Of a stretch of DNA of 64,000 nt, positions 1 to 64,000 are shown in pieces. The translations under genes were made by a program, and so were the position numbers. This stretch comes from Acidobacteriota bacterium (GTDB taxonomy: Bacteria; Acidobacteriota; Terriglobia; Acidiferrales; UBA7541): positions 186,001 through 250,000 of the forward strand of contig JABCZN010000001.1 in the NCBI GenBank assembly GCA_013289665.1. Reading direction: 5' to 3'. Numbering within the stretch: the stretch's first letter is position 1; each line of letters starts with the position of its first letter. Below the pieces are notes generated by a model, which was not told the origin of the DNA, searched no databases, and was given only the letters and a program-made list of their open reading frames with translations.

Positions 1-662
1 TACGCCTCATCCATGCGTCCCGATCCGGGACGGTAGTACGCGTCCTGCACCTTCCGCACGTAACTCTGCGTCTCTCGGAACGCCGGAATGCCGTGCGCGC
101 GATCCACCGCGCCCTCTCCAGCATTGTACGCCGCCAGAGCCAGATCCAGGTTGCCGCGATACCTTTCCAGCAACGTCTTCAAGTACTTCACGCCCGCATC
201 CACATTCTGTTTCGGGCTGTACGCGTCGTTGACACCAAAACGCATCGCAGTCGTGGGAATCAATTGCATTAATCCCACCGCGCCCTTGTTCGATCGCGCG
301 GCTGGATTCCAGTTCGACTCCGTCTCGATCACCGCGCGCACCAGCGCCGGATCCACCTTGTGGCGTTCCGCCGCTTCCCGCACCAGCTTTTCCGCTCCGT
401 CGCGATCTAGGAACATCGCGGGCCGGTCCGTCCCAGTGAAGGAAATCTCGCTCTGCAAATAAATCGACCGGTTCGCAGGCTTGCGTGAAGACAGCTTCGC
501 AATCACCCGCGGCTCCGCGTTCACGAACAGGCGCCGCCCATCCGTAGCCGTCTCGCTGGTTATCTGTGCCTGTGCGGGCCGGGAAGCGCCCAACACGCCG
601 CTGAATACCAATGAAAGCACCAGAACATTCCTCAGGTTCGTTGGAGTTTGCAGGCCGTTCAT
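1..662 (-). CDS. Lytic transglycosylase (SLT/Slt70-like), 3' end cut by the window edge
   Basis: Reverse-strand reading from CAT at 660-662 gives MNGLQTPTNLRNVLVLSL (signal-like), then ...VDPALVRAVIETESNWNPAARSNKGAVGLMQLIPTTAMRFG...LALAAYNAGEGAVDRAHGIPAFRETQSYV, the classical SLT motifs. Not in the ORF track because it runs off the edge. Confidence 0.9.
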   Translation of the reverse strand, partial: MNGLQTPTNLRNVLVLSLVFSGVLGASRPAQAQITSETATDGRRLFVNAEPRVIAKLSSRKPANRSIYLQSEISFTGTDRPAMFLDRDGAEKLVREAAERHKVDPALVRAVIETESNWNPAARSNKGAVGLMQLIPTTAMRFGVNDAYSPKQNVDAGVKYLKTLLERYRGNLDLALAAYNAGEGAVDRAHGIPAFRETQSYVRKVQDAYYRPGSGRMDEA

Positions 663-823
663 GCGCCTTGGGGAAGGCATAGGTATAAAAACCCGTTGCG
701 CGGAGCTTGCTGCCTCGGATCGGGCCGTGAGCCGCCGCGTGTTGCACTTGCGAAGCTCTGGCCTGCTAACAAGTATAGCCGAATGCTGCACTTGCGAGGC
801 AACGCTTCTGACGCTACCCGCTA

Positions 824-3583
824 TTATAGCAGGGCTTCGAGCAGGCCAGGGACACTCCGTAAGGCACTTTTTAGGGCCGATGTGTCTTTTCCGCCAGCCT
901 CGGCCAAATCCGGCCTGCCGCCGCCCGACCCCCCCACTTGCTTCGCCAGCGCTTGTATCAGCTTGCCGGCATGGACTTTAGCTGTTAGGTCCTTGGTCAC
1001 CCCGGCGATCAGGGCCACTTTTCCGTCATCTGGCATCCCCAGGGCTACCACACCCGAACCCAGCTTTTGCCTCAGAGTGTCCACCAACGCCCTTAGCCCT
1101 TCTCGGTCCACACTGGCCACCTCTCCCACGATGACCTTCACGCCCTTGATGGTCTGCGCCTGACCGAACAGCTCGTCCACCTGGTTCAGTGCACCTTTGC
1201 GCTTTTGCGCTTCCAGTTCCTTCTCCAATTGCCGCGCGGTGCTGGTCAGTTTTTCAACAGTCGCCAGCACGTCATTCTCACCCACGTTCAGCCGTGTAGC
1301 CACTTCCCGCAGCATCTGCGCCTGATGCTGGTAATGCTCCAGCGCTCCGATGCCCGTCACCGCCTCGATGCGCCGCACGCCCGCCGCAACCGATTCTTCG
1401 CTCACAATCTTCAGCACGCCGATATCTCCCGCGCGCTTCACGTGCGTCCCGCCGCAAAGCTCCTTCGAATAAAACCCCCGCGGTGACCGCGGATCGGGAA
1501 TCGTCACCACGCGCACGTTGCTTTCCGGATACTTGTCCCCGAAAAACGCCAGCGCCCCGGAATTCAGCGCCTCTTCGAGCGACATCACTCCGGTTTCCAC
1601 GCACGTGTTCAACCGGATCTCGTCATTCACCTGCTGCTCGATGTCATGCAACTCCTCGTGATCCACCGCCGCGAAATGGGTGAAGTCAAAGCGCAGCCGC
1701 TCCGGCGCGTTCAGCGAGCCGGACTGCTTTACGTGCGTCCCAAGAATATTCCGCAGCGCCGCGTTCACCAGGTGTGTCCCTGTATGATTCCGCATGATGC
1801 GCGCCCGCCGCTCCGCATCCGCAATCACCGTGATGCGGTCGCCCACTCGCAAATTTTCCTTCGCCGTAACCCGATGCGCCACCAGCCCCGCCACCGGATA
1901 AAACGCGCCGGTCACCTCGGCCAGCACCTGTGACTCGGACGCATCATAAAACTTCCCCGTATCCGCCATCTGACCGCCCGACTCCGCGTAAATCACCGTG
2001 CGGTCCAGCACCACCTCGCCCGATTCCCCAGGCTGCAACTCCTTCACGGGGCCCCTCTTCGTGACGATTGCTTCTATCCGCGCATCCTTCGCGCAAGCCG
2101 CATGATAAAAATCCGGCTCCGTCTTAAACGTCTCCCCCAATTTCGCAAACGCCGGATTCGCCGTCTCCTTCCCGCTGCCCCCCTTCCACGAAGCCCGTGC
2201 CCGCGTCCGCTGCTCCTGCATCGCCTGCTCAAAGCCGGCCTCATCAAAACTCACGCCTAAATCTCGGGCCGCATCTATGATGAAATCGCTCGGCAATCCA
2301 AATGTGTCATACAAGCGAAACGCCATTTCGCCCGAATATACGGCGCCAGCTTTGCCCGCCAGCGGTCGCAGTTCGTCTTCCAGCTTTCGCAACCCGATAT
2401 CCAGCGTCTGAAGGAAGCGCTTCTCTTCCGCCAGCACAATTTCCGGCACGCGAGAAGCACTTGCCTCCAGCAATTCCGGGTACGCGCCGCCCATCAGTCG
2501 CCGCACCGTCTGCACCATCTCAAACAAAAACGGCTTGTTTGCTCCCAGCAAACGGCCATGCCGGATCGCTCGCCGCATAATCTTCCGCAGTACATACCCG
2601 CGGCCTTCATTTGATGGCAACACGCCATCTGTAATTAGAAACGTCGTCGCCCGTGCATGGTCGGCAATCACCCGGAGGGAAGCCGCCGAGCGCCTCTCTT
2701 CTTCCGCTTCCAGCTCTCGCTTTTCGTTTACGGCAATCAATTCCGCCGCGCGGTCCAACAGCGGCACAAACAGATCCGTGTCGTAGTTCGAAATCACGCC
2801 CTCTAGTACCGCCGTCACACGTTCCAGCCCCATCCCCGTGTCCACGCACGGTTTCGGCAGCGGCGTTAGCGTGCCGCTTGCATCGCGGTTGAACTGCATA
2901 AACACCAGATTCCAAATCTCCACATATCGTCCGCAATCGCAGGGGAACACGCAGTCCGCATGGGCCTCTTCTGACGCCGCCCGACCCATGTCATAAAAAA
3001 TCTCGCTGCATGGCCCGCAAGGCCCCGTGTCTCCCATCGCCCAGAAATTATCTTTCAGCCCCGGAACCGCAAAAATCCGGTCGGCCGGCACCTTCTGCTC
3101 CAGCCAAAACTTTTTCGCCTCTTCATCCACACCCAGCAAATTCCCGGGTGCCACTTCCGCTCCGCCAAAGACCGTCACGTACAGTTTTTCCTTTGGAATC
3201 CCATACCACTCCGCCGAAGTAATCAGCTCCCAGGCGAACGCCACCGCATCCTTCTTGAAATAATCGCCGAACGAAAAATTCCCCAACATCTCGAAAAACG
3301 TGTGATGCCGCTTCGTAAACCCCACATTCTCCAGGTCGTTGTGTTTTCCGCCGGCCCGCACGCACTTCTGTGCCGTCGTAGCCCGCGAATACTCCCTCTT
3401 TTCGAGGCCCAGAAACACGTCCTTGAACTGGTTCATCCCCGCATTCGTAAACAAAAGCGTCGGATCCCCATGCGGCACCAGCGAAGACGACCGCACGCGC
3501 CGGTGCCCCTGGCTTTCGAAAAATTGCAGGAATTTCTCGCGAATTTCGTTACCAGTCAGCTTTTTTGCGGCGTTCTCCGTCAC
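824..3583 (-). CDS. alaS: Alanine--tRNA ligase
   Basis: 919 aa; KCVRAGGKHNDLENVG, HHTFFEMLGNFSFGDYFK, RNHTGTHLVNAALR editing motif and CGGTH motif. Confidence 0.98.
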   Translation of the reverse strand: MTENAAKKLTGNEIREKFLQFFESQGHRRVRSSSLVPHGDPTLLFTNAGMNQFKDVFLGLEKREYSRATTAQKCVRAGGKHNDLENVGFTKRHHTFFEMLGNFSFGDYFKKDAVAFAWELITSAEWYGIPKEKLYVTVFGGAEVAPGNLLGVDEEAKKFWLEQKVPADRIFAVPGLKDNFWAMGDTGPCGPCSEIFYDMGRAASEEAHADCVFPCDCGRYVEIWNLVFMQFNRDASGTLTPLPKPCVDTGMGLERVTAVLEGVISNYDTDLFVPLLDRAAELIAVNEKRELEAEEERRSAASLRVIADHARATTFLITDGVLPSNEGRGYVLRKIMRRAIRHGRLLGANKPFLFEMVQTVRRLMGGAYPELLEASASRVPEIVLAEEKRFLQTLDIGLRKLEDELRPLAGKAGAVYSGEMAFRLYDTFGLPSDFIIDAARDLGVSFDEAGFEQAMQEQRTRARASWKGGSGKETANPAFAKLGETFKTEPDFYHAACAKDARIEAIVTKRGPVKELQPGESGEVVLDRTVIYAESGGQMADTGKFYDASESQVLAEVTGAFYPVAGLVAHRVTAKENLRVGDRITVIADAERRARIMRNHTGTHLVNAALRNILGTHVKQSGSLNAPERLRFDFTHFAAVDHEELHDIEQQVNDEIRLNTCVETGVMSLEEALNSGALAFFGDKYPESNVRVVTIPDPRSPRGFYSKELCGGTHVKRAGDIGVLKIVSEESVAAGVRRIEAVTGIGALEHYQHQAQMLREVATRLNVGENDVLATVEKLTSTARQLEKELEAQKRKGALNQVDELFGQAQTIKGVKVIVGEVASVDREGLRALVDTLRQKLGSGVVALGMPDDGKVALIAGVTKDLTAKVHAGKLIQALAKQVGGSGGGRPDLAEAGGKDTSALKSALRSVPGLLEALL

Positions 3584-3630
3584 GTCAGCCTCGTCTCCGC
3601 CATCGAACTTACCGCCCGATTATCGCATAT

Positions 3631-3660
3631 GTAGTGGCCAGTCTTAAGACCGGCCACTAC
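3631..3660. repeat. Palindromic module A (gtagtggcc-gtcttaagac-ggccactac)
   Basis: gtagtggccagtcttaagaccggccactac, near-perfect palindrome between divergent alaS and thioesterase genes. Confidence 0.9.
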
Positions 3661-3727
3661 AGGGTCGTCCTACGTTTGCAAAATCCTGCGCCGCCGCTAC
3701 TATTCCAGTACATTCCCGGGAGGGCCG

Positions 3728-4183
3728 ATGTTCGAACGAAAACTGACCGCCGGCTGGGGCGACATGGACTTCAACAGCCACATGCGCAACACCGCCTATC
3801 TCGACAAATCCGCCGACGTCCGCATGATGTATTTCTCTGAAAATGGCTTCCCGGTGGCCGAATTTCATCGCCTGCGCATGGGCCCTGTTATCCTGCGTGA
3901 TGAACTGGATTATTTCCGGGAGGTTGGCTTGCTGGAAGAACTGCGCATAACTCTCGAAGTCGCGGAACTCTCCGCCGACGGTTCGCGCTTCCTGATGCAG
4001 AACACTTTTTACCGCCCCGACGGCAAATTGGTCGCGCGCGTCCGCAGTCAAGGTGGCTGGCTCGATCTCAGCACGCGAAAACTCACTGCCCCGCCCGACG
4101 GACTTCTCGCCGCAATAGAACGCGCCCCGCGCTCCGAAGATTTCAAGGAAGTCCCCTCCAGCCTTCAGAAAGGGAAGGGCTAG
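3728..4183 (+). CDS. Acyl-CoA thioesterase / 4HBT hotdog-fold protein
   Basis: 151 aa; GWGDMDFNSHMRNTAYLDKSADVRMMYF hotdog thioesterase N-terminal motif. Confidence 0.8.
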   Translation: MFERKLTAGWGDMDFNSHMRNTAYLDKSADVRMMYFSENGFPVAEFHRLRMGPVILRDELDYFREVGLLEELRITLEVAELSADGSRFLMQNTFYRPDGKLVARVRSQGGWLDLSTRKLTAPPDGLLAAIERAPRSEDFKEVPSSLQKGKG

Positions 4184-4713
4184 ACTGACTCGTCACCGGG
4201 TTCGACGTCGGGGATCTCTTCGTGCGTTAGGCGGTGCAATTCCTTCCGTATCAGATCCGACGGAAACCCCGCGCCAATCAACGAGCGATACAACGAAGCC
4301 ATCTTCCGCTCATCAATCTCTCCGCGGAATAATCGCAGCTTTCGCTCGATCCGCTGCCGGATAATCGCCGCCGAATCGGTCGCCGCCGCGGCATCCTTGA
4401 TTGCCGTCTCAATGTGCCGGTCCGGAATCCCCCTCGCCCGCAGGTCGCGCGCAATCCGAAACTCTCCCTGCTTCCTCGATTCCGTCTTCAGCCTCGTGAA
4501 CTGCTTCGCATAACGCGCATCATCGAGCAGGCTCTCCCGCTTTAGCCGCTCCAGCACGCCGCGCACAATTTTGTCGTTCTCGCACCGCCGCGCCAGGGCC
4601 TTCTTCATCTCGTGTACCGAGTGCGCCCGCCGCATCAAAATCTTGATCGCCGCGTCGTACACCGCCGCTTCCGTCTCCAGTTGTCGAGGTTTCCCGAACA
4701 TACGTCCGAGCAT
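4180..4713 (-). CDS. recX: Regulatory protein RecX
   Basis: From MLGRMFGKPRQLETEAAVYDAAIKILMRRAHSVHEMKKALARR...LLDDARYAKQFTRLK...; the longer 309-aa ORF has a non-coding-looking N-extension. Confidence 0.85.
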   Translation of the reverse strand: MLGRMFGKPRQLETEAAVYDAAIKILMRRAHSVHEMKKALARRCENDKIVRGVLERLKRESLLDDARYAKQFTRLKTESRKQGEFRIARDLRARGIPDRHIETAIKDAAAATDSAAIIRQRIERKLRLFRGEIDERKMASLYRSLIGAGFPSDLIRKELHRLTHEEIPDVEPGDESV

Positions 4714-4882
4714 GGGGCAAATAACTGGCGAAGTAAAGATCCGACCCCTTTGGAGTGTGGCAGCCCTGCTGGCCGCTTTTGCTTTGTCATGAGTTTGATC
4801 GAAGCTTTCTGTTCGGGGCGAGAGTCCGGCTTCAGCCGGGCAGCAAATCCACCGGAAACGTCTACCGCGGACGGAAAAAAAC

Positions 4883-6028
4883 TTACTTCCGGCTGAACCG
4901 CTCGAAATCCGCCATCTGCGAGGCCATTTCCTCGCGTGCGGCGTCCGCGGCCGAGCGAATGCCCTGAATGCGCAGCTTGAACTCGTCAGCGTTCGAAGCG
5001 CGCGACAATGCCTCATCCAGGGTGATGAGTTCCTTCGTATACAGATCAAATAGGGACTGGTCAAACGTCTGCATCCCGTATTGCGAAGTGCCGGCGGCAA
5101 TCGCGTCATGAATCAGTCGCGTCTTGTCCGCATTAATAATGCAATCCTTGATGTACGCGGTCGCAATCATCACTTCCACGGCAGGCACGCGCCCTTTGTC
5201 ATCCGCGCGCCGCACCAGGCGCTGTGAGACCACGGCCTTCAACGTCGCCGCCATCTGCAAGCGAATCTGCTTCTGTTCCGGCGGCGGGAAGACCGCGATA
5301 ATACGCTGAATTGTTTCCGTCGCGTCCAAAGTATGCAGGGTCGAAAAAACCATGTGGCCGGTTTCCGCGGCCAGCAACGCCGTCGAAATCGTTTCCAGGT
5401 CGCGCATTTCGCCGACCAGAATCACATCCGGGTCCTGGCGCAACCCGGCGCGCAGAGCCGACGAAAAGTTCGCCGTGTCCACTTCCACTTCGCGCTGGTT
5501 GATGAAGCTCCGCTTGTCACGGTGCAGGAATTCGATCGGGTCTTCAATCGTGATGATGTGGTCCGCGCGGTCGGCATTGATCCGGTCGATCATCGCCGCC
5601 AGTGTCGTGGACTTGCCGGAACCGGTCGTCCCGGTCACCAGCACCAGCCCGCGCTGCTCTTCGCAAATCTTGCCAATCACCGCGGGAAGATTCAGCTCTT
5701 CGACAGTTCGAATCTTGGTCGGAATAACGCGCAGCACCATCCCCACATTGCCGCGCTGCTGAAACACGTTCACGCGGAAGCGGCCCAGGCCCGCCACGCC
5801 GTATGCCATGTCCAACTCGGCCGTTTCCTTGAATTTCTGTTTCTGGCGGTTGGTCATCATGCTGAAGGCCATCGAGAGCATTTCTTCCGGGGTGATGCGC
5901 GGCACATCGCTCATTGGCGCCAACTGGCCGTCCACGCGCAAATAGGGGTGGTTCCCGACTTTCAGGTGCAAGTCCGATGATTTATTTTCAACCGCGTGAC
6001 GCAAAAGGTCGTCAATACTAAGAGCCAT
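4883..6028 (-). CDS. pilT: Type IV pilus retraction ATPase PilT
   Basis: MALSIDDLLRHAVENKSSDLHLKVG...GTTGSGKSTTLAAMIDRIN...AETGHMVFSTLHTLDA; start reassigned downstream of the ORF-track start. Confidence 0.95.
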   Translation of the reverse strand: MALSIDDLLRHAVENKSSDLHLKVGNHPYLRVDGQLAPMSDVPRITPEEMLSMAFSMMTNRQKQKFKETAELDMAYGVAGLGRFRVNVFQQRGNVGMVLRVIPTKIRTVEELNLPAVIGKICEEQRGLVLVTGTTGSGKSTTLAAMIDRINADRADHIITIEDPIEFLHRDKRSFINQREVEVDTANFSSALRAGLRQDPDVILVGEMRDLETISTALLAAETGHMVFSTLHTLDATETIQRIIAVFPPPEQKQIRLQMAATLKAVVSQRLVRRADDKGRVPAVEVMIATAYIKDCIINADKTRLIHDAIAAGTSQYGMQTFDQSLFDLYTKELITLDEALSRASNADEFKLRIQGIRSAADAAREEMASQMADFERFSRK

Positions 6029-6158
6029 GTGCAGACACCCCACAGAGATGCAATTCCTCTCTGACCGTAGCATCCGCCGCCGACCCCAACAAGCAACCCG
6101 CAAATGCTAGTTGCGCCTTAGTTACCTAGCCCGATGTACAGGTAAGGGCTCGCTATTC

Positions 6159-6203
6159 TAGCGGCCGCCTTCGTCCTGCCCGCCGCAGGCGGGAGGCGGG
6201 CGC
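6159..6203. repeat. Palindromic module F variant
   Basis: tagcggccgccttcgtcctgcccgccgcaggcgggaggcgggcgcc. Confidence 0.65.
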
Positions 6204-6209
6204 CTCCCC

Positions 6210-6908
6210 CTAAGCCTCGCTGGGCCTCAAAAACAACGAATCATAAACCAGCCCGGCCAAAAATCCCCCGCCGAGTGGCCCCACCCAATAAATCAACTGG
6301 TTCAGCCAATGATGCGCGGCCAGCGCCGGCCCAAACGCCCGCGCCGGATTCAGCGCCCCGCCGGTATACGGCCCTGCCACCAGAATGCCCAACGCCATCG
6401 TTAGCCCGATTCCAAAGCCAGCGATCGCGCGAAACGTCCCACGTTCGTCCACGGCCGTCGCAAAAAACACAAACACCAGGAAGAACGTCGTCGTCGCCTC
6501 CAGCACCAGTCCGGCCCAGCTTGGAAAATCCCGCATCAGTTCCGGCGTGCCCAGCGCCACGCTGCGCCACACCTCCTCGGGAATCACCGCGCGCAACAAG
6601 AACGCCGCCGCCGCCGCTCCCGCCAGTTGTGCCAGCCAATAAAACAATGTGTCCAGGGTCGAAAGCTTTTTCGTTACCCAAAATCCAATCGTCACCGCTG
6701 GATTGAAGTGCCCGCCCGAAATATGCCCGAGCGCGGAAACCATGATGGCAATCGCCAACCCGTGCGCCAGGGCAATCGCCAGCAATCCAATCCCTCCGGT
6801 CGCGTTGGTCCGCAGCTGCATATCCACGCACACCGCGCCGGCCCCAAAGAAAATCAAGGCAAAAGTCCCAAGAAACTCCGCGGCCAATTTTTGAGTGAGG
6901 TTGTACAT
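6210..6908 (-). CDS. MIP family aquaporin/glycerol channel
   Basis: Two NPA motifs: SGGHFNPAVTIG and TGGALNPARAFGPAL; start MYNLTQKLAAEFLGTF at 6908. Confidence 0.93.
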   Translation of the reverse strand: MYNLTQKLAAEFLGTFALIFFGAGAVCVDMQLRTNATGGIGLLAIALAHGLAIAIMVSALGHISGGHFNPAVTIGFWVTKKLSTLDTLFYWLAQLAGAAAAAFLLRAVIPEEVWRSVALGTPELMRDFPSWAGLVLEATTTFFLVFVFFATAVDERGTFRAIAGFGIGLTMALGILVAGPYTGGALNPARAFGPALAAHHWLNQLIYWVGPLGGGFLAGLVYDSLFLRPSEA

Positions 6909-7244
6909 CCAGCAGCCTCCCGGCGACTCTTCAAGCGCAATGCGACGCACCGGATTTTAGCTGGAAACGAAAGGACATGCTAGCAGTTGGGTGGAGAAAC
7001 TGGATAACAGCGATCAGCTAACAGATTACAGGAGGCAAGCGCAGGCGAGCGCCAGTGCTGTTGGAGCTTCTTTGTTGAAGATTTTGTCAGGGGAATCAAC
7101 CGCGAGGCGGTTCGTTGAACAAACTCGCCAGCAAATTTCAAATAACACCGTCATCAACAAGCGCAACCTCGAGCTACTCTTGCCTCCTGATCACTGCCAT
7201 CTGTTTACCTGATCGCCTCTTACAGCTCACCGATTACCTTCGGC

Positions 7245-8189
7245 CTACCGCCCCGCCGCCACCGGCGCGCTCACCGGCGTTAACCACCCATGGCGGTCGG
7301 CCTTCTTCCCGCTGGTCAGCGCGAAAAATTCCTGCTGAATCTGCCGGGTAATGGGTCCCGCTGTTCCTTTACCGACCACAATTTTGTCCACCGAACGAAT
7401 CGGAGTCACTTCCACCGCCGTCCCCACGAAAAATACTTCATCCGCGATATACAGCATCTCGCGCGGAATCGCCGACTCTTTCACTGGAAAATTCATGTCC
7501 GTCGCCAGCTTGGTGACCGCGTCGCGCGTTATGCCCGGCAAAATGCTCGTCGCCAGCGGCGGCGTGTATAGCGTCCCGTCATGTACCAGGAAGACATTCA
7601 TTCCCGATCCTTCGCTGACATGCCCATGGGAGTCCAGCGCGATGCCTTCTGCAAAGCCGTTCAGAGATGCTTCCATGCGGATCAGCTGCGAGTTCATATA
7701 ATTCGCCGCCGCCTTGGACATCGCCGGCAGCGTGTTCGGCGCGATCCGGGTCCACGAACTCACGCACACATCTACGCCCTTGGTCAGGGCTTCCGGCCCC
7801 AGATACGATCCCCAGTTCCAGCACGCCATATAGGTTTCAATGGGCGAGTTCAGCGGATTCACGCCCACTTCGCCATACCCCCGCAACACGATCGGCTTCA
7901 CGTAGCACGCGCCAAGTTTGTTCAATCGCACCAGTTCGCAGGCCACGCTGCTGAATTCGTCGACGGAGTAGGGGAGCTCCATCCGGTAGATGCGCCCGGA
8001 ATTAATCAGCCGCTGCATATGCTCGCGCAACCGGAAAATCGCGGGCCCCTGCGGGGTCTCGTAGCAGCGAATCCCCTCGAAGATGCCCGAGCCATAACTC
8101 ACCACGTGGGAAAGCACGTGCAGCTTCGCGTCATCCCAGTTGATGAACTTTCCGTTGTGCCAAATTTTCTCGGTTTTTTCTACAGGCAT
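7245..8189 (-). CDS. ilvE: Branched-chain amino-acid aminotransferase
   Basis: MPVEKTEKIWHNGKFINWDDAKLHVLSHVVSYGSGIFEGIRCYET...; class IV aminotransferase motifs. Confidence 0.95.
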   Translation of the reverse strand: MPVEKTEKIWHNGKFINWDDAKLHVLSHVVSYGSGIFEGIRCYETPQGPAIFRLREHMQRLINSGRIYRMELPYSVDEFSSVACELVRLNKLGACYVKPIVLRGYGEVGVNPLNSPIETYMACWNWGSYLGPEALTKGVDVCVSSWTRIAPNTLPAMSKAAANYMNSQLIRMEASLNGFAEGIALDSHGHVSEGSGMNVFLVHDGTLYTPPLATSILPGITRDAVTKLATDMNFPVKESAIPREMLYIADEVFFVGTAVEVTPIRSVDKIVVGKGTAGPITRQIQQEFFALTSGKKADRHGWLTPVSAPVAAGR

Positions 8190-8312
8190 GGCCAAGTCTC
8201 CCTTGAAATTGTCGCGTTGCCGCCTTGCACTTTCAGAATAGAAGAGCATCCCCCAAGCGTCAACGAATTCAAACACAGTGGCGCCACCTGAAGTCGGCCA
8301 ATTTGGAACCTT

Positions 8313-8364
8313 TCGAGTGCGAGGACTCAGCCTGCCCGCCGCAGGCAGGCTCTCGCTTTTACGG
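8313..8364. repeat. Module E variant carrying an inner palindrome
   Basis: cgagtgcgaggactcagcctgcccgccgcaggcaggctctcgcttttacgg. Confidence 0.6.
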
Positions 8365-8447
8365 TGTAACCGCCGAGGCCAAACGAACCACAAACTCCAA
8401 GGTCATCGTAAATCCACGACTACTCTCCGAGTCTGGTCCAGTCACTA

Positions 8448-9344
8448 TCACGGATTTGTTTCCGCCGGCGCCGGAGCGCTCTCGGCCGGCCGCTCTGCCA
8501 TTAGGGCCGTCGCGTCTTTCAGCAGCTTTCCATTGTGATTTTCCCAAAACCCCAACAGCACAAACGGCAGAATCGTTGAAACCGCCCACAGCTTCGCGTT
8601 CCTCGGCAATTTTGCTTCTGGCTCCCATCTGAAAAGGTTCGAAGAAATGAAGATGGCTAATCCCGCCCAGACCAAGAGACAGCAAATCTCCATTCCCAGC
8701 GAAAAGACGGACGCTCTGTTGATCATTGCCCGCTGCAACCCGTTCACCAGGTACGTCGCCGGCAGGAACAGAGCGAGGTGCTGGGCCGCTTTCGGCAGGA
8801 CCGGGACGGGTATAGTAGCTCCCGACACGAAAATCAGCGCCAGCCACAAAATCTGGTTAATGATTTGCGTCTCCTGCATGGTGTTGGTCACACTGGCAAC
8901 AATCAACCCCAGCGACGCAAAGGCGGCGATTCCCGCCAGCGCCAGCACGAATACGCTGAACAAGTTTCCGAAATCGGTCACGTGATAGACAAATCGCGAT
9001 AACAACAATTCCAAGATCACCGTCGGCAAGAGCAACAGCAGGTTCGCCAGGATGCTCGAACTGATCATGCTGATCGCAGGAATCGGCGCCAGCCGGAACC
9101 TCCGCAAGATGCCTTGCTCCCGCCAAGTGACAATCTGCGCGCTTAGGCCCCAGAACGTGCCCATCACCGACATCGCGAGCACCGGGCCCAGAAAGTAACG
9201 CACCCGGATCGGATTGCCGCGCGCGAGAGCGCTCCCATACAAAAAGAAAAACGCCATCGGCATAAACAGGCTGAAGAAGAAAAACGCCTTGTTGCGCAGC
9301 GTAATCCGGATGCGCATCGCCGCCAGTGTCAGAATCGTCTTCAA
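8448..9344 (-). CDS. ABC-2 type transporter permease
   Basis: Hydrophobic ABC-2 permease; likely TTG start at 9344 (LKTILTLAAMRIRITLRNKAFFFF) overlapping the stop of the ATPase gene. Confidence 0.85.
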   Translation of the reverse strand: MKTILTLAAMRIRITLRNKAFFFFSLFMPMAFFFLYGSALARGNPIRVRYFLGPVLAMSVMGTFWGLSAQIVTWREQGILRRFRLAPIPAISMISSSILANLLLLLPTVILELLLSRFVYHVTDFGNLFSVFVLALAGIAAFASLGLIVASVTNTMQETQIINQILWLALIFVSGATIPVPVLPKAAQHLALFLPATYLVNGLQRAMINRASVFSLGMEICCLLVWAGLAIFISSNLFRWEPEAKLPRNAKLWAVSTILPFVLLGFWENHNGKLLKDATALMAERPAESAPAPAETNP

Positions 9345-10261
9345 TCCCGCAGCCTCCGTCCGGTCATCTCGATGAACACGTCTTCGAGCGAAGGCGTGGC
9401 AATTTCCAGGCTGACCAGTTCGTTGTTTTCCGCCTCCAGGTGCTTCACCAGCGCCACAATCGCGGGCGCCGTCCGGGGGCAATTCAGCACATACGCATCG
9501 CCCAGTTGCCGGGCGTCCACCACGCCATCCAGATTCTTCAAGACGCCATTCGAGGCGGGCTTCGCCAGCCGCACCTCAATCCGGGTGGTATTCCCCGAAC
9601 GCTCCTTCAACTCCCGCGGCGTGCCCGTCGCAATGACTTTTCCGTGATCCACAATCGCCACGCGATCGCAAAGCTTTTCCGCTTCTTCGATATAATGCGT
9701 CGTCAGCACGATGGTTTTCTTCTCGCGTTTCAATTCCTCAACAATGTCGTAAATTTCGCGCCGCACTTGCGGGTCAAGTCCCGCCGTCGGCTCATCCAGG
9801 AACAGCACGCGCGGATCGTTCACCAGCGCCAGGGCTAGCGCCAGCCTCTGCTTCTGCCCGCCGGAAAGCTGGCTGTAGAACGCATTGCGCTTTTCTTCCA
9901 GCCCAAAGCGCCTCAGCAGGTCGTCCGGGTTCCGCGTCCGTTTGTAAAATCCCGCAAACAACCGCAGGGCCTCGCCGACGCGCAATTTATCCGGGAGGGA
10001 AGTGGATTGCAGCGTGGCCCCAATCTCATTCTTCAGTTCATTTGGGTTTCTCTGCGGATCAATCCCGCAAACCGAAATGCGCCCGCCATCCGGTACGCGC
10101 AGCCCTTCCATTACTTCCACCGTGCTCGTCTTCCCCGCGCCGTTCGGCCCAAGCAACCCGAACACTTCGCCCTCTTCCACGGAAAAGCTAACGCCGCGCA
10201 CGGCCTCCACATCGCCGTAGCGCTTCACAAGATTCTCAACCTGCAGAATGGGATTGCTCAT
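9341..10261 (-). CDS. ABC transporter ATP-binding protein
   Basis: MSNPILQVENLVKRYGDVEAVRGVSF...GLLGPNGAGKTST...LSGGQKQRLALALAL...LFLDEPTAGLDP. Confidence 0.95.
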   Translation of the reverse strand: MSNPILQVENLVKRYGDVEAVRGVSFSVEEGEVFGLLGPNGAGKTSTVEVMEGLRVPDGGRISVCGIDPQRNPNELKNEIGATLQSTSLPDKLRVGEALRLFAGFYKRTRNPDDLLRRFGLEEKRNAFYSQLSGGQKQRLALALALVNDPRVLFLDEPTAGLDPQVRREIYDIVEELKREKKTIVLTTHYIEEAEKLCDRVAIVDHGKVIATGTPRELKERSGNTTRIEVRLAKPASNGVLKNLDGVVDARQLGDAYVLNCPRTAPAIVALVKHLEAENNELVSLEIATPSLEDVFIEMTGRRLRD

Positions 10262-10346
10262 ATTCTGGAAACTTCCATAGTACAGTACCCGGGCAGGACA
10301 GGAAAACCGCACCACAAATGGCGTTCGTTTGCGCTACTTTGTGTTT

Positions 10347-10631
10347 ATGAAGATCGTGAAATTGGAGCTACCACCGGCCTTTCTTGAAGCCGCAAGTTTC
10401 AAAGCCGGCGATGCTTCTCGGGAAACCGCGCGCCCGCTTGCACTGGAGCTGTACCGGGAAGATAAGGTTTCCCTCGGGCGCGCTTCAGAGTTTTGTCAGA
10501 CCCGGTTGGCCACCTTCACGGATTTTGCCGCCGGCCATGGCGTCCCTCCACTTCGCTACACCTTGGAGGATTTGGACGAAGCGGGCCACTCGGCGTCCCT
10601 GGTGGCTTCTTGCCGAAAACGCCCACATTGA
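10347..10631 (+). CDS. UPF0175-like small protein (antitoxin-like)
   Basis: MKIVKLELPPAFLEA...ARPLALELYREDKVSLGRASEFCQTRLATFTDFAAGHGVPPLRYTLEDLDEAG resembles the UPF0175 consensus. Confidence 0.55.
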   Translation: MKIVKLELPPAFLEAASFKAGDASRETARPLALELYREDKVSLGRASEFCQTRLATFTDFAAGHGVPPLRYTLEDLDEAGHSASLVASCRKRPH

Positions 10632-10725
10632 CGGACGACTACTTGATCGTCGCCTGAAATTGCTTGGCCTTCCCGCCCTGTAACCGCTTGAAAGAAGCGA
10701 AGGTGGGTGGACCGCTCCGCCGTGA

Positions 10726-11052
10726 TCACTTTTTTCGGTGCTTGGGTTTGCCGCGCCTAGTGGGTACCCACCCATGCTTTGCAAAATCGACGCGAAACTC
10801 CACGATCTTTACGCCTTCGCTTTCCAGGAGTTTTCTCTGCAGGGAGGCATACGGCTCTGGAATCAGGAGTTTCCCGCGCTCACCCACCACGCGATGCCAG
10901 GGAATCCCTCTTCCAGAAGGGGTCGCCGCCAAAGCTCTGCCCGCGGTTCTCGCCCCGCCGCGTAATTGCAATGCCTTGGCGAGCGCCCCATAGGTAATAA
11001 CCCGGCCGCGCGGAATTTGTTTCACCAGCTTGTAAACGGGATCCCAGCTCAT
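10726..11052 (-). CDS. Alkyltransferase-like protein (MGMT/Ogt-fold, Cys replaced by Trp)
   Basis: MSWDPVYKLVKQIPRGRVITYGALAKAL...GRALAATPSGRGIPWHRVVGERGKLL; PWHRV in place of PCHRV. Confidence 0.85.
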   Translation of the reverse strand: MSWDPVYKLVKQIPRGRVITYGALAKALQLRGGARTAGRALAATPSGRGIPWHRVVGERGKLLIPEPYASLQRKLLESEGVKIVEFRVDFAKHGWVPTRRGKPKHRKK

Positions 11053-11355
11053 AGTAAAAAGATCGTAAAGAGGAATCGCTCGCAGGGCAAGCGACCTTTC
11101 CCCGCCGCCGGTGTTTAACGAAGTGTATGGGACGCTTCAAAACAAGGGATTCCGCGCGTAGAGGAAAGTTCGATGAAACGCAGCGAAAAATCCGATGCAC
11201 CTTATCCGGCAAGTTGCGCCAGCATGTTTCGAATGCAAAGGTTTGCAACCTTTACTCATACGACGCATCCAATCTTGATAAGTGTAGTGGAATTACTTTA
11301 CACTACGACTGGGAAGTGGCCTCAACCAGCTTCCCGCCGCGCTTTCAAGGACATC

Positions 11356-11823
11356 ATGGCTTTTGTCCGTCGCAAAGGAAACGCCTACTATCTGGTGCAC
11401 AATGTGCGCCGAGGCGGAAAAGTGCGGCAACTCCATCTCGCGCGTCTGGGCGACCGCGCCCGGATCACCGACGACGTCGTCAAGGCAGTCTCCAAGAAGC
11501 ATCCTTTCATCGATCTCAACTGGCGCTCCCTGCGCGCACAGTTGGACAACCAGATCGATCTCGCTGACCCTCAATCCCCGGCCGTTCAGAAACTCGTTCA
11601 GGCCCTCCGCAATCTCAATCTTGATCTGGCGGATCTGTTTCCCCAGATGCTTCGGCTTTCCGAATCACCCGCGGTGGCGCGAGAGTTGCTCCTTCAACTG
11701 AAGCTTCTCCACTCCACCATCCAGGTAAAGCTCGATCAGTTTGGTTCCAAAGACCACCTGAAGAGAATGCACCGGGCAGGCGGCCGGTTTGGATCTGCGT
11801 CTCCGGATTTCCAGGGGCGCTAG
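11356..11823 (+). CDS. Uncharacterised protein upstream of the AAA+ pair
   Basis: ATG at 11356: MAFVRRKGNAYYLVHNVRRGGKVRQLHLARLGDRARITDDVVKAV...; ends 10 nt before the AAA+ start. Confidence 0.6.
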   Translation: MAFVRRKGNAYYLVHNVRRGGKVRQLHLARLGDRARITDDVVKAVSKKHPFIDLNWRSLRAQLDNQIDLADPQSPAVQKLVQALRNLNLDLADLFPQMLRLSESPAVARELLLQLKLLHSTIQVKLDQFGSKDHLKRMHRAGGRFGSASPDFQGR

Positions 11824-11833
11824 GGAGGCGGTC

Positions 11834-13054
11834 ATGGCGACAGGCGATGTTTCTCTAAATCCGAGTATCCGCAGCGCGGACACGATTGAGTTTCAAAATG
11901 CCCTGCGCGCGAAAATCGTCGGCCAGGACGACGGCGTTCAGGCGCTCGTCGAGTTGTTCCAGGTCTTCACCGCTGGACTCAACTCCCCAGGCCGCCCCGT
12001 CGGCAATCTGCTGTTCCTCGGCCCCACCGGCTCCGGCAAAACCCGCATCGTGGAAGCCGCCGCTGAAATACTCTTCGGCAGCCCCCGGGCCATCATCAAA
12101 ATCGATTGCGCCGAATTCCAGCACTCTCACGAGATCGCCAAGATCATCGGCTCGCCCCCTGGCTATCTCGGCCACCGCGAAACTCATCCCCTAATCACCC
12201 AGGAAGAACTGGCAAAAAACCACACCGAGAAGCTCAAGCTTTCTTTCCTGCTCTTCGACGAAATCGAGAAAGCCAGCGACGCTCTCTGGCAACTGCTCCT
12301 CGGCATGCTCGACAAAGCTACCCTCACACTTGGCGACAACCGCCGCGTTGATCTCTCGCAAACCGTCATTTTCATGACCTCCAACCTCGGCGCCAACGAA
12401 ATCACCGACCTCATGGGCGGCGGTTACGGCTTCATCAAGTCGGGCGACAAGCCCCAGACCAACATTGACCAGAAAGTCGAGCGTACCGCCGTCGAAGCGG
12501 CACGTCGCAAATTTTCCCCCGAATTCATGAACCGCCTTGACAAACTGGTCGTCTTTCGCCAGCTCAAACGCCCCGAACTCGAAACCGTTCTCGACATCGA
12601 ACTCGGCCTCGTCCAAAAGCGTGTCCTCGACACCGCCACCAACAAATTTCTTTTCCGGGTCACTGACTCCGGTCGAAATTTCCTCCTCCAGGAGGGCACT
12701 GACCAGCGTTACGGCGCTCGCCACCTGAAGCGGGCCATTGAACGCTTCCTCGTCTACCCGCTCGCAAATTTGCTGGCCACCCAGCAAGTCAATCTGGGCG
12801 ATCTCGTCCGCGTCGATTGGGACGGCATCCAAAAAGAGCTAACTTTTGTCCGTGAGAAGGAAGGCGCCATCGTATCCCCGGAAAACCCCGAGGAAACCCT
12901 GGCCACAGGCGCCGCGCCTCTCCAGGACGGCCTCGCCAAGGACGCCCCCGCCGAAGCCGTCTCCGGCGAAACTTCGACACCTCCATCCTTGCCCGCGGCT
13001 TCCCCGGCCGTGGCCCGCCAATCTCTTCAAGGCCGCAAGAAGGAGCACCGCTAA
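11834..13054 (+). CDS. Single-ring Clp/Hsp100-type AAA+ ATPase (paralog 1)
   Basis: Walker A GPTGSGKT, pore loop GSPPGYLGH, Walker B LLFDEIEKA, TSNLG sensor 1, RRKFSPEFMNRLD arginine finger, YGARHLKRAIER sensor 2 / C-terminal domain. Confidence 0.92.
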   Translation: MATGDVSLNPSIRSADTIEFQNALRAKIVGQDDGVQALVELFQVFTAGLNSPGRPVGNLLFLGPTGSGKTRIVEAAAEILFGSPRAIIKIDCAEFQHSHEIAKIIGSPPGYLGHRETHPLITQEELAKNHTEKLKLSFLLFDEIEKASDALWQLLLGMLDKATLTLGDNRRVDLSQTVIFMTSNLGANEITDLMGGGYGFIKSGDKPQTNIDQKVERTAVEAARRKFSPEFMNRLDKLVVFRQLKRPELETVLDIELGLVQKRVLDTATNKFLFRVTDSGRNFLLQEGTDQRYGARHLKRAIERFLVYPLANLLATQQVNLGDLVRVDWDGIQKELTFVREKEGAIVSPENPEETLATGAAPLQDGLAKDAPAEAVSGETSTPPSLPAASPAVARQSLQGRKKEHR

Positions 13055-13541
13055 CCCACGCCACCCGGGAGGGCGATCCGATCGTCCTGGATGACGCATA
13101 CTCTGCACAACGTGGATTAAGCTACGATCCGCGTAAGGCCCGTCCGCTGCGGCGGACAGACCGCTTCGAGTGTGGAATGCGGGAACTTTGCTGCGGCTTT
13201 TCAGTACACAACCCAGCCCCGAAACCCACGATATTTGTCCAATCCGCCAATCCCCTCCGACCGACCAGCCTATTTCCGTCACCACGCAGCTGACACTATC
13301 TGTTTCATCGCTCTCATTTTTGGACACTATCGGTACACCTTCTCACCCCGTGAGACGGTTTCCACAACTGCAACACTCCTATCTCGTTGAACTTACAGCC
13401 CTTTCGAAATCCACAGCCTTCCCTTTGAATTGGCACGCCCCATGCTCTTGCCACATTATCTGCAATGTTGAGATTTTCAAATCTGGACATCCGCAGGCAG
13501 AGCGGTGAGGCGAGGGGCCATCATCGTTCGAGGAAGACGCC

Positions 13542-14705
13542 ATGAAAGCAGCAGCCAGGCAGCAGCTGGACCCGACCATCCGCAGCAACGATACCCGCGA
13601 TTTCCACCAGTCGCTGCGCGCCCGAATCGTTGGCCAGGAAGAAGGCGTGCAAGCGCTCGTGGACCTCTATCAGGTCTTCTGCGCTGGCCTGAACTCCCCC
13701 GGCCGCCCGGTCGGCAACCTGCTCTTTCTTGGGCCCACGGGTTCCGGCAAGACCCGCATCGTCGAAGCCGCCGCCGAAATCCTGTTTGGCGACCCGCGCA
13801 TGGTCATCAAAGTCGACTGCGCCGAATTCCAGCACTCTCACGAAATTGCCAAGCTCATCGGCTCGCCCCCGGGTTATCTCGGCCACCGCGAAACTCATCC
13901 TTTGATCACCCAGGAAGCCCTGGCGGCCTCGCACTCCGATAAGCTGAAACTCTCTTTCCTGCTGTTCGACGAAATTGAAAAGGCCAGCGACGCCCTCTGG
14001 CAATTGCTCCTCGGCATGTTGGACAAGGCCACGTTGACCCTCGGCGACAACCGCCGCGTGGATCTTTCCCAGACCGTCATCTTCCTCACCTCCAACCTCG
14101 GCGGCGGCGAAATCACCGAACTCATGGGCGGAGGCTATGGCTTCATCAAGGCCGGCGACAAGTCGGCCGAGAATCTCGACGAAAAAGTGCAGCGCACCGC
14201 GGTCGAAGCCGCTCGTCGCAAATTTTCTCCCGAGTTCATGAACCGCCTCGACAAGATCGTCGTTTTCCATCCCCTGCATCGCAAACAGCTGGAGCAGGTT
14301 CTCGACATCGAACTCGCCATGGTGCAGCAGCGCGTGCTTGAGACTGCCAAGGGCCAATTCCTGTTCCGCGTCACCACGAATGCCCGCGACTTCCTCTTGC
14401 AGGAAGGCACGGACCAGCGCTACGGCGCTCGCCATCTCAAGCGCTCCATCGAACGCCACGTCGTCTACCCCATGGCCAACCTACTCGCCACCGACCAGGT
14501 TCGCCTCGGCGACATGATCTGCGTTGATTGGGAGCCTTCCGGCGATCATCTTGACTTCATTCGCGAAGGGGAAAACGTCGCGATTCCCGTGCGCCGTCCC
14601 GACCCGGTAGTCGCTCCAAAGGCCACGCAAGCCCGCGGCGGCCGCCCCGTCGAAGCCCCCGGCGTAACGCTCCCACCCGAGCCCACGCCCCGCATCGCCC
14701 GCTAA
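13542..14705 (+). CDS. Single-ring Clp/Hsp100-type AAA+ ATPase (paralog 2)
   Basis: Near-collinear with 11834-13054 and with identical core motifs; tandem paralog. Confidence 0.92.
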   Translation: MKAAARQQLDPTIRSNDTRDFHQSLRARIVGQEEGVQALVDLYQVFCAGLNSPGRPVGNLLFLGPTGSGKTRIVEAAAEILFGDPRMVIKVDCAEFQHSHEIAKLIGSPPGYLGHRETHPLITQEALAASHSDKLKLSFLLFDEIEKASDALWQLLLGMLDKATLTLGDNRRVDLSQTVIFLTSNLGGGEITELMGGGYGFIKAGDKSAENLDEKVQRTAVEAARRKFSPEFMNRLDKIVVFHPLHRKQLEQVLDIELAMVQQRVLETAKGQFLFRVTTNARDFLLQEGTDQRYGARHLKRSIERHVVYPMANLLATDQVRLGDMICVDWEPSGDHLDFIREGENVAIPVRRPDPVVAPKATQARGGRPVEAPGVTLPPEPTPRIAR

Positions 14706-14730
14706 AATTTTCGGTCCAGCTCCAACTCCA

Positions 14731-14767
14731 AACCGCACCCTCGTTTTTCAAGGGTGCGGTTTTTTTT
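14731..14767 (+). terminator. Intrinsic terminator after AAA+ paralog 2
   Basis: AACCGCACCCT-cgtttttca-AGGGTGCGGTT, perfect 11-bp stem followed by a T run. Confidence 0.92.
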
Positions 14768-14830
14768 GCTCCTGTGGCGCAGCCATTCCTGGCTGTGCTC
14801 TTCGAATTCCGGTAGTCCACGGCTCAAGAG

Positions 14831-14864
14831 AAAAGGCGCCGCGAACATTCTCGGGGCGCCCTGC
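14831..14864 (-). terminator. Putative terminator of the phosphodiesterase gene
   Basis: Minus strand AGGGCGCC...GGCGCCTTTTCTC just downstream of the stop at 14877. Confidence 0.5.
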
Positions 14865-14876
14865 TCTTTTATTTCT

Positions 14877-16496
14877 TTATTCTCCGTCGCGTTCCGATGC
14901 GAACGGCAACACTTCCGTCCCTTCCTTCCGGACCGCTTCCAGTCCGCTGGGGTCAATCCCCAGGGCCTGCAACAATGTTGCCGCCACCTGAGAACTCACC
15001 ACCGGCGTCTTCACCACTTGGGCGGCAAACTCCGGATTCGACACAATCAGCCCCACGTTCGTGTCGCTGTAGTTGAACCCACCGTGCTCCGCATTCTTCA
15101 AGGTCGACCCCGTGTAGATCGTTCCGTAGGTCGGCCGCACCAGAATGTCCGGGGTCCGCGTGTCCGTCAGCGGGTCGCGAAACTTCAGCTTCATGTCCTC
15201 GCCCGCCAACACTTCATCAATGAACAGGGCGTTGGCGTTCGAGTTCAGGAATGCCGCCGCAGCCGCCGTCTTGGTCTGATCCCCCAGCCAGACCAACGCG
15301 ATGTCGTCGTCTTGCACGAACCCGCATGGGCCGGTCGAGCAGTTGTTCGCACTGGCAATCGCCAGCGCGCCCGGATCGGTGCTGGCTCCGGGAAGCGCAG
15401 CCACCAGATCCGCGAAGTGCCCAGGCTTGTTCGTTTTCAACGGATTAATCGGCGTCTGACCGTGCTTCGCACTCACGATGAACAGCGTCGAGTCGTAGAT
15501 CCCCGCCGCCTTCAAACCTTTAATCATTCGCGCGAGCGCTCCGTCCACGTAGTTCAATCCATAGCTCAGCACCGCCGTCGGCGCGCCGCTGCCATCCAGA
15601 TATCCGCCCGGCTGCCCGTTGATGGTCGGATCCGTATCCGCGGTGCAGCCGCCGGCCTTGTTGTCAATCGAGAGCTTCTGCCCAACGCTCACAGCCTGAA
15701 AGTTCATTCCAAAAACTTCCGGAACGCCCACCTTCTTCGAACCGTCGTGGGTCAGGCCCTTGATTTCGTTCAGAATCGCCTGCACCTTCAGTTCGTCGTT
15801 GTTCGCCGTGCACACCACGCTCACCGTGTTGTCGAAGCCCGGTGCGTTGGTCAGCTCCGGCGTGAAAAGATCATCCACGCCTTTGCCGGAAGGCCCGTTC
15901 ACGATGTCATACGCGGGATGCTTGTCCGCCCACGCAGTGCGCCCGCCCTCGGCCCTAATCACTTCGAAAATCGTATTGCTCTGCATAGCGTTGTGCGGGA
16001 AGAACAACGCGCACTTGCCCTGAGCGTTGATGTAATGAGGCAGCTTGGTTGGATCGATTACGTTTTCTGAAACATTACTCGAGTTATACACATCGATGCT
16101 CTCGTCAAACACCTGCATGTTTCCCGGCTGCCCCTGGCAGGTTGTGTTCGTCGGATCGAAAATCCCGCGGTTGTAGCTCACGTCGTAAAACAATCCGTGA
16201 CTGATCGGAGATCCGCCAGTCACGAGCGCCAGCAATCCCGGAAACGAATCCGAATTCGCCGGCGTCTGCGCGTTCGAATACGTAATCCCGTGTCCCGCCA
16301 GCTCCGCCAGCGCTGAACCCTTGTTGTTCTTCACATAGTTCGCCACGTCCAGCGCGTGCATGCCGTCCACGCTGATCAGCAGCACGTGTTTGATTTTCTT
16401 TTTTCCGCCCCACCCGTCGTTGGCGTTTGCCGGAGCCGTCAAAGCCAGTCCGAGCAAGCCGAGCGAAAGGGCAGCCGCAACTAATTGCTTCTTCAT
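14877..16496 (-). CDS. Secreted type I phosphodiesterase / alkaline phosphatase superfamily protein
   Basis: Signal peptide MKKQLVAAALSLGLLGLALTAPANA; HVLLISVDGMHALDV; TPANSDSFPGLLALVTGGSPISHG; SAKHGQTPI; NAEHGGFN. Confidence 0.85.
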   Translation of the reverse strand: MKKQLVAAALSLGLLGLALTAPANANDGWGGKKKIKHVLLISVDGMHALDVANYVKNNKGSALAELAGHGITYSNAQTPANSDSFPGLLALVTGGSPISHGLFYDVSYNRGIFDPTNTTCQGQPGNMQVFDESIDVYNSSNVSENVIDPTKLPHYINAQGKCALFFPHNAMQSNTIFEVIRAEGGRTAWADKHPAYDIVNGPSGKGVDDLFTPELTNAPGFDNTVSVVCTANNDELKVQAILNEIKGLTHDGSKKVGVPEVFGMNFQAVSVGQKLSIDNKAGGCTADTDPTINGQPGGYLDGSGAPTAVLSYGLNYVDGALARMIKGLKAAGIYDSTLFIVSAKHGQTPINPLKTNKPGHFADLVAALPGASTDPGALAIASANNCSTGPCGFVQDDDIALVWLGDQTKTAAAAAFLNSNANALFIDEVLAGEDMKLKFRDPLTDTRTPDILVRPTYGTIYTGSTLKNAEHGGFNYSDTNVGLIVSNPEFAAQVVKTPVVSSQVAATLLQALGIDPSGLEAVRKEGTEVLPFASERDGE

Positions 16497-16731
16497 GAAT
16501 GTCTCCTTGGAAGGCCGTGCACCTGGATCTTCAGGATTCCCGTGGTAGAAGGGAATCCCACGGAGAGCCTAAAGGGGCCCTGTTACGGAATGGAGAATGC
16601 CGCATGTCCAGCGGATGAAAAACGGCATCTGTTCCGTGAAAAATGGGAACAGTACGGGTGGGGCAACTTTAGTGTGCAAAAAAACACTTATGACCTGAAA
16701 TTTCTTAACAAAAGGCGCGGGGTACTACTGG

Positions 16732-18420
16732 TTATGATACCTCGGGAGCCGGAACAATCGCGGTTTTGTGAATCTGCTCCGCCCGCTTCAACGCTTCCTC
16801 AATATTCGCACAAATATTTTCCTTTCCGATGTGCCGTTCAAATCCAGCCTCGCGCATCAACGCCTCGGGTTGCGGCCTTGCGCCACACACCAGCATGGCC
16901 CGTCCGTTTGCTCGCAAAATCTCCGCTAGCTCTTCCAAGGCCGCGATCCCCGTCGCGTCAATTGCGGTCATGTTTCGTAACCGCAGAATCACAATGGGAG
17001 GAAGAGCAGTCATGTCTTCCGTGACCTCCGTGATCTTGTCGGTCACCCCGAACAGAAACGGCCCGTGAATCCTGTATACCGCCGCATATTCGGGAATATC
17101 CTTGTCCTGAAGAATGTGCGACCGCCCGTCCTCGATGTAATCGTCCGTAACCTTCGAAACCGTTGTCGTCATCGAGATCTTCCGGATGAAGCTGAACGCC
17201 GCCAGGATCATCCCCACTTCCACCGCCAGCGTCAGGTCCGCCACCACCGTCAGCGTCAACGTCAGCACCCACACGCTGATGTCGGCCGCGCTGAGTTTCA
17301 GAATCTCGGGAATTTCTTTCCAATCGCCCATGTTATAGGCGACCATCAGCAGAATTCCAGCCAGCGCCGCCAGCGGTACGTTTTTCACCAACGGGGCTGC
17401 GAACAGAATCACCGCCAGCAGGGTCAGCGCGTGAATCACTCCCGCCACCGGAGTCCTCGCCCCCGCCCGCACGTTCGTTGCGGTTCTCGCAATTGCGCCC
17501 GTCGCCGGCAATCCGCCGAACAAGGGCGAAGCCATATTCGCCACCCCCTGTGCAATCAACTCCACATTCGGGTTGTGCTTGTCGCCGCTCATGCGGTCGG
17601 AAACCACCGCCGAAAACAAAGACTCAATCGCGCCCAGCATCGCCACTGTGATCGCCGGCGACAGCAGGTGCAGAAGCAACTGCGGTTGCAGCCTCGGCAT
17701 CGCCAGGTGCGGCAAGCCGCTCGGAATGCCGCCAAACCGCGTTCCAATTGTCTCAATGGGCAAATGAAAGATCGCCACCGCCGCTGTGGCGCCAAAGCAC
17801 ACCAGGATGGCCCCGGGAATCCGCTTGAAAAACTTTGCGCAAATAATCATCACGGCCAGTGAAGCGAGCCCGACCAACGTGGCCACCCAGTTCAAGGTGT
17901 GAAAATTCTCCGTAATCGCGCCCATGCGGTGAAAAAAGTCGCCGGGCAAATGCTCCATCCGCAGCCCGAACAAATCCCTGATCTGGGTGCTGGCAATCAG
18001 GATGGCGATTCCGTTCGTGAAGCCCACCACCACCGGCCGCGGAAAATACTTCACCATGCTGCCGAGGCCGGTCGCGCCCATAATCACCAGAATCAACCCG
18101 GCCAGCATCGTGCACGTGAACAAGCCATCCAGCCCATACTTCGAAACAATCCCCAGCACCACCACCACGAATGCGCCTGTCGGCCCGCCAATTTGTGTTT
18201 TGGATCCACCCAAAGCCGAAATCAGGAACCCCGTCACAATGGCGCAGTAAATACCCGCTTGCGGCGAAACTCCCGACGCAATCGCAAACGCCATCGCTAG
18301 CGGCAGCGCCACCAGACCCACAGTCACGCCGGCAATCAAATCCGCCGTAAATTTTTCAGAATTGTATTCGCGCAGAAGTAAAACTGATTTGGGCAACCAC
18401 GCGTCGATCGCAGCGCTCAT
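16732..18420 (-). CDS. SulP family anion transporter with C-terminal STAS domain
   Basis: FTADLIAGVTVGLVALPLAMAFAIASGVSPQAGIYCAIVTG; C-terminal STAS-like VILRLRNMTAIDATGIAALEEL. Confidence 0.93.
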   Translation of the reverse strand: MSAAIDAWLPKSVLLLREYNSEKFTADLIAGVTVGLVALPLAMAFAIASGVSPQAGIYCAIVTGFLISALGGSKTQIGGPTGAFVVVVLGIVSKYGLDGLFTCTMLAGLILVIMGATGLGSMVKYFPRPVVVGFTNGIAILIASTQIRDLFGLRMEHLPGDFFHRMGAITENFHTLNWVATLVGLASLAVMIICAKFFKRIPGAILVCFGATAAVAIFHLPIETIGTRFGGIPSGLPHLAMPRLQPQLLLHLLSPAITVAMLGAIESLFSAVVSDRMSGDKHNPNVELIAQGVANMASPLFGGLPATGAIARTATNVRAGARTPVAGVIHALTLLAVILFAAPLVKNVPLAALAGILLMVAYNMGDWKEIPEILKLSAADISVWVLTLTLTVVADLTLAVEVGMILAAFSFIRKISMTTTVSKVTDDYIEDGRSHILQDKDIPEYAAVYRIHGPFLFGVTDKITEVTEDMTALPPIVILRLRNMTAIDATGIAALEELAEILRANGRAMLVCGARPQPEALMREAGFERHIGKENICANIEEALKRAEQIHKTAIVPAPEVS

Positions 18421-18598
18421 AAAATCATCAAGGCGTTTCCCTCCACCCTCGCCCAAGTCTACCAGCCCCAGGGCAGGGAACCGTGCGATCCATGCACACC
18501 CGTGTACTCCGAGGCATCTCCACCCTGCGCTGTTTTCCAGTGATTTGTTCTAGCAGGGCTCGCCCGGCGCGGCGGACGAGCAGTTCTTCACGGTCGCA

Positions 18599-18623
18599 GC
18601 GGCCAGTCTTCAGACTGGACAGC
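18599..18623. repeat. Module A-like palindrome
   Basis: gcggccagtcttcagactggacagc. Confidence 0.65.
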
Positions 18624-18763
18624 CAACTTCTTTGCCAACGCTAAGACTCAAACGTCTCATTCTAAGGGCACCCGATAAGGATGCCCGAACGACCTCAACT
18701 CGAACGTTTCCCAGAATTTTCAATTCGAAAATTTCTTCCCACGCACTGACAATTTCCACTCCC

Positions 18764-20275
18764 TCAATCCGCCGCCTCACTTCTGTTTACTCCCGCCCTC
18801 CACCGCAACACCGGCTTCCGCGCGGCTCCCACTTCATCCAATCGCCGCACCCGCGTCGTGTGCGGCGCCGTCTTCACCAGCTCGGGCGTAGCCGCCGCCT
18901 CTTTCGCAATCGACTTCATCGCCTCCACAAACAGATACAGCTCTTCCTTCGACTCCGACTCCGTCGGCTCGATCATCAACGCCCCCGGCACAATCAGGGG
19001 AAACGCCGTCGTATACGGGTGAAATCCGTAATCAATCAGCCGCTTCGCAATGTCCATTGTGTTCACGCCATTCTTCTTCTGAATCGCGTCGCTGAACACC
19101 ACCTCATGCATCGATGGCTTCGTGTACGGCAAATCAAACACGCCCTCCAGCCCCTTACGGATGTAATTCGCGTTCACCACCGCGTCTTCTGTCGCCTGCC
19201 GTACGCCAGGCCCGTACGCCAAAATGTACGCCAGCGCGCGCACCAGCACGCCAAAATTTCCCACGAACGCCTTCACCCGCCCAACGCTTTGCTTCCGGTT
19301 GAAATCAAGCGCCAGCCTGCCCCCTTCTTTCTCCACCAGCACCGGTGTCGGCAGATACGGCTCCAGCAGTTTCTTCATCGCCACGGGGCCGGCGCCCGGC
19401 CCGCCGCCACCATGCGGCGTCGAAAACGTCTTGTGCAAATTCAGGTGCATCACGTCTACGCCCAGGTCGCCTGGCCGTGTCACGCCCGTCAGCGCGTTCA
19501 TGTTCGCGCCATCCATGTACAGCAGCGCGCCCTTCGCGTGCAGGATCTCCGCAATCTGCGGCACCTGCTGCTCAAAAATTCCCAGTGTGCTCGGATTCGT
19601 CAGCATCAGCGCCGCTACGTCTTCCGTCACCTGCTCGCGCAAATGCTCCAGGTCCACCTGCCCGTCGGCGTTGGACTTGATATTTTCCACTTCATATCCG
19701 GCAATCACCGCCGTCGCCGGATTCGTCCCGTGCGCGGAATCGGGAATCAGCACCTTCTTCCGCGGATTTCCATTCTTCTCGTGATGCGCGCGAATCAGAA
19801 GCAACCCGGTCAGCTCGCCCTGCGCCCCCGCAGCCGGCTGTAGGGTGATCGCATCCATTCCGGTAATTTCGAGCAAACACTTTTCCAGCAGTTGCAGCAC
19901 CTTCAGGCAACCCTGCGAAAGTTCCTGCGGCTGGTACGGGTGCTCGGTGGCAATTCCGTCGAGCCGGGCCACAAACTCATTCACCCGCGGATTGTATTTC
20001 ATCGTGCAGGAACCCAGCGGATACATCCCCAAATCAATTGCGTAATTCCAGGTCGAAAGCCGCGTGAAGTGGCGGATTACCTCGATCTCGCTCACCTCCG
20101 GGAATCCCTCCACACCCTCGTGCCTGTGTGCCTCGCCCAGCGCCTTCGCGGGATCCACAGCCGGCACATCCAGCGGCGGCAATTCAAACGCCCGCTTCCC
20201 CGGCGACGACTTCTCAAAAATCAAACCCTCATTCTGATTCGTATGCCGCGTAGCCTTCTTAATCTTCTCGCTCAT
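18764..20275 (-). CDS. gcvPB: Glycine dehydrogenase (decarboxylating) subunit 2
   Basis: LQPAAGAQGELTGLLLIRAHHE; PLP lysine region HLNLHKTFSTPHGGGGPGAGP. Confidence 0.95.
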   Translation of the reverse strand: MSEKIKKATRHTNQNEGLIFEKSSPGKRAFELPPLDVPAVDPAKALGEAHRHEGVEGFPEVSEIEVIRHFTRLSTWNYAIDLGMYPLGSCTMKYNPRVNEFVARLDGIATEHPYQPQELSQGCLKVLQLLEKCLLEITGMDAITLQPAAGAQGELTGLLLIRAHHEKNGNPRKKVLIPDSAHGTNPATAVIAGYEVENIKSNADGQVDLEHLREQVTEDVAALMLTNPSTLGIFEQQVPQIAEILHAKGALLYMDGANMNALTGVTRPGDLGVDVMHLNLHKTFSTPHGGGGPGAGPVAMKKLLEPYLPTPVLVEKEGGRLALDFNRKQSVGRVKAFVGNFGVLVRALAYILAYGPGVRQATEDAVVNANYIRKGLEGVFDLPYTKPSMHEVVFSDAIQKKNGVNTMDIAKRLIDYGFHPYTTAFPLIVPGALMIEPTESESKEELYLFVEAMKSIAKEAAATPELVKTAPHTTRVRRLDEVGAARKPVLRWRAGVNRSEAAD

Positions 20276-20317
20276 CTTCCTCTTCTCAGCGGACTCTGCG
20301 TTAGTCCGCCTGTTATC

Positions 20318-21658
20318 TTACGCCGCTAAAGCCTTCCGAACTCCCGTCACCAGCCTCTCAATTTCCCCACGCGAAGTAGTCTCCGTAACACAAACCACTG
20401 CATTCTTCGACAACTCCGGATAAGCCGTCCCCAAAACAAACGGCCCGATAATTTTTTCTCTCAACAATTCCGCATTCACCAGTTTCACTGACTTCGGAAA
20501 CGCCACCGTAAATTCATTAAAAAACGCCCCCGAAAAAGCCCGCGTCACTCCCGGAATCTTCTCCAACTCGCTCAACGCAAAATGCGCCTTCGACAAATTC
20601 TGCTCCGCCTGCTCCCGCAAGCCCTCTTTCCCGAGCAGCGTCAAATGCACCGTGGCCGCCAGCGCGCAAAGCGCCTGGTTCGTGCAAATATTCGAAGTCG
20701 CTTTCTCCCGCCGTATATGCTGCTCTCGCGTAGCCAGGGTCAGCACAAATCCCCGCTGCCCCTCGCTGTCCGTCGTCTGTCCCGAAAGCCGCCCGGGCAT
20801 CTGCCGGACATACTTTTCCCGCGAAGCAATCACGCCCGCATACGGCCCGCCATAACTCGGCGCCAACCCAAAACTCTGCGCTTCCATCGCCACAATGTCC
20901 GCTTCCGCCGGCGGCTTCACCGCGCCCAGCGACACCGCTTCCGTCACCGCCACCACCAGCATTGCCCCCGCGGCCTTCGTAATCTCCGCCAACGGCCTCA
21001 GCGATTCAATCGTCCCGAAAAAGTTCGGCGACTGCACCACCACTGCGCAGACATCCCCGCCAATCGCCGTCTTCAACGCCTTCGCGTCCAGCGTCCCCGC
21101 CGTCGTGTAGGAAATCTCTTCGACGTGCAGCCCGGAATTCTTCGCATACGTCCGCAGTACCTCCCGGTACTCGGGATGCACCGACCGCCCCACAAGCACG
21201 CGCCGCCGCCCCGTCAGCCGCTCCGCCATCAGCACCGCTTCCGTCGTCGCCGTCGAGCCGTCATACATGGACGCGTTCGCCACTTCCTGCCCGGTCAACT
21301 GGCACATCAGCGTCTGAAACTCAAAAATAGCCTGCAGCGTGCCCTGCGTAATTTCCGCCTGATACGGTGTGTACGACGTCAAAAACTCGCCCCGCTGAAT
21401 AATCGTGTCCGTCACCACCGACCGCAAGTGGTTGTAAACACCCGCGCCCAGAAAACTCGTATACCCGCCGGAATTCTCCGCCGCGCGCTCCTGAAAATAG
21501 CGAATCACTTCCTGCTCGGAAAAAGGTCCTGGCAGGTTCAGCGGTTTTTTCAACCGGTATTTTTCGGGAATGGACGAAAACAACTCTTCAACGTTCTTGA
21601 TCCCGATGGCCGCCAGCATCTCCTGGCGCTCCGCCGGGCTCTTCGGCAAGTAGCGCAT
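20318..21658 (-). CDS. gcvPA: Glycine dehydrogenase (decarboxylating) subunit 1
   Basis: MRYLPKSPAERQEMLAAIGIKNVEELFSSIPE...; ATGA overlap with the gcvH stop. Confidence 0.95.
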   Translation of the reverse strand: MRYLPKSPAERQEMLAAIGIKNVEELFSSIPEKYRLKKPLNLPGPFSEQEVIRYFQERAAENSGGYTSFLGAGVYNHLRSVVTDTIIQRGEFLTSYTPYQAEITQGTLQAIFEFQTLMCQLTGQEVANASMYDGSTATTEAVLMAERLTGRRRVLVGRSVHPEYREVLRTYAKNSGLHVEEISYTTAGTLDAKALKTAIGGDVCAVVVQSPNFFGTIESLRPLAEITKAAGAMLVVAVTEAVSLGAVKPPAEADIVAMEAQSFGLAPSYGGPYAGVIASREKYVRQMPGRLSGQTTDSEGQRGFVLTLATREQHIRREKATSNICTNQALCALAATVHLTLLGKEGLREQAEQNLSKAHFALSELEKIPGVTRAFSGAFFNEFTVAFPKSVKLVNAELLREKIIGPFVLGTAYPELSKNAVVCVTETTSRGEIERLVTGVRKALAA

Positions 21659-22059
21659 CAGGCAGACGCTTCTTTCTTCTTCTCCGCGATGTACGCCTCG
21701 TACGCCGCGGCGTCCATCAGCGTGCCCACCTCTGCCGGATTCGCCAGCTTGAGTTTGATCAACCACCCCGCCGTGTGCGGATCCGTATTAATCGTTTCCG
21801 GCTTCTGCACTAGCGCGCCATTCGCTTCCACGACTTCGCCGCTAGCCGGCGCATAAATCTCGCTAACCGCCTTCACCGATTCCACCGACCCAAACGTCTT
21901 CCCGGTCGTCAGCTTCGCGCCCACTTTCGGCAGCTCCACAAACACCACATCGCCCAATTCGCCCTGCGCATAATCGGTGATCCCTACCGTAGCCACGTCG
22001 CCCTTCACCTCAATCCACTCATGGTCCTTCGAATATTTGAATTGTGTTGGATATCCCAT
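21658..22059 (-). CDS. gcvH: Glycine cleavage system H protein
   Basis: KYSKDHEWIEVKGDVATVGITDYAQGELGDVVFVELP...GSVESVKAVSEIYAPASGEV lipoyl domain. Confidence 0.97.
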   Translation of the reverse strand: MGYPTQFKYSKDHEWIEVKGDVATVGITDYAQGELGDVVFVELPKVGAKLTTGKTFGSVESVKAVSEIYAPASGEVVEANGALVQKPETINTDPHTAGWLIKLKLANPAEVGTLMDAAAYEAYIAEKKKEASA

Positions 22060-22110
22060 CGTTCCACTCCTTTCGTCTAGGTGTTCGCAGTCAAACAAAT
22101 CTTGTCTTTC

Positions 22111-22220
22111 GCGGGGCCGGGCTTGCCCCGCCCTCTTGGGTTTCCCCGGTCGTTGTAGCGGTCACCTTCAGGTGGCCCCGCTTCCCCCATGTAGTAACCG
22201 GTCTTAAGACCGGCCACTAC
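22111..22220. repeat. Composite mosaic: module C + linker + module B + module A
   Basis: gcggggccgggcttgccccgccctcttgggtttccccggtcgttgtagcggtcaccttcaggtggccccgcttcccccatgtagtaaccggtcttaagaccggccactac. Confidence 0.88.
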
Positions 22221-22246
22221 AACCAAGCCGATCCCATCCCAAAACC

Positions 22247-23416
22247 TCAAACCGTTCGAACCTTCCGCACCCGCTTATAAAACGGCGTCGCCACCACCAC
22301 CGCCTTGCACTTCTGCCCCCGAATCTCCACAAAAACCGCCGTCCCCAACCCCGTCATCGAGGGGGGCACATAAGCCAGCGCAATATTCTTCCCGAGCGTC
22401 GGCGAAGGTGACCCGCTAGTCACCACGCCAATCTCATTCCCACTTTCATCCAAGCACCGGTACCCATCCCGCGCAATTCCTCGCTCCACCATCTCCAAAC
22501 CCACCAACGCCCGCCGCAATCCATCGTTCTTCAACCTTACCAACACGTCCCGCCCAATAAACGCGCCCTTCTCCAGATGGCAATACCGGTCCAGCCCCGC
22601 TTCCCAAACATTAATCTTGTCGCTGATCTCGTGCTCGTACAACGCCATCTTCGATTCAAGCCGCAGCGTATTCCGCGCGCCCAGCCCGCAAGCCACAATC
22701 CCAAACTCTTTCCCCGCGGCAAACACTTCGGTCCACACGCGCTCGCTCGTCGCCACGTCCGACGGCACATAAATCTCAAATCCGTCTTCGCCCGTATATC
22801 CCGTCCGCGCAACCAGTGCATTCGTCAGCCCGCAAACCGTTCCGTGCGTGAACCAGTAATTCTTGATCGTCTCCAGCTTCGCGTCCGTCAGCTTCTGCAG
22901 CACTTCCGCCGCCCGCGGCCCTTGAATCGCCAGTTGGGTGTACGCGTCGCTCAACTCCTCCACCGCGCAATCCATTCCCTTGGTGTTCTCGCGCACCCAA
23001 GAGATATCCTTCTCCCGTGTCCCCGCATTGATCACCAGCAGGTAGTCGTCCTCGCCCAGCCGGTGCACGATCACGTCGTCCACAAACGTTCCGTTCGGAT
23101 ACAGCATCGCCGAATACTGCGCCTGCCCGATCGCCAGCTTCGACGCGTCATTCATCGTCAGGTGCTCGACCGCCGCCAGCGCCCCGCCGGCCTTCTTCGC
23201 GCCATGAATCCGAATGTCCCCCATATGGCTCACGTCAAACACGCCCACGCCCCCGCGCACTGCCCGGTGCTCGCACATCAACCCGCCGCTGCACGGATAC
23301 TCCACCGGCATGTCCCAGCCGCCAAAGTTAACCATCTTGGCGCCCAGGCGCTTATGCAGCGCATTCAGTGCCGTTTTGCGAAGACCTGAATTGGCAGGAG
23401 AGTTTCCGGAGTCCAT
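22247..23416 (-). CDS. gcvT: Glycine cleavage system T protein (aminomethyltransferase)
   Basis: TALNALHKRLGAKMVNFGGWDMPVEY...VFDVSHMGDIRI...GYTGEDGFEIYVP. Confidence 0.96.
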   Translation of the reverse strand: MDSGNSPANSGLRKTALNALHKRLGAKMVNFGGWDMPVEYPCSGGLMCEHRAVRGGVGVFDVSHMGDIRIHGAKKAGGALAAVEHLTMNDASKLAIGQAQYSAMLYPNGTFVDDVIVHRLGEDDYLLVINAGTREKDISWVRENTKGMDCAVEELSDAYTQLAIQGPRAAEVLQKLTDAKLETIKNYWFTHGTVCGLTNALVARTGYTGEDGFEIYVPSDVATSERVWTEVFAAGKEFGIVACGLGARNTLRLESKMALYEHEISDKINVWEAGLDRYCHLEKGAFIGRDVLVRLKNDGLRRALVGLEMVERGIARDGYRCLDESGNEIGVVTSGSPSPTLGKNIALAYVPPSMTGLGTAVFVEIRGQKCKAVVVATPFYKRVRKVRTV

Positions 23417-23589
23417 TCCGTTTGCTCAGGCAAAAACCGATGTTAGCACGCGCCCCACACGCGGTCAAAACAACGCGCCATTCCTGGCAGTGGCACATTT
23501 TCCGCCTTGCGAGCCAAATGATCCGCCTTGCTCTGGCATCGGCTTTCTTCAGGTCGTACGGTCCTGCTTGGCCTTAGTGAAATCCCTCA

Positions 23590-23856
23590 TTAGGGAAGCT
23601 TGGTGAACTTTTGCTTTGTCTTTCTTGAGACCATGTAGGCAACAAAGCAGCCCGTTTCGACGATTTCACTAAGATACTTCCGAATTTCGTGGTGTGCACC
23701 TAAAGTTATGGCATCGGCAAGTTTCGTCATCGGCGCCGAGGAATGAGATGGGATTTTAGATTGAGTAATGTGATCGTAGTTCAGGTTTGGCCAGGAAGCC
23801 AAGTTTGGTAGGTTTTCTAACGAACCAACCGCATTCTGAACGACAAGGCGCTGCAA
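23590..23856 (-). CDS. Hypothetical small ORF in a lower-GC patch
   Basis: 88-aa ORF MQRLVVQNAVGSLENL...; composition differs from its neighbours; no recognisable family. Confidence 0.25.
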   Translation of the reverse strand: MQRLVVQNAVGSLENLPNLASWPNLNYDHITQSKIPSHSSAPMTKLADAITLGAHHEIRKYLSEIVETGCFVAYMVSRKTKQKFTKLP

Positions 23857-23947
23857 GGAAATCTCTCGTGGCTCTTATGCATCCCCAACCTCACCCGCCC
23901 CTTGCTGCCCGCCTCGCCCTCAGGTACAGTTTTTTCCGGAGGGACCG

Positions 23948-24127
23948 ATGGCCGCCCGCCAACAAGTTCTCTGCGTACAGTGCGACAAAACCGAGGAATA
24001 CTGCACCTGCGATAAATACTGCACCATCTGCAAAAGCCTCGAAAGAGTGCGCCTCGCCGCTGATGGGTTGTACTATTGTCCGGAGTGCCGCGAAGCCTGC
24101 GACGTCTCCTGGGCCAGCAGCCAATAG
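23948..24127 (+). CDS. 59-aa cysteine-rich, zinc-ribbon-like protein
   Basis: MAARQQVLCVQCDKTEEYCTCDKYCTICKSLERVRLAADGLYYCPECREACDVSWASSQ*; nine Cys in CxxC-type spacing; below the ORF-track length cut-off. Confidence 0.75.
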   Translation: MAARQQVLCVQCDKTEEYCTCDKYCTICKSLERVRLAADGLYYCPECREACDVSWASSQ

Positions 24128-24129
24128 CC

Positions 24130-24501
24130 GTGCCGAAAAATCCTCTCCACCTGCGTCTCTCCCTCGATCACGACGAACGCCTCGCCGCCGCCGCGGGTGG
24201 CGCCATGCGTGTCTTCGCCGACGCCGCCGGCCTCCCCAACGACATCATCGAACAGCTCAAAATCGCCGTCGTCTCCGCTTGCAAGCTCTGCTTCGACTTT
24301 CACCACAATTGCACCACGCCCTGTGAAGTAACTTTCCTTCGACTCAACGATCGCATCCAAGTCGAAGTCGCCGTCCCGGGCGTTGCAGCCCCCGCCGAAA
24401 AGCCCAAGCCTCACTGGGCCGGCGTAGACGACGTCCAATGCGAATCCCGCAACGACTGCGGCGTCCTCCGCCTTACCAAATTCCTCTCTCCCGTCTCCTG
24501 A
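24130..24501 (+). CDS. Degenerate anti-sigma factor / GHKL (RsbW-like) domain protein
   Basis: GTG start 2 nt after the previous stop; LHLRLSLDHDERLAAAAGGAMRVFADAAGLPNDIIEQLKIAVVSACKLCFDFHH resembles the RsbW N-terminal half with an altered N-box. Confidence 0.5.
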   Translation: MPKNPLHLRLSLDHDERLAAAAGGAMRVFADAAGLPNDIIEQLKIAVVSACKLCFDFHHNCTTPCEVTFLRLNDRIQVEVAVPGVAAPAEKPKPHWAGVDDVQCESRNDCGVLRLTKFLSPVS

Positions 24502-24510
24502 TCTTCCCCA

Positions 24511-24577
24511 GTGGCGGCCACCTTCAGGTGGCCAGTTCGTCCTTGTGAGTGCGGAGGCGAAGCTCCGCTTTTACGCA
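24511..24577. repeat. Composite: module B + module E
   Basis: gtggcggccaccttcaggtggccagttcgtccttgtgagtgcggaggcgaagctccgcttttacgc. Confidence 0.8.
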
Positions 24578-24755
24578 TGCATTGATACCACCCAACCCCT
24601 ATTCGCACGCGCGCCGTCCTTCTGCCTGCCCGCCCGAGGAGGGAGGGCATCCGAAAAGGTCCGATCTTGGGACTCCGGCGATTTCTTACAGGAGATGCCC
24701 GAAGAACCTCAACGTCAATTTCTCTCAAAAAGTTAAGTTGGAATTACAACAGGAT

Positions 24756-24783
24756 GCCCCAGGTGCCGGTGTTGCACCTGGGG
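24756..24783. repeat. Hairpin ccccaggtg...gcacctgggg
   Basis: ccccaggtgccggtgttgcacctgggg immediately downstream of the minus-strand gene ending at 24803; no T-run on that strand. Confidence 0.6.
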
Positions 24784-24802
24784 TTGTTCGCTCCACGCAC
24801 CA

Positions 24803-25840
24803 CTACATCTTAAACGCAAACGTATTCTTCTTAATCAACGTCGTCATCTGATCGTCGCTAACCGACAACCGGATCACCACGCGGTCCCCCGACGGGACCA
24901 CATTCGTCTGGTCCAGCAACGCTCCAAGCTCCGGATTATCCTTTGCCGTCTGGTATTTCTTGTAAAGCAATCCCGCCGCCATCAACTGGCTCAGCGTATT
25001 CGCATCTTCCGTCGAACCGCAAACCGCCTGAAATTTTGCGTCCATCCCGCTGCTAGCCGTCGCCGTAATGATCATCGCCTGCATCCGCGCCACCAGCTTC
25101 GCCGCTTCCGGAAACTGCTGCACCTCGGGCGCCAGTTGCCCCATCGCCAGTTTCGTGTACGCCGGATCGAGCACCGCCCATACCACGCCGCTTCCGTTCG
25201 CTTCATTGATCATGTTGTACATCTTGTCGTTCCGCAGCAGGCTGTCCTCTTCTCCGTAGCGCACCGCGATCAGCTTCTCCAGCAATTGCCGGTGTCCAAA
25301 CGCAGCCTTGTTCGAGTCCACGAAAAAGAAAAACAGGTCGTTTGGTCCCACGCCCGATCCAAACGCAAACAACGTGTACCCGTGCGATTTCGTAGTTGGC
25401 AGCTTCTGGGCCTTGAAATATGCTTCTGTCGAATCCGGGTTGTAGCCTCCGAGCGCGATTCCCACGATCTCTTCGCTGTCCGGCGCTTCTGTAGCCGCAG
25501 CACCCGCCGCCGCTGGATCCTTGCTCAACGCCGACTCCGGCACCAGTGCCCAGGTCAGCTCGTCGACCTGCGTATTCGTGTCAATCCCGGCCGCTGCCAG
25601 AAATTTCTCAAACTGCTTGAACTTCTCCGGCAGCATCTGCTGCTCCAGCGCCGGGTACCACTTCATCGTCCGCGCCTTCTTCAAATCCGCATACGCAAAT
25701 TCGCCCACTTCCTTCGGAAATAATCCAATCGTGTCCGCGCCCAGGCCACTTGCCTTCGCGGGCTTCGCCGTTGCCGCCAGCAACGCCAGCAATGCGCACG
25801 CCGCCGCAAATCTCTTTGTCGCCTCTGTCCACTTCTGCAT
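24803..25840 (-). CDS. Secreted hypothetical protein
   Basis: 345 aa; signal peptide AACALLALLAATAKPAKA; coding-like composition throughout. Confidence 0.75.
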   Translation of the reverse strand: MQKWTEATKRFAAACALLALLAATAKPAKASGLGADTIGLFPKEVGEFAYADLKKARTMKWYPALEQQMLPEKFKQFEKFLAAAGIDTNTQVDELTWALVPESALSKDPAAAGAAATEAPDSEEIVGIALGGYNPDSTEAYFKAQKLPTTKSHGYTLFAFGSGVGPNDLFFFFVDSNKAAFGHRQLLEKLIAVRYGEEDSLLRNDKMYNMINEANGSGVVWAVLDPAYTKLAMGQLAPEVQQFPEAAKLVARMQAMIITATASSGMDAKFQAVCGSTEDANTLSQLMAAGLLYKKYQTAKDNPELGALLDQTNVVPSGDRVVIRLSVSDDQMTTLIKKNTFAFKM

Positions 25841-25892
25841 GAATTGCTCCTTTCGGGGGCCGGGGGTAAAGGCTATCTCGTGATCGCGTCTT

Positions 25893-25920
25893 TGTAGGGG
25901 CCGGGCTCGCCCGACCCTCC
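25893..25920. repeat. Module C
   Basis: tgtaggggccgggctcgcccgaccctcc. Confidence 0.7.
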
Positions 25921-25961
25921 GATCTACTGAGGAAACTCTAGTTTACGCTACTCCGTGGCTC

Positions 25962-27473
25962 TCATCCGAGCCGCTTGCGCAGTTCGTCAACTTTGCTTCT
26001 CATCTGCGCCACATACGCCGCATCCTTCAACCCGTCCAGGTTGATCTCCACATTGGCCAAAGCGCCCTTCGCTCCCGCTACTCCCATTAGACGCGCCACC
26101 AGCAAGTCTGACTTCATGGATGCCGCCGAGATTGCTTCCAGTTGTACCAGCTGTTCCACGAGGCTCGCCGCTTTCTCCGCCACTTCCAGCGGCACTTCCG
26201 AAGCGCCCTTTGTCGCCGCCTGAATCGCGGCTTCGCGCGCGGCTTTGTCTTGCGCATTCCCCTGCGGCATTTTGAAGGCCGCCATCACTGCGTCGTAGGA
26301 ACTCGCATCCCGGTCAATCGCCGCCGTCAGTTCGTCGGCGGTTTTTCTCAGCGCGTCCACATTCTCCGAAAGCTTATCTAGAAACGGCGCCTGCATTTTC
26401 TTCTTCCGTGAAAGTCCCGCCACCATCTGCCCCAGCGCCGCGGCCAGCGCCGCCGCAAATGCCGAAACGCTGCCGCCTCCCGGCGTAGGCGCCGCCTCCG
26501 CCACGGCCTCCAGAAACGGCCGCGCCAGGTGCGCCAGCTTGCCGTCCCTCGCTTCCATCGGCGCGCCGCTCAACACATCTGCCAGCTTGTTCTCAAACAC
26601 CTGCGAAGGCGAGAAGTTTTCCAGCTGCAGAAAATAATCCGCCGCTATCTCAATCGCCTTCTTTGGCACCAGCCCCACAATTTCGCTGCCCACGGGCATC
26701 ACGCCATAGCGCTCCGCCTCGCGCTTCACCGCCGCATACACGCGGTGCATCGGTGTCTGCTCGTAATCCGTCAAATTAATCGACACCTGCGCCAGGTTCC
26801 GCGCCTTCAACTCCACCCCCATGGACTTCACGTAGCGAAACCCGCCATTCGAAAACCGAATCGCCCGCGCAATCTTGTTTGCAATCCCGATATCCGAAGT
26901 GTTCAGGTTGACGTTGTATGCGACCAGAAACTTTCGCGCCCCCACCACTGTCACGCCCGCCGTCGGATGCAGCTTCGGCTCGCCGATATCCGGTTGCCGG
27001 TCGGGGTTCTTCTTCAACTCCTCCCGCAGCCCCTCGTATTGTCCGCGCCGCACATTCTCCAGGTTCACGCGGTCCGGCCGCGTCGCCGCCGCTTCATAAA
27101 AGAAAATCGGGATCCGGTAGCGCTTCCAGATCTCCTGCCCCACGCGCTTCGCCAGCGCCACGCAATCTTCCAGCGCTACACCCTCAACAGGAATGAACGG
27201 CACCACGTCGGTCGCTCCGACGCGCGGGTGCGCGCCCTTGTGCTCGTTCATGTCAATCAGTTCCAGCGCTTTGCCCGCACCCAAAATCGCCGCTTCGCCC
27301 ACCGCCTCCGGCTCGCCCGCCAGCGTAATCACGCAACGGTTGTGGTCCGCGTCCATCTCGCGGTCCAGAACGTACACCCCCGGCACGCCGCTCATCACCT
27401 GCACCAGGGCATCCACCTTCGCCGGGTCCCGCCCCTCCGAAAAATTCGGCACGCACTCAATCAGTCTCTTCAT
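25962..27473 (-). CDS. ftcD: Fused glutamate formimidoyltransferase / formimidoyltetrahydrofolate cyclodeaminase
   Basis: MKRLIECVPNFSEGRDPAKVDALVQVM...; C-terminal cyclodeaminase AEAAPTPGGGSVSAFAAALAAALGQMVAGLS. Confidence 0.94.
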   Translation of the reverse strand: MKRLIECVPNFSEGRDPAKVDALVQVMSGVPGVYVLDREMDADHNRCVITLAGEPEAVGEAAILGAGKALELIDMNEHKGAHPRVGATDVVPFIPVEGVALEDCVALAKRVGQEIWKRYRIPIFFYEAAATRPDRVNLENVRRGQYEGLREELKKNPDRQPDIGEPKLHPTAGVTVVGARKFLVAYNVNLNTSDIGIANKIARAIRFSNGGFRYVKSMGVELKARNLAQVSINLTDYEQTPMHRVYAAVKREAERYGVMPVGSEIVGLVPKKAIEIAADYFLQLENFSPSQVFENKLADVLSGAPMEARDGKLAHLARPFLEAVAEAAPTPGGGSVSAFAAALAAALGQMVAGLSRKKKMQAPFLDKLSENVDALRKTADELTAAIDRDASSYDAVMAAFKMPQGNAQDKAAREAAIQAATKGASEVPLEVAEKAASLVEQLVQLEAISAASMKSDLLVARLMGVAGAKGALANVEINLDGLKDAAYVAQMRSKVDELRKRLG

Positions 27474-27567
27474 CTCTCTCCGTTCCGCCCTCTTCTCTCT
27501 GTCCTCTGCGTCACAGCGAACTCCGCGCTAATTCCCACCTTTTGACTCTTGGCACTGATCTGTCCGT

Positions 27568-28833
27568 TTAATCATTCATCCAAACAATCTCCCCACTCTT
27601 CATCGTCATCCAGCAAGTATTCATCCCAAAATAATAGGGAATTTCCCGATAATCCTCCACTTCGTACACCGCCAGATCCGCCTGCTTTCCCGCTTCGAGC
27701 GATCCAATCGTCTTCTCCCGCCCAAGCGCATAAGCCCCATTGATGGTGGCCGCCGCAATCGCCTCCGCCGGCGTCATCCGTAGTTGCGAACAAGCCAGCG
27801 ACAAAATCATCGGCATGCTCACCGTCGGAGAAGTCCCCGGATTGTAGTCCGTCGCCAATCCCACAATCGCCCCAGCCTCAATCAATTTCCTTGCCGGCGC
27901 ATACTGCTTCAGCCCCAAATGAAAGTCGCACCCGGGCAATAGCGTACCCACTGTCTCCGATTTCCCCAGCGCCCGGATATCCGCGTCATTCACCTGCTCC
28001 AGGTGATCGCAACTAGCCGCTCCCAGCTCCACCCCCAACTGCGTAGCTCCGCTGCGAGACAACTGCTCCGCATGCAGCCGAGGCCGCAACCCATGCTCCT
28101 TCGCCTTCCTCAGCAATCTCTTCGATTGCCCCACCGTAAAAGCCCCGCGATCGCAAAACACGTCGCAATACTCCGCCAAATCGCCCACCACCACTTCCGG
28201 CAACAGTTTCTCCATCAACAAGGCAAGATATTGCTCCGCTCCATCCTTTTTCGCACGAAATTCAAGCGGCACCACATGCGCACCCAAAAATGTCGAAACA
28301 ATCTCGAGCGGCTGCTCCTGGTTCAACTCCCGATGCAGCCGCAATATCTTAAGTTCGCTCGCGGCGTCCAGTCCGTACCCGCTCTTAGCCTCCACCGTCG
28401 TTGTGCCGTATTCCGCAAACTCCCGCAAAGCCGCAATCGCTCTGCTCTTCAGCGCATCGTGCGTCGCGGCCCGCAATTTCTTCACCGAATTCAGTATCCC
28501 CCCGCCCTTGCGTGCAATCTCTTCGTAACTTGCTCCCTGAATCTTCAGCTCATACTCCTCTGTCCGGCTCGCTGCATGAATCAAGTGCGTGTGCGAATCC
28601 ACAAATCCCGGCAACACCACGCGCCCGCCCACATCCAATTTCTCTGCCGCCTTAGCCGCGGCCCGCCGCTCCACGTCCGCGCGCGCCCCGGCCGAAACAA
28701 TTCTCCCGTCACGCACCAACACCGCGCCGTTTTTGATCAATCCAATTTTGGAAAGGGAATTGCCCCGCCGCGGACCGCCTCCCCGCAGCGTAACCACCTG
28801 TGAAGCGCCTGTAATAAGAATGCTGCCGCTCAA
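27568..28833 (-). CDS. hutI: Imidazolonepropionase
   Basis: VVLPGFVDSHTHLIHAASRTEEYELKIQGASYEEIARKGGGI; LATDYNPGTSPTVSMPMI. Confidence 0.96.
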   Translation of the reverse strand: MSGSILITGASQVVTLRGGGPRRGNSLSKIGLIKNGAVLVRDGRIVSAGARADVERRAAAKAAEKLDVGGRVVLPGFVDSHTHLIHAASRTEEYELKIQGASYEEIARKGGGILNSVKKLRAATHDALKSRAIAALREFAEYGTTTVEAKSGYGLDAASELKILRLHRELNQEQPLEIVSTFLGAHVVPLEFRAKKDGAEQYLALLMEKLLPEVVVGDLAEYCDVFCDRGAFTVGQSKRLLRKAKEHGLRPRLHAEQLSRSGATQLGVELGAASCDHLEQVNDADIRALGKSETVGTLLPGCDFHLGLKQYAPARKLIEAGAIVGLATDYNPGTSPTVSMPMILSLACSQLRMTPAEAIAAATINGAYALGREKTIGSLEAGKQADLAVYEVEDYREIPYYFGMNTCWMTMKSGEIVWMND

Positions 28834-28837
28834 AAAC

Positions 28838-28910
28838 GTGGCACAGGCTTCAGCCTGTGCTCTTGGGTTTTTCTTGCCTTTGTAGCGGCCGCCTTCCGAG
28901 GCAGACGCTT
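28838..28910. repeat. Composite: module D + linker + module F
   Basis: gtggcacaggcttcagcctgtgctcttgggtttttcttgcctttgtagcggccgccttccgaggcagacgc. Confidence 0.82.
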
Positions 28911-28921
28911 TTCACATCCAC

Positions 28922-29824
28922 CTACGCCCCAACCGCAATCCCCTGATATGCCGGCGCAAACGCTTCCTTCACGAAAGTCTCGATCGAAGTCGGCGTCGTA
29001 TTCGCCGCGCTCCGTGGCTCCAGTCCCACCACGATCCCAGTGTTGAATCCCTGAAACATTTCGATCAAGTAAGCGGCTGATTTCGCCGAAAGACCCATCT
29101 GCACCAGGGTATGTTCCACCTGTTCGTAAGAGAACTGCACGTAACGCAGATCAGGCTTCCCGATGCCCCGGCTGATGACCGCCGCAGCTTCGGTCATGCT
29201 CAAATCTCGTTCGCCCAGCAGCTCCTGCGTCTGCTTCCCGCTGAAATCCAGCCGCAGCAAGCGTTCCGCCGCGTACGCGCCAATGTCCCTCGTCGCGATC
29301 ATCGGAATCTTCAAGTCCGGCTTCAGCGCTCCCGCGAAAATTCCCATCATCTGGATCATGCTGATGGCTGAAAAGTGGTTTTCCAGGAAGTACGCCGGAC
29401 GCAAGTGCAGTACGTTCAGTCGCTCCACCGCGTTTAGTTTTCTCTCGGTATCGTGCAGTCCAAGGATCGGCCCGCTGCCTGCCGGCGCCTGCGCGCCAAT
29501 ACTGCTTAAACTCACCGCATACTGCAGGCCCGAATTTCTTGCGGCAGTGGCGATGGCATGGGACTCCAATTCCTGCTCCGCGCGGTAATCCGGCGAAGTC
29601 ATCCCGGGCGGCATCATCAGAAACGCCGCTCGCACACCTGTCAACGCCTTCGTCAGCGCCTCCGCATCCTTTATATCAGCAACAAAGGCCTCCGCTCCCC
29701 GGTGCGCGTACTTCTCCAACCTCGACGCGTTTCGTCCAACAACCCGTACCTTCTCGCCCTTCTCCAACAGTTTTTTCGTGATGACCGAGCCGATATTTCC
29801 CGTCGCGCCCAGAACCGTATACAT
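28922..29824 (-). CDS. NmrA-like NAD(P)-binding protein
   Basis: MYTVLGATGNIGSVITKKLLEKGEKVRVVGRNASRL. Confidence 0.88.
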   Translation of the reverse strand: MYTVLGATGNIGSVITKKLLEKGEKVRVVGRNASRLEKYAHRGAEAFVADIKDAEALTKALTGVRAAFLMMPPGMTSPDYRAEQELESHAIATAARNSGLQYAVSLSSIGAQAPAGSGPILGLHDTERKLNAVERLNVLHLRPAYFLENHFSAISMIQMMGIFAGALKPDLKIPMIATRDIGAYAAERLLRLDFSGKQTQELLGERDLSMTEAAAVISRGIGKPDLRYVQFSYEQVEHTLVQMGLSAKSAAYLIEMFQGFNTGIVVGLEPRSAANTTPTSIETFVKEAFAPAYQGIAVGA

Positions 29825-29890
29825 TGATAGCCGCTCCTCGACCGTTGGCCTTTGCACCAAGGCCTGCGGTTTGTCTGTGTGACGTTATCC

Positions 29891-31576
29891 TTACAGCATT
29901 GGCACTTTCACGCCAGTCTTCTTTGCGAACGCAATGGCCTCCGGATAACCCGCGTCGACATGCCGGGCTACGCCCATGCCGGGGTCGTTCGTCAACACCC
30001 GTTCGATGCGCTTGGCCATTTCTTTGGTACCATCTGCGCACGTAACTTGGCCAGCGTGTTGCGAATAACCAATCCCGACTCCGCCACCGTTATGAACCGA
30101 AACCCACGAAGCCCCGCTAGCCGTATTGATCAGCGCGTTCAGCAGCGCCCAGTCCGCAATCGCGTCCGATCCATCCTTCATCGATTCGGTCTCACGGTAA
30201 GGCGACGCCACCGAGCCGCAATCCAGGTGATCCCGGCCAATCACAATCGGCGCCTTCAACTCGCCCTTCGCTACCAGATCATTTAGGGCCAAACCGAATT
30301 TCTCCCGCTCGCCATACCCCAGCCAGCAAATCCGCGATGGCAGTCCCTGGAACTTCACTTTCTTTTGCGCCATCGTGATCCATCGCTTCAGGTGCTCGTT
30401 CTCCGGGAACATTTCCAGCACCAACTGATCCGTCCGCGCGATGTCTGATGCATCTCCTGAAAGCGCTGCCCAACGGAACGGCCCCTTCCCCTCGCAAAAC
30501 AACGGACGAATATACGCCGGCACAAATCCTGGGAAGCCATACGCGTTCTTCACGCCCGCTTCAAACGCAAACGTTCGAATATTATTTCCATAATCGAACG
30601 TCACCGCGCCCAGCTTCTGCAGGTCCAGCATTCCCTGAACGTGTTCTCCCATCGCCGCAACCGACCGCTTCCGATATTCCGCCGAATCCTTCTTCCGCAG
30701 CTCCAGCGCCTCTGCCAGCGTCATTCCGTTCGGCACGTACCCGCCAATCGGATCGTGCGCGCTCGTCTGGTCTGTCAAAATATCCGGTACCACACCGCGC
30801 TTCGCCAGCTCCGGAATCAAGTCCGCGCAATTTCCCACCAGCCCCACCGACGTCGCCTCGCCCTTGCGCACAGCATTCTTCAAAATCCGCAGCGCCTCAT
30901 CCAGCGAAGTCACCATCACATCGCAAAAACCCGTCTTCACCCGCCGCTTGATCCGCTCCGGGTCCACATCAATTCCCAGGAACGCCGCGCCATTCATCGT
31001 GGCCGCCAGTGGCTGTGCTCCGCCCATTCCGCCCATTCCGCCCGTCACCACCAGCTTCCCGCTCAGGCTTCCGCCAAAGCGCTGCCGCGCCGCTGCCGCG
31101 AACGTCTCATACGTTCCCTGCAAAATTCCCTGCGTCCCGATGTAAATCCAGCTTCCGGCCGTCATCTGGCCGTACATCATCAACCCCGCCCGGTCCAGCT
31201 CGTTGAACTTTTCCCAATTGTTCCAATGTCCCACCAGGTTCGAATTGCACAGCAGCACCCGCGGCGCATACTCATGGGTCCGAAACACTGCCACTGGCTT
31301 CCCCGATTGCACCAGCAGCGTCTCATCGCCCTCCAGCGCACGTAGCGATTTCACAATCGCGTGAAAGCAATCCCAATTCCGCGCCGCTTTTCCCGTGCCG
31401 CCATACACCACCAGGTCCTCTGGCTTTTCCGCCACCTCGGGATCCAGATTGTTCAGCAGCATCCGCAGCGCCGCTTCCTGCTGCCACCCCTTGCACGAAA
31501 TCTGCGTTCCGCGCGGCGCCCGAAACGGCCCCCGGCTCGTCGCCGGATCATTCACCACCGGTGTCAATGCGCTCAT
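29891..31576 (-). CDS. hutU: Urocanate hydratase
   Basis: [29 protein letters not shown]...[20 protein letters not shown]. Confidence 0.97.
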
Positions 31577-31762
31577 TTCAATCGTCCCTCTTCCGCCATC
31601 TTATCCCACCCCACCCGCCCCACAAATACGCCACCCTCCAGTGGCACAGGCACTCCTGCATGGTGATCCTGCTCTTCTCTGCGGGATCTCTGCGCCTTTG
31701 CGTTATCCATGCTCTTCCTCCCATTGCACGAACATTCCTCATCATGTAAATTCGACTTTCCG

Positions 31763-33574
31763 ATGAACTACGGCACCCTCCCCACACGCTTTCTGAACGC
31801 CATTGAAGAGCACCCGTCTCCCCGCGCCCAGATGTTCCGCGGCCCCGACCGCTGGGAAGATATCTCCTCCCAGGAACTCCTTCGTCGTGTCGCCGGCCTC
31901 GCGAACGCGTTTGTCGAACTCGGCGTAAAATCCGGCGATCGCGTCGGCCTGTTCGCCCCCAATTGCCCCGAATGGCACACCGCCGATTTCGCCATTACCG
32001 GCTCTGGCGGAGTCACCGTCCCCGTCTACTTCAACGAATCTCCCGACCGCCTGTCCTACATCCTCAATCACTGCGGCGCACAAGTCGTCTTCATCGCCGG
32101 TCACAAACAACTCCAGAAATTCCTCGCGGTCCGCGACTCGCTGAAAGAAGTACAGCAAGTTATCGTCGCCGGTGCCGGCCCCGATCTCCCCACGGACTTC
32201 CTCCGCTATGAAACGCTAATCGCTGCCACCGGCCCCGCCGAAGTCGCCGCCTATCGCCTCCGCGCCGCCAAAGTTCTTCCCAGTCAGCTCGCCTCGCTCA
32301 TCTATACCTCCGGCACGACCGGTGAGCCCAAAGGGGTCATGCTCACCCACAGCAATTTCTGCTCCAACGTCACAGACTCCTGCGTTGAACTCGATCTGCG
32401 CCCCGGAACCGACGTCGCCGTCTCGTTTCTCCCGCTAGCCCACGTCTACGGACGCATGCTCGATTACGTTTATATTTTTCACGGCTGCCCGGTGGCCTAC
32501 GTCGAGACGGTCGAAAATGTCGCGCAAGCCCTCCTCGAAGTCCACCCCACCGTGCTTGCCGCCGTTCCGCGCTTCTTCGAAAAAATCTATGCCCGCCTGA
32601 TGGAGCAGGGAAGCAAAGCCACCGGCGCCAAGCGAAAAATTTTCGAATTCGCCATGCAAACCGCACGCGAATCCGCCGCCTGGCGTTGCGGCGAAAAATC
32701 CGCCAGCCTGCCGGTTCGCCTGAAGTGGGCCATCGCCAACAAGCTCGTCTATTCCAAAATCCGCGCCGGCACCGGCGGCCACCTCCGCACCATCCTTTCC
32801 GGCGGCGCACCGCTCTCCAAGGATCTCTGCGAATTCTTTTGGGCCATCGGGATTCCCATTTACCAGGGTTACGGTTTGACGGAAACCTCTCCCGTTCTCA
32901 CCAGCAACCATCCGCATAATCGGGCCGGCAGCTCTGGCCGCCCGATCCCCAACGTCCAGCTTCGCATCGCCGACGATGGCGAAATCCTCGCGAAGGGCCC
33001 TTGCGTCATGCAGGGCTATTTCAAATCTCCCGAGTCCACTCGCGATGTTCTTTCCGACGACGGCTGGTTCAAGACCGGTGACGTTGGCTATCTCGACAAA
33101 GATCACTACCTGTTCATCACCGACCGCAAAAAAGATCTTCTGAAAACCGCCGCCGGCAAATTCGTGGCCCCGCAGCCCATCGAAAATACGCTGAAAACCA
33201 GTCCATACATCCTCAACGCTATGGTCGTTGGCGATCAGCGCAAATTCGTAGTCGCCCTCATCGTTCCCAATCATGCCACCGTCGCCGCCAAGCTCGCCGA
33301 GGACGGCCTGAAATTTTCCTCCCACGCCGAGCTAGCCGCCCTTCCCGCCACCCACGCCCTCATCGAAAAAGAAGTCGCCCGCCTCACCACTCATCTCGCT
33401 CAATACGAAACCATCAAGCGTTTCGCCCTCCTCGCCGACGATTTCACCTTCGACTCCGGCAGCCTGACCTTCACCATGAAACTCAAGCGCCGAGTAGTCG
33501 AGCAGCAATACTCCGACGTAATCGACAAACTCTACGCCGACGTAGCCGAGCCTCGCCCCGTCCTCCTCGACTAA
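31763..33574 (+). CDS. Long-chain fatty-acid--CoA ligase (AMP-binding)
   Basis: LIYTSGTTGEPKGVMLTHSN; YQGYGLTETSPV; GWFKTGDVGYLD; ITDRKKDLLKTAAGK. Confidence 0.93.
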   Translation: MNYGTLPTRFLNAIEEHPSPRAQMFRGPDRWEDISSQELLRRVAGLANAFVELGVKSGDRVGLFAPNCPEWHTADFAITGSGGVTVPVYFNESPDRLSYILNHCGAQVVFIAGHKQLQKFLAVRDSLKEVQQVIVAGAGPDLPTDFLRYETLIAATGPAEVAAYRLRAAKVLPSQLASLIYTSGTTGEPKGVMLTHSNFCSNVTDSCVELDLRPGTDVAVSFLPLAHVYGRMLDYVYIFHGCPVAYVETVENVAQALLEVHPTVLAAVPRFFEKIYARLMEQGSKATGAKRKIFEFAMQTARESAAWRCGEKSASLPVRLKWAIANKLVYSKIRAGTGGHLRTILSGGAPLSKDLCEFFWAIGIPIYQGYGLTETSPVLTSNHPHNRAGSSGRPIPNVQLRIADDGEILAKGPCVMQGYFKSPESTRDVLSDDGWFKTGDVGYLDKDHYLFITDRKKDLLKTAAGKFVAPQPIENTLKTSPYILNAMVVGDQRKFVVALIVPNHATVAAKLAEDGLKFSSHAELAALPATHALIEKEVARLTTHLAQYETIKRFALLADDFTFDSGSLTFTMKLKRRVVEQQYSDVIDKLYADVAEPRPVLLD

Positions 33575-33581
33575 TCCCCCT

Positions 33582-33660
33582 GTAGCATAGGCTTCAGCCT
33601 GTGCTACAGGGTTCTCCCAACTTTGTAGCGGCCGCCTTCTGCCTGCCCGCGTAGGAGGGA
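33582..33660. repeat. Composite: module D + linker + module F
   Basis: gtagcataggcttcagcctgtgctacagggttctcccaactttgtagcggccgccttctgcctgcccgcgtaggaggga. Confidence 0.82.
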
Positions 33661-33750
33661 CGCGAACCGTCCCCCCGCAAAAAACCGTACCCTTTCCCTT
33701 CCCCGAATCATCTGATTCGCAGGAACAATCCCCACCTGAGGAGGTCTTCC

Positions 33751-34257
33751 ATGGCAAAAGCAGCAACCGCAACTCTCCGCACCTATCCCAGCAGTGTCGG
33801 TGTCCCCGACAGAAACCGCCAAGCCCTAATCGCCCTTCTCAACATCCATCTCGCGAACAGCTCCGACATTCACAGCCAGGTCAAATGGGCCCACTGGAAC
33901 GTCAAGGGCAAGGATTTCTACCAGCTGCATCTGTTGTTCGATTCCGTTGCCAGCCACCTCGAAGATCACATTGACACCATCGCCGAGCGCATCTCCGCTC
34001 TCGGTGGCGTCGCCAACGGCACCGTGCGTGAATCCGCCGCAAAATCCAGCATCCCCGAAGCCGATCTCTCCGCCTACAGCGGCACCGACATCGTGAAATT
34101 CCTGGTTCACAACGTAGGCCACTACACCAACGCCCTACGCACGGCCATTCAGGAAGCCGACGACCTCGAAGACGCCGTCACCGTAGACCTCTTCACCACC
34201 ATCACGCGCGAAATGGACAAAGACCTCTGGTTCATCGAAGCCCACATCCAAGCCTGA
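33751..34257 (+). CDS. dps: Dps family DNA-binding / ferritin-like protein
   Basis: LANSSDIHSQVKWAHWNVKGKDFYQLHLLFDSVASHLEDHIDTIAERISALGG. Confidence 0.93.
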   Translation: MAKAATATLRTYPSSVGVPDRNRQALIALLNIHLANSSDIHSQVKWAHWNVKGKDFYQLHLLFDSVASHLEDHIDTIAERISALGGVANGTVRESAAKSSIPEADLSAYSGTDIVKFLVHNVGHYTNALRTAIQEADDLEDAVTVDLFTTITREMDKDLWFIEAHIQA

Positions 34258-34271
34258 TGAATTCTTAGTAT

Positions 34272-34350
34272 GTGTAGGGGCGGGGCTTGCCCCGCCCTCC
34301 TGGGTTTCTCTTGCTGTTGTAGCGGCCGCCTTTTGAGCCGGGCCGTTCTT
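34272..34350. repeat. Composite: module C + linker + module F
   Basis: tgtaggggcggggcttgccccgccctcctgggtttctcttgctgttgtagcggccgccttttgagccgggccg. Confidence 0.82.
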
Positions 34351-34364
34351 GCCGAACGCGCCCT

Positions 34365-36419
34365 CTACATCTTCTCCGGCGCCTCAATCCCCAAAAGTCC
34401 CAACGCCAAGACCAGCTGCCGCTCCACCAATTCCGTCAACCCCAGCAGAAACGCCCGCTTCTCCTCATCCGCTTCCGACAAAATATGGTGCTTGTGATAG
34501 AAATTATTGAACGCCTGCGCCAGCTGAAACGCATACTTCGACACAAACGCCGGCTCCTGCGCCCCAATCGCCGCGTCCACAGCGTAATCCAGCGACCCCG
34601 AAGCCAGAAGCACTTCCCAAATCGTATTGCTTTCGGGCCCCTCCATAATTTTCTTCAGCGACGCGTTCTCTTCGGGTGTCTGCAGGTCGGCGCTCAATTT
34701 CATTTCAAGCCCGCTTGCCTCCTCCACCCCACGGTCCTGCCCCTTGCGCCGAATCCCCCGGATCCGCACAATCGCGTACTGGCAATACGGCCCGGTCTCG
34801 CCCTCCGCGCTCAACGCATCCTCAAAATCAAACGCAATGATGGTGTTCCGCGTCACCTTCAGCAGGAAAAATCGCAGTGCGCCAACTGCCAGCGCGTTCG
34901 CCGTCTGCTTCAGTTCAGTCCCAGCCATCTCCGCGTGCTTCTGCAAAACCCGCGCCGCCGCCGCCGCCAGCATGCGGGTGATCAAATCATCCGCCTTGAC
35001 GCCGAACCCTTTTCTTCCGCTCACCTCGACGTAAGGCCGCTTCGCATCCTCCGCCGACAATTCATATCCCATCTCCGCCGCACACCGAGGCGTCAGCGCC
35101 ACAATCTCGTAATCAAAGTGAATCGAATTCTCCGCTTCCTTCGTATGTCCCAGCGCCCGCAATCCTTCCGCCACAACTTCCTGCAAATAGGCCTGCCTCG
35201 CGTCAATCACGTTATAAACCGCTTCGGCTCCTCCGAAGTGCGGGGTGCCCGCTTCGTTCGGCCCTGCAGTCGTGGCCCACAATTCTTTCCCGTCCGGAGG
35301 ATTCGGCCACCTGCGGTAATGGAAATCTTTTCCCAGCAGCCCGAATTTCCAAAGCTGGTAAGCAATATCTTTCCCAACATAAGTAACCGTCCCGTTCGAC
35401 CGCACAATAATCTTTGACTGGTCCTCATCATCGGGATTAGATGCTTCGCTCAAGCCACTCTTTTCATTTACCTCATTTACCTCCTTTAGATCCTTTACCT
35501 CATTCCCCCAAGGCATCACCCAGCAACCCGCGTTCTTCCCGCTCGTCGCCAGCTGGATCGCCCCGCTGGCCTTCAATTTCTCAAACGCCGCATCCCAGAA
35601 ATGAAGATGCAGAATCTCGCTCTCCCGCGCCAGTAGTTCGTAAGAAATGTCCAGCCGCGCCATCGTCCGCAAATGAAATCCCACCACGGCGTCGGCAATC
35701 ACCGTGGCCATCTCCGCGGTTTCGCCCCCGCCTGCTTCGATTACCTTCAACGTCTCCCCGCGCAACCGCCCCGCGCGCACTTTATCTTCCTCAAAAAATT
35801 GGGTGGCTTTTGCGTAAAGATCCCAGCACAAGTAATCGAAATTCTTGCCCGCCGCCAGCGCCTTCACCTCCGCCAGCGATTTCTTCTCCATCTCCTCAAA
35901 CGCGATCACCACGTCCGCCACCTGCACCCCGGTGTTGTCAATGTAGTTCTGCACCGCCACATCGTTCCCGGTATGCCGCAGCAGCCGCACCATCGTGTCC
36001 CCTAGCACCGCATTCCGCAGGTGTCCGATGTGTGCCGCCTTGTTCGGATTGATGCTGGTATGCTCGACGATCACTTTCTTGCGCGCGCTTGCCGCGAGTC
36101 CGGCCAAAGCCTCGCCCGCTTCCTTGCGCGTCCTCTCCCAGAACCACGCCCGGTCAAAAAATACATTCAGATATCCCGCCCCCGCAACCTCGACCCGCGC
36201 AATGCCCGCAATCTTCGGCAGGGAATTGGCAATCTCCTGCGCAATTTGCCGCGGCGCCTTCTTCAAACGTTTCGCCAGCTCAAAACACACCGGAGACGCA
36301 GCCTCCCCCATCTCCAGTTTTGGCGGCCGCTCCAGCACCACCGAAAGTTCCACTCCATATTTCTCTCGGATATGCCCGGCCAGCGTTTCCCGCAGCCGCT
36401 TCAGAAGTGTTAGGTACAC
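34365..36419 (-). CDS. argS: Arginine--tRNA ligase
   Basis: VIVEHTSINPNKAAHIGHLRNAVLGDTMVRLLRHTG; SGRKGFGVKADDLI; C-terminal DALR-type anticodon-binding domain. Confidence 0.96.
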   Translation of the reverse strand: MYLTLLKRLRETLAGHIREKYGVELSVVLERPPKLEMGEAASPVCFELAKRLKKAPRQIAQEIANSLPKIAGIARVEVAGAGYLNVFFDRAWFWERTRKEAGEALAGLAASARKKVIVEHTSINPNKAAHIGHLRNAVLGDTMVRLLRHTGNDVAVQNYIDNTGVQVADVVIAFEEMEKKSLAEVKALAAGKNFDYLCWDLYAKATQFFEEDKVRAGRLRGETLKVIEAGGGETAEMATVIADAVVGFHLRTMARLDISYELLARESEILHLHFWDAAFEKLKASGAIQLATSGKNAGCWVMPWGNEVKDLKEVNEVNEKSGLSEASNPDDEDQSKIIVRSNGTVTYVGKDIAYQLWKFGLLGKDFHYRRWPNPPDGKELWATTAGPNEAGTPHFGGAEAVYNVIDARQAYLQEVVAEGLRALGHTKEAENSIHFDYEIVALTPRCAAEMGYELSAEDAKRPYVEVSGRKGFGVKADDLITRMLAAAAARVLQKHAEMAGTELKQTANALAVGALRFFLLKVTRNTIIAFDFEDALSAEGETGPYCQYAIVRIRGIRRKGQDRGVEEASGLEMKLSADLQTPEENASLKKIMEGPESNTIWEVLLASGSLDYAVDAAIGAQEPAFVSKYAFQLAQAFNNFYHKHHILSEADEEKRAFLLGLTELVERQLVLALGLLGIEAPEKM
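35464..35508. repeat. 9-bp in-frame tandem repeat inside argS
   Basis: tcatttacc tcatttacc tcctttaga tcctttacc tcattcccc. Confidence 0.85.
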
Positions 36420-36510
36420 AGCGCCTCAGTCAAATCGGAATTGAGACCCGGAATTTCCCAGTATAGCAGCCACCGCCCGCCCTTCGATTTATACTCTCCC
36501 TGCCTCATGA

Positions 36511-36750
36511 ATGCCACACGCGGTAGGTACGGAGATGAATAATGCGCACGGGAAAAAAAGGAATGACCCCAGCGTTGCCATGATCAACATTCGACGCGGG
36601 GAACCGGATGCAACCTTGTTTCAGATTCCCACCAGATACCGAATCGTAGAACGGGTGAACGAACTCGGTGTGCGAACAGGCGTGGGAGTGATTGGCGGGG
36701 TCAGCGTGGTCGCTCCGGCCGAACAAATTATTCTTCCAGATAAACCTTGA
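36511..36750 (+). CDS. Small hypothetical ORF, possible gene relic
   Basis: 79 aa; GEPDATLFQIPTRYRIVE resembles the C-terminal tail of secreted proteins; weak support. Confidence 0.25.
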   Translation: MPHAVGTEMNNAHGKKRNDPSVAMINIRRGEPDATLFQIPTRYRIVERVNELGVRTGVGVIGGVSVVAPAEQIILPDKP

Positions 36751-36843
36751 AGCCTGTTGAATTCTGAACGCCGGGCCGCGGCACTTCCGCTGGCGCCAAC
36801 TCCCGCGGACAAGTGTGAGGTAGAATGCTTGCCCGGAGGCCAC

Positions 36844-38658
36844 ATGGCAAAAACACGGCGAGAATTTTTGGCGGAAACGGCAGTTGGCTTGGCAGCAGCA
36901 GCGGCGAGCGCGGCAGGCGTTGCGCCAGCGGAAGCGCAAGACCCTACTCAGCAGCAGCCCGCGGGTGCGCCCCCCGCATTCGGCACCGGTCCCGGTGTTG
37001 GCCCTCAAGTTTCCGTCAATACCTTCACTGAAGCCGAAAAGCTAGTTCAAATCGAGCTCAGCAAGCCACAACTCGAAATGGCCGCCTCCAGCTGGCGCGG
37101 AAATCTCGCCTCGGTCTACGAGCGCCGCACCGGCCCCCACAAATTAGACTTGCCCTCGTCAGTCGCTCCCTACTCCAGTTGGAATCCCGTCCTCCCCGGA
37201 CGCAAAGCTGGCCCCGAACGCGACCAGTTCATCCGCAGCAAATCCGATCAGGGCCCGCTCCCCAAAAACGAAGATGAAATCGCCTTCGCTCCCGTCACCC
37301 GCCTCTCCCGCTGGGTAGAGACGCGCCAAATCACTTCCGAGCACCTCACGCAGATTTATCTAAAGCGCCTCGAGCAGTTCAATCCCAAGCTACGCTGTGT
37401 CATCACGCTCACCAAAGATCTGGCTCTCGCGCAGGCGAAGCAAGCCGATGCCGAAATCGCCGCCGGAAAATATCGTGGCCCGCTCCATGGCATCCCCTGG
37501 GGCGGAAAAGATCTTCTCGACACGGCAGGAATCCCCACCACCTATGGTGCGGAGCCATATCGAAACCGCATCCCAAAAGACGACGCCGCTGTAGTCAAAC
37601 GCCTGAACGCCGCGGGCGCCGTTCTCGTCGCAAAACTCAGCCTCGGCGCCCTCGCCCTCAACGACATCTGGTTCGGCGGCCAAACCGTGAATCCCTGGCT
37701 CCTCGAAGAAGGCGCGTCTGGATCCAGCGCCGGACCCGGCGCCGCCACGGCCGCGGGACTCGTTGGCTTTTCTATCGGCAGCGAAACCGGCGGCAGCATC
37801 GTTTCCCCCAGCATGCGCTGCGGCATCACCGGCTTGCGCCCCACCTACGGGCGCGTCCCGCGCACCGGCGCGATGACCCTCTGCTGGTCACTCGACAAAC
37901 TCGGCCCCATGACGCGTAGCGTCGAAGACGCGCTGCTCGTTCTCAACGCCATCTCCGGCCCCGATCCCGGCGATTTGCAAAGTGTCCCCAGCAAACTCGA
38001 CTACGACGCGGACGCCAGCATCAAAGGTATCCGCGTCGGCTATTTCCCCAAATGGATGAAAGAACCGCCCGCTACAGATGTAGACCGCGCCGCGCTGGAA
38101 ACAGTTAAAAAAGTCGGCATGGTGCCCGTGGAAGTTTCCATTCCCGACTGGCCTTATCAATCCCTAAATCTCATTCTCTTCGCCGAAGGCGCCGCCGCCT
38201 TCGAAGAGCTCACCCTAAGCGGCGAAGCCGACCAACTCAAAGTTCAAACCTACGACGCCTGGCCAAACCTCTTCCGCCAGTCGCGCTTCTTGTCCGCGGT
38301 GGATTTTGTGCAGACCGATCGCCTGCGCCGCAGGGTCGCTGAAGAAATGGCCCGCGTCTTTTCCGAAGTGGACCTGCTCCTCGTTCCCTCGCTCCGCGAC
38401 GAAATGCTCACCATCACCAACTTCACCGGCCAGCCTTCGCTCACCATGCGCGCCGGTTTCGTCGAAGTCGCCGAAGCCCGCACCGACTGGGCCCCGGACC
38501 CCAGCCGTCCCCTGCCAAAGTTTTCCCCGCCGCGCCGCGTTCCCCACGGCGTCACCCTGATCGGCCGCCTCTTCGAAGAAGGCACCCTCGGCCGCGCCGG
38601 CCTCGCTCTCGAGCGCGCCTTCAACGTCGTCGCCGAGCACCCAAAGGGATTCGAGTAG
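36844..38658 (+). CDS. Tat-exported amidase (amidase-signature family)
   Basis: MAKTRREFLAETAVGLAAAAASAAG Tat-like leader; GSSAGPGAATAAGLVGFSIGSETGGSIVSPS signature. Confidence 0.92.
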   Translation: MAKTRREFLAETAVGLAAAAASAAGVAPAEAQDPTQQQPAGAPPAFGTGPGVGPQVSVNTFTEAEKLVQIELSKPQLEMAASSWRGNLASVYERRTGPHKLDLPSSVAPYSSWNPVLPGRKAGPERDQFIRSKSDQGPLPKNEDEIAFAPVTRLSRWVETRQITSEHLTQIYLKRLEQFNPKLRCVITLTKDLALAQAKQADAEIAAGKYRGPLHGIPWGGKDLLDTAGIPTTYGAEPYRNRIPKDDAAVVKRLNAAGAVLVAKLSLGALALNDIWFGGQTVNPWLLEEGASGSSAGPGAATAAGLVGFSIGSETGGSIVSPSMRCGITGLRPTYGRVPRTGAMTLCWSLDKLGPMTRSVEDALLVLNAISGPDPGDLQSVPSKLDYDADASIKGIRVGYFPKWMKEPPATDVDRAALETVKKVGMVPVEVSIPDWPYQSLNLILFAEGAAAFEELTLSGEADQLKVQTYDAWPNLFRQSRFLSAVDFVQTDRLRRRVAEEMARVFSEVDLLLVPSLRDEMLTITNFTGQPSLTMRAGFVEVAEARTDWAPDPSRPLPKFSPPRRVPHGVTLIGRLFEEGTLGRAGLALERAFNVVAEHPKGFE

Positions 38659-38674
38659 CGTAAAAATTCCGAAC

Positions 38675-39127
38675 TTAGCCGGCAGGTGCTTTTGCGGGAG
38701 CCGCCGGCAAGTCATCCCTCACCTCAAACTCCACCACATCCCCCGCATACGACCCACCTGCGGCCGGCTTGTAGTACACAATCGTCCGGTGTCCCTCCAG
38801 GTAGTGGCAAAAATTAATGTGATCCTGCCCGTACCAGAGCGAGTCGGAGTATCCCCACAGATATCGCCCCGTGGAATGAAAGGTTAATGTTTGCCCACCC
38901 TGCGCAAGGCTGAGCGACCAGTTCGCATTGTCCCCGCACGTCGAGCCCTTCAGTATTCCCTCGGCCCGTAGAGTCTCCTTCGGATTCCAGTGCGGAACCA
39001 CCTCACCCGCCGGACGCTCCGATTCCGGCACGCTGTTCCAAAGCTCCACTGCTTCATTGTGGTCTGCCCCGAACCACCGGTCGGCCACAAACTTCGCGTA
39101 GTCCGCCGCCTGCCTTCCACGTCCCAT
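38675..39127 (-). CDS. Hypothetical protein downstream of P450
   Basis: MGRGRQAADYAKFVADRWFGADHNEAVELW...; coding-like, no recognised family; start uncertain. Confidence 0.5.
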   Translation of the reverse strand: MGRGRQAADYAKFVADRWFGADHNEAVELWNSVPESERPAGEVVPHWNPKETLRAEGILKGSTCGDNANWSLSLAQGGQTLTFHSTGRYLWGYSDSLWYGQDHINFCHYLEGHRTIVYYKPAAGGSYAGDVVEFEVRDDLPAAPAKAPAG

Positions 39128-39198
39128 CCGCAGCAGTACAGAGGAATTCGAATGCCAGCTAGAGAAGAGTTGAGATGTGTCATGCCCGCTCTTAAGAC

Positions 39199-40560
39199 TC
39201 AGGTGCGGCGATGCAACTGCATCGACAGCCCGTATTTCGGGCGCAGCGTGATGCTGAAAAATGGCGTAACCATCGCATCCGGCCCAAGCGTAAACCGATA
39301 GCGCTGCGCAATCGTCGCCAGCAGCAGCGTCGCCTCCATCATCGCGAATCCTGCGCCAATGCACACGCGCGGGCCTCCCCCAAAAGGGAAGTACGCGAAC
39401 CGCGGGATGCGCCCCTTTCGAATCGGGTCGTCGCGCCACCGCTCCGGGTCAAACCGTTCCGGATCCGGAAAAAACCGCGCATCGCGATGCGTCACCCACT
39501 GCATCATGAAAACATTTGTGCCCGCCCGAATGCGGTATCCGCCCACCTCAAAATCCCCCAATGCGCGCCGCCCGACTCCCCACGCCGGTGGATACAACCG
39601 CATCGATTCCTTGAGCACCATCTCCGTGTAGGGAAGCAGCGGCAAATCCGCCAGCGCCGGCGCCCGCCCGGCCAGCACTGAATCCAGTTCCGCGGCCAAT
39701 GCCTTCTCAACGTCCGGATATTGCGAAAGCAGATACCACGTCCACGTCAGCGCGTTCGCTGTCGTCTCGTGCCCCGCGATGAACAGCGTCATCACTTCTT
39801 CGCGCAATTGGTCGTCGCTCATGCGCTCGCCCCGTTCGTTCCGCGCGTCCAGCAGCCGTTGCAGCAAATCATTTGCCGGAGTCTTGCTCGCCCGCCGCTC
39901 CCGGATGATCGATAGGACGATGTTGTCGAGCCGCTTCTTCGAACGCATCAGACGCGGCGTTTTCGGAATCGGAAAGCGGTCCGGCAGCAAAAAAGAAAGC
40001 GCCGCCTGCGTGAAAAACCTCTCCATCACTGCAGTCACTTCCTCGCCAATCGTCTGCGCTTCGTGGCCAACTTTCGCGCCAAACAGCGCTTTCGCTACGA
40101 TGTCCAGCGCCAGCTCCCCCATCTCATGGTGCAGGTCGCGGTTCTCCCCATCCTTCCAGCGAGCCAAGTGCGCCGCCGCCGAATCGGCCATAATTTCCGC
40201 ATAGATTGCGATATTTTCATGCCGAAACCCGGGCTGGACCAGTTGCCGCTGCCCTTGCCACGAAGCCCCTTCATTCGTCAGCAAACCATTGCCCAAAAAG
40301 AATTTAAACGCAGCGTAATCCCGCGATTTGTGAAAATTCGCCGCGTTCTTGACGAGCACGGCCTCAATGTAGTCTGGATGAGTAAGCTGGCAGATAGGAA
40401 CATGCAGAAAGCGGTAGCAGACAACGTCGCCATATTCCCGCGCGCAGCGTTCCGAATGCCCCGGCCAGCTGCGTGCCAATTCGCGCGCGCTCCCCAGCAA
40501 GAAATTTTCCTTCGGCCCCGGAGGCGAGGGAAGTTGTGAAGCCATCACCGCGTGCGCCAT
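39199..40560 (-). CDS. Cytochrome P450
   Basis: FIAGHETTANALTWTWYLL; ESMRLYPPAW; heme-binding FPFGGGPRVCIGAGFAMME. Confidence 0.96.
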   Translation of the reverse strand: MAHAVMASQLPSPPGPKENFLLGSARELARSWPGHSERCAREYGDVVCYRFLHVPICQLTHPDYIEAVLVKNAANFHKSRDYAAFKFFLGNGLLTNEGASWQGQRQLVQPGFRHENIAIYAEIMADSAAAHLARWKDGENRDLHHEMGELALDIVAKALFGAKVGHEAQTIGEEVTAVMERFFTQAALSFLLPDRFPIPKTPRLMRSKKRLDNIVLSIIRERRASKTPANDLLQRLLDARNERGERMSDDQLREEVMTLFIAGHETTANALTWTWYLLSQYPDVEKALAAELDSVLAGRAPALADLPLLPYTEMVLKESMRLYPPAWGVGRRALGDFEVGGYRIRAGTNVFMMQWVTHRDARFFPDPERFDPERWRDDPIRKGRIPRFAYFPFGGGPRVCIGAGFAMMEATLLLATIAQRYRFTLGPDAMVTPFFSITLRPKYGLSMQLHRRT

Positions 40561-40670
40561 CTCTAGAGTGTATCCTTTTGCGGCGCGCGGGAGAACCGGG
40601 GAGAACCGGCGGTGACCGGACACGACGCGCTTATTCGTCTATAATCCGCTGGAGCATTTCGGCCAGCGCA

Positions 40671-40694
40671 ACGGCCACCTTCAGGTGGCCCCGC
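40671..40694. repeat. Module B
   Basis: acggccaccttcaggtggccccgc. Confidence 0.75.
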
Positions 40695-40774
40695 TCTCTC
40701 GGTTGAGGGCCGAACCCGTATTCAGAACAATTACCAAAGATCTGTTTCGCCCGACCGGCGAGGGAGAGAGTCGG

Positions 40775-42763
40775 ATGATCTGTAGCGTATCGAACATCAG
40801 AGCTTGGGTGAGATTTCTGGCAACCGCAACTTTTGGAGTGCTTTTATCCATTTCCGCGCAGCTACCAATCGCAGCGCAGAAGAACGACAACTCGACTCTC
40901 CCCGGCGAAACGCCCGCCCATTTCCAGCCCGTCACCAGGGATTTCGACTTCGAACGCCGCGACGTAATGATCCTCATGCGCGACGGCGTAAAACTCCACA
41001 CGGTCATCCTCATACCCAGGGGCGCCAAAAACGCCCCCATCCTTCTCACTCGCACTCCCTACAACGCCGACGAACTGGTCAGCCACCGCGCCAGCTCGCA
41101 TCTCGGCCCCGTCCTTTGGGGCTACGACAACGCCACTGAAGTCATCGTCGAAGACGGCTACATCCGTGTCCTCCAGGACGTCCGTGGCAAGTACAACTCC
41201 GAAGGCGACTACGTAATGACACGCCCGCTTCACGGCCCGCTGAATCCTTCGCCCGTGGATCACTCCACCGACACCTACGACACCATTGACTGGCTCGTCA
41301 AAAATATTCCCGAAACCAACGGCAAAGTCGGAATCCTCGGAATTTCCTACGACGGCTTCACTCCGCTGATGGCGCTCGTCAATCCGCACCCAGCACTCAA
41401 AGTCGCCGTGCCGATGAATCCCATGGTCGACGGCTGGATGGGCGACGACTGGTTCCACAACGGCGCCTTCCGCCAGCAAAACCTGCCATACATCTACGAA
41501 CAGGAGGCCACCCAGAAGAACGAAGAGAAATGGTGGTCCGGCGTCCATGACGACTACGATCTTTATATGCGCGCGGGCTCGGCCGGCGAACTGGGCCGCG
41601 AACACGGCATGGAACAACTCGGCTTCTGGAAAAAACTGATCGAGCATCCCAGCTACGATTCCTGGTGGCAGCAACAGGCCATGGACAAAATTCTCGCCGC
41701 CCAGCCGCTCAAAGTTCCCACCATGGTTGTTGACAGCCTCTGGGATCAGGAGGATATCTACGGCGCTCCAGCTCTCTACAAGGCCCTCAAGCCCAAGGAC
41801 ACAGCCAACGACAAATTATTCCTCGTCCTCGGCCCGTGGCACCACGGCCAGGAAATCGAAGACGCCGGCACTCTGGGCGCACTGCATTTCAACAGCGACA
41901 CCGGCCTCTATTTCCGCCAGGAAATTCTTCGCCCATTCCTCGCTCGCTATCTGAAAGACGGCGCCCCGCAATCGGAAGTCGCGCCCGTAAACGCATTCGA
42001 AACCGGCACCAACCGCTGGCTGAAGCTGAGCAGTTGGCCTTCAGGCTGCCCATCCGGTTGCACCGTCAAACCCACGCCCCTGTATCTCGCCGCAGGACTG
42101 AGACTAAGTTTCGCCGCTCCCGGAAAAGACGACACGGCCTACGACGAGTACGTCTCCAATCCCGCCAAGCCTGTGCCATTCCGCGCGCGCCCGATTCAGC
42201 CAGTCGGCTACAGCGACGGAATGACCTGGGCCGAATGGCTTGTTGACGACCAGCGCGAAGCCTCCGGCCGCCCCGACGTGCTCACTTTCATTTCCGACGA
42301 ATTAAAAGAACCGCTCAAAATCAGCGGCCAACCCATCGCCAACTTGATCGCCTCCACCACCGGCACCGATTCCGACTGGGTCGTCAAACTCATTGACGTC
42401 TACCCCGACGAAGTCGCCGGCCAGCCTGCCATGGGCGGCTATGAACTGATGGTTGCCGCTGACATTTTCCGCGGCCGCTATCGCGAAAGTTTCGAAAATC
42501 CAAAATCCATTCCGCGCGACACTCCGCTCGTCTACCGCTTCGCCCTGCCAACGGCGAACCACGTCTTCTTGCCCGGCCACAAAGTAATGGTCCAGGTCCA
42601 ATCCAGTTGGTTCCCCCTCTACGATCGCAACCCGCAGACCTTCGTCCCCAACATCTTCTGGGCCAAGCCCGATGACTATCGCAAAGCCACCCAGCGCGTC
42701 TATCACACCCCGACCCAATTCAGCTTCATTGAATTACCAGTGGCCACCGCCAAAGAAAAGTAG
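40775..42763 (+). CDS. CocE/NonD family (X-Pro dipeptidyl-peptidase S15) hydrolase, secreted
   Basis: MRDGVKLHTVILIPRGAKNAPILLTRTPY; GISYDGFTPLMAL; VLGPWHHGQ. Confidence 0.9.
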   Translation: MICSVSNIRAWVRFLATATFGVLLSISAQLPIAAQKNDNSTLPGETPAHFQPVTRDFDFERRDVMILMRDGVKLHTVILIPRGAKNAPILLTRTPYNADELVSHRASSHLGPVLWGYDNATEVIVEDGYIRVLQDVRGKYNSEGDYVMTRPLHGPLNPSPVDHSTDTYDTIDWLVKNIPETNGKVGILGISYDGFTPLMALVNPHPALKVAVPMNPMVDGWMGDDWFHNGAFRQQNLPYIYEQEATQKNEEKWWSGVHDDYDLYMRAGSAGELGREHGMEQLGFWKKLIEHPSYDSWWQQQAMDKILAAQPLKVPTMVVDSLWDQEDIYGAPALYKALKPKDTANDKLFLVLGPWHHGQEIEDAGTLGALHFNSDTGLYFRQEILRPFLARYLKDGAPQSEVAPVNAFETGTNRWLKLSSWPSGCPSGCTVKPTPLYLAAGLRLSFAAPGKDDTAYDEYVSNPAKPVPFRARPIQPVGYSDGMTWAEWLVDDQREASGRPDVLTFISDELKEPLKISGQPIANLIASTTGTDSDWVVKLIDVYPDEVAGQPAMGGYELMVAADIFRGRYRESFENPKSIPRDTPLVYRFALPTANHVFLPGHKVMVQVQSSWFPLYDRNPQTFVPNIFWAKPDDYRKATQRVYHTPTQFSFIELPVATAKEK

Positions 42764-42840
42764 CATAGGCTTTAGCCTGTGTTCTTCGCTTACTCCTGCC
42801 TTTGTGGGGCGGCTTTGGGCCGCCTCTTGGGTTTCCCCAA
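42761..42840. repeat. Composite: module D + module C-like + linker
   Basis: tagcataggctttagcctgtgttcttcgcttactcctgcctttgtggggcggctttgggccgcctcttgggtttcccc. Confidence 0.78.
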
Positions 42841-42861
42841 ATCCGGTCTCGACCACTACCT

Positions 42862-44298
42862 TCAAATCCTCTGCCCTTTCCACTTCCCCCTCCGAAACAA
42901 CAAAATCCCCGCCAACGCAATCGCGCACTCCGCCACCACAATCGAAACATACGCTCCTTTCGCCTGCCATCCCACCCGCAGCGCCAGGAAATAAGCCAAG
43001 GGAATCTCCAGCAACCAGAACCCAAAAAAATTCACCACCGTCGGCGTCACCGTATCTCCCGCCCCGTTAAACGCCTGCAGCATCACCATCCCATACGCGT
43101 ACCCAATATTTCCGTAACTTAAAATCCGCAGGCACGAAGCCGCCAGCGGCACCACCTCCGGGTCCTGCGTGAACAGCCGCACCACCGGCGTGGCATAAAT
43201 CAAAAAGAAAACCCCAATCACGCCCATAAAAATCATGTTGTAAAATCCGGTCCGCCAAACGGAAATCTCCGCCCGCTCCGGCTGCCGCGCCCCCAGGTTT
43301 TGCCCCACCAGAGTCGCCGCGGCGTTGCTCAACCCCCACGACGGCATCAAAATGAAAATCAAAATTCGAATCGCGATGGTATACCCCGCTAAGGCCGCCG
43401 ATCCAAACACGCTGATAATCCGCACCAGCCCAATCCAGCTGGTATGCGCAATCGCAAACTGCAGAATCCCCGTCAGCGATACCCGCACCAGCCGGAACAG
43501 CACTTGAAAATCCAGCCGAATCTGCGAAGTAAGAATCCGAATGCGCTCCGTCCCGCGCAACAGCCGGTAAAACTGATAAAGCACGCCGATGCTTCGCCCG
43601 GTAAACGTGGCCACCGCCGCGCCCGTCACGCCGAGCTTCGGAAACGGCCCAATCCCAAAAATGAAGCACGGGTCCAGAATCAAATTGATAATGTTCGAGA
43701 CCCATAGCAATCGCATCGCAACGGCCGCATCGCCCGCGCCGCGAAAGATGGCATTGTTCAAAAACAAAAGCAGCACCACGCCGCTTCCGCCCAGCGCAAT
43801 CCGCGCGTACCCGCTGCCTGTCGCCACAATCGCCGGCGAGGCCCCCATCAACCGCAGCAGATCGCTCGCATAAATCCAGCTCGGGATGCCCACGATCGCC
43901 GACACGCCCAAACCCAAAAAAATCGCCTGGGCCCCAGCCACGGCCGCGCCCTCCGGATCTTTTTCTCCAACCCGCCGTGCCACCATCGCCGTCGTCGAGA
44001 GGCTCAGCCCCAATCCCACGGCAAACACCAGGCTCAGCAACGACTCCGTCAAGCCCACTGTCGCCACCGCATCCGCGCCCAGCCGTCCCACCCAGAAAAC
44101 GTCCACCACCGCAAACAGCGATTCCAGCACCATTTCCAGCACCATCGGAATGGCCAGCAAGAGAATCGCTCGATTCAAGCTCCCGGTCGTGAAGTCCTGA
44201 TGCGACCCGCGAATCGCTTCGCGAATCGAACTCCACAACCCGGGTGGAACTCCAGCCACCGCCTCAGCATCCGGTTGTTGATAGTCCTGTACCGACAT
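42862..44298 (-). CDS. MATE family efflux transporter
   Basis: GSLNRAILLLAIPMVLEMVLESLFAVVDVFWVGRLGADAVATVGL; twelve-TM pattern. Confidence 0.93.
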   Translation of the reverse strand: MSVQDYQQPDAEAVAGVPPGLWSSIREAIRGSHQDFTTGSLNRAILLLAIPMVLEMVLESLFAVVDVFWVGRLGADAVATVGLTESLLSLVFAVGLGLSLSTTAMVARRVGEKDPEGAAVAGAQAIFLGLGVSAIVGIPSWIYASDLLRLMGASPAIVATGSGYARIALGGSGVVLLLFLNNAIFRGAGDAAVAMRLLWVSNIINLILDPCFIFGIGPFPKLGVTGAAVATFTGRSIGVLYQFYRLLRGTERIRILTSQIRLDFQVLFRLVRVSLTGILQFAIAHTSWIGLVRIISVFGSAALAGYTIAIRILIFILMPSWGLSNAAATLVGQNLGARQPERAEISVWRTGFYNMIFMGVIGVFFLIYATPVVRLFTQDPEVVPLAASCLRILSYGNIGYAYGMVMLQAFNGAGDTVTPTVVNFFGFWLLEIPLAYFLALRVGWQAKGAYVSIVVAECAIALAGILLFRRGKWKGQRI

Positions 44299-44566
44299 GG
44301 ATACCTGCACGGTCTGCGCAAACGCGGCCAAAAACGCCGGCGACGGCGCGGGAAAATGGTTAGTACAAAAACGGGGAAACGAGGGTTCCGCAGGCGACGC
44401 GGCTTTAGAGGACAGCGACCATAAGTGCGAGGAACATTGTTCGATCCTTGTGGCGCTCTTCGCACGCGCCTTGAAGTAAAGTGTTCCGGAGGTAAGTATA
44501 CATAGTCCGCCAAAGCCGTGCCAACAAGAATTTGCTCATGGGCAAGCGTCTTCCAGGGGAGCTTAG

Positions 44567-45727
44567 GTGCAAAACTTCGATGCGATCGTTCTAGGCGGCG
44601 GCGCGGCCGGCCTGATGTGCGCCATCGAAGCGGGAAGACGCGGCCGCCGCATCCTGCTCCTGGAGCGTGCCGAGAAAATCGGCAAGAAAATCCTTATCTC
44701 CGGCGGCGGCCGCTGCAACTTCACGAATCTCCACACCCAGCCGAAGCACTTTCTCTCCGAAAATCCTGACTTCGCCAAGTCGGCCCTCGCGCGCTATACC
44801 CCCGCCGATTTCATCGCCCTGGTCGAAAAACACGGAATCCCCTATCACGAGAAAACCCTCGGCCAGCTTTTCTGCGACCACTCGGCAATCGAGATCATCA
44901 CAATGCTCGAATCCGAATGCCGCGCCGCCAATGTGAAAATCGCCCTGGATGCTGAGGTCAGCGAAGTCCGCCGCGACACCGCCTTCGCCGTCCGCACCGA
45001 CGCAACCGAATATCGCGCGCCTGCACTCGTCGTCGCCACCGGCGGAATCTCCATCCCCAAAATGGGCGCCACCGGCTTCGGCTACAATCTCGCCCGCCAG
45101 TTCGGCTTGAACATCATCAATCCCCGCCCGGCTCTCGTCCCCCTGGTCTTTCATCCGGCCGACCGCAAACGCTACGGCGACCTCGCCGGCGTCTCAACCG
45201 AAGTCATCGCCTCAGCAGGGAAGTCCAACTTCCGCGAAAAAATGCTGTTCACCCACCGTGGCCTGAGCGGCCCCGCAATCTTGCAAGTTTCCAGCTATTG
45301 GAAAGAAGGTGAAGCGCTGCAAATCGATCTAGCCCCTGGCGGCGACGCCACCCAAAAAATTCGTGAAGCCGGCACGCGCACCAGTACCGCAGCGGAAAAG
45401 GCTCTCCACGAATTTCTCCCGAACCGCCTGGCCGAACGGTGGCTCCAATTTCACCCGCCGAAAGCCTGGACCAACATTGCCCTCGATGCTTTCGAAAGGG
45501 AATTGCACACCTGGAACATCCGCCCCGCCGGAACCGAGGGCTACGAAAAAGCCGAAGTCACTGCTGGCGGCGTGGACACCGCCGAACTCTCCAGTAAGAC
45601 CATGGAGGCCAGGAGAGTCCCCGGTCTCTTCTTCATCGGCGAAGTCGTCGACGTCACCGGCCACCTGGGCGGCTTCAATTTCCAGTGGGCCTGGGCCTCG
45701 GCCGCCGCAGCGGGCCGGTCACTCTAA
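44567..45727 (+). CDS. BaiN/HI0933-like flavoprotein (NAD(P)/FAD-dependent oxidoreductase)
   Basis: FDAIVLGGGAAGLMCAIEAGRRGRRILLLERAEKIGKKILISGGGRCNFTN; ...VTAGGVDTAELSSKTMEARRVPGLFFIGEVVDVTGHLGGFNFQWAWASA. Confidence 0.94.
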   Translation: MQNFDAIVLGGGAAGLMCAIEAGRRGRRILLLERAEKIGKKILISGGGRCNFTNLHTQPKHFLSENPDFAKSALARYTPADFIALVEKHGIPYHEKTLGQLFCDHSAIEIITMLESECRAANVKIALDAEVSEVRRDTAFAVRTDATEYRAPALVVATGGISIPKMGATGFGYNLARQFGLNIINPRPALVPLVFHPADRKRYGDLAGVSTEVIASAGKSNFREKMLFTHRGLSGPAILQVSSYWKEGEALQIDLAPGGDATQKIREAGTRTSTAAEKALHEFLPNRLAERWLQFHPPKAWTNIALDAFERELHTWNIRPAGTEGYEKAEVTAGGVDTAELSSKTMEARRVPGLFFIGEVVDVTGHLGGFNFQWAWASAAAAGRSL

Positions 45728-45730
45728 TTT

Positions 45731-45990
45731 TGAGTGCGAGAGCGAAGCTCTCGCTTTCGCGGCCCAATTCCCACGACAAAACAATCGGGATAAACGCACT
45801 CGCGTTTCCCACGCTCTTGCCTTTGTGGGGGCGGGACTTGCCCCGCCCTCTTGGGTTATTCCTGCCTTTGTAGCGGCCGTCTTCCGAGGTCCGCGTTTGG
45901 GACTCCGGATGCACTTGAGGACCGGGCGCCTTTCTCTTTCTCCGGACTCTCTTGCGCTTGTAGGGCCCGCCTTCTGAGGCAGGCCGTCTT
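45731..45990. repeat. Extended mosaic: modules E, C, F, F with linkers
   Basis: tgagtgcgagagcgaagctctcgctttcgcgg ... tttgtgggggcgggacttgccccgccctcttgggttattcctgcctttgtagcggccgtcttccgaggtccgc ... cttgtagggcccgccttctgaggcaggcc. Confidence 0.85.
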
Positions 45991-46047
45991 GCAGCGAGTT
46001 TGACTCCAACGGATGCTCGCCGATAGTATCAATTCAGGTCTGCAGAA

Positions 46048-47226
46048 ATGAAACACGCCTATTTCGACTGCTTCAGCGGCATCAGCGGCGATATGACTCT
46101 CGGCGCCCTCCTCGACGCGGGTGTGCCTGTCGAAGAATTGCGCAGCGAGTTGCAGGGCCTCAGTCTCCCGGGCTGGGATCTGACCGCCGAAAAAGTCTGG
46201 AAAAACGGCATGGCGGCAACTTTCGCAAAAGTGCGCGTGCAAGACACCCAAACCCATCGCTCGCTCAGCACAATTCTCAGCATTATCGAAAAATCCACCC
46301 TCGCTCCTACTGTCAAAGCCCCCGCCGCCGCCATCTTCACCAAACTGGGCCAAGCCGAAGCCGCGGTCCACGACGTCCCCCTCGAAAAAATCCATTTCCA
46401 CGAGGTCGGCGCTCTGGACGCCATCGTGGACATCGTCGGCGCGTGCATCGGATTCTCCGCGCTCGGACTCGAATCCTTTGCCTGTTCCGCGCTAAACGTC
46501 GGCGGCGGCACCGCAAGAATGGCTCACGGCATCTTGCCCGTCCCAGCCCCTGCAACCGCACGTCTCCTCCTCGGCAAGCCCACCTATTCCAGCGGTGTTC
46601 AAAAAGAATTGGTCACGCCCACCGGCGCGGCCATCGTCGCCACGCTCTGCACCTCTTTCGGCCCTCAGCCACCCATGACCGTCAACGCAATCGGCTACGG
46701 CGCGGGCACCACCGATCTCGAAGGCCAGCCCAACGTCCTCCGCCTGATGGTTGGCGAAGCCGCCGAAAAATGCGCCGCTGCGGAATCCGAGACCATCCGC
46801 GTCCTCGAAGCCAATCTCGACGACATGAATCCCCAAATCTACGGCTACTTCCTCGAAAAGGCCCTCGCCGCAGGTGCGCTCGACGTCTTTGCCACTCCTG
46901 TCCAAATGAAAAAGAACCGCCCCGGCATGTTGGTCACCGTCCTCAGCACACCCGAAGACGAAGCCAAGTTCCACGAAATGCTCTTCGCGGAAACCACCAC
47001 CCTCGGCGTCCGCACCTACACCGCCGAGCGCCGCGTTCTCGCCCGCCAGTGGGAAACCGTGCGTACCACTTTCGGCGAAGTCCGCATCAAAGTGGCCCGG
47101 CTCAACGGCCACATCCGCCAGGCATCGCCCGAATTCGAGGATTGCCGTAAACTGGCAGAAGCAAAAAACGTGCCTCTTCAGCGGGTAATGGACGAAGCCA
47201 TGCGCACGTGGTCAGACAAAACCTGA
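46048..47226 (+). CDS. larC: Nickel-pincer cofactor biosynthesis protein LarC (DUF111)
   Basis: AYFDCFSGISGDMTLGALLDAGV; KIHFHEVGALDAIVDIVGACIG; EANLDDMNPQIYGYFLEKALAAGALDVFATPVQMKKNRPG. Confidence 0.94.
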   Translation: MKHAYFDCFSGISGDMTLGALLDAGVPVEELRSELQGLSLPGWDLTAEKVWKNGMAATFAKVRVQDTQTHRSLSTILSIIEKSTLAPTVKAPAAAIFTKLGQAEAAVHDVPLEKIHFHEVGALDAIVDIVGACIGFSALGLESFACSALNVGGGTARMAHGILPVPAPATARLLLGKPTYSSGVQKELVTPTGAAIVATLCTSFGPQPPMTVNAIGYGAGTTDLEGQPNVLRLMVGEAAEKCAAAESETIRVLEANLDDMNPQIYGYFLEKALAAGALDVFATPVQMKKNRPGMLVTVLSTPEDEAKFHEMLFAETTTLGVRTYTAERRVLARQWETVRTTFGEVRIKVARLNGHIRQASPEFEDCRKLAEAKNVPLQRVMDEAMRTWSDKT

Positions 47227-47253
47227 GTACGAAGCAGTCTTTCTTTTTAAATT

Positions 47254-47320
47254 CTTGAACTTCTGGACTCTTGAACTTTTTGACTTTGAACTTTTAGCTT
47301 TTGACTTCAGACTTAGGACT
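47254..47320. repeat. Degenerate T/A-rich tandem repeat (ttgaactttttgact-like)
   Basis: ttcttgaacttctggactcttgaactttttgactttgaacttttagcttttgacttcagacttaggac. Confidence 0.75.
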
Positions 47321-47349
47321 GAAAAAATCGCCAATCACACAGAGCCCGA

Positions 47350-49341
47350 ATGCCCGAGAAAAAAGAAAAATTCTACCTGACGACGCCCATCTACTACACC
47401 AACGGGCTGCCGCACATCGGCCACACTTACACCACCGTCGTCGCCGATGTCATCCGCCGCTACAAGCGCATGCGCGGCTACGACGTCGTCATGACCACCG
47501 GCACCGACGAGCACGGCGTCAACGTCGAACGCGCCGCGAAAAAAGCCGGCATCCCCGAATCCGAATTCGTCGCCAAAATGGCCGAGGCCTGGCGCGCCCT
47601 CTGGGACGAACTCGGCATTCCTGCCGACGAATTCATTCGCACCACCGACCTCAAGCACGTCCGCACCGTCCAGTGGCTCTTCAAGCTCTGCAGGGAAAAC
47701 GGCTACGTCTACAAGGGCCACTACACCGGCCAATACTGCATCTACGACAACGCTTTTGTGAACGACGCCAAGCCCGGCGACAACTGCCCCGATTGCGGCC
47801 GCCCGCTCGAAACCGTCACCGAAGAAAACTATTTCTTCAAGCTCTCGTCTTTCCAAAAGCCGCTCCTCGATTTCTATAAAAAGAATCCTGATTTCATTCA
47901 GCCGGATACGAGGCGCAACGAAATCATCAGCTTCGTCGAAGGCGGCTTGAAAGACCTCAGCATCACCCGCACCACCATCCGCTGGGGCATTCCCGTTCCT
48001 GGCGAAGAGCCGCACGTCTTCTATGTCTGGTTCGACGCGCTCACCGCGTACCTCAGCGCCGTAGGAGGCCCGGAATACGAAAAGCGCGGCTACTGGCCCG
48101 CGGATCTGCATCTCGTCGGCAAAGACATCATCCGTTTCCACGCCGTCTACTGGCCAGCGTTCCTCATGGCCGCCATGCTCCCGGTTCCCAGACAAGTCTG
48201 GGCCCACGGCTGGTTCCTCATGGACGCCGCCAAAATGAGCAAGTCCAAAGGAAACGTCGTCCTACCGCGCCCCATCGTGAACATGCTCGGCATGGACGCG
48301 CTCCGCTATTTCCTCCTGCGCGATGTTGTCTTCGGCCAGGACGGCAATTTCAGCTACGACGCTCTCGTGACTCGCTACAACAGCGACCTCGCCAACGGCC
48401 TCGGCAACCTCGCCAGTCGCACCGCTGCGCTCATCGAAAAAAACTTCGCCGGCAAAATCCCCAAGCCGGCCACGCTGAAACCGCAGGACGAAACTCTCGC
48501 CAAGGAAGCGCAAAACGCCATCGCTGAAGTCCTAGAAAGTTTCGACAAGCTCAGTTTCGCACGCGCCCTCGAAACCATCTGGACCGTAATCGCCGCGGCC
48601 GACAAATATCTCACCAGTGAACAGCCCTGGGCCCTCGGCAACTCCGAAGCCGAACAAGCCCGAAAAAGCACCGTCCTCTGGACCACCGCCGAGCTTCTCC
48701 GCACAGTCACCGCGGTGTCATTTCCCGTTCTCCCAGATAGCGCTGCAAAAGTCTGGACGCTCCTCGGACAGTCCGAGGCTCTGGGCAAATTCGAATTGGA
48801 CGGACTGCGCTGGGGCCAGTTAGCTCCCGGCACTTCGCTTGGCAAATCACAGACCTTGTTCCCACGCGTGGACAAAACCGAAGCAATAGAGAGGATCGAA
48901 TCAATGGCAAACGAAGAACTGAACCCAGCACCAGCAGCACCGGCACTGGCGGCAAGCGCTCCAGTTGCAACAGGAACGTCCGCAGCGGCAGCCACCGCCA
49001 CCGCGGTCTCCGGCAAAATCGGCATCGAGGATTTCGCCAAAGTCGAAATGCGCGTCGGCCAGATCAAAACCGCCGAGCGCATCGTCGGCGCCGACAAACT
49101 CCTCAAGCTCACCGTCGACATCGGCACAGAAATCCGCCAGATCTGCGCCGGCATCGCCCAATACTACGAACCCGAATCCCTAATCGGCCGCAAAGTAGCG
49201 GTAGTTGTAAATCTCGCCCCGCGCAAACTCCGCGGCGTCGAATCCAACGGCATGATCGTAGCCGCTTCCGTAGGCCCCGAAGGCCGCCCCGTCCTGACCG
49301 GCTTCCACGAAGAAGTAGAAGTCGGCGCCCGCCTGAAATAA
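47350..49341 (+). CDS. metG: Methionine--tRNA ligase with C-terminal tRNA-binding (EMAPII-like) domain
   Basis: YLTTPIYYTNGLPHIGHTYTTVVADVIRRYKRM; KMSKSKGN; C-terminal KVEMRVGQIKTAERIVGADKLLKLTVDIG. Confidence 0.97.
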   Translation: MPEKKEKFYLTTPIYYTNGLPHIGHTYTTVVADVIRRYKRMRGYDVVMTTGTDEHGVNVERAAKKAGIPESEFVAKMAEAWRALWDELGIPADEFIRTTDLKHVRTVQWLFKLCRENGYVYKGHYTGQYCIYDNAFVNDAKPGDNCPDCGRPLETVTEENYFFKLSSFQKPLLDFYKKNPDFIQPDTRRNEIISFVEGGLKDLSITRTTIRWGIPVPGEEPHVFYVWFDALTAYLSAVGGPEYEKRGYWPADLHLVGKDIIRFHAVYWPAFLMAAMLPVPRQVWAHGWFLMDAAKMSKSKGNVVLPRPIVNMLGMDALRYFLLRDVVFGQDGNFSYDALVTRYNSDLANGLGNLASRTAALIEKNFAGKIPKPATLKPQDETLAKEAQNAIAEVLESFDKLSFARALETIWTVIAAADKYLTSEQPWALGNSEAEQARKSTVLWTTAELLRTVTAVSFPVLPDSAAKVWTLLGQSEALGKFELDGLRWGQLAPGTSLGKSQTLFPRVDKTEAIERIESMANEELNPAPAAPALAASAPVATGTSAAAATATAVSGKIGIEDFAKVEMRVGQIKTAERIVGADKLLKLTVDIGTEIRQICAGIAQYYEPESLIGRKVAVVVNLAPRKLRGVESNGMIVAASVGPEGRPVLTGFHEEVEVGARLK

Positions 49342-49378
49342 TCGCCCTTCCGGTCGTCGCCGACTCGCTTCCCATCCT

Positions 49379-49412
49379 TGTAGGGGCCGGGCTCTCCCGG
49401 CCCCCTAGGGTT
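49379..49412. repeat. Module C
   Basis: tgtaggggccgggctctcccggccccctagggttt. Confidence 0.75.
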
Positions 49413-49473
49413 TCTCCTCACCGGGACCGTAACCGCTGTCTATTTTCCAGTTTTTATTTTCTAATTTCTATCT

Positions 49474-50265
49474 ATGGAACTAATCGATTCCCACGCCCAC
49501 ATAGACGGTCCCCAATTCGCCGAAGACCGCGAGGCCATGCTCCAACGCGCCCGAGCCGCAGGCGTCTCCACAATCCTAGCCATCGGCACCGGCCCAGGCC
49601 CCGAAAAACTCGATGCCGCGCTCCCCTACGCCGAAGGCCACAACTGGATCTACACGACCGTTGGCATACATCCCCACGACGCGAAAGAAGTCACCCCGGC
49701 TCATCTCGAAACGCTGGCCGCCCTCGCCGCACATCCCAAAGTACTCGCCTGGGGTGAAATCGGCCTCGACTATTTCTACGACCATTCCCCCCGCGACATC
49801 CAGGAGCGCGTCTTCCGCCAGCAAATGGAATTAGCCCACGCCGCGAATCTTCCCATCATCATCCACTGCCGCGACGCCTGGGACGACTGCCTCCGCCTCC
49901 TCGACGAAGCCTGGAAGCCCACCGGCCGCGGCGGCATCCTCCACTGCTTCACCAGCACCCTCGCACACGCCCAGAGAGGCCTCGACATGGGCTTTCTCAT
50001 CTCTTTCACCGGAAACATCTCCTACCCGAAAGCGCAAAACATCCGCGACGTGGCGAAGGCTTTGTCCCTTTCAAACATTTTGATTGAAACGGACTCTCCG
50101 TACCTCGCGCCGCAGCCCCACCGCGGCAAACGCAATGAGCCCGCCTACGTTGTCGAGGTAGCAAAGGCGCTCGCGAATGTGAGAGACTGTGAGCTATCAG
50201 AAATTGCCGCTAAGACTACGGAGAATTTCCGCAGTTTTTTTAGGCTGACCCGGCCGAACTCATAG
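49474..50265 (+). CDS. TatD family hydrolase
   Basis: MELIDSHAHIDGPQFAEDREAML; IGLDYFYDHSPRDIQERVFRQQM; IETDSPYLAPQPHRGKRNEP. Confidence 0.95.
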   Translation: MELIDSHAHIDGPQFAEDREAMLQRARAAGVSTILAIGTGPGPEKLDAALPYAEGHNWIYTTVGIHPHDAKEVTPAHLETLAALAAHPKVLAWGEIGLDYFYDHSPRDIQERVFRQQMELAHAANLPIIIHCRDAWDDCLRLLDEAWKPTGRGGILHCFTSTLAHAQRGLDMGFLISFTGNISYPKAQNIRDVAKALSLSNILIETDSPYLAPQPHRGKRNEPAYVVEVAKALANVRDCELSEIAAKTTENFRSFFRLTRPNS

Positions 50266-50320
50266 AGGGCCGAAGTGTCCCGCTGACAGGGAGCGGGTCC
50301 GGAGAACGCATATCGCACTA

Positions 50321-51304
50321 TTGACCGTGAAAGAGATTTTTGAACTGGTGCGAGAAGACCTTGTGAAGGTCGAGCAGGAACTCTCGCGCCAGAGCGCCTC
50401 CGCCTACCAGCCCGTCTCTGAAATCACCAGCTATCTCCTCGGTGGGGGAGGGAAGCGCCTCCGCCCAGCACTGCTCCTGCTCGCCCACGGCTACGCTGCC
50501 GGAAGCGAAGGCGACGCCCGCAGCGCTATCAAACTCGCTGCCGTCGTCGAACTCCTTCACAGCGCCACGCTCATTCACGACGATGTGATTGATAGCGCCG
50601 ACACCCGCCGCGGCCGCCCCTCCGCCAATTCGCGCTGGGGCAATCACCGCAGCGTCCTCTCCGGGGACTGGCTGTACATGCAATCGTTCCACATCGCCCT
50701 GCAGGAGCGCAATTTCCACGTCCTCGATATCCTGATCGACCTCACGCAAAAAATGGTCGAAGGCGAACTCCTGCAGCTGGAAAAAATCGGCCGCATTGAC
50801 GTCTCCGAAGACGACGCCCTGAAACTTTCCACCTACAAGACCGCTTGCCTCTTTAGCGGTTGCGCCCGCCTTGGCGGAGTCCTCGGCGGCCTGGAAGAGG
50901 AACACGAAAACGCACTAGCCGACTACGGCCGCTATTCGGGCCTGGCGTTTCAACTCGTTGACGATCTTTTGGATTTCACCGCTTCCAGCGAACAACTCGG
51001 CAAGCCGGTGCTAAGCGACCTGAAAGAAGGCAAAGTCACCCTGCCGCTAATCTACGCCATGGAAAACGGTCACAGCGAAGCGCGCGAAATGGTCTCCCGC
51101 GTCCTCGAGGAAAAAGAGTTTGACTCCGTCCAGCCCGAAACCCTGGTGGCCCTCGTTCGCGATTCCGGCGCCCTCGACCGCACCCGCAACCTCGCCCTCG
51201 AATACGCCGTCCGTGCCAAAGCCTGCCTCAACGGCTCCGGCTTCTCCGAATACGCCCGCGCCCTCCAAACCCTCCCCGACTTCATCCTCGACCGCGAATA
51301 CTAA
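50321..51304 (+). CDS. Polyprenyl synthetase (trans-isoprenyl diphosphate synthase)
   Basis: GGGGKRLRPALLLL; LIHDDVIDSADTRRGRPSAN; QLVDDLLDFTAS. Confidence 0.95.
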   Translation: MTVKEIFELVREDLVKVEQELSRQSASAYQPVSEITSYLLGGGGKRLRPALLLLAHGYAAGSEGDARSAIKLAAVVELLHSATLIHDDVIDSADTRRGRPSANSRWGNHRSVLSGDWLYMQSFHIALQERNFHVLDILIDLTQKMVEGELLQLEKIGRIDVSEDDALKLSTYKTACLFSGCARLGGVLGGLEEEHENALADYGRYSGLAFQLVDDLLDFTASSEQLGKPVLSDLKEGKVTLPLIYAMENGHSEAREMVSRVLEEKEFDSVQPETLVALVRDSGALDRTRNLALEYAVRAKACLNGSGFSEYARALQTLPDFILDREY

Positions 51305-51307
51305 GCT

Positions 51308-51339
51308 TGAGTGCGAATGCAAAGCTTTCGCTTTTACGC
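51308..51339. repeat. Module E
   Basis: gagtgcgaatgcaaagctttcgcttttacgcg. Confidence 0.7.
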
Positions 51340-51630
51340 GCTCAACCCAACCTCCCAACCCAACCAGCCCTCGGCATCTTGAGGACATCCGGTGAGGTCC
51401 CGTGTGTGGACTCGATGAAGCCGGATGGCTCTCTTGGGCAGGCCATAACAAAACCACCAGGACGTAAGATCAAATACGCACAGCCCATTGACCATCTTGG
51501 TGGGAGTTGGTGTCCGGAACGCCTTCCGGATGAGTTCGGTTACCGCCTCGCCCACCGACAGGGAACGCTCTTCGGCGTAGCGTCTCGCCTGCTCGAGGAC
51601 CTCGTCATCAATTGAAACTGTAGTTCGCAT
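51334..51630 (-). pseudogene. VapB/ribbon-helix-helix antitoxin-like gene, apparently frameshifted
   Basis: MRTTVSIDDEVLEQARRYAEERSLSVGEAVTELIRKAF...NGLCVFDLT, then the frame departs; the alternative frame reads PGGFVMA... Confidence 0.55.
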
Positions 51631-51749
51631 GGGAAAATGATGCATCGTGGCGATGGCGATGTCAGTGGTTGCTGTGCGGATCAATGTCCGGCGTTGATAT
51701 CAGTCTGCGCCTTATTATGCCCTGTGCTAAATTGGGATTGGTTGCGTTC

Positions 51750-52667
51750 ATGCTTCCCTTCAAACTCGTCTACCACGAATTCTACGACCTCAACCTCGGC
51801 ACCCACGTCTTTCCCTCCGAAAAATTCCGCTTGATTCACGACAAACTCCTAAGCGACGCCATCGCCGAACCCAGCGACTTTCTCCGCCCCGAGCCCGCCA
51901 GTGACGCCGACATCCGCCGAGTCCACACCGAAGACTGGGTTCACAAACTAAAAACCGGCACCCTCACCGCAAGCGAGCAAATGAAACTCGAAGTCCCCTA
52001 TTCCCCCGAACTCGTTCGAGCGTTCTGGCTAGCCGCCGGCGGCACAATCGCCGCCGCCGAATCCGCCTTGCATGATGGCTTCGGCTGCAACATCGGCGGC
52101 GGCTTTCATCACGCCTATCCCGGCCACGGTGAAGGCTTCTGCGCCATCCACGACGTAGCCGTGGCCATCCGCACCCTGCAAGCCCGCAACAAAATCACTC
52201 TCGCCATGGTAGTTGATACCGACGTGCATCACGGTAACGGCACCGCCGCCATCTTCAGCAAGGACGATTCCGTCTTCACCCTCTCCATCCACCAGCTCAA
52301 CAACTACCCCGCCCACAAGCCGCATTCCTCTCTCGATCTGAATCTAGAGGACGGCGTAGCCGACGAAGAATACCTGGCCACCCTTCTCCCCGCCGTAAAA
52401 AAATCCATCGCATCCTTCCGTCCAGACATTCTTTTCTACGTCGGCGGAGCAGACCCCTACCGCGAAGACCAATTGGGCGGCCTCGATCTAAGTATGGAAG
52501 GTTTGCAAAAACGCGACGCAGGCGTCTTCGAGGAGGCCCGTCGCAAAAATATCCCGGTAGTTACTACTTTAGCCGGCGGCTACGCCCGTCGTCTCCAGGA
52601 CACAGTCCAAATCCACCTAAACAGCATCCTCGCCGCTAAACGCGTCGCGGAAAGACACAACCAATAA
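51750..52667 (+). CDS. Histone deacetylase-like (AcuC/HDAC) amidohydrolase
   Basis: MLPFKLVYHEFYDLNLGTHVFPSEKF; GGGFHHAYPGHGEGFCAIHDVAVA; VVDTDVHHGNGTAAIF; GGADPYREDQLGGLDLSMEG. Confidence 0.93.
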   Translation: MLPFKLVYHEFYDLNLGTHVFPSEKFRLIHDKLLSDAIAEPSDFLRPEPASDADIRRVHTEDWVHKLKTGTLTASEQMKLEVPYSPELVRAFWLAAGGTIAAAESALHDGFGCNIGGGFHHAYPGHGEGFCAIHDVAVAIRTLQARNKITLAMVVDTDVHHGNGTAAIFSKDDSVFTLSIHQLNNYPAHKPHSSLDLNLEDGVADEEYLATLLPAVKKSIASFRPDILFYVGGADPYREDQLGGLDLSMEGLQKRDAGVFEEARRKNIPVVTTLAGGYARRLQDTVQIHLNSILAAKRVAERHNQ

Positions 52668-52689
52668 CCGGCGATCCTCCTTCTGCCGG

Positions 52690-54054
52690 CTAGTGAATGA
52701 TGGCTCCCTCGATTGCGTCTATCAACGATTGATCGCGCCCTTCGGGATCAAAACCTTCAGTTCGATAGGCTATTTTCCCTGTCCGGCTCAGGATCAGAGT
52801 CGTTGGGAAGGAATTTACATGCAATAACTCATCCAGGCCGTCAGCGAAAACCACGGTGGTTCTTGGTTTCACCTCCTCCAGGTATGGTCCCACCAGCCTT
52901 TCATCCTCGTCACAATTCAGTTCCAGGAAAACGACTTCCTGCTCGCGCCCGAGAAAATGACCGGCGACTTTCTCGAAGTGAGGTTCCCATTCACGACAGG
53001 GACCACACCACGTGGCCCAAAAGTTCAACACCAGCACTTTGCCTTTGGCGTCGGCTAAAGCAAATGCGGCCCCATCCGGCGCCTTGCGCAGCAGGAATTC
53101 CATGGGGTCCTTCAGCCCTTTGTTACGCGCGGGCTTAGGATCGGCCCCTGCAGCCACGGCCTCGTCGCATGCGCGCAGGACATAATTTCCCAACCCGTCT
53201 TCCGACCCGTGCGCCAGCCGCCAGACATTGCCCAGTTTCTTCCTCACCTCAGGGCGCGAGGCGCTGCCCTGCAAACCATCCGAGAGCGCAAAGGCCAGGG
53301 CATACTCGTGAATTGCCGTGGGCAAGTCTTTCCGGATTTCCGCAATCTCGCCCAGGCGCTCCGCGGCGGCTGAGCCCGGCGTCATTTTATAGCTGCCCTC
53401 AAAATCCCTCTGGGCGTTCTGCAGTTCGTTCAGCTTTTGATACAGCCTGCCACGCACCAGCAGGATGGAGGCCACATCGTGCTGTTTGTCTTTTTCGAAT
53501 TGCTCACTCGATTGCCGCGGCGATTTGTCCTTCACAGGTTCGCGGCGGATGATCTCCAGCATCCGCGTGCAATAATTCGCCGCGCGCCGCCACCCCGCGG
53601 CGTCGCCATAGCGGTCCAGAAGCTGCACTGATAGCTGGTTGATCGAAAGATCTTCCGGAGCCAGCGCCACCATCCGTTCCGCATACTCCGTCGCCGTCGA
53701 AAAATCCCGAAGCTGCAGGCTGGATTCCACGATCGCCCGGTAAATCTGCGGCCGCTGAGAGGATTGCGGATACTTCTTAAGAAAGTCGAGCAGGTTGCGC
53801 ATCAACGCCACGCGGTCATTGCTCGCCTGCTCGATCGCCTTCTGCAGATCTTGTTGCTCGAGCACCGCCGCGCTTGCGGCCCCCTGCTTGGCTCCGCCGG
53901 ACTTTGCAGCAGGTGCAGGAGCAGGCGCAGCTTGCCCCCCATCCGGCTTCTCCTGCCCCCAAGCAAAACTAGAGCCCGCACAAGCAAGCACAACAATTCC
54001 CACAAAGATTCTCAGTAGTTTTGACCGAAAGGAATTCACAACCCTATTGTACAA
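52690..54054 (-). CDS. TPR-containing TlpA-like thioredoxin-domain protein
   Basis: Signal-like N-terminus; TPR-like middle; LVLNFWATWCGPCREWEPHFEKVAGHF. Confidence 0.9.
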   Translation of the reverse strand: MYNRVVNSFRSKLLRIFVGIVVLACAGSSFAWGQEKPDGGQAAPAPAPAAKSGGAKQGAASAAVLEQQDLQKAIEQASNDRVALMRNLLDFLKKYPQSSQRPQIYRAIVESSLQLRDFSTATEYAERMVALAPEDLSINQLSVQLLDRYGDAAGWRRAANYCTRMLEIIRREPVKDKSPRQSSEQFEKDKQHDVASILLVRGRLYQKLNELQNAQRDFEGSYKMTPGSAAAERLGEIAEIRKDLPTAIHEYALAFALSDGLQGSASRPEVRKKLGNVWRLAHGSEDGLGNYVLRACDEAVAAGADPKPARNKGLKDPMEFLLRKAPDGAAFALADAKGKVLVLNFWATWCGPCREWEPHFEKVAGHFLGREQEVVFLELNCDEDERLVGPYLEEVKPRTTVVFADGLDELLHVNSFPTTLILSRTGKIAYRTEGFDPEGRDQSLIDAIEGAIIH

Positions 54055-54067
54055 GGGAATCTAAATT

Positions 54068-54137
54068 GTAGCGGCCACCTTCAGGCGGCCCCGCGCTCCG
54101 GTTGCGCAGGCTTCAGCCTGAGTTCTCGGGTTCTCTC
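54068..54137. repeat. Composite: module B + module D + linker
   Basis: gtagcggccaccttcaggcggccccgcgctccggttgcgcaggcttcagcctgagttctcgggttctctcgcc. Confidence 0.8.
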
Positions 54138-54168
54138 GCCTGTCACCAAAATCGGATCGTACTTCGTC

Positions 54169-55164
54169 TCACGACCCGCTCGAAACATTCACACTTCCCG
54201 AAACCGTATGCACTTCCACCCGCCCCGCCGAATTCCCGATATGCGCCCGCAGCGAATGCTTATTCTGCTCTTCCAGAATCACCGGAATGCTGGTCCGAAT
54301 ATCCCCCGAAGTCGATTCCGCCGAAAGCAGAAAACTCGCATTCGACGGCACGCGCAACTCCACCGAGCCCGAAATCGTCTTCAACTCCCAAAGCCGGCTA
54401 GCCCCCGGATTTCCCGAAACCTGAATGGACCCGGAGATCGCGTGCACCTTCACGTCGTTATTCGCGCCCAACACTTCAATCGAGCCGCTCGCCGTCGAAG
54501 CATCCACGCGGTCGCTTGGGTGCTCAATCCGGATCGCTCCGGAAGCCGCGGTAATCTTCAACTCGCCCTTCACATCCGCAACCCGCGTGTCGCCCGAAGC
54601 GCTGGACACGCGCAAACTCCCGCCGATTCCGGACGCCTCAATCGAGCCGCTCGCCGCATTCAGCTGCGTATCCTGTTCCACCCGGTAGACGTGCACATAC
54701 CCCGAAGCCGAGCTCGCCTTCACCGGCCCCTTCACGTTGTCAATCGTAATCCCGCCCGAAGCCACACCCGCATCAATCTCCGTGTCATGCGGCACTTCCA
54801 CCTGATAATCGATCGTCACATTTTTCAGCCACGACGAATTCTTCCCGATGCGAATCGTGCTTCCGCTCTGTTCCAGTGGCGGGTTGGCAGCCACCTCTTC
54901 CACGTTCTTGCCCGAGCCTCCGAAGATTGACCAGCCCCCCGGCGTAACTTTGCCGTGGACATGCACCGTGCCATCCGAGCTTCCTTTAATTTCGACACTC
55001 CCCGACCCGTTGCTCAACTCAAGCCGCACCGGCGAACTGACAGTAAATGATCGATCGAATGCGGCATTCTGCGCGGCAGCCCCAGGCAGGGCAAAAGCGG
55101 CAAGCGCTGTGAACAGGAAAATTCTGGAAAGGATGGTGATGTGGCGTCTAGTCATCGGCTTCAT
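54169..55164 (-). CDS. DUF4097-type secreted beta-repeat protein (putative adhesin-like)
   Basis: MKPMTRRHITILSRIFLFTALAAFALPGAAA signal; repeated xASGxIxV units (SSASGDTRVADVKGELKITAASGAIRIEH...STASGSIEVLG). Confidence 0.8.
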   Translation of the reverse strand: MKPMTRRHITILSRIFLFTALAAFALPGAAAQNAAFDRSFTVSSPVRLELSNGSGSVEIKGSSDGTVHVHGKVTPGGWSIFGGSGKNVEEVAANPPLEQSGSTIRIGKNSSWLKNVTIDYQVEVPHDTEIDAGVASGGITIDNVKGPVKASSASGYVHVYRVEQDTQLNAASGSIEASGIGGSLRVSSASGDTRVADVKGELKITAASGAIRIEHPSDRVDASTASGSIEVLGANNDVKVHAISGSIQVSGNPGASRLWELKTISGSVELRVPSNASFLLSAESTSGDIRTSIPVILEEQNKHSLRAHIGNSAGRVEVHTVSGSVNVSSGS

Positions 55165-55228
55165 GTGCCCGGCGCACCAGTCGTTCCTGGCACCCAAGCC
55201 CTCCTGGTAAAAGATACGCAGTTCCAGG

Positions 55229-56107
55229 CTAGGATGTTCCGGCTGCTTTGGAAAGCGTCTCGTTCAGCGACCCCTGCCGGTAACCCTCTAAATCCAAAGC
55301 CACATATGCGAATCCCGCCGCCTTCAGTGCCTGCGAAATCGCCGCCGCCATTTCCCTATTCAGCGCCCGTGGCAGCTCATCTGGAGCCAATTCCACCCGT
55401 GCCAGCTTATCGTGCAGCCGCACCCGGAATTGCCTGAACCCCAGTTCCCGCAGCGCCGCCTCGCCCCGCTCGACCAACGACAATCGTTCCGGCGTAACCT
55501 CCGTCCCATACGGCAGCCGCGACGACAAGCACGCCGACGCCGGCCTATCCCAGCAGGGAAGTCCCGCTCGCTTCGCCAGAAAACGTATCTCCGCCTTGTG
55601 CAGCTTCGCCTCCAGCAGTGGAGTGAGCACCTTGTGCTCGGCCGCCGCCCGGTGCCCCGGCCGAAAATCCGAAGTATCGTCTGCATTCACTCCGTAAGCC
55701 ACCGCGGCAAACGCGCGCCCCTTCGCCAATCCATCCAACACCGAAAAAAGTTCGTCCTTGCAGTAGTAGCACCGGTCCGCCGCATTCGCCCGGTAAGCCG
55801 GATTTTCCAGTTCATGTGTCGCAACAAATTCGTGTCGCACTCCGGTAGCCTGCAAAAAAATCTCGACCTGCTCCCGGTCATACGCCGAATAGCTTTCTGA
55901 GAGCGCTGTAACCGAGAGCGCCTTCTCTCTCAGCGCCAGGTGGGCGGCCCAAGCCAGATACGCCGAATCCGTACCCCCCGAAAGCGCCACAATCACCGAA
56001 CTCAACTCTCCCAGCCGCGCCAAAAGCCGGCGCTCCTTCTCCGCGGCCAACTCCGCCGACGCCTCGCCCATCCGTATATTCACCAAGCTTCCCATCTCGC
56101 TCCTCAC
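55229..56107 (-). CDS. larE: ATP-dependent sacrificial sulfur transferase LarE
   Basis: VIVALSGGTDSAYLAWAA; NAADRCYYCKDELF; WDRPASACLSSRLPYGTEVT. Confidence 0.93.
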   Translation of the reverse strand: MRSEMGSLVNIRMGEASAELAAEKERRLLARLGELSSVIVALSGGTDSAYLAWAAHLALREKALSVTALSESYSAYDREQVEIFLQATGVRHEFVATHELENPAYRANAADRCYYCKDELFSVLDGLAKGRAFAAVAYGVNADDTSDFRPGHRAAAEHKVLTPLLEAKLHKAEIRFLAKRAGLPCWDRPASACLSSRLPYGTEVTPERLSLVERGEAALRELGFRQFRVRLHDKLARVELAPDELPRALNREMAAAISQALKAAGFAYVALDLEGYRQGSLNETLSKAAGTS

Positions 56108-56221
56108 TCCCCTCCGTATCCTTCCTCTCAGCGCACTCGGCGTTCTCTGCGCCTTTTGCGTTAACTCCTTCTTTCTTTCCCTTCTCTGTGCCTCTCTCTG
56201 TGAACTCTTGCTTTCTCTTCC

Positions 56222-57520
56222 CTACTTAAAATCCAGCAAAACCTCTACCGTCCCTTTCGCCGGATCGGTCTGCAAAAAATGCCCCACGGTGTCGTAATGC
56301 ACCGGCAATTCCTTAAATATCGTCTCCCGATGCGATTCCAGCCGGAACATAAAATCCTCAAACACCTTCTTGTCAAACAAATCCCCAGGCTTCATGCTCC
56401 ACGTTTCCTGAATCTTCCGCTCTCCCGCCAGCGACATCCCGGAAATGGTCATCGACTCATAATGAAAAACCGGCCCCTCCACAATCGATACCTCATACGA
56501 AGTCGTATGCGCCGCATCATCATAAGCCGCCACCGGCGTCACCTTCGCCTCCAGATATCCCCGCTGCCCGTACTCCTCCCGCACCCGTTCCCACCCGCCT
56601 TCGATCGCCTGCCCGTTCGCCACATCGCCAACCTTCAATCCCATCGTGTTCGTCAGGGTGATCGAAGATATCGCCCCGTTCCCCTTCCACTCCACGCCCT
56701 TCCACCGGTAAATCGTCCCCGGCACGCAAGGCACATACACCGGGATCTGCTCCGTCAGTTTCTGTTGGTTCGGATCACCGGAAAGCCGCACTTCCGCCGG
56801 CCCGATCTTGGCCTGCAAAAATCCCCGCTGCTGGTAAATCGGCCGGATCTGCTCCGCTAGGAAAACATGAATCGTCATCCGCGAATAAGCATGGCCCACA
56901 ATCTCCGCAATGTGTGCGCGCACGGCCAGATCCTCGGTCAATTTCGGATCGCTGAATTCCAGCTTGGCAATCTTCGGCACCGGCCCTTCCACCGTGAATT
57001 GCTGTTCCGACCCGTCCGACAGCGGGCTGAGCACCACCTGGTGGGTGATCTCCACATTAGGTGCTCGCACCGAGACAAACGCTTTCAGAATAGTTGCCGC
57101 CCGCTCCACCACCTGTCCCGCCTCGGGTAGATGGCCTTCATAGAAGGGAATCTCTTTCCGCAGCGCCTCATCCAACTCCGCGTCCGAATACCACGGGAAA
57201 TTGTCATACGAAACCGGCAGCCGCGCATTCTCATCGACATGAAACGTCACCACCAGGTTGTCATTGTGGGTGTCGTACTTGAAATTTACTTTCGCGAAAA
57301 GCCCCGTGTGCACCAGCGCGTCCGCCGCATCCTGCAATTCCTTGCGCCCCAGTTGCGCGCCTGGCGCCAGTCCCGTCAGTGGAACAATTTGTGCTTCTGT
57401 AAGATGTTTCGCTCCCTCCACGCGCACTTCGCGCAGCGTCGCGGTCTGTGCATGCAGCAGGGGAGATACAAGGATGCCAAGAAGAGCAGCGAGCAGGGAA
57501 GACGCCTGGCGGATCCGCAT
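56222..57520 (-). CDS. POTRA-domain protein (BamA-like periplasmic region, no evident beta-barrel)
   Basis: Signal peptide; TLREVRVEGAKHLTEAQIVPLTGLAPGAQLGRKELQDAADALVHTGLFAKVNFKYD and further POTRA-like repeats; ends after 432 aa. Confidence 0.8.
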   Translation of the reverse strand: MRIRQASSLLAALLGILVSPLLHAQTATLREVRVEGAKHLTEAQIVPLTGLAPGAQLGRKELQDAADALVHTGLFAKVNFKYDTHNDNLVVTFHVDENARLPVSYDNFPWYSDAELDEALRKEIPFYEGHLPEAGQVVERAATILKAFVSVRAPNVEITHQVVLSPLSDGSEQQFTVEGPVPKIAKLEFSDPKLTEDLAVRAHIAEIVGHAYSRMTIHVFLAEQIRPIYQQRGFLQAKIGPAEVRLSGDPNQQKLTEQIPVYVPCVPGTIYRWKGVEWKGNGAISSITLTNTMGLKVGDVANGQAIEGGWERVREEYGQRGYLEAKVTPVAAYDDAAHTTSYEVSIVEGPVFHYESMTISGMSLAGERKIQETWSMKPGDLFDKKVFEDFMFRLESHRETIFKELPVHYDTVGHFLQTDPAKGTVEVLLDFK

Positions 57521-57585
57521 ACGCTCATTCTAGCCGAATTTCGTCTCAGGACGCGAAGCGCAGATCAGGCCTCCCGCGGCACAGC

Positions 57586-59448
57586 CTATTCCACGGTCAC
57601 AGATTTCGCCAGGTTCCGCGGCTGGTCCACGTCGCAGCCGCGGCGCACCGCAATGTAATAAGCCAGTAGTTGCAAGGGAATGATTTCCAGCAATGGCGAA
57701 AGCAAATCCGGCGCCGCCGGCAGTTCGATAATGTGGTCTGAAGCCTCGCGCGCCAGGCGATCACCCGAAGTCACCACGGAAATCACGATGCCGTCCCGCG
57801 CCTTCACCTCTTTGATGTTCGAAACGCTCTTTTCGTACAGGGTCATCGAAGCCGGGTCCGATTCATCCCGTGTCGCCAGCACCACCACCGGCAAATTCTC
57901 GTCAATCAGCGCGTTCGGCCCGTGCTTCATCTCGCCGGAGGGATACCCCTCCGCATGAATGTAGGAAATCTCTTTCAACTTCAGCGCCCCTTCGAGCGCA
58001 ATCGGATAATGAATCCCGCGGCCCAAATAGAGGAAATCCGACTGCCGGAAATATTGCCGCGCCAGAGTCTCGAAAAATCCCGTCTCTTCCGCCTGCAGAA
58101 TCGTTTCCATCTTGTGCGGAATCCTCGTGAACTCCAGCATCAGTTTTCGCGCCGCGTCCGGTGCCAGCTCCTCCCGCACCTGCCCAAGATACGACGCCAG
58201 CAGCAGCAGCGCCGCAAGCTGCGCCGTAAACGCTTTCGTCGATGCCACGCCAATCTCCGGCCCCGCGTGCGTCAGAATCGTCCCCGCGGCCTCGCGCGTA
58301 ATCATCGAGCCCTTCACGTTGCAGATAGCCAGGCTCGGCGACCCTTTCTGCTTGGCCTCCCGCTGTGCCGCCAGTGTGTCCGCCGTTTCGCCCGACTGAC
58401 TGATGCAAACCGTCAACGTCCGCGAATCGATGATCGGATCGCGATACCGGAATTCGCTGCCGTAGTCCACTTCCACCGGCAGCCGCGCCAGTCGCTCAAT
58501 CATGAATTTCCCGGCCAGCCCCGCGTGCCAACTCGTGCCGCAAGCCACAATCCGCACATTCTGGAATTCGCGAAATGCCGTCTCCGTAATCGCCATCTCG
58601 TCCAGAAACACTTTGCCGGTGTCCTGCGAAATGCGCCCGAGCATTGTGTCGCGCACGGCCCGCGGCTGCTCGAAAATCTCCTTCTGCATGAAATGCTTGT
58701 AGCCGCCCTTTTCCGCCATGATCGGATCCCAGGTCACCTGGTGAGCCGGGCGGTCCACCGGCTTCCCATCGAGGTCCGTCACCCGCACCCCGTCCCGGCT
58801 CAGCACCGCAATGTCGCCGTCCGCAAGAAAGAAAATCTTCCGCGTGTGTTCCAGCAGTGCCGGAATATCGCTGGCCACAAAATACTCGCCATCCCCCAAC
58901 CCGATTACCGAGGGCGGGCCGATCCGCGCCGCGATCAGCTTCTGCGGATCCTTCGCCGAAAGAAATACCAGCGAATAAATCCCCCGCAGGTCCTTCAGCG
59001 TTTTCCGTACCGCCTCTTCAAACGGCAGATCCTTCGCATACTTTTCCACCAGATGCGCCACAATTTCCGTGTCCGTTTCCGTAACGAACTTGTGCCCCTC
59101 GCGTTGTAACTTCTCCTTCAGCTCCAGGTAATTCTCAATAATCCCGTTGTGCACCACCACGTACTGCCCCGTGCAATCGCGATGCGGGTGCGCATTCTCT
59201 TCCGTTGGCCGCCCGTGCGTAGCCCACCGTGTGTGCCCGATCCCATACGTGCCCTCGATCGGGGATTCCCTCAGCACCTCTTCCAGGTTTTTCAGCTTGC
59301 CCGGCGCGCGCCGAATCTCAATCTTCCCCGTGCCGTTCACAACCGCAATTCCCGCCGAATCATACCCGCGATATTCCAGCTTCCGCAGTCCCTCGATAAT
59401 CACGGGGACCACCTTTTTAGGCCCGATATAGCCAACAATTCCGCACAT
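57586..59448 (-). CDS. glmS: Glutamine--fructose-6-phosphate aminotransferase (isomerizing)
   Basis: [36 protein letters not shown]...; C-terminal [13 protein letters not shown]. Confidence 0.98.
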
Positions 59449-59533
59449 GCGGCAGTCTCCTTGAATTTGTACGTTTAGGGTAACACGCGCATTCCTGTGG
59501 GCATATGGAATGCTAGCAATACAGTTGCCAAAC

Positions 59534-59923
59534 TTACCGCCGGCTGGGCTCGCTTTCCGGGCGTTCCAACTCAAAAGTGTTCAACTTCCGGTTGGCGTCA
59601 AAGTAAAACGTAACCCGCGCGATCACCGGCTGCATCGCTTGCGTATCCGTTCGGCGGATATTCGCCACAATCGTCCCGTGCTTCTGTGCTGCCAGGATGG
59701 GATACCCGTGATTGTCCAAAAAAAGGACTACCTTTTCCTCTGGTGTCCGCGGCGGGAGCTGCTGCTCCAGCATCGCCTGAATGGGCTTCAGTTGCGGATC
59801 TTCCGGATGCGCATTTCCGTGGCAGCCGGCGAAACTGACCACCGCCAGGCCTAGCAGCATTCGCCCGTACACCTCAACGCGCGGCGAAATCATGCTCCGG
59901 GAAGATAGAAAACGTATCGCCAT
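59534..59923 (-). CDS. Putative lipoprotein
   Basis: Lipobox-like [11 protein letters not shown]; ~100-aa mature domain. Confidence 0.6.
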
Positions 59924-59934
59924 GCAGACCGCTC

Positions 59935-60183
59935 TTATTCCACGATCTCAAATCGAAACTCTTCAATCACCGGATTGGCCAGTACTTCCTTCGAAATCCG
60001 CTCCACTTGCTTTTGCGCTTCGTCGCGGTTCCAGCCGTCCAGGTTCAACACAAAAAATTTCCCCTGCCGCACGTCCGACACCTGCTCGTAACCCAGGCTC
60101 GACAGCGCATGGTGAATTGTCTTTCCCTGCGGATCCAGCACCGTCCGTTTCGGCATAACCCAAACATGTGCTTTCATGCCCAT
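59935..60183 (-). CDS. purS: Phosphoribosylformylglycinamidine synthase subunit PurS
   Basis: MKAHVWVMPKRTVLDPQGKTIHHALSSLGYEQVSDVRQGKFFVLNLDGWNRDEAQKQVERISKEVLANPVIEEFRFEIVE. Confidence 0.93.
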   Translation of the reverse strand: MGMKAHVWVMPKRTVLDPQGKTIHHALSSLGYEQVSDVRQGKFFVLNLDGWNRDEAQKQVERISKEVLANPVIEEFRFEIVE

Positions 60184-60207
60184 CAGTATATCAATTCACT
60201 CCCAGCT

Positions 60208-60247
60208 TTGTAGGCGCGGGGCTTGCCCCGCCCTCCTTGGTTGTTCC
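60208..60247. repeat. Module C + linker
   Basis: ttgtaggcgcggggcttgccccgccctccttggttgttccc. Confidence 0.78.
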
Positions 60248-60267
60248 CGCCTCACCTACTTAATTTC

Positions 60268-61251
60268 TTAGCTTACCTTCCCAAACGCAAACCGAAACCC
60301 ATTTTCCACCACTCCCGCCATCTCTTCTTCCGTCAATCCAATCCTCCAAGCGTTCCGATACTCCTCCTCCAGCGAAGTGTGAAACATCGCCGGATCATCC
60401 GTCGCAATCGTTACCGCCACCCCGTGCCGCAAAATCTCTGCCAACGGATGTTCCTCAATCGTCGCTGCACTCTTTCCCAGCTGCACGTCAAGCGCGCCCG
60501 TCCGCAAATTGCTGGCCGGACAAATCTCCAACGGTATCTTCCGTTCCGCCAGCGTCTCCATCAACCCCACATCATGAATCGCCGCGATTCCATGCCCAAT
60601 CCGCTCCACGCCCAAAATCTCGATCGCCTCGCGAATCTTTTCCGGGCCCCCAATTTCCCCCGCATGTATCAGCCGGTGAAAACCATATTCCTCCGCCCGT
60701 TCATAAACGCCCCGAAATTCCTTCGTCGCCAAACTCAGCTCATCTCCTCCGATTCCAAACGCCACAATCCGCCGCGATCCGCACCGGCGCGCCGATTGCA
60801 CCACGCGCATCGCCGCCTCCGATCCAAATTGCCGCACCGCATCAAATATCCAATTCAGCCGCAATCCCCGTTTTTCAAACGGTTCGGTCGCCCGCACAAT
60901 CGCCGCGAAATTCGCTTCCGGCTGCTGCTGCCGCAAAAACATGATGCCAACCGATAGCGTCACCTCGGCGTAGACCACCTTCTGCGCCAGCAGCTGCTCC
61001 GCCAGATCTGCCGCAATCAGCGCAAAATCCCCGGGTTCCCGAACAAACGAAGTTACCCACTTGAACGCATCCAGGAACCCCGCGAAATTCGTGTACGCAT
61101 ACCGCCGCCTCACCTCCTCTTCCGGCAGCTTCATGCCGTGCCGCGCCGCCAGTGCGCTCGCCACCGCCGGACGGATCGATCCCTCCAGATGCAAATGCAA
61201 TTCTGCCTTGGGTAGGGAAGCAATACGTTCGGCGAAAGGAGTGGCGTGCAC
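60268..61251 (-). CDS. add: Adenosine deaminase family protein
   Basis: SLPKAELHLHLEGSIRPAVASALA; HAGEIGGPEKIREAIEILGVERIGHGIAA; PLEICPASNLRTGA; TDDPAMFHTSLEEEY. Confidence 0.92.
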   Translation of the reverse strand: MHATPFAERIASLPKAELHLHLEGSIRPAVASALAARHGMKLPEEEVRRRYAYTNFAGFLDAFKWVTSFVREPGDFALIAADLAEQLLAQKVVYAEVTLSVGIMFLRQQQPEANFAAIVRATEPFEKRGLRLNWIFDAVRQFGSEAAMRVVQSARRCGSRRIVAFGIGGDELSLATKEFRGVYERAEEYGFHRLIHAGEIGGPEKIREAIEILGVERIGHGIAAIHDVGLMETLAERKIPLEICPASNLRTGALDVQLGKSAATIEEHPLAEILRHGVAVTIATDDPAMFHTSLEEEYRNAWRIGLTEEEMAGVVENGFRFAFGKVS

Positions 61252-61259
61252 GGTGCTAT

Positions 61260-62120
61260 TCAGTGAGGAAGTTGCGGCTTTCCCGCGTTCGTCCAGGCGG
61301 TCAGCCAGTAAGACCCAACGTCGGTCGAAGCTTCCGAAAGCTGCCGGATCAGCGACGCCGCCGCCAAATTATAAAACCGGTCGTAATATTCGTCGGTGTA
61401 CGAACTTAGCCCCTTCATCGCGCGCCGGTCCGCGAGCAGCAGCGATTCCACCAGGCTGTGTCCCTCAAGGCACGCCTCGAATGCGTAGTCGGTCGGATCG
61501 CTGATGAAAAAGGCATCGTGCGTGCTCAGCGGAAAAAAAGAACCGTAACGCACAATCAGCACGCTGTTGAACCGGTCGTTGATCCCGTTCTGCTGGGTCA
61601 GCCGCCCGTCAAAATTCTCCGTCGTATTAAACGGGTCATGCGCCTCCGCCACATAGTTCGCCAGAAACGCCGCGTCCAGCTTCGCCTGCTCCCACCGCCC
61701 CGCGCGCATATCTTCCGTCAGCTTCTGGCTATACACGCCGATCTGCCACGGCAGCAGCCCCGTCGCTTGAATCTTGGATTTGCTGTATTTCTCGATCGCC
61801 GCCTTGTAGCTGCGTGGCAACGCCGTGAACGGAAACTTACCGTACTTATCCAGTTCGATAAAGTGGTTGTTGCGTTCCCAGGGATGCTCGTCAATTAACC
61901 CCAGCGGGTCGTCCACATGGTCCATCAAGAATTTCCGGTTGTTCTCGAAAAACGGCCGTATCTCATAAGGCAGCGTGTCCACCGCGTGATTCACCACCAG
62001 TCGCTGCGCGCTGTCTCCCCAGGCCAGCGTCAGCCGCGGAGCCAGCAGCCCCAGCACCGCCGCCATTAAAACCGCTTTTCCCTTCGTTTGAGTCTTCAGA
62101 GAGAATCGCCGGGGCATCAC
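61260..62120 (-). CDS. Secreted S1/P1 nuclease / zinc-dependent phospholipase C-fold protein
   Basis: Signal peptide ending ...LTLAWGDSAQRLVVNHAVDTLP, mature N-terminal Trp; DEHPWERNNHFIELD; YVAEAHDPFNTTENFDG. Confidence 0.65.
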   Translation of the reverse strand: MMPRRFSLKTQTKGKAVLMAAVLGLLAPRLTLAWGDSAQRLVVNHAVDTLPYEIRPFFENNRKFLMDHVDDPLGLIDEHPWERNNHFIELDKYGKFPFTALPRSYKAAIEKYSKSKIQATGLLPWQIGVYSQKLTEDMRAGRWEQAKLDAAFLANYVAEAHDPFNTTENFDGRLTQQNGINDRFNSVLIVRYGSFFPLSTHDAFFISDPTDYAFEACLEGHSLVESLLLADRRAMKGLSSYTDEYYDRFYNLAAASLIRQLSEASTDVGSYWLTAWTNAGKPQLPH

Positions 62121-62139
62121 TCGTGTCCTTAACGGATTC

Positions 62140-63678
62140 TTATTCGGTTGGGCCGGAAAGCCTTAGCGTACTCTTCCTTCGCCCGTAAAAATAATAAATC
62201 ACCAGCCCGATAATCAGCCAGGCGAAGAAGCGCAACCAATTCATGATCGGCAATCCGGCCATCAGCAGCACGCAGGTGATAATCGTAATCACCGGCGCCA
62301 GCGGCCCGCCGGGAGCTCGAAACGCGCGCGGGCGGTCCGGCTCGCGGTAGCGCAAAATCAGCACGCCCGCCCCGACCAGCGCAAACGCGAAAAGCGTCCC
62401 GATGTTTGAAAGATCTGCCAGCGTCCCGATGTCCAGCAACCCGGCCGGAATCCCCACCACAAATCCCGCCAGCCAGGTCGAAAAGTCCGGCGTGTGAAAT
62501 TTCGGATGCACGCGTCCGAAAATCCGCGGCAAAAGTCCGTCGCGCGACATCGCGAACCACACCCGCGCCTGCCCAAGCTGAAACACAAGCAGAGAAGAGA
62601 TCATCCCCATCAGCGCGCCAATCAGAACCATCAGCCGCGCCGTGCCGAAATGCAATTTCTTCATCGTGTTCACCACCGGCGCAGCGTCATCCATCAGCGT
62701 ATGCCACGGCACCAGTCCGGTCAGCACCACCACCACCGCGATATAGAGCACCGTGCATACCACAAGCGTCGCAATAATTCCCCGCGGCAAATCCCGCTGC
62801 GGATTCTTGCACTCTTCCGCCGCCGTCGACACCGAATCGAACCCGATATAGGTAAAAAACACAATCGATCCGCCGGTCAAAATCCCGGGCCAGCCATTCG
62901 GTGCGAACGGATGCCAGTTTGCCGGCTTGATAAAGCGTGCCGCAACGCCCACGAAAATCAGGATCGCCACGAGCTTCAGCAACACCATGATGTTGTTTGT
63001 TTCCGCCGACTCCTTGATCCCGCGCACCAGGATCACCGTCAGCAGCATCACGATGATGAACGCCGGCCAGTTGAACCCGAAATGCCACCCCGGGCCATAA
63101 ATCATGTTCCCTTGCAAATCGGGCAAGCCACTCGGCAGGTATGCCGGCGAAATCCACTTCGGATCCGGATGCCAGCCGAACCAGTCCAGCAAATCCACTA
63201 CGTGCGCCGAAAATCCTACGCTCACCGCCATGTTGCTCACGGCGTATTCCAGAATCAAATCCCACCCGATGATCCACGCTATCAACTCGCCCATCGTCGC
63301 GTATGTGTAGGTATACGCGCTACCGGCAATCGGAATCATCGCCGCAAGCTCCGCATAACAAACCGAAGCAAATCCGCAAACCACCGCCACCAAAATAAAG
63401 GAGATCGCTATAGCCGGCCCCGCGCCCGGCCGCCCAAATGATGTGGACCGGGTAATCAGGTATTGCAACAGCGGAGCGTTCAAGATGGAGGACACTTGCA
63501 GCTTTTGCCCGGCAATCGCCGTCCCCACCACCGTGAAAATTCCCGAGCCGATCACCGCGCCAATGCCCAGCGACGTCAGGCTCAGCCACCCCAGCGACTT
63601 TTTTAATCGGATTTCTGCGTTTTCGGAGTCGGACAGCAGTTGGTCAATATTCTTGCAGCGAAACAGTGGTGACGCCAC
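62140..63678 (-). CDS. APC-family amino acid permease
   Basis: RLKKSLGWLSLTSLGIGAVIGSGIFTVVG; many TM segments; GTG start at 63678 (VASPLFRCKNIDQLL) more likely than the 63834 ORF start. Confidence 0.9.
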   Translation of the reverse strand: MASPLFRCKNIDQLLSDSENAEIRLKKSLGWLSLTSLGIGAVIGSGIFTVVGTAIAGQKLQVSSILNAPLLQYLITRSTSFGRPGAGPAIAISFILVAVVCGFASVCYAELAAMIPIAGSAYTYTYATMGELIAWIIGWDLILEYAVSNMAVSVGFSAHVVDLLDWFGWHPDPKWISPAYLPSGLPDLQGNMIYGPGWHFGFNWPAFIIVMLLTVILVRGIKESAETNNIMVLLKLVAILIFVGVAARFIKPANWHPFAPNGWPGILTGGSIVFFTYIGFDSVSTAAEECKNPQRDLPRGIIATLVVCTVLYIAVVVVLTGLVPWHTLMDDAAPVVNTMKKLHFGTARLMVLIGALMGMISSLLVFQLGQARVWFAMSRDGLLPRIFGRVHPKFHTPDFSTWLAGFVVGIPAGLLDIGTLADLSNIGTLFAFALVGAGVLILRYREPDRPRAFRAPGGPLAPVITIITCVLLMAGLPIMNWLRFFAWLIIGLVIYYFYGRRKSTLRLSGPTE

Positions 63679-63822
63679 CCAAGCTCTCCGATCGCATCCG
63701 CGCCCCGGCGCCAGCCGTGGAATGGCCGCGCGACCTGTTTCCGGCCGGACACGCAATGTAGGAATCTTAGCGCCCCACTCTATCGCGAGTTCCCACCCCG
63801 CGCAACTCAGCCCACCGCGCCC

Positions 63823-63850
63823 CGTAGCGTCCACCTTCAGGTGGACGATC
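63823..63850. repeat. Module B
   Basis: gtagcgtccaccttcaggtggacgatcc. Confidence 0.72.
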
Positions 63851-64000
63851 CTTCTGCGACCTCGTTCTCTTCTCAGCGAACTCCGCGCTCCGGCCCCCGC
63901 GTCCGGCGTTTACCCCGACCCGGTCGGGGCGGTAATTCTTTTCTCGTGCTAGCTGTTCGCTGCTATCTGATCGCCTCTCGCAGATCGCCGGTTGGCGAGA

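Follow-up and report, generated by a model that had tools for sequence, protein, structure and literature searches.

Families of GTAG-tagged REP hairpins in an Acidobacteriota genome form mixed head-to-tail arrays and almost always lie on the locally C-rich strand

In an Acidobacteriota genome the spacer between gcvT and gcvH is occupied by three different short palindromes placed one after the other, an arrangement which raises the question of what kind of element these palindromes represent, how different ones come to be combined, and why they point the same way. The window (the whole 64-kb stretch of DNA analysed) corresponds to bases 186001-250000 of C1, a 775-kb contig of the Acidobacteriota MAG G000 (4.52 Mb in 26 contigs, 77% complete), the gcvT of which finds its best protein matches in Acidobacteria MAGs, some labelled gp2. 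A fuzzy scan with each module consensus was performed over 850 kb of G000 using the reversed sequence as control, which was almost without matches and above which the module signal stood out clearly; exact GTAG hairpin counts and a single-sequence nhmmer search were too insensitive for module detection. The G000 stretches added to C1 were partly picked for having modules, gene calls were obtained with a simple home-made predictor, and several of the genomes compared are MAGs.

The window holds 27 intergenic modules, and all 27 are on the + strand, a single-strand placement absent from a preceding sequence-only reading of this DNA; the combinations which that reading had named were all recovered at their sites, by sequence and by fuzzy scan. 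The features are as follows.

3631-3660, +: REP module A (fuzzy scan)
14774-14797, +: D2-type module (GTGGCGCAGCCATTCCTGGCTGTG), missing from the earlier list; D2 flanks RAYT genes in relatives
18596-18620, +: REP module A, degenerate (fuzzy scan)
22110-22133, +: REP module C with a decayed foot (CGCG), opening the C-B-A array between gcvT and gcvH
22134-22154, +: linker, composed of the C 3' tail TCTTGGGTTT and the 5' context of the unit that follows
22155-22181, +: REP module B (C-B-A array)
22191-22220, +: REP module A, double foot GTAG...CTAC (C-B-A array)
24511-24533, +: REP module B (B-E pair; fuzzy scan)
24547-24576, +: module E, GAGT foot, TTTT tail (B-E pair); a RAYT-like gene in L293 lies between E-like arms of 32 nt
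25894-25917, +: REP module C (fuzzy scan)
28838-28860, +: REP module D, GTGG foot (D-F pair)
28861-28881, +: linker, D tail plus F 5' context
28882-28912, +: REP module F (D-F pair)
33582-33607, +: REP module D (D-F pair; fuzzy scan)
33625-33645, +: REP module F, degenerate (D-F pair; fuzzy scan)
34274-34297, +: REP module C (C-F pair; fuzzy scan)
34298-34318, +: linker, C tail plus F 5' context
34319-34339, +: REP module F (C-F pair; fuzzy scan)
40668-40690, +: REP module B, degenerate foot (fuzzy scan)
42760-42782, +: REP module D (fuzzy scan)
42804-42824, +: further hairpin GTGGGGCGGCTTTGGGCCGCC, 44 nt after D, then TCTTGGGTTT
45732-45760, +: module E (E-C-F-F array)
45825-45848, +: REP module C (E-C-F-F array; fuzzy scan)
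45849-45869, +: linker, C tail plus F 5' context (E-C-F-F array)
45870-45890, +: REP module F (E-C-F-F array; fuzzy scan)
45960-45985, +: REP module F, second (E-C-F-F array; fuzzy scan)
49380-49403, +: REP module C (fuzzy scan)
54068-54090, +: REP module B (B-D pair; fuzzy scan)
54101-54123, +: REP module D, degenerate foot (B-D pair; fuzzy scan)
60210-60233, +: REP module C (fuzzy scan)
63824-63847, +: REP module B (fuzzy scan)

Modules A, B, C, D and F share the anatomy of a REP, namely a 5' GTAG (or GTGG) foot abutting a stem of 8-10 bp with a loop of 2-4 nt, and those modules that were folded formed DNA hairpins; module E starts with GAGT, ends with TTTT and is devoid of the GTAG foot. 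The modules are multi-copy and intergenic, with 103 intergenic copies on C1 (770 kb), although the number of copies per family is low relative to classic REPs. Further families were found beyond those first listed, being G (GTAGGGCCCGTCCGCC...), D2 (GTAGCACAGGCANTCNTGCCTGTG) and the hairpin at 42804. A longer form of F with a second hairpin (GCATTTTGCACCCCGGATGAATTTGCGGGGCGGGC), ≈60 nt in all, occurs at 45870-45935 of the window and at L147 and L144, and two adjacent paralogous genes (11834-13054 and 13542-14705) show 74-84% DNA identity over long stretches at a spacing of 1711. The foot and hairpin anatomy, the intergenic location, the multiplicity of families and, in related genomes, both the association with RAYT genes and the presence of empty spacers were directly observed, and the modules are very probably coexisting families of GTAG-tagged REPs, with E as a GAGT-tagged counterpart, i.e. 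single-hairpin units predicted to be spread by RAYTs and landing on the locally C-rich strand. With the GTAG-tagged REPs of Di Nocera 2013 (PMC3733652) they have in common the foot, the intergenic hairpin of 20-40 nt, the very short loop and the presence of several families per genome; the GTAG phyla of that study exclude Acidobacteria, for four species of which it reports TIR-flanked transposases.

Hairpins of this size may also be transcription signals. T runs come after the F and E hairpins, and module density is highest in convergent gaps (1.42 per kb, as opposed to 0.37 in divergent gaps), both of which favour intrinsic terminators or RNA stabilisers that have turned repetitive. Module orientation nevertheless bears no relation to transcription (32 run with the flanking genes and 35 against them), several families are without a T run, and the same families flank RAYT genes, rendering this explanation most improbable. 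A structured RNA family, as suggested from the sequence-only reading, was rejected, because no Rfam covariance model matched the modules at the gathering threshold and their orientation is independent of transcription.

RAYTs, which are HuH-Y1 transposases that act on single-stranded DNA, are the proposed spreaders of these units. The 77%-complete G000 yielded no match to PF01797 or to two RAYT queries (F and D); of the 41 genomes searched with PF01797, G000 among them, 36 gave a match. Among relatives of the same genus, F copies flank a RAYT gene in G003 (34-nt inverted arms, L178/L272) and G004 (28-nt arms, L274), and on one side only in G001 (L173). The RAYTs at least 48% identical to the D-type enzyme of G001 all (7/7) have D or D2 hairpins nearby (L174, L176, L303, L304, L305, L306 and L307, where L305 belongs to the same class and the others to the same genus). 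RAYTs with C-like hairpins on their flanks are present at L277, L278 and L287, and copies of A flank one in L297 (all same genus); a single RAYT-like gene, L293, which belongs to a different family within the class, lies between a pair of E-like arms of 32 nt. Scored against NCBIfam NF047646 (REP-associated tyrosine transposase), the enzymes of the F, D and C-like types pass its cut-off, the C-like hairpin of the corresponding REPtron (GTAGAGGCCGGGCTTYAGCCCGGC) having a loop unlike that of C in the window. The search for RAYTs was thus positive in relatives for the A, C-like, D and F families, with a cognate RAYT flanked by the same REP, gave a candidate RAYT-like gene for the E-like family, and was negative in G000 and, across the related genomes, for family B. 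In G014, RAYT loci L252 and L255 are flanked by GTGG-footed hairpins (GTGGCCTACCCTTTGC...GCAAAGGGTGGGCCACTCT) of a different REP type. The published REPtron (Nunvar 2010, PMC2817692; NF047646) is likewise a RAYT flanked by inverted REPs of a single family, as seen for F and D in related species; it differs in that none was detected in the window's genome, the family-specific RAYTs being scattered among relatives. TnpA class 3 offers another likeness within Acidobacteria, its atypical REP-like hairpins (PMC6006769; Solibacter usitatus has about 600 of them) also being tied to a Y1 HuH enzyme, but the foot of these is CnGA rather than GTAG or GAGT. Since no RAYT is detectable in the 77%-complete G000, its REP population is probably old and decaying.

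The gcv locus allows a comparison of occupied and empty sites. The gcvT-gcvH spacer of G000 measures 187 nt with C-B-A; L059-L062, L064 and L065 have a much shorter one that lacks these modules, L058 has one of ≈219 nt filled with other sequence, and L063 has one of ≈320 nt. The 11-kb gcv region is collinear with that of the closest relative, L058, at 74-79% nucleotide identity, and contains eight scanned modules in G000 and none in L058, in which a D2-type hairpin is present. Insertion-like differences between species were found, but as these species are ≈77% identical the differences may also stem from indels other than insertion. At fourfold sites of window positions 17247-28416, compared with L058, L059 and L060, changes assigned to the L058 branch number 73 for G>C and 2 for C>G, and with the sites near saturation this spectrum is only indicative; the changes on this branch are strand-directional transversions rather than transitions.

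The combination of modules into arrays is not fortuitous. Pairs 24-60 nt apart number 20 on C1, where 4.8 are expected upon intergenic reshuffling (maximum 13 in 2000 shuffles), such that the adjacency apparent from the sequence-only reading is borne out. Close pairs are on the same strand in 22 of 24 cases, and the order of families is fixed, none of 19 pairs violating it where the null gives a mean of 4.5 and a minimum of 1 in 300. In most pairs that begin with B the next unit follows at 33-37 nt; after C, D and G the distance is 43-45 nt. The linker, previously described as common to all modules, did not hold up as such: the 3' tail TCTTGGGTT follows C in 17/25, D in 8/19, B in 4/35, A in 2/23, F in 0/53 and E in 0/14 cases, the 5' contexts are family-specific (GCCTTT before F and C, CTTTT before E, T before A), and the full linker exists in ≈4-6 copies in G000 with one partial match elsewhere, by which a high linker copy number, genome-wide or across the genus, was rejected. 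A C-like copy beside the RAYT of L277 carries the tail CTCTTGGGTTT, so the tail travels with its unit in another species. From these sequences we infer that the shared joint consists of flanks belonging to the individual families, namely the C/D tail and the insertion context of the next unit, rather than of a separate component, which would also explain the family order.

A mechanism can be proposed on this basis. Each family would depend on an enzyme of its own that inserts it behind a preferred pyrimidine-rich target, which would be GCCTTT for F and C, CTTTT for E and T for A, and the C/D tail together with such a pyrimidine target would serve as landing site for the next unit, from which the fixed order, the 33-47 nt spacing and the apparently shared linker would follow. 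If units land on one strand only, being the locally C-rich one, the arrays would be head-to-tail.

This layout departs from that of known REP clusters. BIMEs consist of alternating inverted REPs, whereas the close pairs here are predominantly same-strand (22/24); REPINs consist of two inverted copies of the same REP with a conserved spacer, whereas the close pairs here are hetero-family and head-to-tail. Mixing of families is in itself not new, as it is known from the Y/Z1/Z2 BIMEs of E. coli (PMC8266576) and the hybrid BIMEs of Stenotrophomonas (PMC2817692), likewise mixed-family clusters with characteristic spacing, though alternating in orientation where the present arrays keep one strand and a fixed family order. 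The view that simple REPs and BIMEs do not explain the modules was thus mostly mistaken, except that the head-to-tail, strand-locked layout is indeed unlike ordinary BIMEs; the accompanying proposal of a modular non-autonomous element was right in substance, the element being REPs of several families, with copies of five (A, C-like, D, E-like and F) lying beside RAYT or RAYT-like genes in relatives. Head-to-tail hetero-arrays are absent or rare among the REPs of PMC3733652. In P. fluorescens SBW25, tandem arrays of two REP types (GI-GIII) are forward on one genome side and reverse on the other (PMC3116915), which may already have hinted at a strand lock; the largest two are near-identical copies, whereas here the combinations differ at each site. 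The modules are a known kind of element, REPs, in a new arrangement.

The surprising part is the coupling of REP orientation to base composition: the strand carrying GTAG is almost always the locally C-rich strand, as judged at third codon positions, whatever the gene strand. In the window, third-codon-position GC skew is ≈-0.5 in + genes and ≈-0.4 in - genes, and along C1 it forms alternating domains from -0.66 to +0.46 that are independent of gene strand (the window, L013-L047 and L210-L222). On C1, 97 of 103 modules are on the locally C-rich strand and module density climbs with absolute skew from 2.4 to 29 per 100 kb; as this contig is mostly of one sign, such that circular shifts of the modules along it reach 96 concordant, C1 alone is weak evidence and the argument is carried by other contigs and species. 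In G003, GTAG hairpins identified de novo agree 13 to 0 and distinct REP sites 16/16 (an earlier tally of looser consensus matches gave 16/19, and a gene-strand-balanced measure 12/16 or 12/19). Windows of G010, G022 and G014 picked by REP sequence alone agree 29 to 3 (29/32), and A-family copies in G041, the genome of L058, 28 to 2 (n=30), with neighbours 1-30 kb apart being on the same strand in 36/39 pairs; neighbouring REP sites are not independent of one another. The A-type REP pattern has 126 matches in G041 (JAJPIE01 MAG), as against 4 in the control, strongly strand-clustered along contigs. The rule is seen in six species, i.e. the window's species and five related ones. Gene-strand codon bias was rejected as the cause of the skew, which holds whichever strand a gene lies on and also in intergenic DNA of C1 after masking of the modules, where the rule is followed 91 to 12. 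No description of a REP orientation-skew coupling was found among the open-access full texts searched.

Why the REP strand tracks composition is a sub-question, and the likelihoods worded below are shares of it, separate from that of the REP identification. The simplest answer is that the C-rich strand merely offers more target sites, and candidate targets are indeed 1.1-2.7 times commoner on it; modules in the same regions, however, are distributed 78 to 2, so that an at most 2.7-fold surplus is insufficient and this answer is highly improbable. Another is that the strand lock is a fossil of replication direction, REPs having been inserted by strand on the replichores and inversions having later shuffled the blocks along with their skew. 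The use of the lagging-strand template by IS200/IS605-type enzymes (PMC6006769) and the agreement of skew and REP orientation in both signs speak for such a fossil. Against it, regional skew shows no correlation between G000 and G003 over 124 orthologs located in 24 collinear blocks (r = -0.02), and within unbroken collinear blocks the sign changes in G003 and not in G000, by which this answer is strongly disfavoured and improbable.

The shape of the skew bears on the two other answers. Skew alternates every 20-100 kb with REPs near its peaks, contig C3 of G003 (L232-L251) showing waves of ≈±0.4 that flip sign every 20-40 kb. The C excess centred on REPs peaks within 1-3 kb, fades over 5-12 kb and reaches further 5', the 5'/3' difference being 0.18 [0.04, 0.32] in G010/G022/G014 and 0.15 [-0.03, 0.33] in G003; in G003, REP sites exceed random intergenic sites in skew even when the latter are given the favourable strand (P = 0.0002). 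Such a profile, together with the lineage-specificity of the skew, would be accounted for if REPs and RAYTs themselves cause it, strand-specific nicking at hairpins having the effect that one strand is repeatedly resynthesised or exposed and that substitution around the hairpin becomes asymmetric; the 3'-OH left by RAYT cleavage has been suggested as a possible primer of synthesis (PMC2817692). The REP-centred peak favours this causal role, though either model can produce such a peak. Some skew peaks of G003 are nonetheless without a detected REP, the gcv region of L059 and L060 is skewed without these modules, and the domains of G000 are much broader than its REP clusters, with a flat REP-centred profile; we regard REP-caused skew as rather unlikely. 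REP-free skew peaks favour instead a changeable local asymmetry of other origin, e.g. local replication initiation, which would expose one strand and allow RAYTs to insert where DNA is single-stranded. In strong domains the C-rich strand is also A-rich, resembling replication asymmetry. However, no bacterial process producing sign changes at intervals of 20-100 kb is known to us, and genes on C1 show no strand preference (178.7 vs 173.0 kb), which leaves a prior local asymmetry a serious possibility somewhat short of an even chance.

Tentatively, and with more doubt than confidence, it may be proposed that REPs are a focus of local strand-asymmetric evolution, either through RAYT nicking or by marking a strand-polarised process, such that genomes of this genus are patterned in alternating domains of 20-100 kb with a sign that goes with REP orientation, and the hairpin drives or reports local DNA processing. 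In its collinear regions the genus provides natural comparisons with and without REPs, by which a direct test of the two causal models becomes possible. If the coupling is real beyond the genus, it would show from sequence alone at which sites and on which strand RAYTs act, a question that has long stood open for REPs, and GC skew in some bacteria would report local DNA processing and not replication direction alone.
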